Position numbers and translations under genes: made by a program. A model generated the notes under the pieces. That model was not told the DNA's origin. It saw only the letters and a list, made by a program, of their open reading frames with translations, and ran no database searches. Positions 1-53,007 of a DNA stretch of 53,007 bases are shown here, piece by piece (positions within the stretch are counted from its first letter, which is position 1; every line of letters begins with the position of its first letter). The stretch is from Flavobacteriales bacterium. GTDB lineage: Bacteria; Bacteroidota; Bacteroidia; UBA10329. The stretch covers positions 1-53,007 of the forward strand of contig JAIPBM010000031.1 of NCBI GenBank assembly GCA_021739695.1, in the 5' to 3' direction.

Positions 1-37
1 CGAGGCATGAAGCAATCCCACGGAGAATCCTAGCAAT

Positions 38-159
38 GTCAGAAGGAGATTGCTTCGTCATTCTTCCTCGCAATGACGGGAATAGAGAGTCTGGTGGTGT
101 CAGAAGGAGATTGCTTCGTCCTACGTCCTCGCAATGACGGAAATAGAGGGTCTGGTGGT
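38..159. repeat. Two tandem copies of a 61-bp repeat
   Basis: Copies at 38-98 and 99-159 both begin GTCAGAAGGAGATTGCTTCG and end TCTGGTGGT, differing at only a few positions. Each contains the motif GATTGCTTCGTC followed by CCTCGCAATGACGG. Bases 1-17 (CGAGGCATGAAGCAATC) resemble the reverse complement of that core, so an inverted partial copy sits at the window edge. A degenerate fragment (CAGATTGCTG) follows at about 168-177. Similar GATTGCTTCGTC..CCTCGCAATGACG palindromic units are common intergenic repeats in many bacterial genomes. No coding potential was seen in 1-280. Confidence 0.85.
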
Positions 160-280
160 CTAAGAATCAGATTGCTGTATTTTACGACTGATCTAGGTTT
201 TATTGAATTTCACTGATATTGACTTTTTTACATATGTTTTTTAATATTACATGGTCTAACCCCTTAAAACAATCTATATC

Positions 281-1261
281 ATGAATACTCCCCAATTAGA
301 TAAGTACAACATGCTGCTGAAAGTGGATGATTTCTTTGATGATAACGGCACAGAAACCGCAGCACACGCTCAGATAGGTCCGAAGCACAGCGATCTGGAG
401 GACGTGATAGAGTCCATTCAGGATGCCGCTGGCGAGGCCATTGCCGACCACACAGGTGTAACAGAAGACAAGAGTGCGGTGCGCCAAACCTTAGAGCAAG
501 AGACCTTTACCGCACTGACAGCCGTGGCCAGTTTTGCCCGCGACACCAACAACCGCAAACTGCTGCGCAGGGTGAATTTTACACTGAGCAAGCTACAGGG
601 CATGCGCGATTCCGTACTCTATTTCAACGCGCAGATGATCCGCAGCAAGACCGACCTGAACATTGCTTCGCTTACGGACTATGCTTACACTCCTGCCCAA
701 CTGGCAGCACTTACACTGACGCTTTCCAACTTTCTGGACATTACCACCGAGCCCAAAGATGCCATTGAGGAGCGCGCTGTGGCCAACGAACAGGTGGCGT
801 TGCTCTTGCTTGAGGCCGATGGCATTCTGGAAGACCTGGACGGCTATATGGACACCTTCCGTTTCAGCAATTCATCGCTTTATTCCGAATACATCAAAGC
901 GCGCAGCATAGACAATGCTGGGGGCGGAACAGGTGGTGGCGAAGGTGGCGCACAAGGCTATAGCGCATCAGGAACACTGAACCCGATGCAAACAGGAATG
1001 GTGCTGAGTTTTGTATACAATGCCGGCCTCAACGTCCATATAAGCAACAACGGACCTGCCGCGCAGATGGAGGTAACTCTGCTGCTTGATGGTGCCCCAA
1101 TACCCACTGCACCTCCTTTTATTGTGAATATGGGTACGCCTGCAACAGGCCAATTGGGCAGTCTGAGCCCCGTTGGAAACCAGATCCAGCTTCGCAATTT
1201 GGATATGGCTGTAGGACTTACCTACAGTGTAAGCCTATCTGACGGCAACACGGCCCCATAA
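281..1261 (+). CDS. Hypothetical protein with helical N-terminus and Gly-rich linker
   Basis: This is a 326-aa protein with no signal peptide. Residues 1-210 read as soluble alpha-helix rich in Ala, Leu, Asp and Glu. A GGGTGGGEGG linker at about 214-223 joins a C-terminal segment of roughly 100 residues rich in beta-formers, Asn, Pro and Thr. The ATG at 281 follows an AT-rich, promoter-like stretch. I do not recognise the family. The linker suggests two independent domains, possibly a helical bundle and a small beta-sandwich. It stands alone, with the repeat array upstream and about 190 bp of noncoding sequence downstream. Confidence 0.75.
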   Translation: MNTPQLDKYNMLLKVDDFFDDNGTETAAHAQIGPKHSDLEDVIESIQDAAGEAIADHTGVTEDKSAVRQTLEQETFTALTAVASFARDTNNRKLLRRVNFTLSKLQGMRDSVLYFNAQMIRSKTDLNIASLTDYAYTPAQLAALTLTLSNFLDITTEPKDAIEERAVANEQVALLLLEADGILEDLDGYMDTFRFSNSSLYSEYIKARSIDNAGGGTGGGEGGAQGYSASGTLNPMQTGMVLSFVYNAGLNVHISNNGPAAQMEVTLLLDGAPIPTAPPFIVNMGTPATGQLGSLSPVGNQIQLRNLDMAVGLTYSVSLSDGNTAP

Positions 1262-1454
1262 GCGTAGCCAGCACAGAAGGTCAGCCTCCTCCCCGCTTTC
1301 GGGCACTCTCCCGTTGCGGGCCTCAGCGCAGGTGTTGGATAAAAAATCTGTGGAAAAGCTACCATCGGTTCGGTGATCACATGGCGCCTTGCAAGCGGAG
1401 CGCGAAAAGGTGATTCATTGATGGTGATAGTTCTTAATATTGCGCCACAGAAAC

Positions 1455-2021
1455 ATGATGGAGTCTATACTTGAACCGTGGCCTTGGTACGTGAGCGGCA
1501 TCCTCTTGGGGGTTTTGGTTCCGGCCATGCTTTGGCTGGGTAGCATTTTCGGTGTTTCGGGCAATTTGGATTCCATCTGTGGCATGCTGGGTGCGGGCAG
1601 ATTCGCTGACCATTTCAGGTTCGATCTGAAAGAGCGAATACCTAGTTTAGTATTCGTTGTAGGTGCAGTTGTTGGAGGATCTATTGCTTCAAACTTCCTG
1701 ACGGCAGAAAATTACGTGGTTCAAATTTCTGAAGCTGCCGTTCTTTCCTTGACAAGTTTGGGCATTACGGAATTTGAAGGACTGCAACCGCATCAGATTT
1801 TCAATTGGTCGTTCTTAGGAACTGCACAAGGGCTTATACTGATGGTTGGGGGCGGTTTTCTTATCGGATTTGGCGCACGCTATGCAGGCGGATGCACATC
1901 GGGTCATTCCATTACAGGGATGAGTAGTTTGCAGATCCCATCGCTGGTTGCCACCATCGGTTTTTTCATTGGCGGATTGATCGCCACCCATTTACTCATG
2001 CCACTCATTTTCGGACAATGA
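1455..2021 (+). CDS. YeeE/YedE-family membrane transporter subunit
   Basis: This hydrophobic protein of about 188 aa has several membrane segments. The GARYAGGCTSGHSITG stretch near its C-terminus is the conserved cysteine loop of the YeeE/YedE (DUF395) family, which moves sulfur compounds such as thiosulfate across the inner membrane. A TTG at 1440 would also open the frame, but the ATG pair at 1455/1458 is the more likely start. The stop overlaps the next gene by ATGA, so the two are co-translated. Together they form the split version of a full-length YeeE, common in Bacteroidota. Substrate is inferred from the family only. Confidence 0.85.
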   Translation: MMESILEPWPWYVSGILLGVLVPAMLWLGSIFGVSGNLDSICGMLGAGRFADHFRFDLKERIPSLVFVVGAVVGGSIASNFLTAENYVVQISEAAVLSLTSLGITEFEGLQPHQIFNWSFLGTAQGLILMVGGGFLIGFGARYAGGCTSGHSITGMSSLQIPSLVATIGFFIGGLIATHLLMPLIFGQ

Positions 2022-2431
2022 AGAATGTAAGGATCATAGTGGCGGGTGTCATCTTCGGGATCATCATGGTCAAATCCGAAGCTGTTTCGTGGTTCCGCAT
2101 TCAGGAAATGTTCCGTTTTCAGGGTTTTCACATGTATGGCATCATCTGCACAGCAGTGGTGGTTGGGGCCATCTTGCTTCAGCTAGTGAAACGCGCTCAT
2201 TTGAAAAATTTGGATGGCGCGGTCATCTCCATTCCTCAAAAACCGAAGCTCTATAGATCTGCCTTGATCGGAGGAATCATTTTCGGAATTGGTTGGGCAT
2301 TCACTGGTGCTTGTCCTGGTCCGCTTTTCGTGAATCTAGGAGCTGGCTATAGGGTGATGATCGTTCCTATTCTTGCTGCGGTTATCGGTGCGTTTGTGCA
2401 CGGATTGGTAAAACGGAGATTGCCTCAGTGA
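2018..2431 (+). CDS. YeeE/YedE-family second half (DUF6691-like)
   Basis: A 137-aa membrane protein with about four hydrophobic segments, overlapping the upstream YeeE-like gene by 4 bp. The loop GWAFTGACPGPLFVNLGAG carries the conserved cysteine that pairs with the GGCTSGHS loop of the partner half. In this family the two halves build one inner-membrane permease for a reduced sulfur compound. The gene converges with the next one, and the two stop codons overlap by a few bases (2425-2431). Confidence 0.85.
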   Translation: MKNVRIIVAGVIFGIIMVKSEAVSWFRIQEMFRFQGFHMYGIICTAVVVGAILLQLVKRAHLKNLDGAVISIPQKPKLYRSALIGGIIFGIGWAFTGACPGPLFVNLGAGYRVMIVPILAAVIGAFVHGLVKRRLPQ

Positions 2432-2907
2432 TCGCTTGCTAAGGCTTCCAAACGTTCTCTAAAATCGTACTGTAGGTCTTCGTGCAGAACGGAATAAGCG
2501 TCTTTTATCTTCACCAGTTGCCGTTCGTAGAGGTTTAGCAGCACCTTACTTCGTTTGAAATTCATATCGAGCGCATTCATCTCTTCGCAGAAATGAAGCA
2601 ATACATCCAATTCCGTTTCGGGTCTGTCTGAATACTTGATGTATTTGGTGGCAATGCGAAGTGCCCGTCTAATGCTTTTTTTGGCGAGATAAAACCCACT
2701 TGTGTTGGTTGCAGCGAAGGCTTCTGAAACTTCTTCTTTGATAGCCAGCACATAGGCATCTTCATCTGTCGAATCGAACAACAGATAATTGAGCAATTCC
2801 TTGTTGTCGCGCTTGTATTTGATGAGTTGTTCGCAAAGCGAAACGACTTCTTCTTTGGAAAGCGTTTTGAGTTCTTTCCGTATTTCTGCTAACGAAGCTG
2901 ACTTCAT
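2425..2907 (-). CDS. Small helical protein, DUF6155-like
   Basis: This cytoplasmic protein of 160 aa has no signal peptide or membrane segment. Its N-terminus (LAEIRKELKTLSKEEVVSLC) and all-helical, charge-rich composition resemble the DUF6155 family, whose function is unknown. A TTG at 2910 extends the frame by one residue; the ATG at 2907 overlaps the stop of the upstream PorE-like gene (TGATG), which implies translational coupling. That places it as the last gene of the PorP-PorE transcript. A role in T9SS or envelope assembly would be guesswork. Confidence 0.7.
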   Translation of the reverse strand: MKSASLAEIRKELKTLSKEEVVSLCEQLIKYKRDNKELLNYLLFDSTDEDAYVLAIKEEVSEAFAATNTSGFYLAKKSIRRALRIATKYIKYSDRPETELDVLLHFCEEMNALDMNFKRSKVLLNLYERQLVKIKDAYSVLHEDLQYDFRERLEALASDH

Positions 2908-4985
2908 CAATCCTGTTCTGGAAGATATTGATCTTCCGAAAGCTCTCCGATAATTTCGAATTCTGTTCTTCTATTGCGGGCGCGGCCATCGGGATTATCG
3001 GTGCCATCTTCAAATTCGTTGAGCGCAATGGGCTTGTTCTCTCCATAGCCTTTTGGCACCAAACGCTGCGGGTCAATTCCTTTGGAGATCATGTAATCGA
3101 CCACACTTTTCGCACGTCTTTCAGACAGTTTAAGGTTATAATCATCCGAACCTTTAGAATCGGTGTGTGAAGAAAGCTCAATGATGATCTGCGGATTATC
3201 TGTCATGATCGGGTACAGGCCCGTATCGAGGCTGATCTTCGCATCCGCGGTCAGGTCTGCGCTGTCATAACCATAGTTGATTCCGTTCAGAACAATTGGT
3301 TTTCTCGGAATCTTCTCCAGTTTCAATTCCTTGGTCAAGGTATCGGCTGGAGTCAATTTCATGGTGCTCACATGCACCACATCGTTGAAGTAACCGGTCT
3401 TTTTTGCCTCGATGCTGTATTCTCTACCCGGTTCGAGTGTGAAGCTGAATGTGCACGGATTTCCTCTGAGTTCTTCTGCCAAGTACCTTGTTCCTGTCTC
3501 TGGATCATTCATGTAAAGGAAGATGTCCACATCATCCAAACATGTGCTATCGATAACGAGTCCCTTCAGGTGAATATTCACGTATTCCACAAATTCGAAG
3601 GCATAGATATCATCGCAGCACGTGGCATTCATCAACGAAACGCCACCTTCTCTGTTGGAGACCAAAAATCCTGTCTGGCGGTCTTTATTCAATACAAAAT
3701 CGAAATCATCGGCAGGAGAATTGACGGCTTTTCCGAGATGCTGAACCGAATCTTTGGCCCATTTAGATTTCTCGCCTTCCACTTTGTACACATCCAATCC
3801 ACCGAGGCCCACATTTCCATCAGAGCTGAAATACAAGGTGTGCGTAGAAACATCGTAATAAGGAGTGAATTCAGTTCCCGGAGTATTTACCACCGCTCCT
3901 GCATTCTGCGGTTCGCGAAAGCGTTTGGTCCGCGCATGGTATTCGGTAAACCAAATATCCAATCCGCCTTTGCCTTCCGGTCGGTCAGAAACGAAATAGA
4001 TCACTTCCTGATTCCGTTTTGATTCGCGTCCGATGGTCGGTTGCGTGGTGGTGTAATTCGGAAGATTTATCTGATCGTTCATTTCAACAGGTTCGCCCCA
4101 TTTTCCATTCTCCTTCTCAGAAAAGAACAAATGGCAGATCACTTTCCCTTGGAAATTCTCCTGACACTTGGTGAAATAGAATCTGTTTCCATCGGGCGAA
4201 AGTGCTCCATTTCCGATGTGTTCCGGTTGATCTCCACCTGTCGGTTCGTTGAACTCGCCTTTGGAAACCCATTTTCCGCTTTCCTTTTTGGCCAAATAGA
4301 ATTTGCGCTTTGGAAGTAGTGTGCTATCAAGTGTTTCGATGTCGTAAAACTCAACTTGATCGCTGACCAACGAACCGTAGACCAAGGTCACAGAATCAAT
4401 CGGAATTGGAGAGAACTCGATGTGCGCCTTATTGATGCTTTCATCCAAATGTTCCACCTCAGATGTATTTACAGAATCGCGCAATGAAATTCCGAGGTCG
4501 CAGCCTTCAATTTTGGTCAACGTTGCCTTTTTGTACCATGTATCCTTCATTTCGGCAGCAAAATGCTTGAATTTGAGAAGGTTCTTCTTCGCGTCTTCGT
4601 ATTTGCCGTTTTGCATATCCATATCGCCAGCGTAATACAATGCCATCGGATATGCATCTGCTCCTCCTTTCAATTTCAGCACTTTCCAATACGATTCGGA
4701 TGCATGAGCGTAATCGCGGCTGTTTCGATAGAGTTCGGCCAACTGAAAATTGACCGCTACATTCTCAGGCTTACGCTTTGACCATTCTTTATAGTAGACA
4801 AGTGCTGAATATGTGTCTCCCAACCTAAGCGAGTTTATGGCCAAGCCACGCACTTTTCGCATGCTCAGTTTTTCCGTTTCGGGCAAACTTTGCTGCGCGA
4901 AAGATGAGGCAATTCCTAAAAACAGAAGAATGCCTATCAGACCGAATTGGGTGCTGCGAAAAAATTGAATCAATATCTGTCGCAA
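2907..4985 (-). CDS. PorE-like TPR / propeller / OmpA protein (T9SS-associated)
   Basis: This 692-aa envelope protein has a hydrophobic signal segment ending near ASSFAQQ (residues 25-32). TPR-like helices follow at about 40-170 (LAELYRNSRDYAHASESY). PD40/WD40-like propeller blades span about 195-465 (YFSSDGNVGLGGLDVY). A carboxypeptidase-regulatory-like beta domain lies at about 470-555, and an OmpA peptidoglycan-binding domain at about 565-680 (HTDSKGSDDYNLKLSERRAK, then NRRTEFEI). This domain order matches Porphyromonas PorE, which anchors the type IX secretion machinery to peptidoglycan. The start appears to be a TTG at 4985 inside the PorP/SprF gene (16-bp overlap), since no upstream ATG is in frame. 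Confidence 0.88.
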   Translation of the reverse strand: MRQILIQFFRSTQFGLIGILLFLGIASSFAQQSLPETEKLSMRKVRGLAINSLRLGDTYSALVYYKEWSKRKPENVAVNFQLAELYRNSRDYAHASESYWKVLKLKGGADAYPMALYYAGDMDMQNGKYEDAKKNLLKFKHFAAEMKDTWYKKATLTKIEGCDLGISLRDSVNTSEVEHLDESINKAHIEFSPIPIDSVTLVYGSLVSDQVEFYDIETLDSTLLPKRKFYLAKKESGKWVSKGEFNEPTGGDQPEHIGNGALSPDGNRFYFTKCQENFQGKVICHLFFSEKENGKWGEPVEMNDQINLPNYTTTQPTIGRESKRNQEVIYFVSDRPEGKGGLDIWFTEYHARTKRFREPQNAGAVVNTPGTEFTPYYDVSTHTLYFSSDGNVGLGGLDVYKVEGEKSKWAKDSVQHLGKAVNSPADDFDFVLNKDRQTGFLVSNREGGVSLMNATCCDDIYAFEFVEYVNIHLKGLVIDSTCLDDVDIFLYMNDPETGTRYLAEELRGNPCTFSFTLEPGREYSIEAKKTGYFNDVVHVSTMKLTPADTLTKELKLEKIPRKPIVLNGINYGYDSADLTADAKISLDTGLYPIMTDNPQIIIELSSHTDSKGSDDYNLKLSERRAKSVVDYMISKGIDPQRLVPKGYGENKPIALNEFEDGTDNPDGRARNRRTEFEIIGELSEDQYLPEQD

Positions 4986-6019
4986 GGTATGGCCAGGCTT
5001 TTAGGCGTGAATAGTGGCGCTGTGTAGATCAGCGATAGCTCGAAGGTGGTTTTCAGATTGCTTTGTGTGCTGAGTTTAGATACGTTGAAATCGTAACTCA
5101 ATCCAACATCAAAATTCTTGATATGGAAACCTGCAACGGGAGCAACCGCATCGCTGTTTCGGCCAAAACCACCACGATACATGATGCCGAGATAGATATT
5201 CTTGATCATCGCATTCTTGATGTGATACTTCACATTTGCGCCAAGCACCATATCCTGAACCTTGGTTGTCCACATGTAAAGCAACTTTGGTTCGGCTGAG
5301 AAGGAAGAATTGATCGGCACATCTACCAGTACTTGCACAGATTGTCGGGTTCTAAGTCGCTCGGCCTGTGCGTTGAAATAGGTGTCTTTTGGACGGTTGA
5401 TATGGAAAATGGAAAACCCAACAGTTGGCTTGAATTTCTTGAACTGATGACTCCAAGCAAAGCCTAGATTCATATCGAAAAAAGCCTGCGTTGCTTTTAT
5501 GTTGTCCTCACCGTTGTAAAGAGATGGGTCAAATATTCCTGTTTGATAGACCCACTGATCTGGAAATGTCTGAGAACTTAAATCAGTGCTTCTGATCACT
5601 GCACCCATTTGAATACCAGCCCTCACTTCGTGACCTCTTATGACCTTCTTGTACGCTGCGGTCACAAAGATCTTTGCGGTGTTTAAACTGTAGCCCGAAT
5701 AGTTGTCGTTAGCAACAAGAATCCCTGCATCGATCTCATCTTTGAAAAAGAAGAATTTCTTATCAAACCCGACCAAACCAGTGGTAATGGCCTTATTGAT
5801 CTCTGGCCATTGATGCCGATAATTTCCAACTGCTCGGTAGGCACCATCGTACATACCCACCATTCCTGGATTCAGATTCTGCTGATTGGTGTAGAACTGC
5901 GTAAGATGAATGTCTTGAGCCTGCAATACGCTTCCTCCTAGCAAAATAGAAAGCACGCAGAAAAGAGAAGAAAACATTCTCTTCGCACTGAACTGAACGA
6001 AAGGATTGAACCTGATCAA
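4970..6019 (-). CDS. PorP/SprF family type IX secretion membrane protein
   Basis: This protein has a signal peptide (LLGGSVLQAQ) followed at once by HLTQFYTNQQNLNPGMVG, the hallmark N-terminus of PorP/SprF proteins. The rest alternates as expected for an outer-membrane beta-barrel. Family members work with T9SS for secretion or surface attachment of gliding adhesins and are often encoded beside their cargo. Here a giant PKD/type B cargo protein lies about 1 kb away and a PorE-like gene overlaps downstream. The frame opens with TTG at 6019; an ATG at 5977 is an alternative start but lacks the basic n-region (SAKR) of the longer form. Confidence 0.9.
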   Translation of the reverse strand: MIRFNPFVQFSAKRMFSSLFCVLSILLGGSVLQAQDIHLTQFYTNQQNLNPGMVGMYDGAYRAVGNYRHQWPEINKAITTGLVGFDKKFFFFKDEIDAGILVANDNYSGYSLNTAKIFVTAAYKKVIRGHEVRAGIQMGAVIRSTDLSSQTFPDQWVYQTGIFDPSLYNGEDNIKATQAFFDMNLGFAWSHQFKKFKPTVGFSIFHINRPKDTYFNAQAERLRTRQSVQVLVDVPINSSFSAEPKLLYMWTTKVQDMVLGANVKYHIKNAMIKNIYLGIMYRGGFGRNSDAVAPVAGFHIKNFDVGLSYDFNVSKLSTQSNLKTTFELSLIYTAPLFTPKSLAIPCDRY

Positions 6020-6055
6020 CTTTCTTTATTTAACCGGTGTGAATTCAAACTCAGA

Positions 6056-6838
6056 TCACCACATGTGTTGCCCATTGGGCGTGAGGTTATCCAAATATGT
6101 ATGTGCCATTTTCTGATACTGATCATAACTGAAATGGCAATCACATCCGTAGTACGACATTACGTTTCCAACGTCTGGATCGTAAAAATCACCATTTGCA
6201 TCTTGAAGCATGCTTACAAAAATGCATTCATCATTGATGTAGTCGCTTGGAGGATTGAATGGTACGTACGGATCACCAGGTGTATCGCACAGACCATCTC
6301 CAGCCGTTTGACAATTGCTACCATCTGCCAATTCAGCTCCATTACCTTCAAACGTATGCTCCAATCCCCAATAATGGCCCATTTCATGAAGAAGCGCACC
6401 ACCTGGTTTCATAATGCAAATTCCACCCCCTTGCGTATTGTTGATTCCACCTAGATCGGCAAATCCAGCCACTTGGGACGGGTCTAAACAATGCTGCACG
6501 TAAAATACATTTATTCTATATGGCTCATGATGTGCCGTGAGCATCTGGTTCCATTCTGGGCCACCTAATACATCCAATGTATCCCACTGAAAGTTGTCGA
6601 TGTATCGGAACTCACAAATCTCGAAAGAGACGCATATTTCATCAAAGTATGCATTCACTCCGGCCACTTCGCCCTGAATATCTGCCTCCGTGACATTTGG
6701 CATGCCCAAACTGTCTCTCACAATATGGACCATAATTGAAAACCGCTTATTGAGGCAAGGCAATTCTGAACGCGGGCTAAAACCCGTGAACAGCGTACTG
6801 AACATTAAAAGAATCAGGAAGAGCTTAGCTTTTTTCAA
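6056..6838 (-). CDS. Secreted M43-type zinc metalloprotease
   Basis: This 260-aa protein has a signal peptide (KKAKLFLILLMFSTLFTGFS) that starts from a TTG; the basic residues directly after it support that start. The zinc motif HEMGHYWGLEH covers residues 151-161, with ligands H151, H155 and H161 and catalytic E152. DGLCDTPGDP and a Met-turn (VMSYYGCDC) follow, all typical of the pappalysin-like M43B family. Unlike many Bacteroidota relatives it has no T9SS sorting tail, ending soon after the catalytic domain at NGQHMW. It therefore probably acts in the periplasm or leaves by another route. It lies 36 bp upstream of PorP/SprF in the same orientation. Confidence 0.88.
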   Translation of the reverse strand: MKKAKLFLILLMFSTLFTGFSPRSELPCLNKRFSIMVHIVRDSLGMPNVTEADIQGEVAGVNAYFDEICVSFEICEFRYIDNFQWDTLDVLGGPEWNQMLTAHHEPYRINVFYVQHCLDPSQVAGFADLGGINNTQGGGICIMKPGGALLHEMGHYWGLEHTFEGNGAELADGSNCQTAGDGLCDTPGDPYVPFNPPSDYINDECIFVSMLQDANGDFYDPDVGNVMSYYGCDCHFSYDQYQKMAHTYLDNLTPNGQHMW

Positions 6839-6978
6839 TGTGGTCTTGTAGCGATTAAAAACATTGTGGCGACTAAATTACATTTTTAGATAAGCAAGTC
6901 TTACTTTAGTGCCGAACAATGTTGACAGGCATCCTTTCAATTTCAAAACGTTTCAAAGGAAAGCCATTCATACCGTTA

Positions 6979-9900
6979 ATGAAACGAACTCTTCTCTTTT
7001 GGTTGCTTTTGATGTTTTGGGGCCTCGGTTTCAATGCATTTTCTCAGACTGCCAACATAACGCAAGGATGCGCGCCACTCGCCATCAATTTTACCGCACC
7101 TGCAGGTAGTGGTCCATCTCATTTTTGGGATTTTGGTGATGGCGCTACGGCAACACTTCAAAATCCTCAGAACACTTTTACAGATCCAGGAACCTATGTT
7201 GTAGAGTATCACGCAACAGCTGCAGGCCCGGTTATCGGTACGGTCACCATCAATATTTACGACCAGCCAATTCCTGCGTATACAGCCACTCCTGAAACAG
7301 GTTGTGCTCCATTGAACGTCAGTTTTGATGATGCTACCGTATTGGAAGCTGGAATTTCCATTACTGGCTACACTTGGGTTTTTGGCGATGGGGCCATTGC
7401 CAGTGGCTCATCGCCATCACATTGGTTCACCACTCCTGGTTCATTCTATGTGTCTTTGGAAATTCAAACCAATATGCCATCGTGCGACTTTACGGAGGTT
7501 TATAATGATGCGATCATCGTTACCAATGGACCAACGGTCACATTTACCACTACGCCTAATCCTGCCACTGCTTGCGATCCTCCGCTGAATGTGTCCTTCA
7601 CCAACAATAGCTCTTCTCCAACGACCCTCACCTATTTGTGGGATTTTGGAAACGGGAATACCTCCACAGATGAAGACCCTGCAGCTCAAACCTATTCTCA
7701 GAACGGAAATTATGTGGTTACTCTAACTGCGACCGACCCGGATGGTTGCTCGGGCACTTTTCAGCGTCCAGTAACCGTTGGTGCACCAACAACCGATTTC
7801 AACATACCCGACACGGTTTGCCTCGGAGCAACAGTGACCATGGACAATCTTTCAACGGCAGGTTCGTACCAATGGGTGTTTGCGGCAGGAAATACTCCTA
7901 CGGTAAGCGGGCAACCAGAACCTCAAGTAATTTTCAATACACCAGGTTTACAGAACGTTTCACTTACCACCACGTCCGGAGTTTGCTCAAGTACACATAC
8001 TGTTCAAATATTGGTCGAGGATCCATCTGCGGAGTTCACTTCAACCCCAAGTTATTCGTGTTCAGAACCACTGGATATTCAGTTTACCCCGGCAAATTCT
8101 GGCTATGCTCAATATCTGTGGACCTTTGGTGATTCGACCACTAGCTCACTCGTAAATCCACTGCATACATACATGTATAACGATACGAATGTGTATGCGC
8201 TTTATGGAATGGATACGCTTGCTACGCAACTTATTGTCATTTCAAGTGCTGGCTGTAGAGATACGGTGCAGTATTCTGACACGCTTTGGCTGCCAACTGC
8301 TCGATTCTTTCCGAGTGTAGCAGACGGTTGTGCTCCGCTTACAGTCACGTTTGCAGATTCGAGCTCCTCGAACGAAGACATCGTTTCTTGGGAATGGCAT
8401 TTGGGAGATGGAACGGTAGTTACTTCTAGCGATGGAGCCGACCAAACCGTAACCTTCACCCAGCCCGGACATTACATTTCGTACCTCATCATTGTAAATG
8501 CTGCAGGTTGTACCGACACTTCATACAACGTTCCAACCATTGTAGGGACGGCACTTTCGCCTGATTTCACGGTTGATGTCACAACCGTTTGTCCTGGTGA
8601 CCCCGTTCAGTTTACGGATCAAACGGCCATGGCCGATAGCATCGATTATTGGCATTATTACTCCGAAACGAACCGACAGTTCCACTGTTTTGACGACCCG
8701 AATCCAACTTGGAGTTACACGAATGAAACGGGTCCGATGGACGTGACTTTGATTGTTGGATTCAACGGATGTTATTCTTCTACTACCATCAACGACCTTA
8801 TTCAGGTAAACGGACCTGTGGCTGAACTATTCTTCAACTGCGAATGCGAAACACCATTTGATGTGGCATTTGAAGACCGAAGCCATGACGCTACTGATAT
8901 CATTTGGGATTTCGGTGATGGAACCACTTCAACCGACCCTGACCCGTTGCACACGTACGCGGTTACTGGCGACTACACGGTTGTGCTCACTGCCACCAAT
9001 TCGGTAACTGGTTGCCCAACTTCTTACGATACTGCTGTGGTTCATATCAGAGAGATCAGAGCAAGCATACAATCGGACACAATTCTATGTCGAGGAGTTG
9101 CAAGCCCTTTTAGCGGTGCGCAATCTCAAGATGTTTATTCGGAATGTTGGAATGGATACACATGGCAGTTTGATGATCCGACCATGCGACCAATCACCAC
9201 TACGAATGCCTCCTACCCGATCGGTTTTCAAAATTCGGGCAATGTTGGGATACGGTTGATTGTAACAGACATTAACGGTTGTAAAGACACTGCCAACACC
9301 CATGTTTCCGTTTATGGAATTGATGCTGCTTTCAGCGCATCCGACAATCACATCTGTTCTCCTAACGATGTTGATTTCACGGATCTCTCTACTTCTGACA
9401 CCACTATTTCTTCTTGGGTTTGGAGTTTTGGCGACCTGAGTTTTGGTTCGGTTCAGAATCCGACACACACCTACAACAATTTCATTGACACGATGACCAT
9501 CAACATGATCGTTTCGAATGCTGTTGGCTGTGTCGATACAGCAGAGACGATGATTACGATGTACAGCCCTGTCAGTAACGTGAGTTCATCGCCATTCTTC
9601 GCCAACATCTGTGCTGGGCAATCAGTGAATTTCACAGCTACCAATTATACAACTGGAGGATCAAGTCTGAGCTTCGATTGGGATTTTATGGACGGTGGGT
9701 CGAGTCAATTGCAGAACCCTTCTCATCAATTCAATGATGGAGGCACATATAACGTAACACTCAACTTCACGGAAATTGCAAGTGGTTGCACAGGTTCTGC
9801 TACGCGAACGGTCAATGTTCAAGACTATCCGCAGGCTGGTTTTACCAGCGATGGCGATACCTCAGTGGTTTTCTGCAACCCACAAAACGTGATTTTCACA

Positions 9901-11334
9901 GATACCACACTCACACCTCCTTCTCATACAACGCAATGGAATTTTGGTAATGGTGGATCGGCTAATGGCGTTCAATCTGGGACGCTTTATAATGTGAGTG
10001 GCGAATATACCGTTACCATGATCGTAACGACCTCATACGGTTGTTCCGATACTACTCAACGTGTTTACAACGTCATCGGACCGCAAGGGTCCTTCACTAT
10101 TGATGTGGATACCATTTGCCGAGGAGAAGAGATCACCTTTACTCTGCAGGACACAAGTGAGGTTTACAATTTCGTATGGGATTTTGGCGATGGGAATTCT
10201 GCTGAAAATGTGAATCCGATTGCGCATACCTACACCTTCGTTCCGCCTTCTGGACAAACGGTCGGTAAATTGATCGTTTCCGGACTAATGGGCGGTTGTC
10301 CAGACCAATCGACAATTCCAATTTACATCCACGAAGTGGTGGCAGATTTTATCCGAAACGATGGAATTGACACAGCACTATGCTTCCAACCGTTCCCAAT
10401 CACCAATACTTCTCTTAACGCTGATGTATTTTATTGGGATTTCGGATTCGGACCTACCAGCAATGTCGAAAATCCTGGCATTCTCAATTTCCCAGAACCT
10501 GGAACGTACGATGTGCTTTTGGGTGTGAAAAACAATATTTTGGGTTGTAACGACACGATTGTAAAAACGGTTGTGCTGCATCCAATTCCAACGGTAGAAT
10601 CGTTGGGAGATACGATCTGCGAAGGGAACGTAGGTGATCTGCAGGTTCTGAATGTGGAGTCTACTTCCTATTACGTTTGGCATGCCGATGTTGCCGTGGC
10701 CGATTCAAACGCTGTTGCCACTACATCTGCCCCACTTCTAACCACCGACTACGAAGTGCTTGTTTTAGACACGAACGGATGTTCAAATCTTGATACAGCA
10801 ACCATTTTCGTCATCAACCCATTGGTTCTTGCCGATTGGGATACCACCATCGTCATTGGCGATTCAATCTGTCTACCGATTGATGCGGAAGCAGGATTGT
10901 ACATGTTTGAATGGACTCCAACAGATGGCCTCGATTGTGATACATGCGGAAGTCCATGTCTCCAACCTCTCGAAAAAGTGACCTATTCTGTTACAGTGAC
11001 GGACATTCTCGGGTGTTTCACCGCCAACGCAGATTACACGGTAGACATCTACCCAGAAACCTTCTTGGCCATGCCAACTACATTTACACCGAACGGAGAT
11101 GGTGCGAACGACATCATTTCGTTGGAAGGATGGGGAATAAAGGAATTATTGGAATTCAGAATTTTTGACCGCTGGGGCGAAGAAATCTTTATGACCACGG
11201 ATAAAGATCAAGGTTGGGATGGTTATTACAAAGGTGTGCTTCAGAACAATGATGTTTACGCTTACAAGATTCGCGCATATACTTGGCGCGATGAACTGAA
11301 AACCTTGGAAGGCTACATCAATTTGATGCGTTAA
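6979..11334 (+). CDS. Giant PKD-repeat surface protein, T9SS type B
   Basis: This protein of about 1451 aa has a signal peptide (KRTLLFWLLLMFWGLGFNAF then SQ), which favours the ATG at 6979 over one 60 bp upstream. The body is a chain of about 14 PKD-type beta-sandwich repeats, recognised by recurring WDFGDG-like cores (for example FWDFGDGATATLQNP and IIWDFGDGTTSTDPDPLHTY). Some blades are degenerate. The C-terminus carries TTFTPNGDGAND, FRIFDRWGEEIF and GWDGYYKG, the gliding-motility-associated (CHU_C, type B) sorting domain. It is expected to be exported by T9SS and act as an adhesin or matrix protein. The PorP/SprF gene nearby is a plausible dedicated partner. Confidence 0.93.
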   Translation: MKRTLLFWLLLMFWGLGFNAFSQTANITQGCAPLAINFTAPAGSGPSHFWDFGDGATATLQNPQNTFTDPGTYVVEYHATAAGPVIGTVTINIYDQPIPAYTATPETGCAPLNVSFDDATVLEAGISITGYTWVFGDGAIASGSSPSHWFTTPGSFYVSLEIQTNMPSCDFTEVYNDAIIVTNGPTVTFTTTPNPATACDPPLNVSFTNNSSSPTTLTYLWDFGNGNTSTDEDPAAQTYSQNGNYVVTLTATDPDGCSGTFQRPVTVGAPTTDFNIPDTVCLGATVTMDNLSTAGSYQWVFAAGNTPTVSGQPEPQVIFNTPGLQNVSLTTTSGVCSSTHTVQILVEDPSAEFTSTPSYSCSEPLDIQFTPANSGYAQYLWTFGDSTTSSLVNPLHTYMYNDTNVYALYGMDTLATQLIVISSAGCRDTVQYSDTLWLPTARFFPSVADGCAPLTVTFADSSSSNEDIVSWEWHLGDGTVVTSSDGADQTVTFTQPGHYISYLIIVNAAGCTDTSYNVPTIVGTALSPDFTVDVTTVCPGDPVQFTDQTAMADSIDYWHYYSETNRQFHCFDDPNPTWSYTNETGPMDVTLIVGFNGCYSSTTINDLIQVNGPVAELFFNCECETPFDVAFEDRSHDATDIIWDFGDGTTSTDPDPLHTYAVTGDYTVVLTATNSVTGCPTSYDTAVVHIREIRASIQSDTILCRGVASPFSGAQSQDVYSECWNGYTWQFDDPTMRPITTTNASYPIGFQNSGNVGIRLIVTDINGCKDTANTHVSVYGIDAAFSASDNHICSPNDVDFTDLSTSDTTISSWVWSFGDLSFGSVQNPTHTYNNFIDTMTINMIVSNAVGCVDTAETMITMYSPVSNVSSSPFFANICAGQSVNFTATNYTTGGSSLSFDWDFMDGGSSQLQNPSHQFNDGGTYNVTLNFTEIASGCTGSATRTVNVQDYPQAGFTSDGDTSVVFCNPQNVIFTDTTLTPPSHTTQWNFGNGGSANGVQSGTLYNVSGEYTVTMIVTTSYGCSDTTQRVYNVIGPQGSFTIDVDTICRGEEITFTLQDTSEVYNFVWDFGDGNSAENVNPIAHTYTFVPPSGQTVGKLIVSGLMGGCPDQSTIPIYIHEVVADFIRNDGIDTALCFQPFPITNTSLNADVFYWDFGFGPTSNVENPGILNFPEPGTYDVLLGVKNNILGCNDTIVKTVVLHPIPTVESLGDTICEGNVGDLQVLNVESTSYYVWHADVAVADSNAVATTSAPLLTTDYEVLVLDTNGCSNLDTATIFVINPLVLADWDTTIVIGDSICLPIDAEAGLYMFEWTPTDGLDCDTCGSPCLQPLEKVTYSVTVTDILGCFTANADYTVDIYPETFLAMPTTFTPNGDGANDIISLEGWGIKELLEFRIFDRWGEEIFMTTDKDQGWDGYYKGVLQNNDVYAYKIRAYTWRDELKTLEGYINLMR

Positions 11335-11362
11335 TTCCAATCAGCTTGGCTAATTTCAAAGC

Positions 11363-12250
11363 ATGAAAGAAGGCAAAGCCAGTTTCAGTGCCGAGATCAT
11401 TGCTGCCATGCGGGCCTTAGAATCGCGGAAACCAGAAGCGGAACGAATTTGTTATGATCCTTACGCTCGGTTTCTGATTCGTTCGAAATTCAGGCGCTAT
11501 GCGAAAACCACACTTTTCACCAAACTACTGTATTGGATTGTAGAAAGAAAAGGTTCTGGACTTCCAGCAGGTATTGCCGCCCGAACACGCTACATCGATG
11601 ACCTTGTGAAGTTGGATGTGGCTAATGGCGCTAAGCAGGTGGTAATAATGGGTGCGGGGCTTGACATGCGTGCTTACCGACTGGATGAACTGAAAGACAT
11701 TCCTGTTTTTGAGGTCGACTTTCCGGCCACGCAGGCAATGAAGAAAGATAAATTGAAGTCGATTGAATTGCCTGAACGAAAGCAACTAAGCTACGTTCCT
11801 ATCGATTTCAATAAAGATGAACTTGGTACAGAATTAACCAAAGCGGGCTACAACCCAATGGTCAAAACCCTGTTTCTGTGGGAAGGCGTGACGATGTATT
11901 TGGATGCCAATTCTATTGATGCCACGCTCAATTACATCGCTGCGAAAGCCGCAACGGGAAGCACGCTCTATTTCGACTATCTGTTCTTATCTGTGTTGGA
12001 TGGAAGATGCAATCTACCTGAAGCAATTGGGGTAAGAAAAACCGGTTCTTTTGCAGGGCGAGGAACTGAAAAATACACTTTTGGTATTGAAGAAACGGAA
12101 ATCGGACAATTTCTTGCTGAGCGCGGCCTTCAGCTGCTTGAACACATGACGGGCGAATCACTCAAATCACGCTATTTCCACGGGAAGAACGCCAAGCGAT
12201 ATGTATTCGGCATCTGTGGTTTCGTTCATGCCGAAGTGCCTGCCAAGTAA
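11363..12250 (+). CDS. SAM-dependent methyltransferase, PPM/LCMT-like (TIGR00027 type)
   Basis: This 295-aa protein starts SAEIIAAMRALESRKPE, followed by CYDPYARFLI, the conserved beginning of the TIGR00027/leucine carboxyl methyltransferase-like family. The SAM-binding glycine loop is QVVIMGAGLDMRAYRL, and VFEVDFPATQAMKKDK gives the ribose-binding acidic residue. LWEGVTMYL is the conserved motif after strand 4. The substrates of bacterial members are mostly unknown. It starts 28 bp after the PKD gene and converges with the DUF2490 gene. Confidence 0.85.
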   Translation: MKEGKASFSAEIIAAMRALESRKPEAERICYDPYARFLIRSKFRRYAKTTLFTKLLYWIVERKGSGLPAGIAARTRYIDDLVKLDVANGAKQVVIMGAGLDMRAYRLDELKDIPVFEVDFPATQAMKKDKLKSIELPERKQLSYVPIDFNKDELGTELTKAGYNPMVKTLFLWEGVTMYLDANSIDATLNYIAAKAATGSTLYFDYLFLSVLDGRCNLPEAIGVRKTGSFAGRGTEKYTFGIEETEIGQFLAERGLQLLEHMTGESLKSRYFHGKNAKRYVFGICGFVHAEVPAK

Positions 12251-12262
12251 GCCAATTCGTAA

Positions 12263-13042
12263 TTATCCAATAGGTTGATCTTTCGTTTTTCGAAAATCGA
12301 TGGAATGGGTAAGTGTAATGCGCGCTATATGCGGCACAAAATAGCGGGAAGCAGTCTGTTGCTGGATGTAGGTGAGATAACCGGCTTCTAAGGCCCAAAC
12401 AGGAGAAAATTGAACTTGAACACCACCATATAACCTATTGGAATCTATCAACTGATATGGCTTGAGTTTGGAAGTTTGTAATAGCAGCTCATCGTATACT
12501 TTCAAATACACTTTCACTTTCTTTGCCTCTGGTGTCATTCTTACTTGTAGCTGAATCAGATAACGTAACCTGAAACCGAAACTCAATGGAGCTACCACTT
12601 CCATGAACTCCGTTTCATAATTCTTGAACATTCGCTCTTCTAACTGGTAGCGATGGTTGATGCGTAATCTTCCAAAGTCCTGAAACAGATTCCATTCTTG
12701 ATGCAACCGGATCTCTGACTGCGCGAGAATGTTTCTGTCGTCCTTCTCCAGTACTATGTAATTCATGAAATGAGCAATCCCCATTCCAACATCCATCTCA
12801 TGTTTGAACTTATAATGAACATGGATGCGTGGCAAGAGCGCTTGACTAGACAAAGACGTTGTCTTGAAAGTCCTTCGCTCTGCTTCCACGTGCAAATTGA
12901 TGCGCTCGCTTAACTGTCCCTTGAAATAGTAACGCTGCCAGAGATAGCCCGATTCGGTAAACGTTTGGCGTTGCGCAAAAGAATCGACTATGGAAAACCC
13001 ACCGAAAAGTGCTGCAATAATGACGGAAATCAAAACGCGCAT
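12263..13042 (-). CDS. DUF2490 outer-membrane protein
   Basis: A 259-aa protein with a signal peptide (RVLISVIIAALFGGFSIVDS then FAQ). It has the alternating aromatic strands of a small beta-barrel: LWQRYYFKGQLSERINLHVE, then repeated EWNLFQDFGRLRINHRYQLE-like hairpins. These match DUF2490, a Bacteroidota outer-membrane family of unknown role. It appears to be a single-gene unit; its neighbours are a methyltransferase (convergent) and NDH-2. Confidence 0.8.
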   Translation of the reverse strand: MRVLISVIIAALFGGFSIVDSFAQRQTFTESGYLWQRYYFKGQLSERINLHVEAERRTFKTTSLSSQALLPRIHVHYKFKHEMDVGMGIAHFMNYIVLEKDDRNILAQSEIRLHQEWNLFQDFGRLRINHRYQLEERMFKNYETEFMEVVAPLSFGFRLRYLIQLQVRMTPEAKKVKVYLKVYDELLLQTSKLKPYQLIDSNRLYGGVQVQFSPVWALEAGYLTYIQQQTASRYFVPHIARITLTHSIDFRKTKDQPIG

Positions 13043-13097
13043 CGAACAAAACTAACGGACAATATGGCGAAGTGTGTAACCTGACACACCTGCTTAA

Positions 13098-14369
13098 TCA
13101 GTCCTTGTTTCGCACTATTAGACGTGTGCCCTTATCGAAGTTGATGTAGCTCCATGCCCAGTTGACGAACACCACCAATCTACTACGGAAATCAACCAAA
13201 AGCATCAGATGAACGAACATCCAAGTGAACCACGCGAGCAAACCACCGAAACTGATGAAAGGAAGATCGACCACCGCCAGATTTCGGCCAATGGTGGCCA
13301 TTGTTCCTTTATCAGCATAAACGAACGGAGTCAATTGTTTCTTGATGGCAAGCGCATTCAGGTTCTTGGCCAAATGCGCTCCCTGCTGACCTGCCACAGA
13401 AGCCAACATGGGATGACCGTTCGGTGTTTCTTCTGATTGGATAACGGCCACATCGCCTATGGCATAAATGTTCTCTTTTCCGACCACAGCATTGAAAGCA
13501 TCTGTAACCACACGGTTTCCGCGCGCCATCGTGACATTTAGCCCGTCAACAGGCGCCCCTTTCACTCCTGCCGCCCAAATCAGTGTCTTGCTATTGAACA
13601 CGTGGCGATTTGTAACCACCTCCTTGCCATCATAATCTTTCAGCTGCGTATTCAGCCACACATTCACGTCCATCGACTTGAGGAATTTGGCAGTTTTTTC
13701 AGACGCTATGGTGCTCATATTTACCAAGAGTCGATCGGCAGCTTCCACCAAATGGATCTGCATTTTTCGGATATCCAGATCGGGATAATCTTTCGGAAGA
13801 ATCTGCTTCTTGAGCTCGGCCAAAGCGCCTGCCAATTCTACACCTGTAGGACCTCCACCAACGATCACGAAGCTCATTAGTGCTTCCTGTTCCTGCAAGT
13901 CGCTGGTGTTCAGTGCTTTTTCAAAGTTCCTGAGAATGCGGCTCCGAAGGTTGAGTGATTCGACCAGATTTTTCATCGGCATGCTGTGCTTTTCCACATT
14001 CTCCATCCCGAAGAAATTGGAATCAGCACCTGTTGCCATAACCAGGATGTCGTAATGAATGGTGCCAATGCTTGTCTTCAGGTTTTTGCTCGCATCATCA
14101 ACCAAGAGCACATCGGCCATTCGGAAATGGAAATGCGCTTTTCCTTTGAATATCTTACGAAGTGGATAGGCGATGGAATCGGGTTCGAGACCAGAACTGG
14201 CCACTTGATACATCAAGGGCTGAAAAGTGTGATAATTGTTCTTATCGATGAGCACGATCTGATACAGTTCGCTGTCCAATGCTTTGGCCAATTTAAGGCC
14301 CGCAAAACCACCTCCAATGATCACCACACGTGGTAGATCGATTACCGGAATATTCAACTGTTCTGCCAT
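13098..14369 (-). CDS. Type II NADH dehydrogenase (NDH-2)
   Basis: This 423-aa flavoprotein would oxidise NADH and reduce membrane quinone without pumping protons. The FAD-binding Rossmann loop VVIIGGGFAGLKLAKALD is at residues 16-33. YHTFQPLMYQVASSGLEPDS is the conserved quinone-dehydrogenase signature. FVIVGGGPTGVELAGALAEL is the NADH-binding loop, and ENIYAIGDVAV is the second FAD contact. A hydrophobic stretch near 375-400 (LLAWFTWMFVHLMLLVDF) anchors the C-terminus to the inner membrane. Length and motif order fit full-length NDH-2. Confidence 0.92.
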   Translation of the reverse strand: MAEQLNIPVIDLPRVVIIGGGFAGLKLAKALDSELYQIVLIDKNNYHTFQPLMYQVASSGLEPDSIAYPLRKIFKGKAHFHFRMADVLLVDDASKNLKTSIGTIHYDILVMATGADSNFFGMENVEKHSMPMKNLVESLNLRSRILRNFEKALNTSDLQEQEALMSFVIVGGGPTGVELAGALAELKKQILPKDYPDLDIRKMQIHLVEAADRLLVNMSTIASEKTAKFLKSMDVNVWLNTQLKDYDGKEVVTNRHVFNSKTLIWAAGVKGAPVDGLNVTMARGNRVVTDAFNAVVGKENIYAIGDVAVIQSEETPNGHPMLASVAGQQGAHLAKNLNALAIKKQLTPFVYADKGTMATIGRNLAVVDLPFISFGGLLAWFTWMFVHLMLLVDFRSRLVVFVNWAWSYINFDKGTRLIVRNKD

Positions 14370-14586
14370 AGGGTCAAAGGTAGTTTTCCCTTGAATGCAG
14401 GACGTGAATGGTTGTTAATACAGGCGTTACAATTGTTTGAACTTCAGTTGCTACAAGAAGGCAGAAATAAGCGTATGGCTGCTTCAGATGAACCAATGAA
14501 AGAACACCTGAGAAGCGCTTTTGTGTGACAAGCATCATAGTGCGTCCAAAATGCCGAAGGTAGTTTTGCTGCAAAATGAATTGACC

Positions 14587-15312
14587 ATGCGTGTTCTATC
14601 CCTATTCGTGTCCATCCTACTGCTCACATCAAGCCTAGTGTCTTGTCAACCTATCAAGGAAGGAACCATCGAGCATTTGGAAGCGGCTGGTTTCAACGCG
14701 CTGATGAAGGAAACTCCAGATGCGCAGGTTTTAGACGTGCGAACTCCTGGGGAGTTCAATCGAGGCCATTTGCTTTCGGCCATCAACGTAGATTGGAACG
14801 ATGCAAACTTTGAAACTGGACTTGCCGCGCTTTCTAAAGACCGACCCATTTTCGTTTACTGCCTTTCTGGAGGAAGAAGCAGCAGCGCAGCTAAACGGTT
14901 GCAAAAACTCGGGTTCAATCGTATTTATGATCTGAAAGGTGGCCTACTTGCTTGGCAGAGTAGCAACTTGCCTGTGGCGATGAATGAAGATGCTACAGCT
15001 AACGCCACAGGCCTTAGTGTTGCAGATTACCAACATGAATTGGATTCAGAGCTACCTGTTCTGGTCGATTTCTACGCGCCATGGTGCGGACCTTGCAAAA
15101 AAATGGCGCCCATGTTAGAGGAACTCAGCAGCACCTATTCAAACCGTTTTAAGTTGCTCAAAGTGAATGCAGACGAGAACAAGGAGCTAATGAAAACCCT
15201 TAGCGTAGTCGAAATTCCAACGCTTTTGATCTACCGTAACGACAGCATCACTTGGCAACACATCGGCCTCGTTGAAAAGGAAGAACTGCAGCGAGAACTA
15301 CAGCTCAACTAA
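14587..15312 (+). CDS. Rhodanese-thioredoxin fusion lipoprotein
   Basis: The ATG at 14587 gives a lipoprotein signal peptide (SILLLTSSLVSC), preferable to the longer frame from 14521. Residues about 25-120 form a rhodanese domain (VLDVRTPGEFNRGHL) with active-site loop YCLSGGRSS, catalytic C92. Residues about 130-240 form a thioredoxin domain with WCGPCKKMAP (C167/C170) and the cis-Pro motif EIPTLLIY. The protein should sit in the periplasm on a membrane. Rhodanese transfers sulfane sulfur and thioredoxin reduces disulfides or persulfides, so the fusion may deal with thiosulfate-type sulfur or protein thiols. No partner gene is adjacent. Confidence 0.9.
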   Translation: MRVLSLFVSILLLTSSLVSCQPIKEGTIEHLEAAGFNALMKETPDAQVLDVRTPGEFNRGHLLSAINVDWNDANFETGLAALSKDRPIFVYCLSGGRSSSAAKRLQKLGFNRIYDLKGGLLAWQSSNLPVAMNEDATANATGLSVADYQHELDSELPVLVDFYAPWCGPCKKMAPMLEELSSTYSNRFKLLKVNADENKELMKTLSVVEIPTLLIYRNDSITWQHIGLVEKEELQRELQLN

Positions 15313-15355
15313 GCCTTGTTCAAACAGAAAATTCTCAGAAAATCGAAATCTAGAA

Positions 15356-16312
15356 CTACAGTCCTGCCAACAAGGCAAGTAAGTCCGTTTCTGATATTTC
15401 GGTCATGGTTACTTGCACCACATGATTGGATGTGATGGCGAATTCCTCGTAGTGATAAGCCAGATTTCCTTCAGAATTCATCGCGAAGCAGATCGATTTC
15501 ACTGGTTCTCCTATCGGAACATTGCCCGATTGCTGATTGTAAACCTGCATTATCGAACCGATGTTCGGGAAATAAAGATAGATAACCACGTTGTCGAGGT
15601 TATCCTCTGCCGATTCGTAACTCACGGTGGTAAGCGAATCAGGATTCAAGTTATAGAAGTAATCGCAGTTGATCCAGCCCATCGCAGGAATGGCAAGGTC
15701 ATATCCGATACCTGGCCAACCGAAGGGTCCACCTGTTGAATCTGTGTTTGGAGCAATCCATTCCAAACTATCGATGCCTGCATTGCTACTAACAGCTGAG
15801 GCATTGTCGAACCAATCAAGAATATCTCCCGTTTCTTGACCGAAGAAAACGGACATCTGCGAAACAGGATCTGCGTTAGGTGTTTGCGCCAAATAGACCT
15901 TACCCGGCTTCAAAACCAATTCCTCGCCATCCTTGAATGCCCGCACGCGGATCTCTCCTGCTGTAACCAACATGTTTCCTTGCGCCACCGTAGGAAGTTC
16001 GTAAAGCGCCATGTCCTTTGGTGTGTAGACCTCAATGAGTTTAATGGTGATTGGATAGGAAACATCATTTCCATTGGTGAACATGAAAATGGACGAATCC
16101 AACCAAAGTCGCGTTCCTTGATTGCCGATGATAGGACCGTTTCCTTCTCCATCAATTTCAAATTCCTGTTCCTCTGGACGATTATTATACATGAACTCAT
16201 CTGGGTTCGAATAACTATTGGCTGCAATGCGCTGCTTGCTGCAATCGGTGAAAACGAAGGCCATCACCAACAGCAGGGCTGGCATCAGCAAACGGGCGAT
16301 TCTTGAAGTCAT
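15356..16312 (-). CDS. Hypothetical lipoprotein
   Basis: A 318-aa protein whose signal peptide ends in a lipobox (LVMAFVFTDC), so it is probably lipid-anchored to the envelope. The mature part has many beta-strand-like segments (LWLDSSIFMFTNG, ITIKLIEVYTPKDM, VKSICFAMNSEGNLAY) that resemble surface or periplasmic beta-sandwich lipoproteins of Bacteroidota. I do not recognise a named family. It lies in the same direction as, and just downstream of, the small barrel-like gene at 16334-16852, so the two may be co-transcribed. Confidence 0.75.
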   Translation of the reverse strand: MTSRIARLLMPALLLVMAFVFTDCSKQRIAANSYSNPDEFMYNNRPEEQEFEIDGEGNGPIIGNQGTRLWLDSSIFMFTNGNDVSYPITIKLIEVYTPKDMALYELPTVAQGNMLVTAGEIRVRAFKDGEELVLKPGKVYLAQTPNADPVSQMSVFFGQETGDILDWFDNASAVSSNAGIDSLEWIAPNTDSTGGPFGWPGIGYDLAIPAMGWINCDYFYNLNPDSLTTVSYESAEDNLDNVVIYLYFPNIGSIMQVYNQQSGNVPIGEPVKSICFAMNSEGNLAYHYEEFAITSNHVVQVTMTEISETDLLALLAGL

Positions 16313-16333
16313 TTTTCGGGTGTTTTAGTTGCT

Positions 16334-16852
16334 TTATAAGTACGCTGGACAAGTGGTTCGGTTGCGCGATCGGAACTTGGGAAAATACATCAGACCTACG
16401 TGCACGCTACCTTCCAAAAAGAAAGGATTGTATCGATACTCAGCAAAAGGACGAAGCTGTTTATCCAAGAAAACGAGCCCTCCTCCTACTTCTGCAATGA
16501 AGTTGAGCGGCTTGGCAGCTTTGAAATTCGATTCGTTGTAATTGAACCAATAATTCACACTGCCTCCTGCCAAAACATAAGGGCGCGCGATGGGATGATA
16601 GAATGGAGCGTAATGCAGTTCGAGCCCTCCGCTCACTTCGTGCACCTGATTGAACGAAGGATAATATTGACCTTGCAAAACCACCGACAGACTTTTGATT
16701 ACGTATCCTTCGGCCCTGGCCCCGAAACCCCAACCCTCTGTCTGAAAATTGTAAGATCCACTGACCCCAAAACCAATCTGAACCTGTGCGATGGCCGCTA
16801 CTGAACTCAGCAGCATTCCGAACGATAGCAGCACATATCTAAGCATATTCAT
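16334..16852 (-). CDS. Small outer-membrane beta-barrel-like protein
   Basis: A protein of about 172 aa. The internal ATG at 16852 gives a good signal peptide (MLRYVLLSFGMLLSSVAAIA then Q); the frame is open to 16882. The mature part shows amphipathic strands with Gly and aromatic ends (VQIGFGVSGSYNFQTEGWGF, ELHYAPFYHP, PFAEYRYNPFF), typical of an eight-stranded barrel similar to OmpW/OMP_b-brl families. No specific ligand can be inferred. It is 21 bp upstream of the lipoprotein gene and shares its orientation. Confidence 0.72.
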   Translation of the reverse strand: MNMLRYVLLSFGMLLSSVAAIAQVQIGFGVSGSYNFQTEGWGFGARAEGYVIKSLSVVLQGQYYPSFNQVHEVSGGLELHYAPFYHPIARPYVLAGGSVNYWFNYNESNFKAAKPLNFIAEVGGGLVFLDKQLRPFAEYRYNPFFLEGSVHVGLMYFPKFRSRNRTTCPAYL

Positions 16853-16897
16853 CCGTAGCAAAAGTAGTCTGTGCATTAACACAAGAACTGACTCCGA

Positions 16898-17605
16898 TCA
16901 CTTGCCAGCGAGTTTCATTACTGAAACATGAAATGGCAACACCTTGATGAAATCGTGCTGCCATTCGGCCACAAAACCTTGGTCTTTGAGCATCTTAGCT
17001 GTATCGCGGTTCAGATGGCACCCTTCGGCAAAATGCTTCCACACGGGATTAAGTGCGTTATGAAAGGTTCTGCGCGTTTTCGTTTGCCCGTGAACGTGTT
17101 CTAAAATAATGAGTCGGCCATCGGGTTTCAGCCATTTTCGAAAACTGGCCACCGCCATTTCGGGTTCGGGAATAGTGCAGAGAACCAAGGTACAGACAAT
17201 GGCATCGAATCCTCCTGTAGGCACACGACTCTCCAATTCCTCACTCCCAATGCCTGCCAATACCAACTCGATTTCAGCATCCACAGTTTCCATCTTCAGT
17301 CGCTCCTCTGCATACTTCAGCATGTGTTCAGATGGTTCGCTGGCTAGCACATGGCAGCCTGTGGGATAAAGCTTAAAGTTGATTCCAGTGCCAGAACCTA
17401 CTTCCAGAATATTTCCATGGAGGGGTTGCAGCAATTGCTTGCGGTAGCGCGAAAGCACTTTCTGCTCCATGCTTTCCATGAATGGGTCGTAAAACCGCGC
17501 AAAGAGCTTGGAGTAGAATCCTTCTTTGAGATGGGCGTTTGGGTTGCTCACTGTTCCTTTTGAAGCAAACTTCGGAATAATACAGCTTTGGAATAAACCG
17601 CTCAC
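16898..17605 (-). CDS. Class I SAM-dependent methyltransferase
   Basis: This 235-aa protein carries the Rossmann motif NILEVGSGTGINFKLYP (motif I) and the acidic residue loop CHVLASEPSEHMLKYAEERL. The post-motif FDAIVCTLVLCTIPEPEMAV places it in the Methyltransf_11 group. The frame starts with GTG at 17605; no better ATG is upstream. A late HLNRDTAKMLKDQGF motif is common in small-molecule methyltransferases that resemble UbiE or thiol methyltransferases. The substrate is unknown. About 215 bp of noncoding sequence separate it from the divergent glycosyltransferase gene. Confidence 0.82.
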   Translation of the reverse strand: MSGLFQSCIIPKFASKGTVSNPNAHLKEGFYSKLFARFYDPFMESMEQKVLSRYRKQLLQPLHGNILEVGSGTGINFKLYPTGCHVLASEPSEHMLKYAEERLKMETVDAEIELVLAGIGSEELESRVPTGGFDAIVCTLVLCTIPEPEMAVASFRKWLKPDGRLIILEHVHGQTKTRRTFHNALNPVWKHFAEGCHLNRDTAKMLKDQGFVAEWQHDFIKVLPFHVSVMKLAGK

Positions 17606-17822
17606 GTGTAATTACTTGGTTTCAAAAAGTTTTATCCTGTTGATTGAAACTTCCCTGAATAAATCAACTTGAATATTTTAAGATGATTGTGCGTTTTCAC
17701 TGGCCTTTAATTCCTTCTTGCTGCTGATAGAATTGGCTGGAAAGTTCTGCATTGAGCATGCGTAGTAAAGTATTTCGTTAATTACTTCGAATTTCGCACC
17801 GACCATCCGTCTGCTTCCACCA

Positions 17823-19631
17823 TTGAAAAGAGAAACGATCAATAAATGTCTACTGGCGATGCTGCTGCTGTTAGCAGCTTATTTGACCATAAGGGCATTT
17901 TCGGTAGCCATCATCATGGATGAGGCGACAACGCTCTACTCATTCATCATGAAAGACAATTGGTTTCCAAATTCGGAAGACTGGAATGCCAACAACCATA
18001 TGCTCAATACGTTGCTTGGAATTTACAGCACAAAAGTGTTCGGTTATTCTGAATTGGCGCTACGGCTTCCAAATTTGATAGCTGGTTTCCTGTATCTGTT
18101 TTATGCATATCTATGGAGCAAACGGGTTAAGGAAACCATCAATGCGGTTACCTTGTTTGTAGGTTTGGCAGGAAGTCAGTTTGTGCTGGATTTCTTTGGA
18201 TTAAGTCGCGGTTATGGACTCTCAATCGCATTCACCTTAGTCAGCTGGTTCCACTTGAGTCTTTGGTGGCGTAATCGCGGGGCTTTCAATTCATTAATTG
18301 CAATATGTGCGGCAAGCATCGCCACTTGGGCCAACCTTTCCATGCTGCTCCCACAGGCCGTTGGGTTGTCCATCATTTTCTTAGGATTGGCCCATGATCT
18401 TTTGGACAGAAATCCAATTTCAAAGGCTACCCTTTTTTGGATGATTCTATTTGGAATAATACCATCCTTTTTGTTCGCGAAAGTTGGTTTTTTACTCATG
18501 GATGGCGGTCATCTTTACTACGGACAAGGTTCAGGTTTTTGGGAAGTTACCGTTGATTCTTTGATGAAATATGCACTCTATCTATGGGATGGAAAACTGA
18601 AACTGTTGCTACCTGCTGGTGTAATGTTCAGTAGTGTTTCAGTTGTGGTACTTTGGGTAAAATCGGGTAAATGGATCTGGAAAAATGATGCGTCCATGTT
18701 TCTACTACTCATTCTCGGATGTATCGTTGGGCACGTATCTCTTCACCATCTTTTTGGTGTCAATTATCCAATGGACCGGGTTGGGCTTTATCTGCTACCT
18801 CTCAGCGTTCTTCTTATTGTTTGGGCACGCGAAGCTCTGCTGGATATTCATCCGTTAGGTCCACTCTTAAGTTTAGCACTTGTTTCGGTCGTTTGGATTT
18901 TGCCCATCAATTTATTGGCAACGCTGAACACCAGTTACGCCAGGGTTTGGAAGTGGGAAGAAAATTCCAAGCAATTTTTCAATCAGATTCTTACCGAGTA
19001 CATCAGTTCGGGCGTTCAACCCATTGTGGCTGCGTCCAGTTTACAAGAAGACGCTTACAATTATTACAACATGCGAGCTAATTGGCCACTGGCATCACTT
19101 CAAAACGAAATTCGAGATTCAGGTATCGCGGATTTCATTTACCCGTTGCCGGATGACCCAAGCGTCAATTGGAGGTTTTCGACAACAGTCAATCAAGGAA
19201 ACGATTCTCAGTCATTGTTTAGAAGATCGCCTTTCAGGCAACGCGTTTTGATTGAATCATTAGAAACTGATTCATCAACATTCACTGGAGAGTTCTTTGG
19301 CTTATTGAACCAGAATTTGGATTCGTTAAAAGGTACAGACCTTCTTTATGAGTTGACATTGGCCTTTTCCGCAGATTCCATACCTATGAATATTTGGTTG
19401 GTGATGGGCGTAAATGATTCTATAGGAGATGAGCTCATGTACAAATCGTACGAGCTAAAGAACTATCCAAGACGATGGAAGCTTGGAGAAAACATGATCA
19501 CAGAGCATTGGGTAATGCCCGGCAGAAACGTAGATGCCGATCACGTGAAAATCTTCATCTGGAATATTGACCAGAAATCCATGCACATCAGAAAAGCGAA
19601 CTTACAGGTATATAAATTAACCGATACTTAA
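17823..19631 (+). CDS. Polytopic GT39/ArnT-like glycosyltransferase
   Basis: This 602-aa protein begins with a signal-anchor-like helix. The first loop contains IIMDEATTLYS, the acidic DE pair expected for the catalytic loop of GT-C enzymes (PMT/ArnT-like). A helix-rich region with about ten membrane segments fills residues 10-370. A soluble periplasmic domain of about 200 residues follows. Such enzymes transfer sugars from polyprenyl-phosphate donors to proteins or glycolipids on the outer face of the inner membrane. Acceptor and donor are not evident. The start is a TTG (17823) followed by KRETINK, which gives the positive n-region; the next ATG lies inside the first helix. Confidence 0.78.
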   Translation: MKRETINKCLLAMLLLLAAYLTIRAFSVAIIMDEATTLYSFIMKDNWFPNSEDWNANNHMLNTLLGIYSTKVFGYSELALRLPNLIAGFLYLFYAYLWSKRVKETINAVTLFVGLAGSQFVLDFFGLSRGYGLSIAFTLVSWFHLSLWWRNRGAFNSLIAICAASIATWANLSMLLPQAVGLSIIFLGLAHDLLDRNPISKATLFWMILFGIIPSFLFAKVGFLLMDGGHLYYGQGSGFWEVTVDSLMKYALYLWDGKLKLLLPAGVMFSSVSVVVLWVKSGKWIWKNDASMFLLLILGCIVGHVSLHHLFGVNYPMDRVGLYLLPLSVLLIVWAREALLDIHPLGPLLSLALVSVVWILPINLLATLNTSYARVWKWEENSKQFFNQILTEYISSGVQPIVAASSLQEDAYNYYNMRANWPLASLQNEIRDSGIADFIYPLPDDPSVNWRFSTTVNQGNDSQSLFRRSPFRQRVLIESLETDSSTFTGEFFGLLNQNLDSLKGTDLLYELTLAFSADSIPMNIWLVMGVNDSIGDELMYKSYELKNYPRRWKLGENMITEHWVMPGRNVDADHVKIFIWNIDQKSMHIRKANLQVYKLTDT

Positions 19632-19754
19632 ACTTTCTTTCACTGCTTTTCTGTGAATGAAAAATAACGTGAGTGGTAATGGACATCGCTTTAGCCTCGA
19701 ATTGGCTCTTTAGATAATTAGCAAATACTTACTCTTGCATTAAGAGCATTCATT

Positions 19755-20810
19755 GTGAAAAGCAACTACATCAATCAATTCACATTTCTGCGATTCTTAG
19801 CGGCTGCTTTGGTAGTGGTATTCCATTTTGGTGGACAAACAAAGCCCTTTGATTCTAGCATGCTCAGCCCATTTATTAGCCAAGGCTCCATTGCGGTAAG
19901 CTTCTTTTTCTTCTTATCTGGAGTTGTTCTAACAGTAAGTTATTACAACAAACCGGTTTTAAAGACCGGTTCGTTCTTACTGAAACGCTTGGCACGCATT
20001 TACCCCGTTTACTTGTTGGCATTTGGAGTTACGCTTATGCTTGGTATGCTATACAATAACGCTTATCCAAAAGGTTTGAGCATCATCTTGCAAGCGCTTT
20101 CCTTGCATGCTTGGAATCCTGGATCGTGTTTAGAGATCAATTTTCCGAGCTGGTCCATTTCGGTAGAGATGTTCTTTTACATCCTGTTTCCATTCATACT
20201 CAGACCATTCAAGCGTTTGAATCTCACGAATGCGACCCTTTTCATTTTAGCAATTTGGATTCTGAGTGCTGTTCAACACTACTTTTCCAAACAGGTTTAT
20301 GACCCAAGCAATCCTGCTATCGGACAATTCACCTTGTACTTTCCGTTCTGGCATTTGAACACCTTCATGTTTGGCATGTTTTGCGGGAGATTTATCGATA
20401 ATTTTCGAATTCCCACTATATCGAATCAATGGCCTTTTCGGGTTCTTTATATCCTTGGTATTGCAGCGTTTTTACTGATCCTCTCCACAGACAATCCTAT
20501 TAAAACCTACACTCATAACGGACTGATGTCTCCCGTTTTCTTCGTGATACTTATTGGCCTTGCAGCCGACCGCTCCATTTTCTCAAGAATCCTAGGAAGC
20601 AAACCACTCGTTGCACTTGGGAACGCCAGTTATTCGATGTACATCTTGCAATGGCCCGTGTTTATCGTGTTCAGGGAATTATTGGGTCAAGAGCATCTGG
20701 TAGGAACGGATTTCTACCTCTACTTCACTGGCTTGGTGGCTGTGAGTGTTCTAACGTATCAACTGTTTGAGCGGAAGGCCCAGCAATTGATTTTGGACAA
20801 ATGGTTGTAG
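19755..20810 (+). CDS. Acyltransferase family 3 membrane protein
   Basis: A 351-aa polytopic protein with about ten membrane helices. It starts at GTG 19755 with NQFTFLRFLAAALVVVFHFG, the AT3 signature in which the final HFG carries the catalytic His. KRLARIYPVYLLAF is the conserved RxxRIxP motif. AT3 proteins O-acylate sugars of cell-surface polysaccharides, lipids or peptidoglycan. It lies 123 bp downstream of the glycosyltransferase gene in the same direction, so the pair may decorate one surface glycan. Confidence 0.88.
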   Translation: MKSNYINQFTFLRFLAAALVVVFHFGGQTKPFDSSMLSPFISQGSIAVSFFFFLSGVVLTVSYYNKPVLKTGSFLLKRLARIYPVYLLAFGVTLMLGMLYNNAYPKGLSIILQALSLHAWNPGSCLEINFPSWSISVEMFFYILFPFILRPFKRLNLTNATLFILAIWILSAVQHYFSKQVYDPSNPAIGQFTLYFPFWHLNTFMFGMFCGRFIDNFRIPTISNQWPFRVLYILGIAAFLLILSTDNPIKTYTHNGLMSPVFFVILIGLAADRSIFSRILGSKPLVALGNASYSMYILQWPVFIVFRELLGQEHLVGTDFYLYFTGLVAVSVLTYQLFERKAQQLILDKWL

Positions 20811-20973
20811 CATTTTGGAAGTCCCAAACTGCAATCCTGTCACCTCTTCCTTATTCCATTTCCCCTCAAAACTGACAAGGCTTCCGTTTTCTGCCCATGG
20901 CACAGCTATTGACATTGGCGCAGCTAAGACGAACTAATAACCTAATTTCTAATCAGCTAAAAGCTTCAGAAAA

Positions 20974-22893
20974 ATGGCAACAGATACAGCAGAAAAAACA
21001 CAAAAGGGAACGATCAATGTCTCTACTGAGAACATCTTCCCGATCATCAAGAAATTCCTTTACTCAGACCACGAGATCTTTCTTCGTGAATTGGTAGCCA
21101 ACGCTACCGATGCTACGCAGAAGTTAAAGACGCTGAGTGGTATCGACAAGTTCAAAGGTGACCTGGGAGAACTACAAGTAGAAATTGTTCTTGACAAGGA
21201 AGCTGGAACGCTTACTATCAAGGATAACGGAATTGGCATGAGTGCCGAGGAAGTGAACAAATACATCAACGATATTGCGTTCTCTGGAGCGGAAGAATTC
21301 GTAAACAAATACAAGGATAAAGCGGAAGCCATCATCGGCCATTTCGGTCTTGGTTTCTATTCTTCGTTCATGGTGGCCAAAGAGGTGGAGATCATCACCA
21401 AAAGCTACGTAAAGAGCAAGAAAGCGGCTCATTGGGTGTGTGATGGCAGCCCGAATTATACACTGACAGAACACGATCGTACAGAGCGCGGAACCGACAT
21501 CATCCTTCATATTGCTGATGATAGCAAAGAGTTTTTGGAGAAGGCCCGTATTCAAGGCATCCTTGACAAATACTGCAAATTCCTTCCGGTAACGATCAAA
21601 TTCGGAACAAAAACACGTACCGAATACGCCAAGCGCGATGATAAAGGCGAGAAGATCGGTGAAGACGTTCAGATCACGGAAGACAACATCATCAATAATA
21701 CTTCCCCAGCTTGGACAAAGCAACCTGCAGATCTAGCGGATGAAGATTACAAGAACTTCTACCGCGAGTTGTACCCAATGACCTTTGATGAGCCGTTATT
21801 CCACATTCATTTGAACGTGGATTATCCGTTCAACCTAACGGGTATCCTCTACTTCCCAAAGATCAAGGACAATATTCAGGTTCAAAAGAACAAGATTCAG
21901 CTTTACAGCAATCAGGTGTTCATTACAGATAACGTAGAGAACATTGTTCCTGAATTCTTGACGCTGTTGCATGGCGTAATCGATTCTCCAGACATTCCGT
22001 TGAACGTATCGCGAAGCTACTTGCAAGCAGATGGTAACGTGAAGAAGATCAGCAGCCACATCAGCAAAAAAGTGACCGACAAACTTGCTGAACTGTTCAA
22101 AAACGACCGTGCTGATTTCGAAACCAAGTGGGACGACATCAAGATATTCATTCAATACGGAATGCTTTCTGACGAGAAGTTCAACGAACGTGCGTCTAAG
22201 TTCTGGTTGTTCAAGAACACCGAAGGCAAGTATTTCACGATGGATGAATACAAGGAGAAGATTGCTGCCGCGCAGACCAGCAAAGACAACAAATTGGTAT
22301 ATCTGTACACGAACGATACCGAAGTGCAGCACTATTACATTGACAATGCCACCGAAAAAGGCTACGATGTGTTGGTGATGGATTCTCCTTTCGATTCGCA
22401 CTTCGTGAATCAATTAGAGCAGAAACTGGAGAACAGCACTTTTGCCCGTGTTGATGCGGATACGGTAGAGAAATTGATTGACAAAGGCGAAGAAGCTCCA
22501 AGCAAACTCAGCGATGAAGAGAAGGAGAAACTGAAGCCGATTTTCGAAGGACAGGCCAATCCGGAAGGCAGCAAACGCAGCTTCACTGTTCAGTTTGAGA
22601 ACTTGAGTGAAAACGATATGCCCGTTACCGTTACCCAACCAGAATTCATGCGCAGAATGGCCGATATGCAGAAGCTAAGTGGACAAGGCGCCATGTTCGG
22701 AATGGGTGGTTTTGAAATGTACAATCTGGTTGTAAATGCCAATCACCCGAAAGTGGGCGAGATCCTTAAAAGCAAAGGCGAAAACAAGGAGAAAAAGGCC
22801 AAACAACTATGTGATCTGGCACTTCTTGGACAAGGCTTGCTGAAAGGAAAAGACCTGAGTGAATTTTTGAAGCGCAGCGTTGAAATGATTTAA
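20974..22893 (+). CDS. HSP90-family chaperone HtpG
   Basis: This 639-aa protein has the full HSP90 layout. The N-terminal GHKL ATPase has IFLRELVANATDATQKL, DNGIGMSAEEVNKYINDIAF and GHFGLGFYSSFMVA. The middle domain contains LNVSRSYLQAD, where the arginine contacts ATP phosphate. The C-terminal dimerisation domain ends in SEFLKRSVEMI. The acidic linker is short, as usual for bacterial HtpG. It acts as an ATP-dependent cytoplasmic chaperone under heat and other stress. A strong terminator follows 34 bp downstream. Confidence 0.97.
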   Translation: MATDTAEKTQKGTINVSTENIFPIIKKFLYSDHEIFLRELVANATDATQKLKTLSGIDKFKGDLGELQVEIVLDKEAGTLTIKDNGIGMSAEEVNKYINDIAFSGAEEFVNKYKDKAEAIIGHFGLGFYSSFMVAKEVEIITKSYVKSKKAAHWVCDGSPNYTLTEHDRTERGTDIILHIADDSKEFLEKARIQGILDKYCKFLPVTIKFGTKTRTEYAKRDDKGEKIGEDVQITEDNIINNTSPAWTKQPADLADEDYKNFYRELYPMTFDEPLFHIHLNVDYPFNLTGILYFPKIKDNIQVQKNKIQLYSNQVFITDNVENIVPEFLTLLHGVIDSPDIPLNVSRSYLQADGNVKKISSHISKKVTDKLAELFKNDRADFETKWDDIKIFIQYGMLSDEKFNERASKFWLFKNTEGKYFTMDEYKEKIAAAQTSKDNKLVYLYTNDTEVQHYYIDNATEKGYDVLVMDSPFDSHFVNQLEQKLENSTFARVDADTVEKLIDKGEEAPSKLSDEEKEKLKPIFEGQANPEGSKRSFTVQFENLSENDMPVTVTQPEFMRRMADMQKLSGQGAMFGMGGFEMYNLVVNANHPKVGEILKSKGENKEKKAKQLCDLALLGQGLLKGKDLSEFLKRSVEMI

Positions 22894-22926
22894 TAGCTGT
22901 TAGCTATTAGCGCCAAACCAAATGAA

Positions 22927-22965
22927 ATAGCCCTGCTCCGAATCTCGGAGCGGGGCTATCTTTTT
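22927..22965 (+). terminator. Intrinsic terminator after htpG
   Basis: ATAGCCCTGCTCCGA and TCGGAGCGGGGCTAT form an almost perfect stem with a three-base loop, followed by CTTTTT. It ends the htpG transcript and lies in the gap between htpG and the convergent SDR gene. On the minus strand the run after the stem is weaker, so plus-strand use is more likely. Confidence 0.9.
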
Positions 22966-22974
22966 GGACGAGTT

Positions 22975-23799
22975 TTACTTCTTCAAAAAATCGGAGTAAG
23001 ACCTCATGTCCATTACTTTTTTGAGTTCACCATACACAACGCTGTTAAGAACGCGCTGCGGCACCAGATTACCCGCTAACCAAAGCTTAAACGAATCTTG
23101 ACCATAAACGATTTTCGGCTTTCCGCTTTTAATGCACTTGATAACGTACTGCGCGATGTCTTTTGGTGGTGTGGTCAGATACTTCTTAGAGAACTCCTGT
23201 CCTGCATCTTTTCTAGCAATGTTGGTAGCAATACCTCCGGGATGAACGCAATGAATGGAAATTGGGCTTTCGTGAAACTCGACTGACAATGCTTCGGTAA
23301 ATCCTCGAACAGCAAATTTGCTTGCGCAGTAATCGGCATTGTTCGGAATACCAACCAATCCGAACACGCTAGAGACGTTCACCACTGCTCCTTCGTTGTT
23401 TTCTACAAGCTGAGGCAAGAACGCTTTCGTTCCGTTCACAACTCCAAAGAAGTTAATGTTGATGATGCGATGAAAATCTTCCACCGAAGTGTGAAAGGCA
23501 GTTTGCGTAGAACCTTCAATTCCTGCGTTATTGATGATGATATGTGCATTCCCGAACTTGGATTTCACATTCTCAGCAAATGCGAACATCTTGTCTTTGT
23601 CGGAAACATCAAAGGTTTCTGAATAGATATGCTCAACGCCTTGACTTCGCACAATTTTCACGGTCTCGGCCAATGGACCTTCTTCGTAATCGTTCAAGAC
23701 GAGTTTAGCCCCAAGCTTTCCAAATTCTTCCGCATACGCCCTTCCCATTCCAGAGCCAGCGCCTGTAATCACAACTATTTTATTCTTGAAATCTTTCAT
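22975..23799 (-). CDS. SDR family NAD(P)-dependent oxidoreductase
   Basis: A 274-aa classical short-chain dehydrogenase/reductase. It has the cofactor loop VVITGAGSGMGRAYAEEFGK, the NNAG motif (IIINNAGIEGS), a catalytic Ser in VVNVSSVFG and the active-site YCASK, followed by HPGGIATN. The N-terminal loop accepts NAD(H) or NADP(H); the substrate is probably a lipophilic alcohol or ketone. It is 2 bp downstream of the flavin monooxygenase gene, an arrangement expected for an operon in which the SDR makes the ketone that a Baeyer-Villiger enzyme oxidises. Confidence 0.9.
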   Translation of the reverse strand: MKDFKNKIVVITGAGSGMGRAYAEEFGKLGAKLVLNDYEEGPLAETVKIVRSQGVEHIYSETFDVSDKDKMFAFAENVKSKFGNAHIIINNAGIEGSTQTAFHTSVEDFHRIININFFGVVNGTKAFLPQLVENNEGAVVNVSSVFGLVGIPNNADYCASKFAVRGFTEALSVEFHESPISIHCVHPGGIATNIARKDAGQEFSKKYLTTPPKDIAQYVIKCIKSGKPKIVYGQDSFKLWLAGNLVPQRVLNSVVYGELKKVMDMRSYSDFLKK

Positions 23800-23801
23800 C
23801 T

Positions 23802-25256
23802 TTATTCGATTATGTGGTCTTTTGGCTTGAAGTTCTTGGCCATTCTGAGGTACGTGAAACTGAACCCGGGGAACATGGCAATGACGTGTCCGCTTTTGCT
23901 CTGATACCAGCTATTGCATCCACCAGACTTCCATACGGTCTGTTCCATTTCGGAATGGATCATCTGCGTGTAATCTTCTTCCGATTGTTTCTTCACCTCA
24001 ATGGCTTTTGCCTTTTTCTTTAGCACTTCGGTGATGCTTTTCATCATGTAATGCATTTGCGCCTCAATGATGAAGATAGCAGAAGTATGACCAATGCCCG
24101 TATTCGGGCCAGTGACGATGAAAAGATTAGGAAAATTGGGGATACTTGTACCCAAATACGCCCGCGGGAATGGATTCCAGAAATCATGCAATTTCATATC
24201 ATCCTTTCCGCAAACAGGATAAGAGATAACGCCATCGGTAGCGTCATAACCTGTGGCGTAAATGATGAGGTCTAATTCAATATGCCTTCCGTCTTTCGTT
24301 CTGATCCCTGTTTCGGTTATCTCCTCCACCCCTTCGTCACGAACATGAAGTGTAACGTTCTCTCGTTGATAGGTAGGATACAGATCATTTGATAACAGAA
24401 CACGTTTACAACCTAATGTAAAGTCTGGAGTTACCTTTTTTCTGAGCGTTTCATCCTTAATAGATTTCTTGATGAAATGTTCTGCCTCGCGCTGCCCGAT
24501 CAACTTCAGAAAGAATTGGGAATACTTGAACCCGACCACACGCGTTTCCAATCCCCAATAAATCATCCATCGCACCAGTTTATGGATGAAACCAATGCCC
24601 AAAAGCTTCCGCTGGAACGGACTGAACGTTCTATCCGCCCGAGGCAATACCCAATGTGGCGTGCGTTGAAAAACATGCAGTTGCTTCACATCCGCAGCAA
24701 TGGCAGGAATGACCTGTGCCGCACTGGCTCCGCTTCCTACAACGGCCACTCGTTTTCCCTTGTGATCGTAAGAATGGTTCCAGTTGTTTGTATGGAAGGC
24801 TTTGCCTTTAAATGAATCTTTGCCTTTAAAATTGGGAATAACTGGTGTGCTTAACGGACCAGAGGCATTGATGAGAAACTGCCCAACGAACTTTCCGTTA
24901 TCGGTTGTAACGTTCCACTTCTTTCGTTCATCATCCCAACGGATCTCCTCTACATTGGTATTCAGTACTGCTTTGTCTCTGAGACCGTGTTTGTCAATGA
25001 CGTAATTCGTGTACTTATTCAATTCGGCCTGATCTGCAAACATCTGCGTCCATGGGTAGGGCTCAAACGAAATGGAGTACAGCGGAGATTGCACATCCAC
25101 CGCAGCACCGGGATAGGTGTTCTGGCACCATGTTCCGCCCATGAAGTCTCTACGCTCTAGCATCACGAAATCTGTGATGCCTTGCTTTAGCAGATTGATG
25201 GCCGCACACTGACCGCCAAAGCCTGTTCCAATGATTACAACCAAATGCTCATTCAT
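23802..25256 (-). CDS. Flavin-containing Baeyer-Villiger-type monooxygenase
   Basis: This 484-aa FAD/NADPH enzyme begins with the Rossmann motif VVIIGTGFGGQCAAINLLKQ. GGTWCQNTYPGAAVDVQSPL is the characteristic GGTW...YPG segment of class B flavoprotein monooxygenases. The fingerprint FKGKAFHTNNWN matches FxGxxxHxxxW with Asn in place of the usual Pro or Asp. VAVVGSGASAAQ is the NADPH loop. Such enzymes insert oxygen next to ketones or oxidise heteroatoms. The coupled SDR gene just downstream supports ketone metabolism. The nucleotide binding motifs look intact. Confidence 0.88.
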   Translation of the reverse strand: MNEHLVVIIGTGFGGQCAAINLLKQGITDFVMLERRDFMGGTWCQNTYPGAAVDVQSPLYSISFEPYPWTQMFADQAELNKYTNYVIDKHGLRDKAVLNTNVEEIRWDDERKKWNVTTDNGKFVGQFLINASGPLSTPVIPNFKGKDSFKGKAFHTNNWNHSYDHKGKRVAVVGSGASAAQVIPAIAADVKQLHVFQRTPHWVLPRADRTFSPFQRKLLGIGFIHKLVRWMIYWGLETRVVGFKYSQFFLKLIGQREAEHFIKKSIKDETLRKKVTPDFTLGCKRVLLSNDLYPTYQRENVTLHVRDEGVEEITETGIRTKDGRHIELDLIIYATGYDATDGVISYPVCGKDDMKLHDFWNPFPRAYLGTSIPNFPNLFIVTGPNTGIGHTSAIFIIEAQMHYMMKSITEVLKKKAKAIEVKKQSEEDYTQMIHSEMEQTVWKSGGCNSWYQSKSGHVIAMFPGFSFTYLRMAKNFKPKDHIIE

Positions 25257-25294
25257 GCGAGCAAGTTATTGATTCGATTCTGTTCAATAGAAAC

Positions 25295-25322
25295 AAAAAA
25301 GCCCCGACCAAATGGTCGAGGC
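25295..25322 (-). terminator. Intrinsic terminator of the T9SS cargo gene
   Basis: GCCCCGACCA and TGGTCGAGGC form a 10-bp stem with one mismatch and a two-base loop. Read on the minus strand it is followed by TTTTTT. It ends the transcript of the gene at 25348-26322 just upstream of the monooxygenase gene. Confidence 0.85.
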
Positions 25323-25347
25323 TCTAGACATTCCGTTATGGAAACAA

Positions 25348-26322
25348 TCAGTTCTTGATTACACGAACTGTGGTTGTCTGTCCATCAAGCGTGTTGATGT
25401 TCACGAAATACATTCCAGCTGGTTGATCAATGGCCACTTGAACATTATTGGCGTTAGAAAAATTGAACATACCAACTGTTTGCCCCATCAAATTAACAAT
25501 AGTAGCATTTCCATTTCTGAACTCAGAACCAAGAGAAATAGTCACACGACCATCGTTTGTCGGATTCGGATAAACAGATACGCTTGATGCCAATTCTTCA
25601 ACAGATGTTGGGTCGATTGGGTTGTAGATGAACTCAAAATCATCAACCCACAATTTAGCCGTTGAACTTCCTTGTCCAGGAGTATAGCTTGATGTGAACG
25701 TCATCAATGCGTAAGCAACTCCATTGGCTGAGCCGCCAGTGTATGAAAACGGAACAGAAATTCTTTTCCATGTTCCAGTACCAGCAGTCTGAAACTTTTT
25801 TTCAGCTGTAGCAATAACCTGACTGTTATTACCACCTGGGGTACGATGGTCGTTATCATCATGTAAAATAACGGCCACTGAAGCCGAATCTGAAGAATTG
25901 GTTACGTTATACTGTGCATAGAAAACCAAGCTGTCTGGCATATCCGTAAAAGGATGGTTGAATCCAGTTTCATTTCTTCTTGTTTGGGCATAACCTTGAC
26001 TTGGCGTAGTAGACGGAGCAACAACTCTTCCTGTTGTCATTGTTCCGTTTATCACATTACTTAGCGCACTTGTGGATTCAATTCTTACACTAGCAGAACC
26101 ACTATGCACCACACTGTTGTCTTGAAAAATTCGTTGAGACGAACCCAATGAACACAGACCGCATCCAGTGAAATCACCAGTTCTCATGTCATTCCAATTT
26201 GTTGGGTCGCCATTGCCATCCCAATTTTCAAAATCGCCATTATTCGGCTGTTGTTGAGCAGTGGCTGTAAGCATGGTACCTGCCGCAAGCATTGCACAAA
26301 AAGTAGAGTAGATTTTTTTCAT
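25348..26322 (-). CDS. T9SS type A cargo protein with beta-sandwich domain
   Basis: This 324-aa protein has a signal peptide (TFCAMLAAGTMLTATAQQQ). The N-terminal part begins NNGDFENWDGNGDPTNWNDM, a pattern seen in Bacteroidota surface proteins of the PCMD/carbohydrate-binding type. A jelly-roll-like domain follows to about residue 245. The C-terminal 75 residues (VSVYPNPTNDGRVTISLG ... GMYFVNINT ... VRVIKN) form the type A T9SS sorting domain. The protein is therefore exported and either secreted or anchored to surface lipopolysaccharide. The specific ligand is not evident. Confidence 0.9.
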   Translation of the reverse strand: MKKIYSTFCAMLAAGTMLTATAQQQPNNGDFENWDGNGDPTNWNDMRTGDFTGCGLCSLGSSQRIFQDNSVVHSGSASVRIESTSALSNVINGTMTTGRVVAPSTTPSQGYAQTRRNETGFNHPFTDMPDSLVFYAQYNVTNSSDSASVAVILHDDNDHRTPGGNNSQVIATAEKKFQTAGTGTWKRISVPFSYTGGSANGVAYALMTFTSSYTPGQGSSTAKLWVDDFEFIYNPIDPTSVEELASSVSVYPNPTNDGRVTISLGSEFRNGNATIVNLMGQTVGMFNFSNANNVQVAIDQPAGMYFVNINTLDGQTTTVRVIKN

Positions 26323-26484
26323 TTTAAAGAATTTACAGTTTTTCAGTTTTATCGAAACGAGTGTAGTTAAACAGATTTCGGCAGCGAATGTATGGGAATT
26401 TGGAAATTGCCAAATTCGATTTGGTCAATTGTTATTAGCCACCAAAAGTGGACAACCAATAATGCAGGAAAACCGAAGGAAATT

Positions 26485-26898
26485 TCACCCCTTTCCTGTA
26501 GCCAGCTTGCCTGCCAAAAAAGCCATTGGAATGTAAGCTAAAGCGAGGTCAGCAACTATGAACCAAGTAGGTGCTGGAATCATAAACGAAGCAGCTATTC
26601 CACCAACCATGGTCCAAGCACCAACTCCCATAGCAAACTTCATTTTGTGTGATACAGCAATTAATGCAGCAACCAATGCACCTACAAAACTGCCCACGGC
26701 ATGAGCAAGCCACGGCATCAGAAAATGGATGGGCTGATAAAGATGAATATTAGCCTTGATGCTTTCAAGATCATTCGGATTTACACCTTCTGGAGGCGGA
26801 ATCAGTAAGCCACTTAGAGTGATAATGCCCATGTTGGCAATACCTCCTATGGCAACTCCTGCCACAACCGCAAAAACGTTTCTCAATAAAGGATTCAT
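26485..26898 (-). CDS. Small four-helix membrane protein
   Basis: A 137-aa hydrophobic protein with about four membrane-spanning stretches (VFAVVAGVAIGGIANMGIIT; HFLMPWLAHAVGSFVGALVA; GAWTMVGGIAASFMI; FIVADLALAYIPMAFLAGKL). Similar small proteins are common in Bacteroidota and unnamed. No catalytic motif is apparent. It lies upstream of the T9SS cargo gene and downstream of a cupin gene, all on the minus strand, with gaps of 40 bp or more. Confidence 0.75.
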   Translation of the reverse strand: MNPLLRNVFAVVAGVAIGGIANMGIITLSGLLIPPPEGVNPNDLESIKANIHLYQPIHFLMPWLAHAVGSFVGALVAALIAVSHKMKFAMGVGAWTMVGGIAASFMIPAPTWFIVADLALAYIPMAFLAGKLATGKG

Positions 26899-26941
26899 GA
26901 CAAGAATTTGAATGGTTTGGATAGTGAAACTACCAAGTAAT

Positions 26942-27280
26942 TTAAATATTGATCCTGTCAGCGTGCGAATGCGGTTCTGAAATAACGAGTAGTTCCAGAT
27001 TCTGATCGGTCGGATTTGTGATGCAATGCACCTGATTCGGTTTCACGTGCATTCCTTCATTCTTTTTGATCGTATATCGCTCACCGCTCAATTCAAACAA
27101 GGCTTCACCTTCAATCACAAAAAAGAACTGCTGCGACTTTGAATGCTTATGCAGCGACTCAGAGGTCTTTGGAGGCATGGTTTCTCTTATAACGCTCATC
27201 GTTGGAGAATTGACAAACTGCCACGCAGTACAGCCATCACCCCAATTGTAAGATTTTGAGTTCTTGATTGTCTTTTTCAT
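26942..27280 (-). CDS. Cupin-domain protein
   Basis: A 112-aa single-domain beta-barrel of the cupin 2 type. MPPKTSESLHKHSKSQQFFF supplies the first motif with metal-binding His residues; VIEGEALFELSGERY follows, and MHVKPNQVHCITNP supplies the second His motif. Such small cupins bind metals or small ligands, sometimes as isomerases or as sensing domains. The substrate is not evident. The divergent gene at 27414 starts about 130 bp away. Confidence 0.85.
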   Translation of the reverse strand: MKKTIKNSKSYNWGDGCTAWQFVNSPTMSVIRETMPPKTSESLHKHSKSQQFFFVIEGEALFELSGERYTIKKNEGMHVKPNQVHCITNPTDQNLELLVISEPHSHADRINI

Positions 27281-27413
27281 GGCATTTCAAACGATGTTCT
27301 TCTGCGCAAGGTTGCGTTCTTGCACAGAAACGAATCTTGCACAACCATCTTCGAATTCTGTAATACGCGGAATATGAGAAAGGCCGAAATTGCACAACGT
27401 AAATCTCAACGAA

Positions 27414-29063
27414 ATGAAAACCATTACTTCCTTTTTCTTCCTGATCATCATCATAGGTGAAATTCACTTCGTGAAATCACAGACGGTTGGGACGCTTTTA
27501 AACTCGGCAGATTCCTACAATGGCTACACGCTCTTTGCCCCTATGGGCTCAAAGTTCACCTATCTGATTAATAATTGTGGAGAGCAGATACAAAGCTGGG
27601 AAAGCACGGTAAAACCTGGTCTCTCCGCATATTTGCTGGAAGACGGAAGTCTTCTTCGCGCAGCAAACCGGAGTAACTCAACATTTACTTCGGGTGGTAG
27701 TGGCGGTGGCGTGCAGCTTTTTGATTGGGACGGAAATCTGCAATGGGATTATCAAGTTTCAAGTTCATCGGAATGTCAACATCATGATATTGAATATCTA
27801 CCTAACGGAAATGTCCTTCTGATCGTTTGGGAAAGTAAATCGAATGCTGAAGCCATTCAGTCTGGTCGAAATCCAAATTCGGTTCCAAGTACGTTTTGGC
27901 CCGATAAGATCATTGAAGTGGAACCTTCTGGAATGAATGGTGGAACGATTGTTTGGGAATGGCACGCATGGGATCACGCCATTCAGGAATTCGACAATTC
28001 GAAAGACAATTACGGTGTAGTAGCCGATCATCCTGAACTCATCAATATCAATTATCCTTCAACATCATCAAGTGATTGGCTGCATATCAATTCGGTAGAT
28101 TACAATCCCGCATTGGATCAGATCGTTCTCAGCTCACACAACACCAACGAACTATGGGTAATTGACCATAGTACTACCACTTCGGAGGCCGCATCTCACA
28201 CCGGTGGAACGTACGGAAAAGGAGGCGATCTTCTTTACCGTTGGGGCAATCCATTGGCTTATGGTCGAGGAACTCAAGCAGATAAAAAATTCTTTGGGCA
28301 GCACGATGCTCATTGGATTACCGAAGGAAGTGATGCAGGAAAATTGATGATCTACAACAATGGTGCAAATCGCATTCCTGGAGTTTCATACTCTTCTGTG
28401 GATGTGATAGCTCCGCCTGTTGATGCGAACGGAAATTACGCGGAACCTTCAAGCGGTGAGTCTTTTCTTCCAAGCGCTCAGGACTGGATCTACGGTTCAT
28501 CTTCTAACACAGATTTCTTCTCTTCAAATATCTCTGGCGCGCATCGATTACCGAACGAGAACACGCTGATCTGCGAAGGAAGCAGCGGACACTTTTTTGA
28601 AATAAACCCAAATGGAAATGTCGTTTGGGAATATCAAAACCCTGTAGCAAACACGGGTCCTGTATCACAAGGAACGGTGATCAGCAATGCAACTGTATTC
28701 AGATGCACACGCTACGGAGCTGATTACAGTGCATTTGCAGGAAAAGACATGACGCCAGGAGCTGTAATTGAACTCAATTCCAACATCAGTTGTGATCTAT
28801 ACGGAACCAATACCGATGTGGCCGCGCAAGAACAGACTCAATTTCAGGTCATTCCGAATCCTGCATCAGACATTATTTCCATCACAAACCTGAAACCTGG
28901 AAGTTATCTGACTGTGTTCGACTCGTACGGCAGACTGATTCTGCAACGAGCAGACTTGAATAATTTGGAAAGTATCAATGTGTCATATTGGCCTTCGGGC
29001 GTTTATCACCTGTCGGTTCAAACTGGAAATTCGCAATCAGTGACTAAATTGATTGTGAACTAA
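27414..29063 (+). CDS. Arylsulfotransferase-like T9SS type A protein
   Basis: A protein of about 549 aa with signal peptide KTITSFFFLIIIIGEIHFVK; this supports the ATG at 27414 rather than the upstream TTG. The body resembles the Arylsulfotran_2 (ASST) propeller: QHHDIEYLPNGNVLLIVWES, SDWLHINSVDYNPALDQIVL and GQHDAHW with conserved His residues. ASST enzymes move sulfate from aryl sulfates to phenols. The C-terminus (FQVIPNPASDIISI ... GVYHLSVQTGN ... KLIVN) is a type A T9SS sorting tail, so the protein is exported to the surface or medium. Catalytic activity has to be inferred from the fold. Confidence 0.85.
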   Translation: MKTITSFFFLIIIIGEIHFVKSQTVGTLLNSADSYNGYTLFAPMGSKFTYLINNCGEQIQSWESTVKPGLSAYLLEDGSLLRAANRSNSTFTSGGSGGGVQLFDWDGNLQWDYQVSSSSECQHHDIEYLPNGNVLLIVWESKSNAEAIQSGRNPNSVPSTFWPDKIIEVEPSGMNGGTIVWEWHAWDHAIQEFDNSKDNYGVVADHPELININYPSTSSSDWLHINSVDYNPALDQIVLSSHNTNELWVIDHSTTTSEAASHTGGTYGKGGDLLYRWGNPLAYGRGTQADKKFFGQHDAHWITEGSDAGKLMIYNNGANRIPGVSYSSVDVIAPPVDANGNYAEPSSGESFLPSAQDWIYGSSSNTDFFSSNISGAHRLPNENTLICEGSSGHFFEINPNGNVVWEYQNPVANTGPVSQGTVISNATVFRCTRYGADYSAFAGKDMTPGAVIELNSNISCDLYGTNTDVAAQEQTQFQVIPNPASDIISITNLKPGSYLTVFDSYGRLILQRADLNNLESINVSYWPSGVYHLSVQTGNSQSVTKLIVN

Positions 29064-29065
29064 CA

Positions 29066-29512
29066 TTAGTTCGTTGCCAAAATTCTACGGTGATAATTTA
29101 TCTGCCCAAGATGATAGCTGGTGTGTGTGAGTAAATGAAGCAAGAACATTTCTGTGCTCATTCCTTGCTTGAAAACATCAATCGGGAATGGCTTTTTCAG
29201 TTCCGCAAGATTCAAGTTGGAAAGCGTTGTTCGCACGGCAAGCTTCGCCTTTTCGAGTTCAGAAATCAGCTGTTCTGCAGGAACATCCTTCGAAGAAAAC
29301 TCCAACTCGCGCTGACGCACATAACCTGAGCTTCCGAGTGTTGCTCCAATAAAATGTTGGAGGTTTCCTGCCACATGCAAGGCTAGATTTCCGGCAGAAT
29401 TAGAGATTCCTTCCGAAGTTTTCCAAAGAATTGATTCGTCCTTGTAAAGGCCGATTTCCTCTTGCATTTTGGAAAGGTCTCTGATCAGCAGTTCCGCTAG
29501 CGAATCAAGCAT
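29066..29512 (-). CDS. DinB-superfamily protein
   Basis: This protein of about 148 aa is a four-helix bundle. Residues near NLALHVAGNLQHFIG and HLLTHTSYHLGQINYHR give the three metal-binding His positions of the DinB/YfiT fold. Family members include thiol-S-transferases and damage-inducible proteins; the particular activity is unclear. A longer start at 29533 would overlap the cyclophilin gene. The ATG at 29512, directly after the cyclophilin stop (TAACATG), is more natural and indicates co-transcription. Confidence 0.85.
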   Translation of the reverse strand: MLDSLAELLIRDLSKMQEEIGLYKDESILWKTSEGISNSAGNLALHVAGNLQHFIGATLGSSGYVRQRELEFSSKDVPAEQLISELEKAKLAVRTTLSNLNLAELKKPFPIDVFKQGMSTEMFLLHLLTHTSYHLGQINYHRRILATN

Positions 29513-29513
29513 G

Positions 29514-30017
29514 TTAGAGTTCTCCGCAGTCATCGATCATGATCGGTGCCGATGTAGCGCCAGAACGAGAACCATACGTTTCTATCTTATCCACTACCTC
29601 CATTCCTTCAATAACGCTACCGAAAACCACATGCGCGCCATCCAACCAAGGACAATCTACCGTAGTGATGAAAAACTGCGAACCGTTCGTATTTCTTCCT
29701 GCATTGGCCATGCTCAATAGACCTTTGCCCTGATGTTTCAATTCGAAATTCTCATCGGCAAACTTCTCTCCGTAAATCGACTTCCCTCCTGTTCCATTAT
29801 GGTTGGTGAAATCTCCTCCTTGAAGCATGAACTGAGGAATAACGCGGTGAAACGAACTTCCTTTATATCCGAATCCTTTTTCGCCTGTGCACAAGGCACG
29901 GAAATTTTCGGCTGTTTTCGGCACCACATCAGCACGCAGTTCAAATACAATTCTGCCAGCAGGTTGCTGATTGATACTCACATCAAAAAATACCTTTGGA
30001 TTCTTCATTTCGTTCAT
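29514..30017 (-). CDS. Cyclophilin-type peptidyl-prolyl isomerase
   Basis: This 167-aa protein carries the canonical cyclophilin core: [20 protein letters not shown], then [57 protein letters not shown] and [12 protein letters not shown]. The catalytic Arg and the active-site Phe, Gln and Trp positions are retained. No signal peptide is visible, so it is cytoplasmic. It accelerates proline isomerisation during folding. It is the first gene of a pair with DinB. Confidence 0.95.
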
Positions 30018-30077
30018 TTCTTCAGATTATCAGCGGCCAAAAATAGAATCAAATCACAGAATAATCCAATCTCATTT

Positions 30078-30851
30078 CTAGTCTGGTTCTACACTGCCAG
30101 ATCCATCAATGGCTGCGGTGACTTCGGGTTCTCCTCTGTAGCGAATATCTCCCATACCAGTCAGTTTTGCATCGAGCTTGTGTGAAGCGAAAACCCGAAT
30201 GTCTCCCGAACCTTCAAGCACCGCAGTGCACTGAATAGATTCAAGTGTAAAGGCATTCAAGTCGCCCGAACCAATTACAGAGGCAAGTAATTCAGATGTA
30301 CGTCCTTTCAGGTCAATATCACCACTTCCTCTAAGATCAGCAACAATTTTCGCAGCTTTTAGATTCAGATCAATGTCGCCACTTCCGTCCAATTCAATCT
30401 TAGCCTGATTCAGTACTTCAAAAGCTCCTATAGATTGAACATCACCACTACCATCTAAGCTGACAATCAGGTCTTGGATTCCTACAAACGTCCCAACTTG
30501 GATATCGCCAGAACCTGATAGTCCGATACTTTCAATCTTGGGAACCACAATTCTTACGGTCAATTCGTAATTCAGATATGAGCCCGGTTCCAAACTCAAA
30601 TAAAGAATGCCGTCCAACACATTCATTTTTAGCTTTTCCGCAATGTTTTCTTGGGCTAGAACCTCTACTTTCTGAACTGCTCCTTGTTCAATTTCCAGAT
30701 CGAAAGATCCATCCAATTGTACTCCGCGGATGGTTTCAAAAACCACTTCCTTCTCAACTACCGGACCTTTGCCTGTAATAAACGTGCAAGCGCTTAACGC
30801 GCTGAGCAACAGCGTGGCGATGATTGTTCTAAACATGTCAAATGATTTCAT
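30078..30851 (-). CDS. Head-GIN (DUF2807) lipoprotein
   Basis: A protein of about 257 aa with a lipobox (LLSALSACTF). The mature part begins with a GIN motif-like region and runs into repeated GSGDIQV, DGSGDVQSI, DGSGDIDLNL and RGSGDIDLKG units. These form the DUF2807 right-handed beta-helix, with one conserved GSGD turn per rung. These proteins are envelope-attached and frequent in Bacteroidota; function is unknown. A GTG at 30866 would extend the frame; the ATG at 30851 gives a compact lipoprotein signal peptide. Confidence 0.9.
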   Translation of the reverse strand: MKSFDMFRTIIATLLLSALSACTFITGKGPVVEKEVVFETIRGVQLDGSFDLEIEQGAVQKVEVLAQENIAEKLKMNVLDGILYLSLEPGSYLNYELTVRIVVPKIESIGLSGSGDIQVGTFVGIQDLIVSLDGSGDVQSIGAFEVLNQAKIELDGSGDIDLNLKAAKIVADLRGSGDIDLKGRTSELLASVIGSGDLNAFTLESIQCTAVLEGSGDIRVFASHKLDAKLTGMGDIRYRGEPEVTAAIDGSGSVEPD

Positions 30852-31020
30852 CTTGTTGATTTTCACCCAAGTTCTAAAATTATATCCATCTAACCTTGAA
30901 AAGCTTGCACAAGAAGCGCAATACTAAGTTTGACAAACCGTAATAAGAACCATTGGCCTTATTGTTGCGGTTACAGAGATTCAGATATCACTTATTTTAG
31001 CAGAAATTAAAACCGTCACT

Positions 31021-31584
31021 ATGAAATATTTTCTCACAGCACTTTTAGCCGTTTCAATGGCATTGCCAACACAAGCTCAACTATCCATCAATGGGGTCAC
31101 ACTACCTGCAAGTATCAAAGCAGGAAGCGTTAATGTCAACCTCAATGGCGGTGGAATTAGAAAGAAGGTATTCTTCAAACTATATGTCGGTGGCCTTTAT
31201 CTGAGCGATAAATCTTCTGACGCTTCAGCCATCGTAAATGCAGACAAACCAATGGCGGTTAAACTGCAAATAACTTCAGGAATGATAAGCAGTGAAAACA
31301 TGAGCGAAGCCATTCTGGAAGGTTTTGAAAACAGCACTGGAGGTAAAACGGAGCCTTTGAAAGCAAAGATCACGGAGTTCGTCAATACCTTTAAGAAGGA
31401 AGAAATTGTGGAAGGAAACGTGTTTGATATTGTTTACGTGCCTGGAAAAGGAGTTGAGTCTTACAAGAACGGTAAGCTGCAAGGAACCGTTGAAGGCCTC
31501 GATTTTAAGAAAGCATTGTTCGGAATCTGGTTAGGTGCAAAACCTGCGGATGAAGACCTTAAAACAGCCATGTTAGGCAAGTAA
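31021..31584 (+). CDS. Chalcone-isomerase-like secreted protein
   Basis: A 187-aa protein with signal peptide KYFLTALLAVSMALPTQAQ. The mature part (LSINGVTLPASI; RKKVFFKLYVGGLYLS; MISSENMSEAILEGFE; GVESYKNGKLQGTVEG; KKALFGIWLGAKPAD) matches bacterial chalcone-isomerase-like (Chalcone_3) proteins. Bacterial members are thought to bind lipids or fatty acids in the periplasm rather than isomerise chalcone. It is expressed divergently from the head-GIN gene. The next gene is lysA, about 60 bp downstream. Confidence 0.88.
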   Translation: MKYFLTALLAVSMALPTQAQLSINGVTLPASIKAGSVNVNLNGGGIRKKVFFKLYVGGLYLSDKSSDASAIVNADKPMAVKLQITSGMISSENMSEAILEGFENSTGGKTEPLKAKITEFVNTFKKEEIVEGNVFDIVYVPGKGVESYKNGKLQGTVEGLDFKKALFGIWLGAKPADEDLKTAMLGK

Positions 31585-31617
31585 ACCGAAATTTTCCAGT
31601 AGTACATTTCTTGCTAT

Positions 31618-31633
31618 GACCGAGTTATCGGTC
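31618..31633. promoter_or_regulatory. Palindrome in front of lysA
   Basis: GACCGA-GTTA-TCGGTC is a perfect 6-bp inverted repeat with a 4-base centre, ending 13 bases before the lysA start. It could be an operator or a weak hairpin in the leader. No regulator is identified. Confidence 0.3.
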
Positions 31634-31646
31634 GCAAAATCCACTT

Positions 31647-32870
31647 ATGAAACCAGAACAATTATTGAGTTTGACCGAGGAATTCGGAACCCCGTTGTTT
31701 GTATATGATGCCGACAAAATGGAATCACAATACAAGCGATTGATCAACGCTTTCTCGGGAATCCGTGTCAATGTTCAGTATGCCTGCAAAGCACTCAGCA
31801 ATCAAGCAGTACTTCAACATTTCAATGCCTTAGGTGCTGGTTTGGATACAGTCTCAATTGAGGAAGTGCAATTGGGACTTCGTGCTGGCTTTACTCCTGA
31901 CAGAATCATCTACACTCCTAACGGAGTAAGCTTTGAAGAGATCAAACAAGCAGTTTCGTTTGGCGTAAAAGTGAACATCGACAATCTGGTGATGCTCGAA
32001 AAATTCGGGAACGAATACGGTAGTTCCTATCCCGTTTGTGTTCGCATCAATCCACATATTGTGGCTGGAGGAAATCACAAGATCCAAGTTGGGCACATCG
32101 ATTCCAAGTTCGGTATTTCAATTCATCAAATGCGGCATTTGACACGCATCGTTGACGCTTACAAGTTGCATGTGAACGGATTGCACATGCACACTGGTAG
32201 CGACATTTTGGATGTTGGCGTATTCCTGAAAGGTTCTGAATTATTATTGGAAGCTGCATTGCATTTCAAAGAATTGGAATACGTAGATTTTGGAAGCGGT
32301 TTTAAAGTGGCTTACAAGCCAAGCGATGTTTCTACGAACATTGAAGAACTTGGCGAGCAACTTTCTGAACAGTTCAAAGAGTTTTGTAAAGAGTATGGAA
32401 GAGACCTCGAACTTGCCTTTGAACCAGGCAAATTTCTCGTAAGCGAATCAGGCACTTTTTTGTGTAAAGTGAACGTGATAAAGCAGACCACTGCGACCGT
32501 TTTTGCCGGTGTTGATACGGGTTTCAACCACTTTATCCGCCCGATGTTCTACGATTCATATCACCACATTACCAATGTCAGCAATCCCGATGGACCGGAA
32601 AGGATTTACACCGTAGTTGGCTACATCTGCGAAACGGATACGTTTGCTTGGGACCGAAAGATCAACGAAATAAACGAAGGCGACATTCTAGCGTTTCAAA
32701 ATGCAGGGGCGTACGTGTTTGCGATGAGCAGCAACTACAACTCGCGGTTGAAGCCTGCCGAAGTTTTACTTGTTGATGGTAAACCATATCTTGTATCTCG
32801 AAGACAGACGCTCGATGACCTTTTGGTCAATCAAGTAGATGTTGGCCATCTTTTTAAAAGTAAAAAATGA
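31647..32870 (+). CDS. Diaminopimelate decarboxylase
   Basis: This 407-aa PLP enzyme makes L-lysine from meso-diaminopimelate. The PLP lysine sits in VQYACKALSNQAVL. HMHTGSDI, DFGSGFKVAYKPSD and FEPGKFLVSESGTFLC are the expected conserved loops. The C-terminal active-site loop is present as GYICETDTFAWDR, with the DAP-binding CETD motif. The start MKPEQLLSLTEEFGTPLFVYD is typical for LysA. The downstream gene overlaps by ATGA. Confidence 0.95.
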   Translation: MKPEQLLSLTEEFGTPLFVYDADKMESQYKRLINAFSGIRVNVQYACKALSNQAVLQHFNALGAGLDTVSIEEVQLGLRAGFTPDRIIYTPNGVSFEEIKQAVSFGVKVNIDNLVMLEKFGNEYGSSYPVCVRINPHIVAGGNHKIQVGHIDSKFGISIHQMRHLTRIVDAYKLHVNGLHMHTGSDILDVGVFLKGSELLLEAALHFKELEYVDFGSGFKVAYKPSDVSTNIEELGEQLSEQFKEFCKEYGRDLELAFEPGKFLVSESGTFLCKVNVIKQTTATVFAGVDTGFNHFIRPMFYDSYHHITNVSNPDGPERIYTVVGYICETDTFAWDRKINEINEGDILAFQNAGAYVFAMSSNYNSRLKPAEVLLVDGKPYLVSRRQTLDDLLVNQVDVGHLFKSKK

Positions 32871-33379
32871 AAAACGCATTCCTTTTGTTATTCATATCCA
32901 TTTGGTCAAACGCATCATTTGCCCAAAACCTTACCGTGTTCAAAGACGCAGCGAATAAGTTTGAGATCGGAGTTCCTTCTGATTGGAAACGGGGAGTTCC
33001 TGGAAACAGCACGGTTGAATTTCTTGCTGTGAGACAAGGAACAAGTGAACTTGACGTGACACGTGAAATAATGAGCGTCAACATCCTTCATTGGACAGAA
33101 ACAGATCTAGATGCCGCCTTCAAAAAGTATCTTGAAGAGGTCGGGAAAAGTCAGGATTTCAAAATTCTGAAGGAATCTGACAGAACAATCGGAGGAAGGA
33201 AGTACAAATCACTTTTAGAATCGCATAAAAACACGGCCACCGGACTTGAAATGACGCATAGCGTGTTGTTCAGCAATGACAACGGAACCGTTTTGATCCT
33301 TACCATGGAAACAACGTCTGCGAATTATGACGAGTTCAAAAACCTGTTCTCGCGAATCGCATCGAGCTTGAAATTTTGA
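32867..33379 (+). CDS. Secreted PsbP/DUF1795-like protein
   Basis: A 170-aa protein with signal peptide KNAFLLLFISIWSNASFAQ. The mature region (FKDAANKFEIGVPSDWKRGV; LKFE-like ends; SVLFSNDNGTVLILTMETTS; FSRIASSLKF) resembles the beta/alpha fold of the PsbP-like and DUF1795 families. Small proteins of this shape are common in Bacteroidota and of unknown role. It overlaps lysA by 4 bp and a terminator lies about 55 bp downstream. Confidence 0.7.
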   Translation: MKNAFLLLFISIWSNASFAQNLTVFKDAANKFEIGVPSDWKRGVPGNSTVEFLAVRQGTSELDVTREIMSVNILHWTETDLDAAFKKYLEEVGKSQDFKILKESDRTIGGRKYKSLLESHKNTATGLEMTHSVLFSNDNGTVLILTMETTSANYDEFKNLFSRIASSLKF

Positions 33380-33435
33380 TTCGTGCCAATTAAAGGCACA
33401 AACCGATCATCTTCATTTCAAACTTTTTATAAACG

Positions 33436-33468
33436 AAAAAGCCTTCCGATTTGGAAGGCTTTTTTTTT
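33436..33468 (+). terminator. Intrinsic terminator after the lysA operon
   Basis: GCCTTCC and GGAAGGC form a stem with loop GATTT, flanked by A5 and T9. This is a symmetric, strong rho-independent terminator, possibly bidirectional. It lies directly next to the tRNA remnant, so it also marks the edge of the chromosomal half. Confidence 0.92.
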
Positions 33469-33471
33469 GAG

Positions 33472-33513
33472 TAGCGAGAGGGAGATTTGAACTCCCGACC
33501 TCAGGGTTATGAA
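33472..33513 (-). other. attL: 3' end of tRNA-Met(CAU)
   Basis: Read on the minus strand, the stretch contains an anticodon loop TTCATAA, the 3' anticodon strand CCCTG, a variable loop, and the T-arm GGGAG-TTCAAAT-CTCCC. The acceptor 3' strand TCTCGCT and discriminator A follow. This is the 3' half of an elongator tRNA-Met. Immediately beyond the anticodon loop (towards 33530) the tRNA sequence stops: the expected 5' anticodon strand CAGGG is replaced by an imperfect TAGGA, and no D-arm or acceptor strand follows. This is the signature of an integrated element whose attachment site lies in the tRNA; the reconstituted tRNA should be at the far junction outside the window. Confidence 0.85.
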
Positions 33514-33596
33514 TCCTAATTTATTGATATCATATGGATCCATGTGATTCAATAATCCCAGTTTGAAGGGGGATTGTGAAAAAATAAAGCCAGATG

Positions 33597-33637
33597 ATGT
33601 TGTACCAAATCGGGAAATGTTGTACCTATGTTGTACC
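33597..33637 (+). repeat. Three ATGTTGTACC direct repeats upstream of integrase
   Basis: Copies at 33597-33606, 33617-33626 and 33628-33637 are identical 10-mers on the same strand, spaced 20 and 11 bp start to start. They lie 15-56 bp before the integrase ATG (33653) and about 80 bp from the tRNA fragment. Their position suits arm-type sites for the integrase N-terminal domain, or an autoregulatory operator. Their presence argues for the short integrase start rather than the longer frame from 33563, which would make the repeats coding. Confidence 0.75.
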
Positions 33638-33652
33638 CAAACGATCCGCATC

Positions 33653-34864
33653 ATGGCATCAGTCAAAGCAGTACTCAGAAAGAAAGAGAGTAAAAAGGAT
33701 GGCACCTACCCGCTTGCAATCCGTATTACCAAAGATAGGAAAAGCTCATTCATCCACCTCGGATACCAACTTCGCCTCGATCAGTGGGATGAAGTCACCT
33801 GTCAAGTAAAGAAGCACACGAACGCAGCACGGCTCAATAACCTCATCGCGCACAAAGTAGCGGAGTTAAGTGGGCAAGCCATTGACGACCAAACGAAGCG
33901 TAAGCGAACAACCGCCAAGGCGATCAAAGAAACCGTTGAGGGAACAGGGAGGGGTTCATCCTTCTTCCGCTACGCAGAGGAAGACTACCTCAAGAACCTC
34001 CGAGACTTAGGGAGCTTCAACAGGTATGTTGCAGAGAAACCACGTATTGCCCATTTCAGAGAGTTCTTGGACGGGGCAGACATTGCCTTTCAAGACATCA
34101 CCATTCCACTCCTTCGGAGATTCAGCGCGTACCTCAAACGCACTCGGAACATTAAAGACCGAACGATCATCAATCATCTCATCATCATACGAACCATCTT
34201 CAATCAAGCAATTCAAGCTGGATTCGTAACTGCTGAACACTATCCGTTCGGTAAACACGGGATTCAAATCAAGTTCCCTGATTCAGTGAAAATCGGCCTC
34301 ACACCAGAAGAAGTACAACTGCTGGAAGAAGCCACCCTCCCTCCTATTCAAGACCACGCTCGGAACGTCTGGCTTATCTCTTTCTACTTCGCTGGTATGC
34401 GTGTGTCTGATGTCCTTCGCCTCAAATGGTCAGATTTCCAAGATGGCCGATTGTATTACAAGATGGGGAAGAATGATAAGGTGGGGTCATTCAAGGTATC
34501 ACCCAAAGCCCAACGAATACTTGATGCATACAGTGATGGGGAACACCTTCACAATCTCGTCTTTCCTGATCTGCAAGTCGTAAAGGACCTGAATGAGAAG
34601 TACATGGTTCAAAAGAAAACCTCCGAGGCAGTGAGTAGGCTCAACAAGCAACTCAAGAAAATCACTCCAGAGATTGGCATTGAAAAGAAGGTCAGCATGC
34701 ACATCGCCCGACACACCTTCGGCAATATCTCAGGGGATAAAATTCCCGTACAGATGCTTCAAAAACTGTATCGACACTCCAACATCACCACCACGGTGAA
34801 CTACCAATCGAACTTCATCTTCAAGGATACCGATGAAGCATTGGAGAAGGTGATCGGGGGATAA
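33653..34864 (+). CDS. Tyrosine integrase of the element
   Basis: A 403-aa tyrosine recombinase for site-specific integration and excision. The N-terminal arm-binding domain (SVKAVLRKKESKKDGTYPLA) is followed by a SAM-like core-binding domain. The catalytic domain has the first Arg in FAGMRVSDVLRLKW (R250), HIARH (H350, R353), YRHSNITTT (H375) and nucleophile Y384 in VNYQSN. All five key positions are present. The gene sits next to the tRNA-Met remnant and reads away from it, the usual layout of Bacteroidota genomic islands. The internal ATG at 33653 is preferred over the longer frame. Confidence 0.93.
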   Translation: MASVKAVLRKKESKKDGTYPLAIRITKDRKSSFIHLGYQLRLDQWDEVTCQVKKHTNAARLNNLIAHKVAELSGQAIDDQTKRKRTTAKAIKETVEGTGRGSSFFRYAEEDYLKNLRDLGSFNRYVAEKPRIAHFREFLDGADIAFQDITIPLLRRFSAYLKRTRNIKDRTIINHLIIIRTIFNQAIQAGFVTAEHYPFGKHGIQIKFPDSVKIGLTPEEVQLLEEATLPPIQDHARNVWLISFYFAGMRVSDVLRLKWSDFQDGRLYYKMGKNDKVGSFKVSPKAQRILDAYSDGEHLHNLVFPDLQVVKDLNEKYMVQKKTSEAVSRLNKQLKKITPEIGIEKKVSMHIARHTFGNISGDKIPVQMLQKLYRHSNITTTVNYQSNFIFKDTDEALEKVIGG

Positions 34865-34900
34865 TCCTTCCGCTTGTTTGTGCTCTTCTACGAGCGGGCT

Positions 34901-36613
34901 TTATTCCCTTACAAATCCCAAATCAGATTCGATATCAGAGGCTAAGTCATAAATTTCTTCGATTCGAGCCTGTTCACTGAGTAATCTGGGGTTTGTCGGG
35001 TCTAACTTCAACGCAAAAGAAATATCCAACCTTGCTTCGGAAATATACCTTTTCACTCGTGTATATTCATTGTCTCCAAAGCCCTTCGGGGCTGTAAAGC
35101 ATTTTCGCAGTACTTTGAGAAATAGGTCACTTTTTACGCGTGCCATGGGTTCATACACATCTTTATATGAGCTATCTAATTCAAGTACTTTAGAAAAATC
35201 AGAAATGGCGCCTTCATATAAATCTGAGATTCGTTCAAAGCCCTCCTTTTCAAAGAGGATAGCCGAGTGCTTTGGATCAGTATGTATTGGGATTGGCTGG
35301 TCTTTCGCGTTGTCGTCCATTCCTGAAACAGAATAGTTCACCTGAGTTTTTGCCTGAGCAGAATCAATTCGTACCGCTAGATTATATCTCGCTTGGGCCC
35401 TATTAAAATATGATTCAACGTAATCAGGTTTAATGTGTATCGCTACTGTATAGTCTTCTATTGCCGATTCAATATCGCCCATCAGTAGTTTAACACCTCC
35501 TCGACTGTTATAGCCCGATGGATTGTTGTTTCGAGAAATGACAATAGAACTCGAACAATCCACGATTGCATCATCGTAAAAACCAAGAATCATCTTCGAC
35601 TCTCCTCTGTACAAGTATGCTTCACCAAAGTCATACCTGTGCCGTATGGCATTTGAGAAGCAAGTGATTTTCAAACGAATGTCCTCAGCGACTTTCCCAG
35701 CGTTGAACCAATAATCTGCAGAATCTAAATTGCTGGGGATAGCCGCCAAAGGTGAACTTGGGTTATACGGTTCAGTAATTCCAAAGAAGGGAAGTTGCTC
35801 CCTATTTTCTTCGATGGGTGTAGTAGTGGAATAATATACTAACGCTATGATACCGACCGCGATTATGACCCCTGCAATTGCCATCAAAATCGGTGCAGAA
35901 ACACTTGATGCCACCCGCACCTTCAATCTGCGAAATGCTGACAGGGGATTCGCTTGTCGGTACTGGTCAATTTGAGCTTCAATGCTACTAAGCTCATCTG
36001 TTGTATCGCCCGATTGTCTCGCACGTTTTACTTCTGAGCCAATACGCTCTAAGGCAACGTCTTTTGCTAACGTGTTTTCACGTGGGATAAGTACCGCAAG
36101 AACGAGGCCCAGTATTCTGGTAGCAAGCCTTTTATCCTCCTCAGAGCTACGTAAATCCCATCTTATTTTTACTCCTATTGCACCGGCATAGAGTGCCAAA
36201 TCTTCAATGTCGAAGAATTTTCTTTCTTTACTATCAAAGTAGTCAAAGTATTTGGAGGAATGTAGTCGTACCTGTTTTGCCTGAACAACGGGACGGGCCT
36301 TGAATCCTTCAAACGATTCGATTGTCGGGTCTTCGCTTCCAAACCAGTGATAGATGGATTCTAAGGTCTCAGCTTTGGGTACACCGTTTGTCTGTGCCCA
36401 CTTAAAAAACGTATCGTCTCGATCGTAGTCCTCATCCCATGCAACCTCTTCGCGAAATGTTTTGCGTGTAAATGGCTGGTCGGAAACAAAAACCATTTGC
36501 GTGTGAGAATCCTCAAAACGCACCTTCAGCTTTTCTTTGAGATAGAGGCTATAGGCATACCGATCAAGAGCATGCAATCTAACTAACCTTTTTAGGTTAA
36601 GTCGGTTACGCAT
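34901..36613 (-). CDS. Membrane-anchored TPR protein of unknown role
   Basis: A protein of about 570 aa in two parts. Residues 1-235 are soluble and contain LYLKEKLKVRFEDSHTQMVF, many aromatic residues and charged helices. One membrane helix lies at about 248-270 (PILMAIAGVIIAVGIIALVY). The remainder has TPR-like repeats (YLYRGESKMILGFYDDAIVD; GGVKLLMGDIESAIEDYTVA; YVESYFNRAQARYNLAV). The topology suggests a cytoplasmic N-domain and a C-terminal scaffold on the other side. A TTG at 36634 adds seven residues; the ATG at 36613 is likelier. I do not recognise the N-domain. It converges with the integrase gene. Confidence 0.7.
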   Translation of the reverse strand: MRNRLNLKRLVRLHALDRYAYSLYLKEKLKVRFEDSHTQMVFVSDQPFTRKTFREEVAWDEDYDRDDTFFKWAQTNGVPKAETLESIYHWFGSEDPTIESFEGFKARPVVQAKQVRLHSSKYFDYFDSKERKFFDIEDLALYAGAIGVKIRWDLRSSEEDKRLATRILGLVLAVLIPRENTLAKDVALERIGSEVKRARQSGDTTDELSSIEAQIDQYRQANPLSAFRRLKVRVASSVSAPILMAIAGVIIAVGIIALVYYSTTTPIEENREQLPFFGITEPYNPSSPLAAIPSNLDSADYWFNAGKVAEDIRLKITCFSNAIRHRYDFGEAYLYRGESKMILGFYDDAIVDCSSSIVISRNNNPSGYNSRGGVKLLMGDIESAIEDYTVAIHIKPDYVESYFNRAQARYNLAVRIDSAQAKTQVNYSVSGMDDNAKDQPIPIHTDPKHSAILFEKEGFERISDLYEGAISDFSKVLELDSSYKDVYEPMARVKSDLFLKVLRKCFTAPKGFGDNEYTRVKRYISEARLDISFALKLDPTNPRLLSEQARIEEIYDLASDIESDLGFVRE

Positions 36614-36761
36614 ATTTTTCAGGTAAGAACTCAAGTCTTGGCGGAAAGGAACGGTACGAAACTAAGTTGAATTTTCCAAAGACCTTAAGGCTCTTTCGCA
36701 TCTCTAGCTATTCCCCAAACCTGCGGAGTTTTGTATCAGATTTTCAGGTAGTGGTCAAATA

Positions 36762-36862
36762 AAAAGGCCCCCATGCTAGAACATGGGGGCGACCGATCGA
36801 CCTGGGGACACAACGAATGAGATTACCCAGATGCTATTATCGGCCCTTCGCAAAAACGAAGC
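36762..36862 (-). ncRNA. Candidate structured small RNA, about 100 nt
   Basis: Transcribed leftward from about 36862. It folds into hairpin 1 (CTTCG / CGAAG at 36861-36846), then a stem GGCCGAT / ATCGGTC (36845-36839 with 36797-36791) that encloses CTGGG / CCCAG (36830-36826 with 36806-36802), and finally the terminator. All arms are complementary and lie exactly between a near-consensus promoter and the terminator. No convincing start and stop for a peptide were seen. It may be an antisense or regulatory RNA controlling mobilization or maintenance of the element. Confidence 0.65.
36767..36790 (-). terminator. Intrinsic terminator of the small RNA
   Basis: GCCCCCATG and CATGGGGGC form a perfect 9-bp stem with a 6-base loop. 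On the minus strand it is followed by CTTTTTATTT, which gives the U-tract. No minus-strand gene lies just upstream that would otherwise need it. Confidence 0.88.
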
Positions 36863-36868
36863 ATACCT

Positions 36869-36898
36869 AGTATAGCATGGCGGTAATGAATCTGTCAA
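36869..36898 (-). promoter_or_regulatory. Near-consensus sigma70 promoter for the small RNA
   Basis: On the minus strand TTGACA (36898-36893) is separated by 18 bases from TATACT (36874-36869), close to the TTGACA-N17-TATAAT consensus. Bacteroidota housekeeping promoters normally look like TTTG-N19-TAnnTTTG. A proteobacterial-type promoter would therefore be unusual here and could point to a broad-host-range history. A second TTGACA and a TCCCTT-GTCA-AAGGGA hairpin (36903-36918) lie just upstream. Confidence 0.6.
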
Positions 36899-37083
36899 GA
36901 GGTCCCTTGTCAAAGGGAACTTGACCGTTTTTCTTCATAAGTGTTGGTCTCCATCTCGGCTACTTGAAAATCATTGAAAGATGAACCTCAAGAATGAACC
37001 GAAATGAAAACAACTCCGAAACACCAACCCACAGAGCTTCCGCGTTCTTCGCGTCACCTCGACTTCAACCACCTACTTAAGGT

Positions 37084-37132
37084 ATGGTGGGCAACCCACG
37101 CATCTGAACAGACTTCAGATGACCCACACCAT
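37084..37132. other. Hairpin cluster upstream of the mob operon
   Basis: GTGGG-CAA-CCCAC (37087-37099) and CATCTGAA-CAGAC-TTCAGATG (37101-37121) are two perfect, adjacent inverted repeats. CCCACACCAT (37123-37132) can also pair with ATGGTGGG (37084-37091), giving an alternative larger fold. The cluster is 135 bp before the first mob-operon gene in a stretch (36899-37266) with no convincing coding region. This is the location expected for an origin of transfer or an operator. oriT identity is inference. Confidence 0.5.
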
Positions 37133-37266
37133 CAGAATTCGAGCGGCAAGAATGGCTCTCACCAACGAGGCGTTCCATGACGTTGCATCTACTCCTCAAC
37201 CTTGGTATGATAGAATCACACATCAAACACAACCTAAACAAGTCAAACCATCAAACAACAGTAAAA

Positions 37267-38319
37267 ATGAAAACGTCAATACTTTCCTCCAACGGCAAGA
37301 GCCAGCTTGAAGCAATCGAACAGGAAATTCACCGGAAGCATACACGGCTCAATGACGAATCAAAGGACAAAGGCCGCTTCTTCGGAAGGCAAAACGTGCC
37401 CTTGCCCAAGCAACCCATCAACCACTACATCCGCTTCATCGTGGAAGGGTACAAGGTCATCTTTCAGGAAGCAAAACGCGACATTGAAAAGATCAGCAGT
37501 GATATGGATTCGACCATTGAACAGCTTGACGACCGTATCTCACAGTTCACCGAAGTCTCCCGTCATCTGACATATAACCTCGCAATCCTTGACAAGGAAC
37601 TGCCCAAGGATACCACGGGCTACCCATGGAGCTTCTTGCCATATGCAATAGTGGCTGTCATTTTCATGTTGGCCGCAGAAACGGGGTTCAACGGAGTTGC
37701 CTTCCAGATTTTTGGACAAAGCCTCTTCTTTTCAGTGATCATGGCCGTGGGTGTTTCTGCTTCCATCATGCTTCTGTTCCATGGCTATAGAAAGACCCTC
37801 GCTCTCGCCAAGACCCCAGCAACAAGATGGCTCATCATACTGGGGTGGGTGGTCTTCTACACCGTGGTCTTCTATTTCCTAGCCCAGCTTCGGATGGACT
37901 ACTTGAAAGCCGTTGATAGTGCAGAAGAGATTTCTCCCGTGATGTTCATCCTTGTGAACTGGTTACTCCTCCTTGCTACAGGATATGTGCTCTCAAAATT
38001 CCCGACATGGGAAGCTCTGAAGGTGAAATTGACCCGAAAGCAGATGGAAAAGAACATTGCAGATAAAGCAAGGCAAAAGGCAGAGACAGAGCGGGAATTG
38101 GCAGAAATGCAGACGTACCGCAGAGCCGTATCAATAGACTACGGGAACATGCCGAAGTATGAGACGAACATGCGGGACTGGATAAACTCACTTGCCCGAC
38201 AGAGTGTTTCCGACTTTCTGCACGAGAACATCCAGTATCGTACGGACGGAAATTCCAGCTTCGGAAATTTTGATGTCGATGACCCCTTGCAACAGAACCT
38301 TCAAATCACAACGCCATGA
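37267..38319 (+). CDS. Coiled-coil multi-spanning membrane protein, first mob-operon gene
   Basis: A 350-aa protein starting at ATG 37267, since upstream in-frame starts lie in the hairpin region. Residues about 45-110 are charged and helical (YKVIFQEAKRDIEKISSDMD), with a predicted coiled coil. Four membrane segments follow at about 120-250 (AIVAVIFMLAAETGFNGVAF; FFSVIMAVGVSASIMLLF; WLIILGWVVFYTVVFYFLA; VMFILVNWLLLLATGYVLS). A second helical region rich in Lys, Glu and Gln (KQMEKNIADKARQKAETERE) forms the tail. I do not recognise the family. Its place in the mob operon suggests a membrane partner for transfer or for the element's entry. Confidence 0.8.
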   Translation: MKTSILSSNGKSQLEAIEQEIHRKHTRLNDESKDKGRFFGRQNVPLPKQPINHYIRFIVEGYKVIFQEAKRDIEKISSDMDSTIEQLDDRISQFTEVSRHLTYNLAILDKELPKDTTGYPWSFLPYAIVAVIFMLAAETGFNGVAFQIFGQSLFFSVIMAVGVSASIMLLFHGYRKTLALAKTPATRWLIILGWVVFYTVVFYFLAQLRMDYLKAVDSAEEISPVMFILVNWLLLLATGYVLSKFPTWEALKVKLTRKQMEKNIADKARQKAETERELAEMQTYRRAVSIDYGNMPKYETNMRDWINSLARQSVSDFLHENIQYRTDGNSSFGNFDVDDPLQQNLQITTP

Positions 38320-39035
38320 GACCCATACATATCATTCCCGCAATCTTGCTGATCGGCATGGCTCTGATCATATGCACAGCTAACGGCCAGACATATAATA
38401 AGGAGGTCGTTCTCCTCAGCGATATGACCGATGCAGAGGGGCTACAACCGGAAATGGACATCATCAGGGAACATTTCCACTTCAAGAAAGATCCCTGGTC
38501 CGGAATTCGGTTCACCTATCTCGCCATCACTGACCTCCGTCTGAACAGAGAACAGAGGGTCACGTTACCGAAGAAGAATGTCTGGTTTTCGAACCAACTT
38601 GACAGAAATAGGGAAGTGAAGGAGTTCCTAACGGAGTTCGATCGAATATCAGCCGAACAGCGAACTGCACCGAAAGGCAGGGGGTATTCCTCCGTGTATC
38701 TGCCATTGGCGAAGCAGCTAAATGCACTCGCCAATACCAAGGTAGATGAACGGATACTCATTGTGTACAGCGACCTGATGGAGCATGGGGACATTTCCTT
38801 CTATGACCCAAAGACATTCACAACCCTGAAGGACGACCCCACACGCATCATCTCACTATTCCAACGGCAACAGATGTTGAGCGATCTCAAGGGTGTCACG
38901 GTGTATCTGGTGTACCGGCCTCTGGAACTGAAACAAGACCATCAATTCTCCGTGACATCAAAGCTGTATAAACAGATGTTGGAGAAACGAGGTGCAAAAG
39001 TGATCATACAAGCAGGTCTCAATTTCACTCAATAG
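38316..39035 (+). CDS. Exported protein with vWA-like core
   Basis: A 239-aa protein with signal peptide PIHIIPAILLIGMALIICTA then NGQ, so it crosses the inner membrane. The mature region has alternating beta/alpha segments: EVVLLSDMTDAEGLQPEMD, RILIVYSDLMEHGDISF and LKGVTVYLVYRPLELKQDH. The LSDMTD and YSDLMEHG loops recall the metal site of a vWA/Rossmann-type fold, but the canonical DxSxS is absent. It overlaps the upstream gene by ATGA and so is co-translated. It may be the periplasmic partner of the four-helix protein. Confidence 0.8.
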   Translation: MRPIHIIPAILLIGMALIICTANGQTYNKEVVLLSDMTDAEGLQPEMDIIREHFHFKKDPWSGIRFTYLAITDLRLNREQRVTLPKKNVWFSNQLDRNREVKEFLTEFDRISAEQRTAPKGRGYSSVYLPLAKQLNALANTKVDERILIVYSDLMEHGDISFYDPKTFTTLKDDPTRIISLFQRQQMLSDLKGVTVYLVYRPLELKQDHQFSVTSKLYKQMLEKRGAKVIIQAGLNFTQ

Positions 39036-39037
39036 GC

Positions 39038-39193
39038 ATGAGCAAGAACAACAATGATTCGATAATGAGCATGATCGGGGATGTAGTGATCCTCTTAGGG
39101 AAAACAGTGCTCTGGATTACCGTGGCCATCCTCAAGCTGATGTCCTATTTGCTCCGCGCATCGGAAGAACTATTACGAACCATTCTTAAGTAA
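39038..39193 (+). CDS. 51-aa single-pass membrane protein
   Basis: This small gene runs ATG AGC AAG ... AAG TAA between two operon genes, 2 bp after one stop and 4 bp before the next start. The product has a polar start (MSKNNNDSIMSM), one hydrophobic helix (IGDVVILLGKTVLWITVAIL) and an amphipathic basic tail. Tight packing and good codon continuity make it a likely real gene. It could be a small accessory subunit of the coupling protein or of the upstream membrane protein. Confidence 0.7.
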   Translation: MSKNNNDSIMSMIGDVVILLGKTVLWITVAILKLMSYLLRASEELLRTILK

Positions 39194-39197
39194 CACC

Positions 39198-40646
39198 ATG
39201 GACAACATCTTACTTTCATTCTCCCCGAATTTCTTTCATGTAATCGTAATATTTATCGCGGTGGCCGTTATCGTTCGCCTCTTAGGAAATGAAGAACGTA
39301 AACAGGACTATGATGATGAATTTGGAGATGCGTCGTCGTTAATTTCAAGATGGAACAAAGGCTTCTGGATTGGTGAAGGTCGCATCACAAGAGAGCAATC
39401 CTTCAAACATACAGTCCTCATTGGTCAAAGCGGAGGAGGGAAAACCTCGGCTGGACTCATACCAACCGCCTTAGGGATGGACGATTGTTCGCTCATCTTC
39501 TTGGATCCGGCAAAGGAACTCTTCAAGCGAACGGCAGGTCATTTGCGGAGCAAGGGATATAGAATCAAAGTGCTTGACCTCAAGAAGCCAGACCGTTCCA
39601 TCGGATTCAACCCACTCCAACGAGCAACGACCAGCACTGACTTGAACATTTTGGCTGAAATGGTGGTAGCACCTCAATCACGTCAAAGTAAGGATATATT
39701 TTGGCCTCAAATGGCGGCTCGACTACTCGTTGTATTCTTCAAAATTCAGAAGCAGTTACCACAAGAGTTTCAGAATCTCGCCAACACCCGCCACCTTGCC
39801 AACCTCTTGCAGGGTGACCCAAAGAAGATGGATAAGCTGTATGCCACCTTCGCTGATGATACCCTTTTCGGAGAATATAAAGCCATTATCAGTCAGGACG
39901 ACAAACTACTATCAAACGTGCTCGCAACAGTCCAGAGTAGTCTTCGCATTTTCGATGATTCTGCGGTCGCAAGATGCACGTCTGCGGACACATTGGACCT
40001 CCAAAAGTTCCGAAAGGAAAAGACTGCCCTGTATATCTGGACGGATATCATGGACGCCTCCTACTATTCCTTCCTACTGGAAATATGGTTCACACAGCTT
40101 TTTCGAGACTTCATGAAATCTATTCCTGATAAAGGGAAGCTGGATGTGTTCATCCTTGCGGATGAGATGGGGTCACTCACTATCAAGGGATTTGCAGAGG
40201 CGCTTGCCAACCTTCGCAAGTACAGAGTTGGAATCATGTACGCCATCCAATCACGGGCACAGCTCATTGAACGCTATGGACGACATGACGCGGATACTCT
40301 TTTGGCAAATTCATGGGGCAAGCTCATTTTCCCCGGCATGGAAACAGATCTTGCTCAAGAACTAGAAAAACGTCTTGGTCGATGGACGTTTGAGCGGGAG
40401 GACGGCCATCGGGGAACCAGAGAGCTAATGACAATTTCGGAATTGACCCACATGAAAGAGGGCACAGCAATGTACACGGCTGGGGCGAATCGCCCCATGA
40501 AAGTGACGGTTACCCCCTACTTCAAGGACTGGTCGTTAAAGTCAAAAAGTGAAATGCCCCTCCCGAAAATTTCAGGAGGCATTCCTAATGAGCTGACTTT
40601 TATAGATGTCGATGCTCTCGTAAGGAGCAAGAAGGAACATGTCTAA
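39198..40646 (+). CDS. VirD4/TraG-like type IV coupling protein
   Basis: A 482-aa ATPase that connects the relaxosome to a type IV secretion channel. One N-terminal membrane helix (FFHVIVIFIAVAVIVRLL) precedes the ATPase. Walker A is GQSGGGKTS at residues 76-84, followed by LIFLDPAKELFKRTAG. Walker B is VFILADEMGSL with D322/E323, and a TraM-recognition-like C-terminal region follows. The protein is short compared with full TraG (about 600 or more), as in mobilizable elements. It overlaps mobC by 8 bp. Confidence 0.9.
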   Translation: MDNILLSFSPNFFHVIVIFIAVAVIVRLLGNEERKQDYDDEFGDASSLISRWNKGFWIGEGRITREQSFKHTVLIGQSGGGKTSAGLIPTALGMDDCSLIFLDPAKELFKRTAGHLRSKGYRIKVLDLKKPDRSIGFNPLQRATTSTDLNILAEMVVAPQSRQSKDIFWPQMAARLLVVFFKIQKQLPQEFQNLANTRHLANLLQGDPKKMDKLYATFADDTLFGEYKAIISQDDKLLSNVLATVQSSLRIFDDSAVARCTSADTLDLQKFRKEKTALYIWTDIMDASYYSFLLEIWFTQLFRDFMKSIPDKGKLDVFILADEMGSLTIKGFAEALANLRKYRVGIMYAIQSRAQLIERYGRHDADTLLANSWGKLIFPGMETDLAQELEKRLGRWTFEREDGHRGTRELMTISELTHMKEGTAMYTAGANRPMKVTVTPYFKDWSLKSKSEMPLPKISGGIPNELTFIDVDALVRSKKEHV

Positions 40647-41127
40647 AGATTCTGGACATAGAGAAAAAGCGACTGAACGCAAAAAGCGATTCCGAGATAG
40701 GAACCGCACCTTCACCTTGAGCTTACCGAAGAAAGAGGCCCAAGGACTGGAAAAACACGCAATCAAGAAGGGATATAAGGTTCCTGACTATCTCAAAGCC
40801 ATCATCTACGTTGACATGCATGGAACAGGATACGTCATGCCATCAGATAATCGGCTACAAGAACTTTCTCTCGCGATACGAAGGATTGGGAACAACGCTA
40901 ACCAACTTACCCGCTATGCTCACCACGAGAAGGGTATCACCATGGAGGAAGTGAAACAGTTTCAATCCTTGCTCCTACGATTGGAAAGTGAAATCCGAGA
41001 AGCAATAACGCACCCTGCCAACATCCTTGATCTGCTTCGCAACCATCTGCAGACACGACCTCAGGACAGAAATTTGCTGATACAATATCTCTATGATCAT
41101 CAAGATTCTCCCCGTCAAGACTTATAA
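40639..41127 (+). CDS. MobC-like mobilization protein
   Basis: A 162-aa basic protein with a ribbon-helix-helix-like N-terminus (RDRNRTFTLSLPKKEAQGLE). LAIRRIGNNANQLTRYAH is the conserved MobC signature. MobC opens oriT DNA for the relaxase and forms part of the relaxosome. It overlaps the coupling-protein gene by 8 bp and the relaxase gene by 35 bp, which points to tight translational coupling. Confidence 0.88.
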   Translation: MSKDSGHREKATERKKRFRDRNRTFTLSLPKKEAQGLEKHAIKKGYKVPDYLKAIIYVDMHGTGYVMPSDNRLQELSLAIRRIGNNANQLTRYAHHEKGITMEEVKQFQSLLLRLESEIREAITHPANILDLLRNHLQTRPQDRNLLIQYLYDHQDSPRQDL

Positions 41128-41938
41128 CGCGGTGGCGAATGTCGTTGCCTACATCGCAACTGACAAAGGCCGCATAGAAGACCATCATAGGCAGGGAATT
41201 TTTCATAATCTCAACCGCACCGATCTTGATGGGATAACTCAGGAGTTGCGGACCAACTATGCTGACTTTGCCCGAAAAAGGAAAGGGGGAAACAAGGCTC
41301 GACATGTCATCCTATCAGTCAATCCTTTGGATAGAGACAAGATGACTGTGGAGATTATGGACGACCTCGTTCATACCTACATCCAAAAAACGTTTCCCAA
41401 CGCTATCGTATTCGGTACCCACCATCAATCTGAACAGCATTGGCACACTCACCTTGTTGTGAGTGCCAATGAACTCATGAGTAAAGAAGCAACGCGACTT
41501 TCCAAAGAACAACTCAAAACGATTCACATGGAAATGCTCCGGTACATGCGAGAGCAGCATCCTTCTCTTACCATTGGCATCAATGAACAAGCATGGGGCA
41601 AGAAGGAATTCAGCGAACGCGCCTACTACAAGCAAAAGCGGAATCCTGAACTGAAGCTCACACGCGAAGAACTCACGGAGCGGGTGCAAGGCATTTTCCG
41701 CATATCGGAAAACTCAGGGCACTTCTATGAGAATCTGCGAAAAGAAGGGCTCACCACCTATGACCTGAAAGGCAAGGTGCAGGGCATCCTATGGGACAGC
41801 GAGGGGAAAAAGATGAGGTTTGCGAGACTCGGTCTTGACCCTATGGCAGTCCAAGAACTGGACGCTCAAAGTGAACGGCTCAATCAGCTTGACCGCATTA
41901 GAGATATGGCGCGTCCGGCATCTGGTCTTGAGCGATGA
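41093..41938 (+). CDS. MOBP-type relaxase (MobA/VirD2-like)
   Basis: This 281-aa relaxase nicks oriT and carries the strand into the recipient. Y11 or Y20 near the N-terminus (LPVKTYNAVANVVAYIATDK) is the likely nucleophile. The metal-binding three-His motif is HWHTHLVVSAN (H116, H118, H120). The C-terminal part is basic. The protein lacks the long helicase or primase extensions seen in larger relaxases. It is the last gene of the mob operon; a convergent small gene ends 2 bp away. Confidence 0.9.
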   Translation: MIIKILPVKTYNAVANVVAYIATDKGRIEDHHRQGIFHNLNRTDLDGITQELRTNYADFARKRKGGNKARHVILSVNPLDRDKMTVEIMDDLVHTYIQKTFPNAIVFGTHHQSEQHWHTHLVVSANELMSKEATRLSKEQLKTIHMEMLRYMREQHPSLTIGINEQAWGKKEFSERAYYKQKRNPELKLTREELTERVQGIFRISENSGHFYENLRKEGLTTYDLKGKVQGILWDSEGKKMRFARLGLDPMAVQELDAQSERLNQLDRIRDMARPASGLER

Positions 41939-41939
41939 C

Positions 41940-42266
41940 CTACTGTTGCCGTCTCTCCTCTCTAATCTGGTTTATGGTTCTCCAAAGTTCAGAGTCCTCT
42001 TCAAACAACTCATCCGGAAGAATGAACCATACGGGATTGGCTGATGAGATCGGCATCCCCAAACACTCTTTTTTTCCCGCCAGTTTCTCTTCGTCCTCTT
42101 GCTCCCGCATAGAGGCATTCCATCGCATCCCAATGACCTTCGAGCTATTACCCCAGCTCATTTCAGCAATGGATACATTCTCGGCACCGCCATCAAAGCG
42201 CACCTGAAGATCCCGGATCATATCTCGGGGACTTCTCACATTTCTTGGGTTTCTATATCTCAACAT
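41940..42266 (-). CDS. Hypothetical protein convergent with the relaxase gene
   Basis: A 108-aa soluble protein (RDLQVRFDGGAENVSIAEMS; MGMPISSANPVWFILPDELF-like C-half) with no signal or membrane helix. Composition is balanced and the reading frame is continuous, so it looks like a real gene rather than an antisense shadow. I do not recognise it. It starts close to the large inverted repeat at 42334-42389, across which it diverges from the radical-SAM operon. Confidence 0.62.
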   Translation of the reverse strand: MLRYRNPRNVRSPRDMIRDLQVRFDGGAENVSIAEMSWGNSSKVIGMRWNASMREQEDEEKLAGKKECLGMPISSANPVWFILPDELFEEDSELWRTINQIREERRQQ

Positions 42267-42317
42267 GTTCCTTGATTTTTATCGTGCGTTCAGTCCACGA
42301 AGGTACGATAGAGAGGT

Positions 42318-42389
42318 GCAGGATTCTTCCTGCCAAGATCGCCTTGTGAAAGAGAATCGCCCTAGCGTTCCAGTCACAAGGCTATCTTG
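42318..42389. repeat. Nested inverted repeats between divergent genes
   Basis: CAAGATCGCCTTGTGA (42334-42349) and TCACAAGGCTATCTTG (42374-42389) are 16-bp arms with one mismatch, separated by 24 bases. A second hairpin, GCAGGA-TTCT-TCCTGC, lies just outside at 42318-42333. Together they span most of the 150-bp gap. Possible roles are an oriT-like site next to the relaxase gene, a regulator site for the divergent promoters, or a structured leader. No T-run follows, so an intrinsic terminator is less likely. Confidence 0.6.
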
Positions 42390-42495
42390 CACTGCACTGA
42401 CCTCACATCCTTCAATTGAGCGACATACCCAAATCAGTTCGTCCGAAGATTGAAACGAAAGTTTGTACATTTCCCGACTTAACCATCAAAGCTAG

Positions 42496-42524
42496 TTGCT
42501 CGGCATGCAATTTATATACATTTG
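42496..42524 (+). promoter_or_regulatory. Bacteroidota-type promoter for the radical-SAM operon
   Basis: TACATTTG at 42517-42524 matches TAnnTTTG, and a TTG at 42496-42498 sits 18 bases upstream as a partial -33 element. A transcript would begin around 42531-42534, leaving a short leader before the ATG at 42557. This favours that start over the upstream TTG at 42416. Confidence 0.45.
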
Positions 42525-42556
42525 ATTCAGAAGCAACTGATGTTTACTACTATAAT

Positions 42557-43717
42557 ATGGAACGTTCGCAAGAAGCTACCTTACCGTCCTCGAAACTAGT
42601 TCGCGACAATACCGAGTTACTTGTCAGACGACTAGTCATCAGAAGCAGATTGGCTGGGGAAAAGGAAGAATTCCTTTTGGAGAGACACCTAATTGAGTAC
42701 AAAAATGGCAAGCCTATACGAGCTATCATTGGTATTCCAACTACAGGCTGCAATTATGCACGGTTAAACGGCGCATGTAGCATGTGTGGACATCCTGATA
42801 GTGGACTCTGGGACATAAATCTCACTGATGATACTATAATAGAGTTATTTCAATCAAGTATTGAGAAAATCCGTCCAATGAAACCGAATTCGCTTGGCGT
42901 GTATTGTTCCGGTTCTTTTTTTGATGACAACGAGGTGTCGGTAAAACTTAAGCAGAGGATATGTAAATCTATTGCTGATGAAGCTTGGATTGAAGAGGTT
43001 GTAGTTGAAAGTCTACCGCAGTATATCACAAAACCAAAAATAGAAGCCGTCCAGCGCATGCTTGGTTCGATAAGGCTAAAGATTGGCATTAGTCTCGAAA
43101 CCGCAAATCAATTCATTCGATCCTCAGTCTTATTAAAGAAGGTACCTAGTCTTAGTTACATAAAAGCGACTGAAGCGTGTGGTGAATTGAAAAATGTATA
43201 CAGCATTGCTTATGCTGTCATTAAGCCTCCATTCTTAACTGAAGGTGAAGCAATATGGGAAGGAGCTGAGACTATTCATTCCGCTGTCATGATGAAGTTT
43301 GACGAAATCTCTTTAGAGCCCTTATCTCTTCAATCAGGAACATTACAAAGTTTGTTGGAAAAACAGGGACATTATGATATGTCTTCCATTTGGACTTTGG
43401 TAAATATTCTAAAACTATGGCAGAGTAAGTATCCATCTGATTTGAACTCAATAACTATAAAAATCGGTGGTGAGGTTTATACTCCACTTCCCTACAAGAC
43501 CTTTTTAAGGTGTAGCACCTGTGAGAATAAAGCATTTAAAGAGTTAGAAAAAATTGGTGTGGAAATAGACTTGCCACGTATTTCCATTGACAATCCGGAT
43601 GGACAGTGCGATACTCAATGTTGCACATACATTGAGCCAAATCCATTAGAAATTAGAGAGCCAAATCCTAGTGCAGTAACTCAACGAGTAATTAAGATAA
43701 TTAACCTTATTAACTAG
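42557..43717 (+). CDS. Radical-SAM protein with CX8CX2C cluster (RaSEA-like)
   Basis: A protein of about 386 aa. C65, C74 and C77 (GCNYARLNGACSMCGH) form a CX8CX2C iron-sulfur motif resembling the archaeosine-synthase (RaSEA) and Elp3-like branch of radical SAM enzymes. A TIM-barrel-like order follows (LGVYCSGSFFDDNE; EVVVESLPQYI; LKIGISLETAN; EEISLEPLSL-like end). A C-terminal cluster (RCSTCENK; GQCDTQCC) may hold a second metal site. A TTG at 42416 would add 47 residues including another CxxC. True substrate is unknown; it is the first gene of the four-gene operon. Confidence 0.85.
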   Translation: MERSQEATLPSSKLVRDNTELLVRRLVIRSRLAGEKEEFLLERHLIEYKNGKPIRAIIGIPTTGCNYARLNGACSMCGHPDSGLWDINLTDDTIIELFQSSIEKIRPMKPNSLGVYCSGSFFDDNEVSVKLKQRICKSIADEAWIEEVVVESLPQYITKPKIEAVQRMLGSIRLKIGISLETANQFIRSSVLLKKVPSLSYIKATEACGELKNVYSIAYAVIKPPFLTEGEAIWEGAETIHSAVMMKFDEISLEPLSLQSGTLQSLLEKQGHYDMSSIWTLVNILKLWQSKYPSDLNSITIKIGGEVYTPLPYKTFLRCSTCENKAFKELEKIGVEIDLPRISIDNPDGQCDTQCCTYIEPNPLEIREPNPSAVTQRVIKIINLIN

Positions 43718-43724
43718 TGGTATC

Positions 43725-45098
43725 ATGGAATTCTGGAACATCATAATAGCTGTGGGGATACTTCTTCTCCTTTCACTCTCAGGTCTTTTTGTTAAATCTA
43801 AAGATTTCAGTCTGAGCTTCTTATTGGGTGAGCGAAGTCTAAGCTGGAAGGACATTGCGTTCTCAATGGCGGCCGGAGTTGTTGGGGGTGGAATTCTCTT
43901 AACCTACTCGGCCTATGCATACCAATATGGTATATCTGCTTATTTCATTTTTATCGGAATAGCCTTGGGAGTTCTTATGTTACTTTGGGTAACAAAAAAG
44001 TATAAGAAACTAATCGATGAACAAGAATTAATCACACTACCCGAGTTATTTCGCCATCTGTATGGCGTCCGTGCAAGCAAGCTTAGTTCATACATTGTCC
44101 TAGGTTGGTCTTTTGGATTTATTTGTATGCAATTGGTCGCTGCTGGCGTTCTGCTTGAAGGCATGATTGGTTTACCATATTGGCTTTGTATTGTCTTTGC
44201 TGCGGGTCTGGTCTTGTTGTACTTACTTAAGAACGGTTTTGCTGCGGTAGTAAAGACGGACTTTATTCAGCTAGTGGCACTTTTAATCTTCTTTACGCTT
44301 CTTACAGCTAGTGTGTTAGTCTCATCTTCAGCACGCGAGGCAATCACAACCCTTTCCTTTGAATCAATGAAGATTGAAGAAATCATTGGGTTTGTTTTGC
44401 TTGGAATGCTGAACATCATAGTATCTGCTGATTTGTGGCAACGCATATATGCAGCAAAGTCCACGGGCGCTGCAAATAAAGGCATCATTGTAGCTTTTGT
44501 ATTGGTTTTGTTCGCTGGCCTTGTATTGATAACTCCAACTTTAATGATTAAGACTTTGGGAGTTGAAATTGATCCAAACATGGCACTCATGGGAGGGATA
44601 AAGTCAATAATTGGGCATTCCGCCCTCTTAGGAGTAGCATTTGCCGCTGTTCTTAGTGCTGTCATTTCGGCTCTTGACACGATGATATTTGTTGCTGGAG
44701 TGTCATTATCTAACGACATTAGTATCCGTTTGATGGGAGGCCCAATCTCTGATCGAGTTAAAGGCACCAAGTTTTGGATGGTTGTAGTTACCATTGTTGC
44801 CTGTGTTTTGTCTGTTCAGTTCAGAAGTTTGCTAGATATAGGTCTTGCTATATCTAGCTTGGGACTGTCTCTGGTCCCGGCCGTCATTATGGGTCTGTTC
44901 ATCAAGGATGGGAAAATCAAAAGGAGCGCAACAGTTGTGTACAGCTTGCGATTCGGATTGATTGGCTTTTTCGGCCTAATAGTATCTAGCTTGGTGTTTG
45001 ACGGAGATATATTGACCCCTGTTAATTCTTTGGTCACCTTGCCTTGTTCAATTGTGGGAGCGGTTTACGGTCACTTCTATGGGCGTGAGAATGAATAA
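43725..45098 (+). CDS. Sodium:solute symporter (SSS family)
   Basis: This 457-aa protein has about thirteen membrane helices. SFLLGERSLSWKDIAFSMAA and GVVGGGILLTYSAYAYQYG match the first helices of SSS transporters (LeuT fold). LGWSFGFICMQLVAAGVLLE and FAAVLSAVISALDTMIFVAG are the later conserved helices, the second with a possible sodium-binding Ser/Asp pair. SSS proteins import solutes such as sugars, amino acids, pantothenate or choline with sodium. The substrate is unknown, and the operon context suggests a precursor or product for the UbiA and cyclase-like proteins. Confidence 0.85.
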   Translation: MEFWNIIIAVGILLLLSLSGLFVKSKDFSLSFLLGERSLSWKDIAFSMAAGVVGGGILLTYSAYAYQYGISAYFIFIGIALGVLMLLWVTKKYKKLIDEQELITLPELFRHLYGVRASKLSSYIVLGWSFGFICMQLVAAGVLLEGMIGLPYWLCIVFAAGLVLLYLLKNGFAAVVKTDFIQLVALLIFFTLLTASVLVSSSAREAITTLSFESMKIEEIIGFVLLGMLNIIVSADLWQRIYAAKSTGAANKGIIVAFVLVLFAGLVLITPTLMIKTLGVEIDPNMALMGGIKSIIGHSALLGVAFAAVLSAVISALDTMIFVAGVSLSNDISIRLMGGPISDRVKGTKFWMVVVTIVACVLSVQFRSLLDIGLAISSLGLSLVPAVIMGLFIKDGKIKRSATVVYSLRFGLIGFFGLIVSSLVFDGDILTPVNSLVTLPCSIVGAVYGHFYGRENE

Positions 45099-45109
45099 TT
45101 CTTTGATTA

Positions 45110-45991
45110 ATGAAGTACCTGAGGTTTGCGCGTCCGCTTTACTGGCTTCCGACTATATCCAGTTCAATCAGTGGCTGGTTGTCAACAAATCCAACCTTTG
45201 ACTGGTCATTAGTTGTTCTGCTTGTAGTTATGGTTGGGCCTGGGCTTTCCGGTTTTGCTGAAGCTTTTAATGGCCTGCAAGATGAAGACTTCGACCGAGA
45301 ATCAAAACAGTACAAGTTTTTCGGAATTAGTTTAGCTGGAGGGACTGGGCAACTGTCAAAACGAGAAATTTTACGTAATAATGCGGCTTGGTTCATATTG
45401 GTTCTCACGGGCACGTCAATACTTATCTCATTATATTTTGGGGCATGTACAACCCTACTATGCTTAACTGCACTATCTGTTGGCTATCTGTATTCCAGTT
45501 CAACTGTTAAACTAAACAGGTCAGAGTGGTTCAGACAGGCATTACTTTTTCTTGGATACGGACCAATTGCCTTTTTTATCGGAGTGTCAACTGGAATCTC
45601 AGATTGGAATTATCTATCACATGATCAGGTTTTCTTTTCAGTAATGTCTGGTGTAATGGTTGTTTCAGTTGGAGTAACTTCCGATGTGCTAGATTATACA
45701 GATAACATAAAGTCAGGCAAACGAAACATTGTAACGCTCTATGGTCCGAAAATGTCGCTGACGGTATCCACTATAATAAGCTGGCTAGTGTTGGCTATAA
45801 CATTCGCCTATTCTGAAGCTAAAGTCAATCTCCATCAAAGAGAGGTAGTTCTTCTATTGATTGTCTTCCTGATGTTTGTAAGAACAAAATTACTTATGAA
45901 CTTTCAAAATCCTCCTGTGATTATCAGATCTCATTTGATTTCTATAGGGATAGAGATTCTATTTCCATTTGTAATGGTTTTCAATGCATAG
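45110..45991 (+). CDS. UbiA-family prenyltransferase or terpene cyclase
   Basis: A 293-aa membrane protein with about eight helices. NGLQDEDFD at residues 54-62 is the first Asp-rich motif (NxxxDxxxD). DVLDYTDNIKSGKRN at 192-206 is the second (DxxDxxDxxxGKR). These bind the magnesium-diphosphate of a prenyl substrate. UbiA enzymes prenylate aromatic rings, sugars or heme; some are terpene cyclases. The neighbouring cyclase-like toroid protein overlaps by 8 bp, so both probably act on a prenyl compound. Confidence 0.85.
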   Translation: MKYLRFARPLYWLPTISSSISGWLSTNPTFDWSLVVLLVVMVGPGLSGFAEAFNGLQDEDFDRESKQYKFFGISLAGGTGQLSKREILRNNAAWFILVLTGTSILISLYFGACTTLLCLTALSVGYLYSSSTVKLNRSEWFRQALLFLGYGPIAFFIGVSTGISDWNYLSHDQVFFSVMSGVMVVSVGVTSDVLDYTDNIKSGKRNIVTLYGPKMSLTVSTIISWLVLAITFAYSEAKVNLHQREVVLLLIVFLMFVRTKLLMNFQNPPVIIRSHLISIGIEILFPFVMVFNA

Positions 45992-48614
45992 GCCCCTCAT
46001 AGATACGACTAAAAGCATTTTGATAAATAAATGGAGACGCTTGACAAGGCAAGCCACATTTTGCTTAACCACTAGCATCGCTTCGGTTGTTAAAACCGTT
46101 CTCCTGCCAATCTGGTGGTTACTGGAGAGGGTACTACCATGGTTGTATCAGAAAGCAAATGCTTCATCTAACTTCATCCTAATGACTATTGGCCAATTGC
46201 GGAAAAGGTTAGTTGGTCAATCACTGCAAACCAAGAATAAAATTTTCCTGCTTAGAAAGTTTACTCTTGGATTATGTTTTCCGTTATTATTTGCTTTCTA
46301 TGCTTTAAGATATTTCAATACAAAACTGGATTTGGGACTTCAAAATTTTATTTTGGTTCCAACATACTTTTTTCTATCCGACAAGATATTTAGCAAATTT
46401 AGACTGTTCATAGAACGATACAGTTACCTTGCGCCCAACTCTCTGGTTAGGGCCGTAAATAAGGATCATACTCTGCGTGAGATGAGTGTATACTTCCTAG
46501 GATTATTGCTTCCTTACTTGATTATTTCTGCTTTGTTTTGTTTTAATTTTTATTTCGAGCTGAAACCTTCAAGTTTAAAAATAATCGAAAAGACTATCAC
46601 AATTTGGTATTTTCTTGGAAGCGCCGCTCTTTTTGTTTCTGTCATTTCACCAATCGGAGATTTAAAAGAGTCATCAAATGGATATAATTCTGAAAAGCGC
46701 ATGTTCTTAGGAATTCCAAGTGCTCGATTAATGCTTACCACACACAATGCTGCACTAACTATGCTAATTGAAGAGTTGGTCGCCACTTTACTGTTCATAT
46801 ATTTTTCCACTGCTTTGGGGATGTATATTTCTCAAGGGGCAGGTACCGAAGGTTTCTTCTTCATCGAAGCTGAACTGACAAATTCCCTTGGAACCGATTT
46901 CTTGGATTATAAATGGCTATTGTACTTTCTATATCAGGCCACCACAATTATTTCCTCACAAGGGTTTTCGGGTGTTACTCCAGTTGGGGGGCAAGCGTTA
47001 GCTTATGTAGTGGTTTCGATTATTCTCTGTGGCATGTACATTATTGGACTCATTTCTCCTATATTCGGCATGGTTTCAAGCTCTAATAAGCGCAACTCCG
47101 AGAAGTACTTAAACAATACTTTAGTATCGAAGGTGTTGGCCGATTCAATAAGTCAGTTGTCCGCTCAAAGGACATCAAAGGGATTTTGGTCAGGCATCAA
47201 TAAAAGCTGTGCTGTAAGTTCAGCTTGCTGTGCCATTGCTTTAAAGCGCGGTGGCTTAGTGGACAAGTCATTTGAAATATACCAATCTAGAGAAGAACAC
47301 TCACACAATGGTACTATAACTCTATCCAATGGGTTATGGGATATTTACTCAGCATCGGATATCTCATGGGAGACATACTCTCACCATCTGGACGCGAACG
47401 AATATTTTCTTCTACTTTGTTTTGGCGCATCTCTGGGGTATCCTGTAATTAAGGAACTTGAAACAGTGAATGGATCAAGTGCGAATTGGGATGAAGGGGA
47501 TGGTGTCCATTGGGGATCGTATGGTCACATAGCATTTTCTTTGTGCAATTCTCAAAAGGAGGACCAAGCATCAGTCTGTGACATTTTACGTCGTCGGCAA
47601 TCTGCATCTGGTAGTTTTTATGGGGATACGGTCCTTACTTCTTTGGTCGTGTGTTTTTTTACGTACTCGTCATTGGCAGGTTCTCTTTTGCAGGATGCGT
47701 TGCAGTGGTTAGCTTCTTCTGAGAATGAACCCATGCAGCGTCCTTTTGATTCGGTTTGCATTTGGGATACTGCCTTTAGTTTGGTGACATTAAGAAGATA
47801 TGGCTACAACTATAGTGATTTGAAACTGAGCTTCGAATGGCTTGTCGGAAAGTACGAAGAGCGCTACGCTGGATGGTCATGGTCCACTGAGTCGAAGGGC
47901 ATAAAATGTCTGGATACCACAACAGCCGTTTTAGAGGCATTGGATGGGAACGATTATTTGGATTGGACTCTTAATCAAATGCAAAATCAAGCTTTGGATG
48001 AAATCAACAGCCTGCCACCAACAGCCGAATCTAACACCTTTCAAGACGACTATGGTTATCACGCGTACTGTCCTATCATCCATTCACGGATTCTATGGCT
48101 TCAGCGTACTTCAAGCGCCACTAGCGCGGGATGGAACAAGGTTGAGGCTTTTCTCGGCAGTGGCAATACAGTAGTAAGCCCCTGGTTTAAGGATAGGCAT
48201 ATTACAACTGGCCTAGGATTGTACTATGCATCTAAATCTATTGTCAAACCGACTAAAGGAATGATAAAAATTCATTCGCAATTGATAACTGACATGTCTA
48301 AGGGACGAATTCAATCGCCTGAAGGCAAATTATCAGCATTACTTGGAGTTGTTTCGGTCAGACGCAACTGGGGCATAAACGAAGTAGAAGGTTATGGACG
48401 AGGAAGTAAGGAATTTCCAAAATGGTTAGGAACTATCACAGATCTTTTAGAAGATGTGATACGTAAAAGCTATGATAATAGCAACAACAAATGGATTCCT
48501 AGTTCAGTAGGCTATTTTGGCCATGGTGTTTACTATACCAATGAAGTGTTCATAACCAACTTGGCGTGCATGGCCCTTATGGAGCTGACCGAGTATTTTG
48601 GATCGAGTCGATAA
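45984..48614 (+). CDS. Channel-like membrane segment fused to terpene-cyclase-like toroid
   Basis: An 876-aa protein in two halves. Residues about 85-375 contain about seven membrane helices. Within them, YQATTIISSQGFSGVTPVGG (about 317-336) followed by a long hydrophobic helix recalls the pore loop and inner helix of two-TM potassium channels, but GFSG stands where GYGD is usual. Residues about 400-860 are all-alpha, with WDTAFSLVTLRRYG (W594), GWSW (630-633) and CLDTTTAVLEAL (C642-D644-T645). These match repeats of class II terpene cyclases and prenyltransferases, with CLDT where DxDD is usual, so the central Asp is kept and the outer Asp is Cys. No named family fits the fusion. Confidence 0.75.
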   Translation: MHRPLIDTTKSILINKWRRLTRQATFCLTTSIASVVKTVLLPIWWLLERVLPWLYQKANASSNFILMTIGQLRKRLVGQSLQTKNKIFLLRKFTLGLCFPLLFAFYALRYFNTKLDLGLQNFILVPTYFFLSDKIFSKFRLFIERYSYLAPNSLVRAVNKDHTLREMSVYFLGLLLPYLIISALFCFNFYFELKPSSLKIIEKTITIWYFLGSAALFVSVISPIGDLKESSNGYNSEKRMFLGIPSARLMLTTHNAALTMLIEELVATLLFIYFSTALGMYISQGAGTEGFFFIEAELTNSLGTDFLDYKWLLYFLYQATTIISSQGFSGVTPVGGQALAYVVVSIILCGMYIIGLISPIFGMVSSSNKRNSEKYLNNTLVSKVLADSISQLSAQRTSKGFWSGINKSCAVSSACCAIALKRGGLVDKSFEIYQSREEHSHNGTITLSNGLWDIYSASDISWETYSHHLDANEYFLLLCFGASLGYPVIKELETVNGSSANWDEGDGVHWGSYGHIAFSLCNSQKEDQASVCDILRRRQSASGSFYGDTVLTSLVVCFFTYSSLAGSLLQDALQWLASSENEPMQRPFDSVCIWDTAFSLVTLRRYGYNYSDLKLSFEWLVGKYEERYAGWSWSTESKGIKCLDTTTAVLEALDGNDYLDWTLNQMQNQALDEINSLPPTAESNTFQDDYGYHAYCPIIHSRILWLQRTSSATSAGWNKVEAFLGSGNTVVSPWFKDRHITTGLGLYYASKSIVKPTKGMIKIHSQLITDMSKGRIQSPEGKLSALLGVVSVRRNWGINEVEGYGRGSKEFPKWLGTITDLLEDVIRKSYDNSNNKWIPSSVGYFGHGVYYTNEVFITNLACMALMELTEYFGSSR

Positions 48615-48673
48615 TGTAGTTAAATTATTACTCATTCTTCGCAAATTGTCTCCCGACAAAGTTGGTAGTCTAA

Positions 48674-49078
48674 TTACCATCTCAACCGAAAATATGAGGC
48701 AGCCGCTTGAGATCTCTTATCGGAAACTCGTTGAGTGATTTGAGATTCCCAATATGAAGCATTTTTAGAGGTCACATCAAGATTACAACCACATGTTGGG
48801 CATGATTGAGATTGCCAACCTTGTGCAATTCCTTCCTTGCACACTTCGCAGATTACCTGAATATCTACAACGATCCATGCACGTTTACTTTTTAGCCACT
48901 TCCAGTTCCACTGAAGCATGTGACCATCAATTCTGTCTTGTCGATAATTCCAATAAAAAGGTTTCGCAAAATAGGTCACGTACAGATAGAAGGAAAAAAA
49001 CACAATCCCACAGGATCCCACAATAATCAGAAACCCTCCAACAACGATGGGGTCTATTGACTGTTGAATGGAGCTCAT
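48674..49078 (-). CDS. Membrane protein with zinc-ribbon-like domain
   Basis: A 134-aa protein with one N-terminal membrane helix (VGGFLIIVGSCGIVFFSFYL). A cytoplasmic tail follows that contains CEVCKEG and CPTCGCN, which can form a four-cysteine zinc site. A C-terminal charged helix (SDKRSQAAASYFRLRW) ends it. No family is recognised. It converges with the four-gene operon, whose stop is 59 bp away, and could be a separate small regulator or membrane adaptor. Confidence 0.6.
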   Translation of the reverse strand: MSSIQQSIDPIVVGGFLIIVGSCGIVFFSFYLYVTYFAKPFYWNYRQDRIDGHMLQWNWKWLKSKRAWIVVDIQVICEVCKEGIAQGWQSQSCPTCGCNLDVTSKNASYWESQITQRVSDKRSQAAASYFRLRW

Positions 49079-49289
49079 TTTTTAGGCGGGTTATTGTGCG
49101 CCAAATGTAGAGATTACTCTAGGGTGATTCAACTGTGGTCCTCCCGTGGTGCAAACGTGACGGTCAGAGCAATCGCATATTCATTATTTACCATAGCAGT
49201 AGAGATAGGGTTGGGGAGTACAATGTAAAAAGAAAAACTCTAGACGAACAACCCGTCTCAAGGATCACCCATGTCCAAAATCACAACAA

Positions 49290-49317
49290 AAAAGCTCTTA
49301 TTTTCAGAAGAGCTTTT
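49290..49317 (-). terminator. Intrinsic terminator of the gene at 49330
   Basis: AAAAGCTCTT and AAGAGCTTTT form a 10-bp stem with an 8-base loop; on the minus strand it is followed by a TTTTTT run that continues from the stem. It lies 13 bp after the stop of the 49330-49692 gene. The 49079-49289 gap next to it holds no convincing gene. Confidence 0.85.
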
Positions 49318-49329
49318 GAATCCGATTGA

Positions 49330-49692
49330 CTAGATACCCAATTCGTCAGCAAGCATTCGAGCTGTTTCTTCGAATGAGAACCAAGCGAACCAGTTCTTCA
49401 TGTCACCTTGAACGACAGGTGCCACTCCTGTAGCTTCGAAATTTTCAAGCCGCAATTCTTCGATTTCATCATAATGCTCATCGAAGAAGCTGTGGGTGTC
49501 CACGTAGTAGATGAGAGAATTCACTATGCCGCTCACGCAACCGTGCGAAAGAAGATTTCGGAAAAAGGAAAGTGGTTCACCGCCACTGTATTCAAGTGCC
49601 GCTTCGGCAACTTTTGCTCGGATGGTACCTCGCTCATTTTCCATGATGTCCGTTAGTCTGCTGGTAAGAGGTGTGTGATTTTTTGTGTCCAT
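49330..49692 (-). CDS. Acidic small protein, DUF7222-like
   Basis: A 120-aa soluble, acidic protein. FFDEHYDEIEELRLENFEAT and MKNWFAWFSFEETARMLADE are reminiscent of short acidic proteins found on Bacteroidota mobile elements (DUF7222-like). The LLSHGCVSGIVNSLIYYVDT segment is the likely conserved core. Acidic DNA-mimic functions such as anti-restriction have been proposed for comparable proteins, but nothing here proves it. A terminator follows. Confidence 0.7.
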   Translation of the reverse strand: MDTKNHTPLTSRLTDIMENERGTIRAKVAEAALEYSGGEPLSFFRNLLSHGCVSGIVNSLIYYVDTHSFFDEHYDEIEELRLENFEATGVAPVVQGDMKNWFAWFSFEETARMLADELGI

Positions 49693-50277
49693 AGTGTGAA
49701 ATGGGTTATTTGATAATCTCCCAGATTAAAGGACAAGGGAATAGGAACCGGTGCAAGTAGGAATGTCCGTAGGATAGCATTGCTTGCACAGGTTACGGTC
49801 TTGTCCAATCTTTGGGGGATTATCATGCCCATGCACTGGACACGTTCACACATCCGGGCAGACAGGACAGTGGGGAATGAGTAGGGAACAGAAAGGCCCA
49901 TTGCGTGGCAAAATGAAACGGTTCCAAGAAAACCCTGACCGAAGGAGAAAGGGTGTCGCGGATCGGTTTCTGTGCGGATGAAAGGGTCGATTTGACGGAA
50001 TTGACACGTAGGGAAGTGAAACGGCCACGTGCAAGGGTGGCAATGTGACCCTCATGGGGCTCTCACCTTAACATCGAAACGGTTTTGGAAATAAATTTTT
50101 GCAATTCATTTCCAAAATGGTTTCAACCGCTGTCCACCGGAAATTGCTTTTTCAAAAATCAGTCACGCTTGGCGTGGTGTTTTTGGAAATGGGATTGGAG
50201 GAAATTATTTGTGAATGTGTGAAGCTGCCTTCGAGCCTCAGGTGATTGCGAGAGCGTTCCGATTACGAACAAAAGCA
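49693..50277. other. Noncoding stretch with TTTTGGAAAT repeats
   Basis: No convincing gene is seen in this 585-bp stretch. AAACGGTTTTGGAAATAAA (50077-50095) and TTCATTTCCAAAATGGTTT (50105-50123) form an imperfect 19-bp inverted repeat with three mismatches. TTTTGGAAAT recurs at 50181-50190, and a CACGC-TTG-GCGTG hairpin lies at 50164-50176. Such repeats near the centre of an element fit a replication origin, an oriT or a regulator-binding cluster. A weak cysteine-rich frame on the minus strand at 49726-49836 is described under findings. Confidence 0.5.
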
Positions 50278-50311
50278 AAGCCCCACTCACCTTATCAGGT
50301 GGGCAGGGCTT
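50278..50311 (-). terminator. Terminator of the FISUMP gene
   Basis: AAGCCCCACTCACC and GGTGGGCAGGGCTT form a stem (one bulged CA pair, one G-T wobble) with a TTATCA loop. Read on the minus strand it is followed by TTGCTTTTG. It lies 70 bp downstream of the 50381-51259 gene. Confidence 0.7.
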
Positions 50312-50380
50312 CTCAAGTAGGGCGAATACTTGATTTAAATTGAACTTTTGTTCATCCGAATCCGAGGTTAAGCCTGAAGG

Positions 50381-51259
50381 CTAATCCTTCACACATCGAA
50401 CAGATAGTCCTTGGTTCTTGTCGGCCATGGGATCACTATAAACGACACTGTAAGCCTCAAGCATGTTAAAATTCCAAGCATTCCCAAGGCCAAATTCTTC
50501 TTCCGCTTGAGTAGATGTCCACCAATAAGCTGAGGTGTTAAATCCGGTATAGCTTCCATTTGCTAGCCTTTTCCCAGTAGGAAGAGCATTGAATCCACTT
50601 GCATTATTTCCCTGTACTCCCCATGTACGCATCAAAGCCGCTGTATTTTGCGATCCCAAGTACGTCAGGAGTTCGTTAAATTCCGCCTGAGAGGGAACAT
50701 GCCATCCAGTGGGGCACAGGTTTCTTGGATCTTCTACTGCAAACCAGTTATAGTACACGGCCGAATTGTTAAATGAATACGCACCCTCATTTAAGCTGGC
50801 CCATTCAGTATCACTAGATACTGAGGGAATCAAATCTCCATTCGCGAAGTTTCCTGTCCCAAAATTCACCCCCATCCATTCTTGACCATTGCCGAACACG
50901 ATGGAAGGATAATGGTCTCCATTGACGTCTGTGACACCATCGCCTGGTGCGGTGGTGAAATTTCCACAAGAAGTTTCACATAGACCTAAAGAAGAATACG
51001 TACCGCTCGTTGCTTCTTGACAGCTTCCGTCAACACAGTTATATCTGGGCACACAAACGGAGTTGCACTCACTCTGTGAGGCGTATGATCCGTTGTTGTC
51101 TTGTACGCAGTTGTTGTTGACGCACTCGTATCTGTTGTTGGGTACAATATCATCGTCATCCTCATCAGGACTACATCCTATGGTCAGAACAACAAGTGCC
51201 ACAGGCAAGTAGCATATGATTCGGTTAATGAGTGAGTGAATTTCTCCGATGCGTTTCAT
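50381..51259 (-). CDS. FISUMP-domain lipoprotein with Cys-rich repeats
   Basis: A 292-aa lipoprotein with lipobox ALVVLTIGCS and an acidic linker (PDEDDDDI). Two tandem Cys-rich units of about 27 residues follow: RYECVNNNCVQDNNGSYASQ then SECNSVC, and RYNCVDGSCQEATSGTYSSL then GLCETSC. The rest is a FISUMP domain (VNFGTGNFANGDLIP; LCPTGWHVPSQAEFNELL; NAWNFNMLEAYS; SVRCVKD), a Fibrobacter/Bacteroidota surface domain related to C-type-lectin-like folds. The Cys pairs probably form disulfides outside the cell. It is divergent from the XRE regulator. Confidence 0.9.
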   Translation of the reverse strand: MKRIGEIHSLINRIICYLPVALVVLTIGCSPDEDDDDIVPNNRYECVNNNCVQDNNGSYASQSECNSVCVPRYNCVDGSCQEATSGTYSSLGLCETSCGNFTTAPGDGVTDVNGDHYPSIVFGNGQEWMGVNFGTGNFANGDLIPSVSSDTEWASLNEGAYSFNNSAVYYNWFAVEDPRNLCPTGWHVPSQAEFNELLTYLGSQNTAALMRTWGVQGNNASGFNALPTGKRLANGSYTGFNTSAYWWTSTQAEEEFGLGNAWNFNMLEAYSVVYSDPMADKNQGLSVRCVKD

Positions 51260-51333
51260 TGGTTGTTGGTTTTAGTTGTGCCTACTCTCAAAGTTTTCGG
51301 CTGCCCTTTCTTTTTTCGATTCAAACATAAACA

Positions 51334-51355
51334 ATTACCCAATACATTGGGTAAT
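51334..51355. promoter_or_regulatory. Perfect 22-bp palindrome, likely XRE operator
   Basis: ATTACCCAAT-AC-ATTGGGTAAT has 10-bp perfect arms around a 2-base centre. It lies between the start of the FISUMP gene (51259) and the XRE gene (51386), about 30 bp before the latter. A dimeric XRE protein would bind such a site; autoregulation with co-control of FISUMP is inferred. Confidence 0.75.
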
Positions 51356-51385
51356 GAATAAAATTTGCTTTGCCTCATTTGCTGG

Positions 51386-51628
51386 GTGATTAACAACCGT
51401 GATAAGGCCTACCTCGAAGCATTCGGCAAGCACCTTCAAGAGCTAAGGCAGGCAAAAGGTCTGTCGCAACAACAGCTTGCCTTTGAGGCTGGGCTTAACA
51501 AGAATCAGGTGGGCAACATTGAGCGGGGAGAGGTGAACACCACCATATCTACTATACTGTCCCTTTCGAAAGCGCTTGATGTAGATTGCAAGGCTTTGTT
51601 CGATTTCCAATATGAGGAACCTCAGTAA
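51386..51628 (+). CDS. XRE-family HTH regulator
   Basis: An 80-aa single-domain protein. The helix-turn-helix reads LQELRQAKGLSQQQLAFEAG then LNKNQVGNIERGEVNTTI, typical of the lambda-repressor/XRE fold. The GTG at 51386 gives the compact form; a TTG at 51365 would add seven residues unlike the family. No effector domain is present, so it acts as a small repressor whose level or dimerisation controls it. Confidence 0.9.
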   Translation: MINNRDKAYLEAFGKHLQELRQAKGLSQQQLAFEAGLNKNQVGNIERGEVNTTISTILSLSKALDVDCKALFDFQYEEPQ

Positions 51629-51749
51629 AGGGTATTGACAAATATTCAATACTGTGATATAAACCTTATCCGACCTGTGGATAAAGGACAGGTTGCATTC
51701 TACCTATGAAATGCTACACTATTATCAACCTAAATAAGACCATAATATA

Positions 51750-51817
51750 CTCGTTGCCCCTTATGGGGTCATCTCGAACGTAGTTCGAGGTCGGAAGCAA
51801 CAACGAGGCGTTTTTTT
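51750..51817 (+). ncRNA. Three-way-junction hairpin with U-tract
   Basis: An outer stem CTCGTTG / CAACGAG (51750-51756 with 51801-51807) encloses CCCC-TTAT-GGGG (51757-51768) and CTCGAAC-GTA-GTTCGAG (51773-51789). GCG and TTTTTTT (51811-51817) follow at once. It works as a terminator, and the multi-branched form is more elaborate than usual, so it may be the 3' end of a small RNA or leader transcript. Confidence 0.55.
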
Positions 51818-51851
51818 CTTTCACGTCAACTATTTCGTGGAATGTAGAGAA

Positions 51852-51886
51852 GGCCCGTTCAGATTGCTTCCGGACGGGCCCTTTTT
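51852..51886 (+). terminator. Second terminator just before the recombinase gene
   Basis: GGCCCGT and ACGGGCC form a 7-bp stem with a 15-base loop, then CTTTTT. It lies only 4 bases before the recombinase ATG (51891). Placed there it would block read-through unless transcription initiates inside it or is antiterminated, so it may act as an attenuator. Confidence 0.7.
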
Positions 51887-51890
51887 GCTT

Positions 51891-52823
51891 ATGACGTTTC
51901 AAAAATCAGTTGAGCTATATATCAGAAGCCGTTCAAGCCGATTGTCTGCACGGACGGTGAGTACCTATCAAAGTGTTCTGAAGCTGTTCTGTGCGTGGTT
52001 GAAGAACCCAGAACTAAAGACTATTAACGATGACATCTTGGATGAATATCTCGTCCATCTGAAGGGAATCTATCAGGAAAGAACGCGTTGCCTCCATGCT
52101 AACGCGATCCGGGCGTTCCTCAAACACTGGTGTGCAAAGGGAGAAATCACCATGGCGTGGGAACTCATTCAAGGGCCAAGGATCACGGAGACTTTCCCAG
52201 ACTTCATCAGTCACGAGCAATTTGATTTAATAGATGAGACCTTGGATGAGGACGACTACAACCAGCTGACCCGGAAAGTGGTATTTCAAATGCTTTGGAA
52301 CACAGGCATGAGAATATCCGAATTGCTCTCATTGAAAATTTCGGACATCCGCGCTGACCGTAATTACACCTACATCACCACCATGAAAACCAAGAAATTG
52401 AGAATGGTGATGTGGAATAACGAGTGCCATCGACTGCTTATGAAATACATAGGTATCCGCATTTGTATGAACAAGGCGGATCACCTGTTCCAAACGGCAC
52501 CTAGCCAACGAAACGCAGGGGAGCGAACACGGCTCCAACCACGAAGCGTGCAACGCTGGTGTAGAGAACTGCAAAGCTTGCTTGGCTTTCCTATACGACC
52601 TCACGCCTTTCGTCATGGCAAATGCCACGCTATTTTGAACGCTGGTGGAAATCGCCATCAGGTGCAGAGTATCGCAGGACACTCAAGTATCACCTCCAGC
52701 GAGATATATGTTCGGCTGAACCTGCAAGAACAGGGGAACCTACTCCAGCGATTCCTACCGAAGCAAACGAACTCTGAGAAGATTGCGCACAGGGTTGACA
52801 TCTCGTATCCATTTGCGGCCTGA
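51891..52823 (+). CDS. XerC/D-like tyrosine recombinase
   Basis: A 310-aa single-chain recombinase without an arm-binding domain. SAM-like N-domain: MTFQKSVELYIRSRSSRLSA. Catalytic domain: NTGMRISELLSLKISDI (first Arg), TMKTKKLRMV (Lys), HAFRHGKCHAIL (H-x-x-R), AGHSSITSSEIYVRLN (His and nucleophile Tyr). All catalytic positions are present. It is distinct from the integrase at 33653, so the element carries two recombinases. The longer frame from 51837 would run through the terminator hairpin, so ATG 51891 is chosen. Confidence 0.9.
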   Translation: MTFQKSVELYIRSRSSRLSARTVSTYQSVLKLFCAWLKNPELKTINDDILDEYLVHLKGIYQERTRCLHANAIRAFLKHWCAKGEITMAWELIQGPRITETFPDFISHEQFDLIDETLDEDDYNQLTRKVVFQMLWNTGMRISELLSLKISDIRADRNYTYITTMKTKKLRMVMWNNECHRLLMKYIGIRICMNKADHLFQTAPSQRNAGERTRLQPRSVQRWCRELQSLLGFPIRPHAFRHGKCHAILNAGGNRHQVQSIAGHSSITSSEIYVRLNLQEQGNLLQRFLPKQTNSEKIAHRVDISYPFAA

Positions 52824-53007
52824 CCGTAAATGGACTTGCGTCATAGGCACTTTATGGTGTATAGTGATACGGTACTTTGATGAAGAAACGATGTATCGTT
52901 TGGAATAGGAGAAGGCAAGGCATATCATTATTAAAAAGGTCTTATTTAGGTTGACCCGTTCTGATGTGTTCTACAAATTGTTTGTGGAATTTGAATGTCG
53001 CACAATA
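52824..53007. other. Noncoding tail of the window
   Basis: This stretch holds no convincing gene. It is AT-rich at its end, and no attR-like tRNA-Met sequence is present, so the element continues beyond the edge. Confidence 0.6.

Follow-up and report, generated by a model that had tools for sequence, protein, structure and literature searches.

The window, a stretch of 53,007 nucleotides from a Flavobacteriales bacterium (contig JAIPBM010000031.1), contains one compact four-gene operon (42557-48614), carried as cargo, that encodes a RaSEA-like radical SAM protein, an SSS-family sodium:solute symporter, a UbiA-family membrane prenyltransferase and a large orphan membrane protein. The four-gene set is real, mobile, compositionally unusual and seen in one genome. 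We consider it plausible, though somewhat short of an even chance, that this cargo represents a single horizontally acquired, membrane-centred pathway in which a small molecule or lipid is modified by prenylation and radical SAM chemistry.

The open reading frame listing of the window places all four genes on the forward strand, with gaps of 7 bp between genes 1 and 2 and of 11 bp between genes 2 and 3, and with an 8-bp overlap between genes 3 and 4, in exact agreement with the coordinates given in a preliminary description of this DNA. Chance does not explain such spacing among open reading frames of 293 to 876 codons running in one direction. The GC content of genes 1 to 4 is 39.2, 42.1, 39.6 and 40.7%, versus 45.2-48.7% in the mob genes of the same window, and their GC3 lies at 0.35-0.41 versus 0.47-0.60, bearing out the earlier remark that the operon (39-42% GC) is more AT-rich than the mob genes (45-49%). 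The short gaps and overlap, the single orientation and the common composition thus make random accretion of four genes unlikely, and the translational-coupling distances, together with the one orientation and the uniform AT-rich composition, speak for a single pathway. The same features weigh against the alternative that the insert joins two or more unrelated, merely adjacent cargo units (for example gene 1, the symporter, and the UbiA protein with the orphan) that have no pathway in common. This alternative draws on the finding that the set recurs nowhere in the collections searched and on the entirely different partners of other bacterial RaSEA-like enzymes, and we regard it as unlikely. The preliminary description had also placed the operon behind a TAnnTTTG-type promoter. 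The motif is present at 42517-42524 (TACATTTG), but the window has 22 copies of it where chance predicts 37, so that it is rarer than in shuffled sequence and provides no evidence of a promoter.

The surrounding DNA is best described as a predicted tRNA-Met-targeted integrative mobilizable element, as judged from its integrase, attachment site, relaxase, oriT-like site and sibling elements. Its integrase-proximal attachment site corresponds to the 3' half of a tRNA-Met(CAU) gene on the reverse strand (33471-33517). These 47 bp match the 3' portion of a complete tRNA-Met gene from another genome (G008) at 100% identity and show 91% identity over 54 bp to the tRNA-Met gene found in the same genome on a different contig (C10); no intact tRNA lies within the window. 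On the forward strand, the element encodes a tyrosine integrase (33563-34864; Pfam domains Arm-DNA-bind_5, Phage_int_SAM_5 and Phage_integrase), a VirD4/TraG-type coupling protein-like product (39198-40646) that was named by sequence appearance and is syntenic with its counterpart in a sibling element, MobC (40639-41127; PF05713) and a MobA/VirD2-type relaxase (41093-41938; PF03432). The sibling, located in a congener (G004, contig C16), is flanked by an intact tRNA-Met gene and by a copy of the same half-gene, the latter again at the integrase-proximal end. DNA identity between the two elements amounts to 90% for the integrase (block 33471-34871), 72% for the mob block, the coupling protein-like gene sitting in a block of this same identity, 94% for the oriT-like repeat, 86% for the DUF7222 block and 76% for a second recombinase block. 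The window contig stops inside the element, and the last block shared with the sibling spans 51715-53007.

The operon lies between two markers of this element family. Its left border is a candidate oriT (42311-42395, no strand assigned), an inverted repeat with 16-nt arms that are 94% complementary and a 24-nt loop, whose predicted DNA fold is far more stable than those of shuffled sequences (z = -5.06). This 85-bp block is conserved at 75-94% in four other loci, three of which share a contig with a relaxase match. Its right border is a gene of the element backbone encoding a DUF7222 protein (49330-49692, reverse strand; PF23864, 1.4e-20). In three of the four other loci, the repeat and the DUF7222 gene or block are separated by 98-130 bp (98 bp in the G004 sibling and 127-130 bp in two further elements); at the fourth, about 530 bp lie between the repeat and an unrelated open reading frame. 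The window has 6.9 kb of DNA between the two members of the pair, and this DNA contains the operon together with a single small convergent open reading frame. The whole block (42396-49337) is absent from the G004 sibling, where 98 bp stand in place of the operon. Two histories would yield this pattern: either cargo entered a junction that is conserved in the family, or the other elements lost it. The odd composition of the operon favours insertion. Comparison of these sequences therefore makes it well supported that a mobile element carries the operon as passenger DNA, and the sibling elements lacking it corroborate the cargo status originally proposed. The slot beside the candidate oriT is accordingly a place to look for further passenger systems. 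The small open reading frame in the same insert (48674-49078, reverse strand; 134 aa), a possible zinc ribbon with a below-cut-off match to PF07191 (E = 0.016), is convergent to the four genes.

Gene 1 (42557-43717, forward strand; 386 aa) matches the NCBIfam model TIGR01210 with an E-value of 7e-44 and 150.3 bits, under the equivalog cut-off of 212; it returns no Pfam match in the profile search, the standard PF04055 model included. An in-frame TTG at 42416 would yield a longer version of the protein, but homologues begin near residue 46-51 of this version in the alignment, making the ATG at 42557 the likelier start. The radical SAM cysteines C112, C121 and C124 are present in 98-99% of 82 aligned homologues, and gene 1 retains both the KPPF..E motif and the C-terminal C366/C369/C398. 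The earlier designation of gene 1 as a radical SAM protein is thus upheld by the sub-equivalog match and the conserved cysteines. The same alignment reveals that gene 1 differs from the family at 27 positions with at least 85% conservation, the start residue excluded. A pattern-based scan of a species-level genome collection, which may overlook relatives with alterations in the chosen motifs, identified 189 relatives. Most of the best 80 are RaSEA-type proteins from Asgard archaea and euryarchaea (24-33% identity), and the bacterial members among these 80 originate from a Bacteroidetes MAG, a Clostridia-like contig (Bacterium D16-36) and Streptomyces filamentosus. A quick RaSEA family tree gives gene 1 a very long branch (3.97 changes per site) and a placement that lacks support. 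Taken together, these comparisons indicate that gene 1 is a deep and distinct bacterial outlier of the RaSEA clade, and not RaSEA itself. Given the 27 changed residues and the length of the branch, its chemistry may differ considerably from that of RaSEA.

RaSEA turns tRNA-bound preQ0-lysine into archaeosine (PMC11298593). The similarity of gene 1 to TIGR01210 could accordingly be read as the signature of a bacterial archaeosine-type enzyme devoted to RNA or nucleoside modification, with a 7-deazaguanine imported through the SSS protein. We deem this reading very unlikely, since gene 1 reaches 150 of the 212 bits demanded of an equivalog, the best TIGR00432 match in the host genome scores 117.5 bits against the ArcTGT cut-off of 350 and corresponds to an ordinary bacterial Tgt-like match, and neither a UbiA protein nor a large membrane protein would have a role in such a system. 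The RaSEA-like enzymes of other bacteria have gene partners wholly different from those of gene 1. The Streptomyces gene is accompanied by genes for a P450, a hydroxymethyltransferase and a carbamoyltransferase, in what looks like a biosynthetic cluster, and the gene on the Clostridia contig adjoins a Thoeris system, a single case.

Gene 2 (43725-45098, forward strand; 457 aa) passes the PF00474 cut-off (7.7e-22; 78.2 bits versus 22.8) and presents about 13 hydrophobic segments in hydropathy analysis, while TIGR00813 and the substrate-specific PutP and PanF profiles all remain below cut-off. Gene 3 (45110-45991, forward strand; 293 aa) likewise passes PF01040 (1.4e-15; 57.7 bits versus a cut-off of 34.2). 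These matches sustain the SSS symporter and UbiA assignments of the preliminary description. The nearest known relative of gene 3 is chlorophyll synthase, although the BchG/ChlG profiles stay below cut-off (55 of 212 bits). The PDB chain 9sau_C matches at E = 5e-4, and homologues in the same phylum share about 20-29% identity. The first Asp motif is kept (N54GLQDEDFD, following N54-x3-D-x3-D) and the second is altered (D192VLDYTDN).

Gene 4 (45984-48614, forward strand; 876 aa) is an orphan for which searches of Pfam, NCBIfam, PADLOC, PDB sequences, plasmids, viral contigs and the genomes covered here returned no homologue. Hydropathy analysis outlines about six hydrophobic segments within the first ~360 residues, followed by a C-terminal part of ~500 residues. 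The protein had been described as a fusion of a channel and a terpene-cyclase-like domain, and no search supports either name. The N-terminal part gives no Pfam match to an ion channel of the Ion_trans_2 type at E-values up to 10, and the protein shows no similarity to the squalene/prenyltransferase models PF00432, PF13243 and PF13249. Single-sequence AlphaFold predictions of the whole protein and of its C-terminal half produced unusable models (pLDDT of 39.0 and 38.5). Both "channel" and "terpene cyclase" hence stand as names without support. An apparent repeat in the N-terminal half (VSVISPIGDLKESSNGYNSEK / IGLISPIFGMVSSSNKRNSEK) scores 49, versus 34.8 +/- 5.3 and a maximum of 55 in shuffles, and is not significant. 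By eye, QW-repeat-like stretches can be discerned in the C-terminal half (RRRQSASGSFYGDT).

These stretches and the presence of a UbiA protein are the points in favour of the specific scheme put forward in the preliminary description, a bacterial meroterpenoid pathway in which, after import and prenylation, gene 4 would act as a class II terpene cyclase and the radical SAM enzyme would do the tailoring. We judge this scheme quite improbable, more so than the alternative of unrelated units: gene 4 matches no Pfam or NCBIfam model, PF00432 and PF13249 remain silent at the operon locus at E-values up to 10, a pattern scan of gene 4 finds no DxDD motif, and its C-terminal half carries no internal-repeat signal (self-score of 37, versus 35.8 +/- 4.5 in shuffles). 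Gene 4 is a possible new protein family.

The preliminary description had suggested examining whether the four genes co-occur elsewhere and had named a failure to recur together as grounds for refutation; no recurrence was detected in any collection searched. Genes 3 and 4 are absent from eight congeners, and gene 4 from two partly overlapping draws of 395 genomes, one at the level of the class and one of the phylum (about 790 draws altogether). The gene 1 relatives that were fetched, among them the 80 best from the genome collection, have no homologue of genes 2-4 nearby. Gene 1 finds no match in phages or viral contigs, including IMG/VR, and its only plasmid match is a distant Streptomyces radical SAM gene; genes 3 and 4 find none in plasmids or viral contigs. 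As far as these collections indicate, recurrence does not support the four genes as a conserved system, from which it would not follow that the operon is non-functional. A literature search on this gene combination yielded nothing relevant, in line with the initial statement that no described system has this composition.

Under the single-pathway reading, the SSS protein would, as expected of its family, carry out sodium-coupled uptake of a polar precursor, and the UbiA protein, as suggested by its family and its first Asp motif, would transfer the chain of a prenyl diphosphate to that precursor or to the head group of a lipid. By analogy with its nearest characterised relative, the RaSEA-like enzyme would use a 5'-deoxyadenosyl radical to rearrange or cleave a substrate moiety resembling an amine or amidine, and gene 4 might, more speculatively, serve as scaffold, finisher or exporter of the prenylated product. 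The product would presumably confer a host trait worth mobilising. The SSS and UbiA family memberships and the RaSEA relationship, with its core and C-terminal cysteines, are consistent with this pathway, and small-molecule chemistry is favoured by the P450, hydroxymethyltransferase and carbamoyltransferase genes surrounding the Streptomyces enzyme of the RaSEA clade. Counting against it, co-function rests on one operon, genes committed to biosynthesis, such as one for a prenyl-diphosphate synthase or an acyl carrier, are missing from this operon, no domain was identified in gene 4, and gene 1 has diverged from the RaSEA family.

Because of the cargo of the sibling element, the main functional rival to this pathway is defence. 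QatABCD and type III restriction-modification are both encoded on the G004 sibling, and two other relatives bear genes with a secretion-sorting tail beside the oriT-like repeat, so that the element family transports variable and partly defensive cargo. Mobile element hot spots frequently house defence genes. The operon might accordingly constitute an undescribed defence or counter-defence module that alters lipids, nucleotides or membrane permeability upon infection. RaSEA, to which gene 1 is closest among characterised enzymes, and QatC, of the QueC family, are both associated with 7-deazaguanine chemistry, a suggestive parallel, and the Clostridia RaSEA-like gene adjoins Thoeris. That adjacency is nevertheless a single case, the defence genes of the sibling occupy a slot other than that of the operon, and the four proteins match no PADLOC model; furthermore, we know of no defence architecture that pairs an importer with a prenyltransferase. 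A defensive role hence seems unlikely, on a par with the alternative of unrelated units. In broader terms, we tentatively propose, with rather more doubt than belief, that the operon specifies an undescribed mobile membrane pathway uniting a RaSEA-related radical SAM enzyme, an importer, a UbiA protein and a new membrane protein family, whether for a prenylated compound or as a defence module. Should the operon be one pathway, gene 4 would become the founding member of a new protein family, and we know of no earlier case in which a RaSEA-clade enzyme was recruited together with a UbiA prenyltransferase.

Each of the three recognisable proteins can be set against a known system. Gene 3 shares the fold family, the first Asp motif and the length of the chlorophyll and bacteriochlorophyll synthases of the UbiA superfamily (BchG/ChlG/BchK), but falls far under all subfamily cut-offs, shares about 25% identity with its homologues in the same phylum and belongs to an operon without pigment genes. 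Gene 2 resembles SSS transporters such as PutP, PanF and SGLT in that PF00474 extends over most of its length, and departs from them in falling under every substrate-specific cut-off. Lastly, gene 1 has in common with RaSEA, the archaeosine radical SAM enzyme of Asgard archaea and euryarchaea, the radical SAM core, the KPPF...E motif and the C-terminal CxxC...C, at about 24-33% identity. Unlike RaSEA, it scores below the equivalog level, has changed 27 conserved residues apart from the start residue, and resides, in a genome where ArcTGT was not found, within a bacterial operon alongside membrane partners.

An inverted-repeat block is retained close to the relaxase genes in five elements from four genomes: at 42311-42395 of the window, and at 570-654, 3729-3811, 15777-15858 and 16106-16184 of the fetched loci L135, L171, L172 and L173, respectively. 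We propose this block as a candidate oriT for a family of mobilizable elements in the Bacteroidota. The oriT-like repeat is followed by a gene encoding a DUF7222 protein (window 49330-49692) in four elements, those of the window, the congener G004, genome G008 and contig C6 of the window's own genome (G000), and this protein possibly has a role in transfer or antirestriction.

The related elements carry other cargo. In the sibling element of the congener (L134, 2776-12523), a complete QatABCD defense system accompanies a type III restriction-modification pair. L172 (G000:C6:122000-141500) is a second related mobilizable element of the window's own genome with different cargo, and this stretch also encodes a protein with an APH-family phosphotransferase domain. 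The integrase-proximal end (33471-33517) is adjoined in the window, on its left flank (28000-33380), by ornithine-decarboxylase-like and PsbP genes, and in the sibling element by cysE/cysM-like genes; the intact tRNA-Met of the window's own genome (contig C10) has the same left neighbor as the tRNA-Met of the sibling.

Within the cargo operon, the N-terminal membrane part of the gene 4 protein presents a weak internal repeat (ISPI...SSN..NSEK; residues 218-238 and 354-374) that falls inside the shuffle range and possibly reflects an old duplication.

Elsewhere, Bacterium D16-36 (L092, 1555-4011) and a Bacteroidetes MAG (L033, 11116-13256) have in common a two-gene module composed of a 407-aa protein without a Pfam match and a radical SAM protein resembling the archaeosine enzyme RaSEA, with identities of 49% and 54% between the two loci. 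In L092, this module is preceded by an aldehyde dehydrogenase gene and followed by a Thoeris system.
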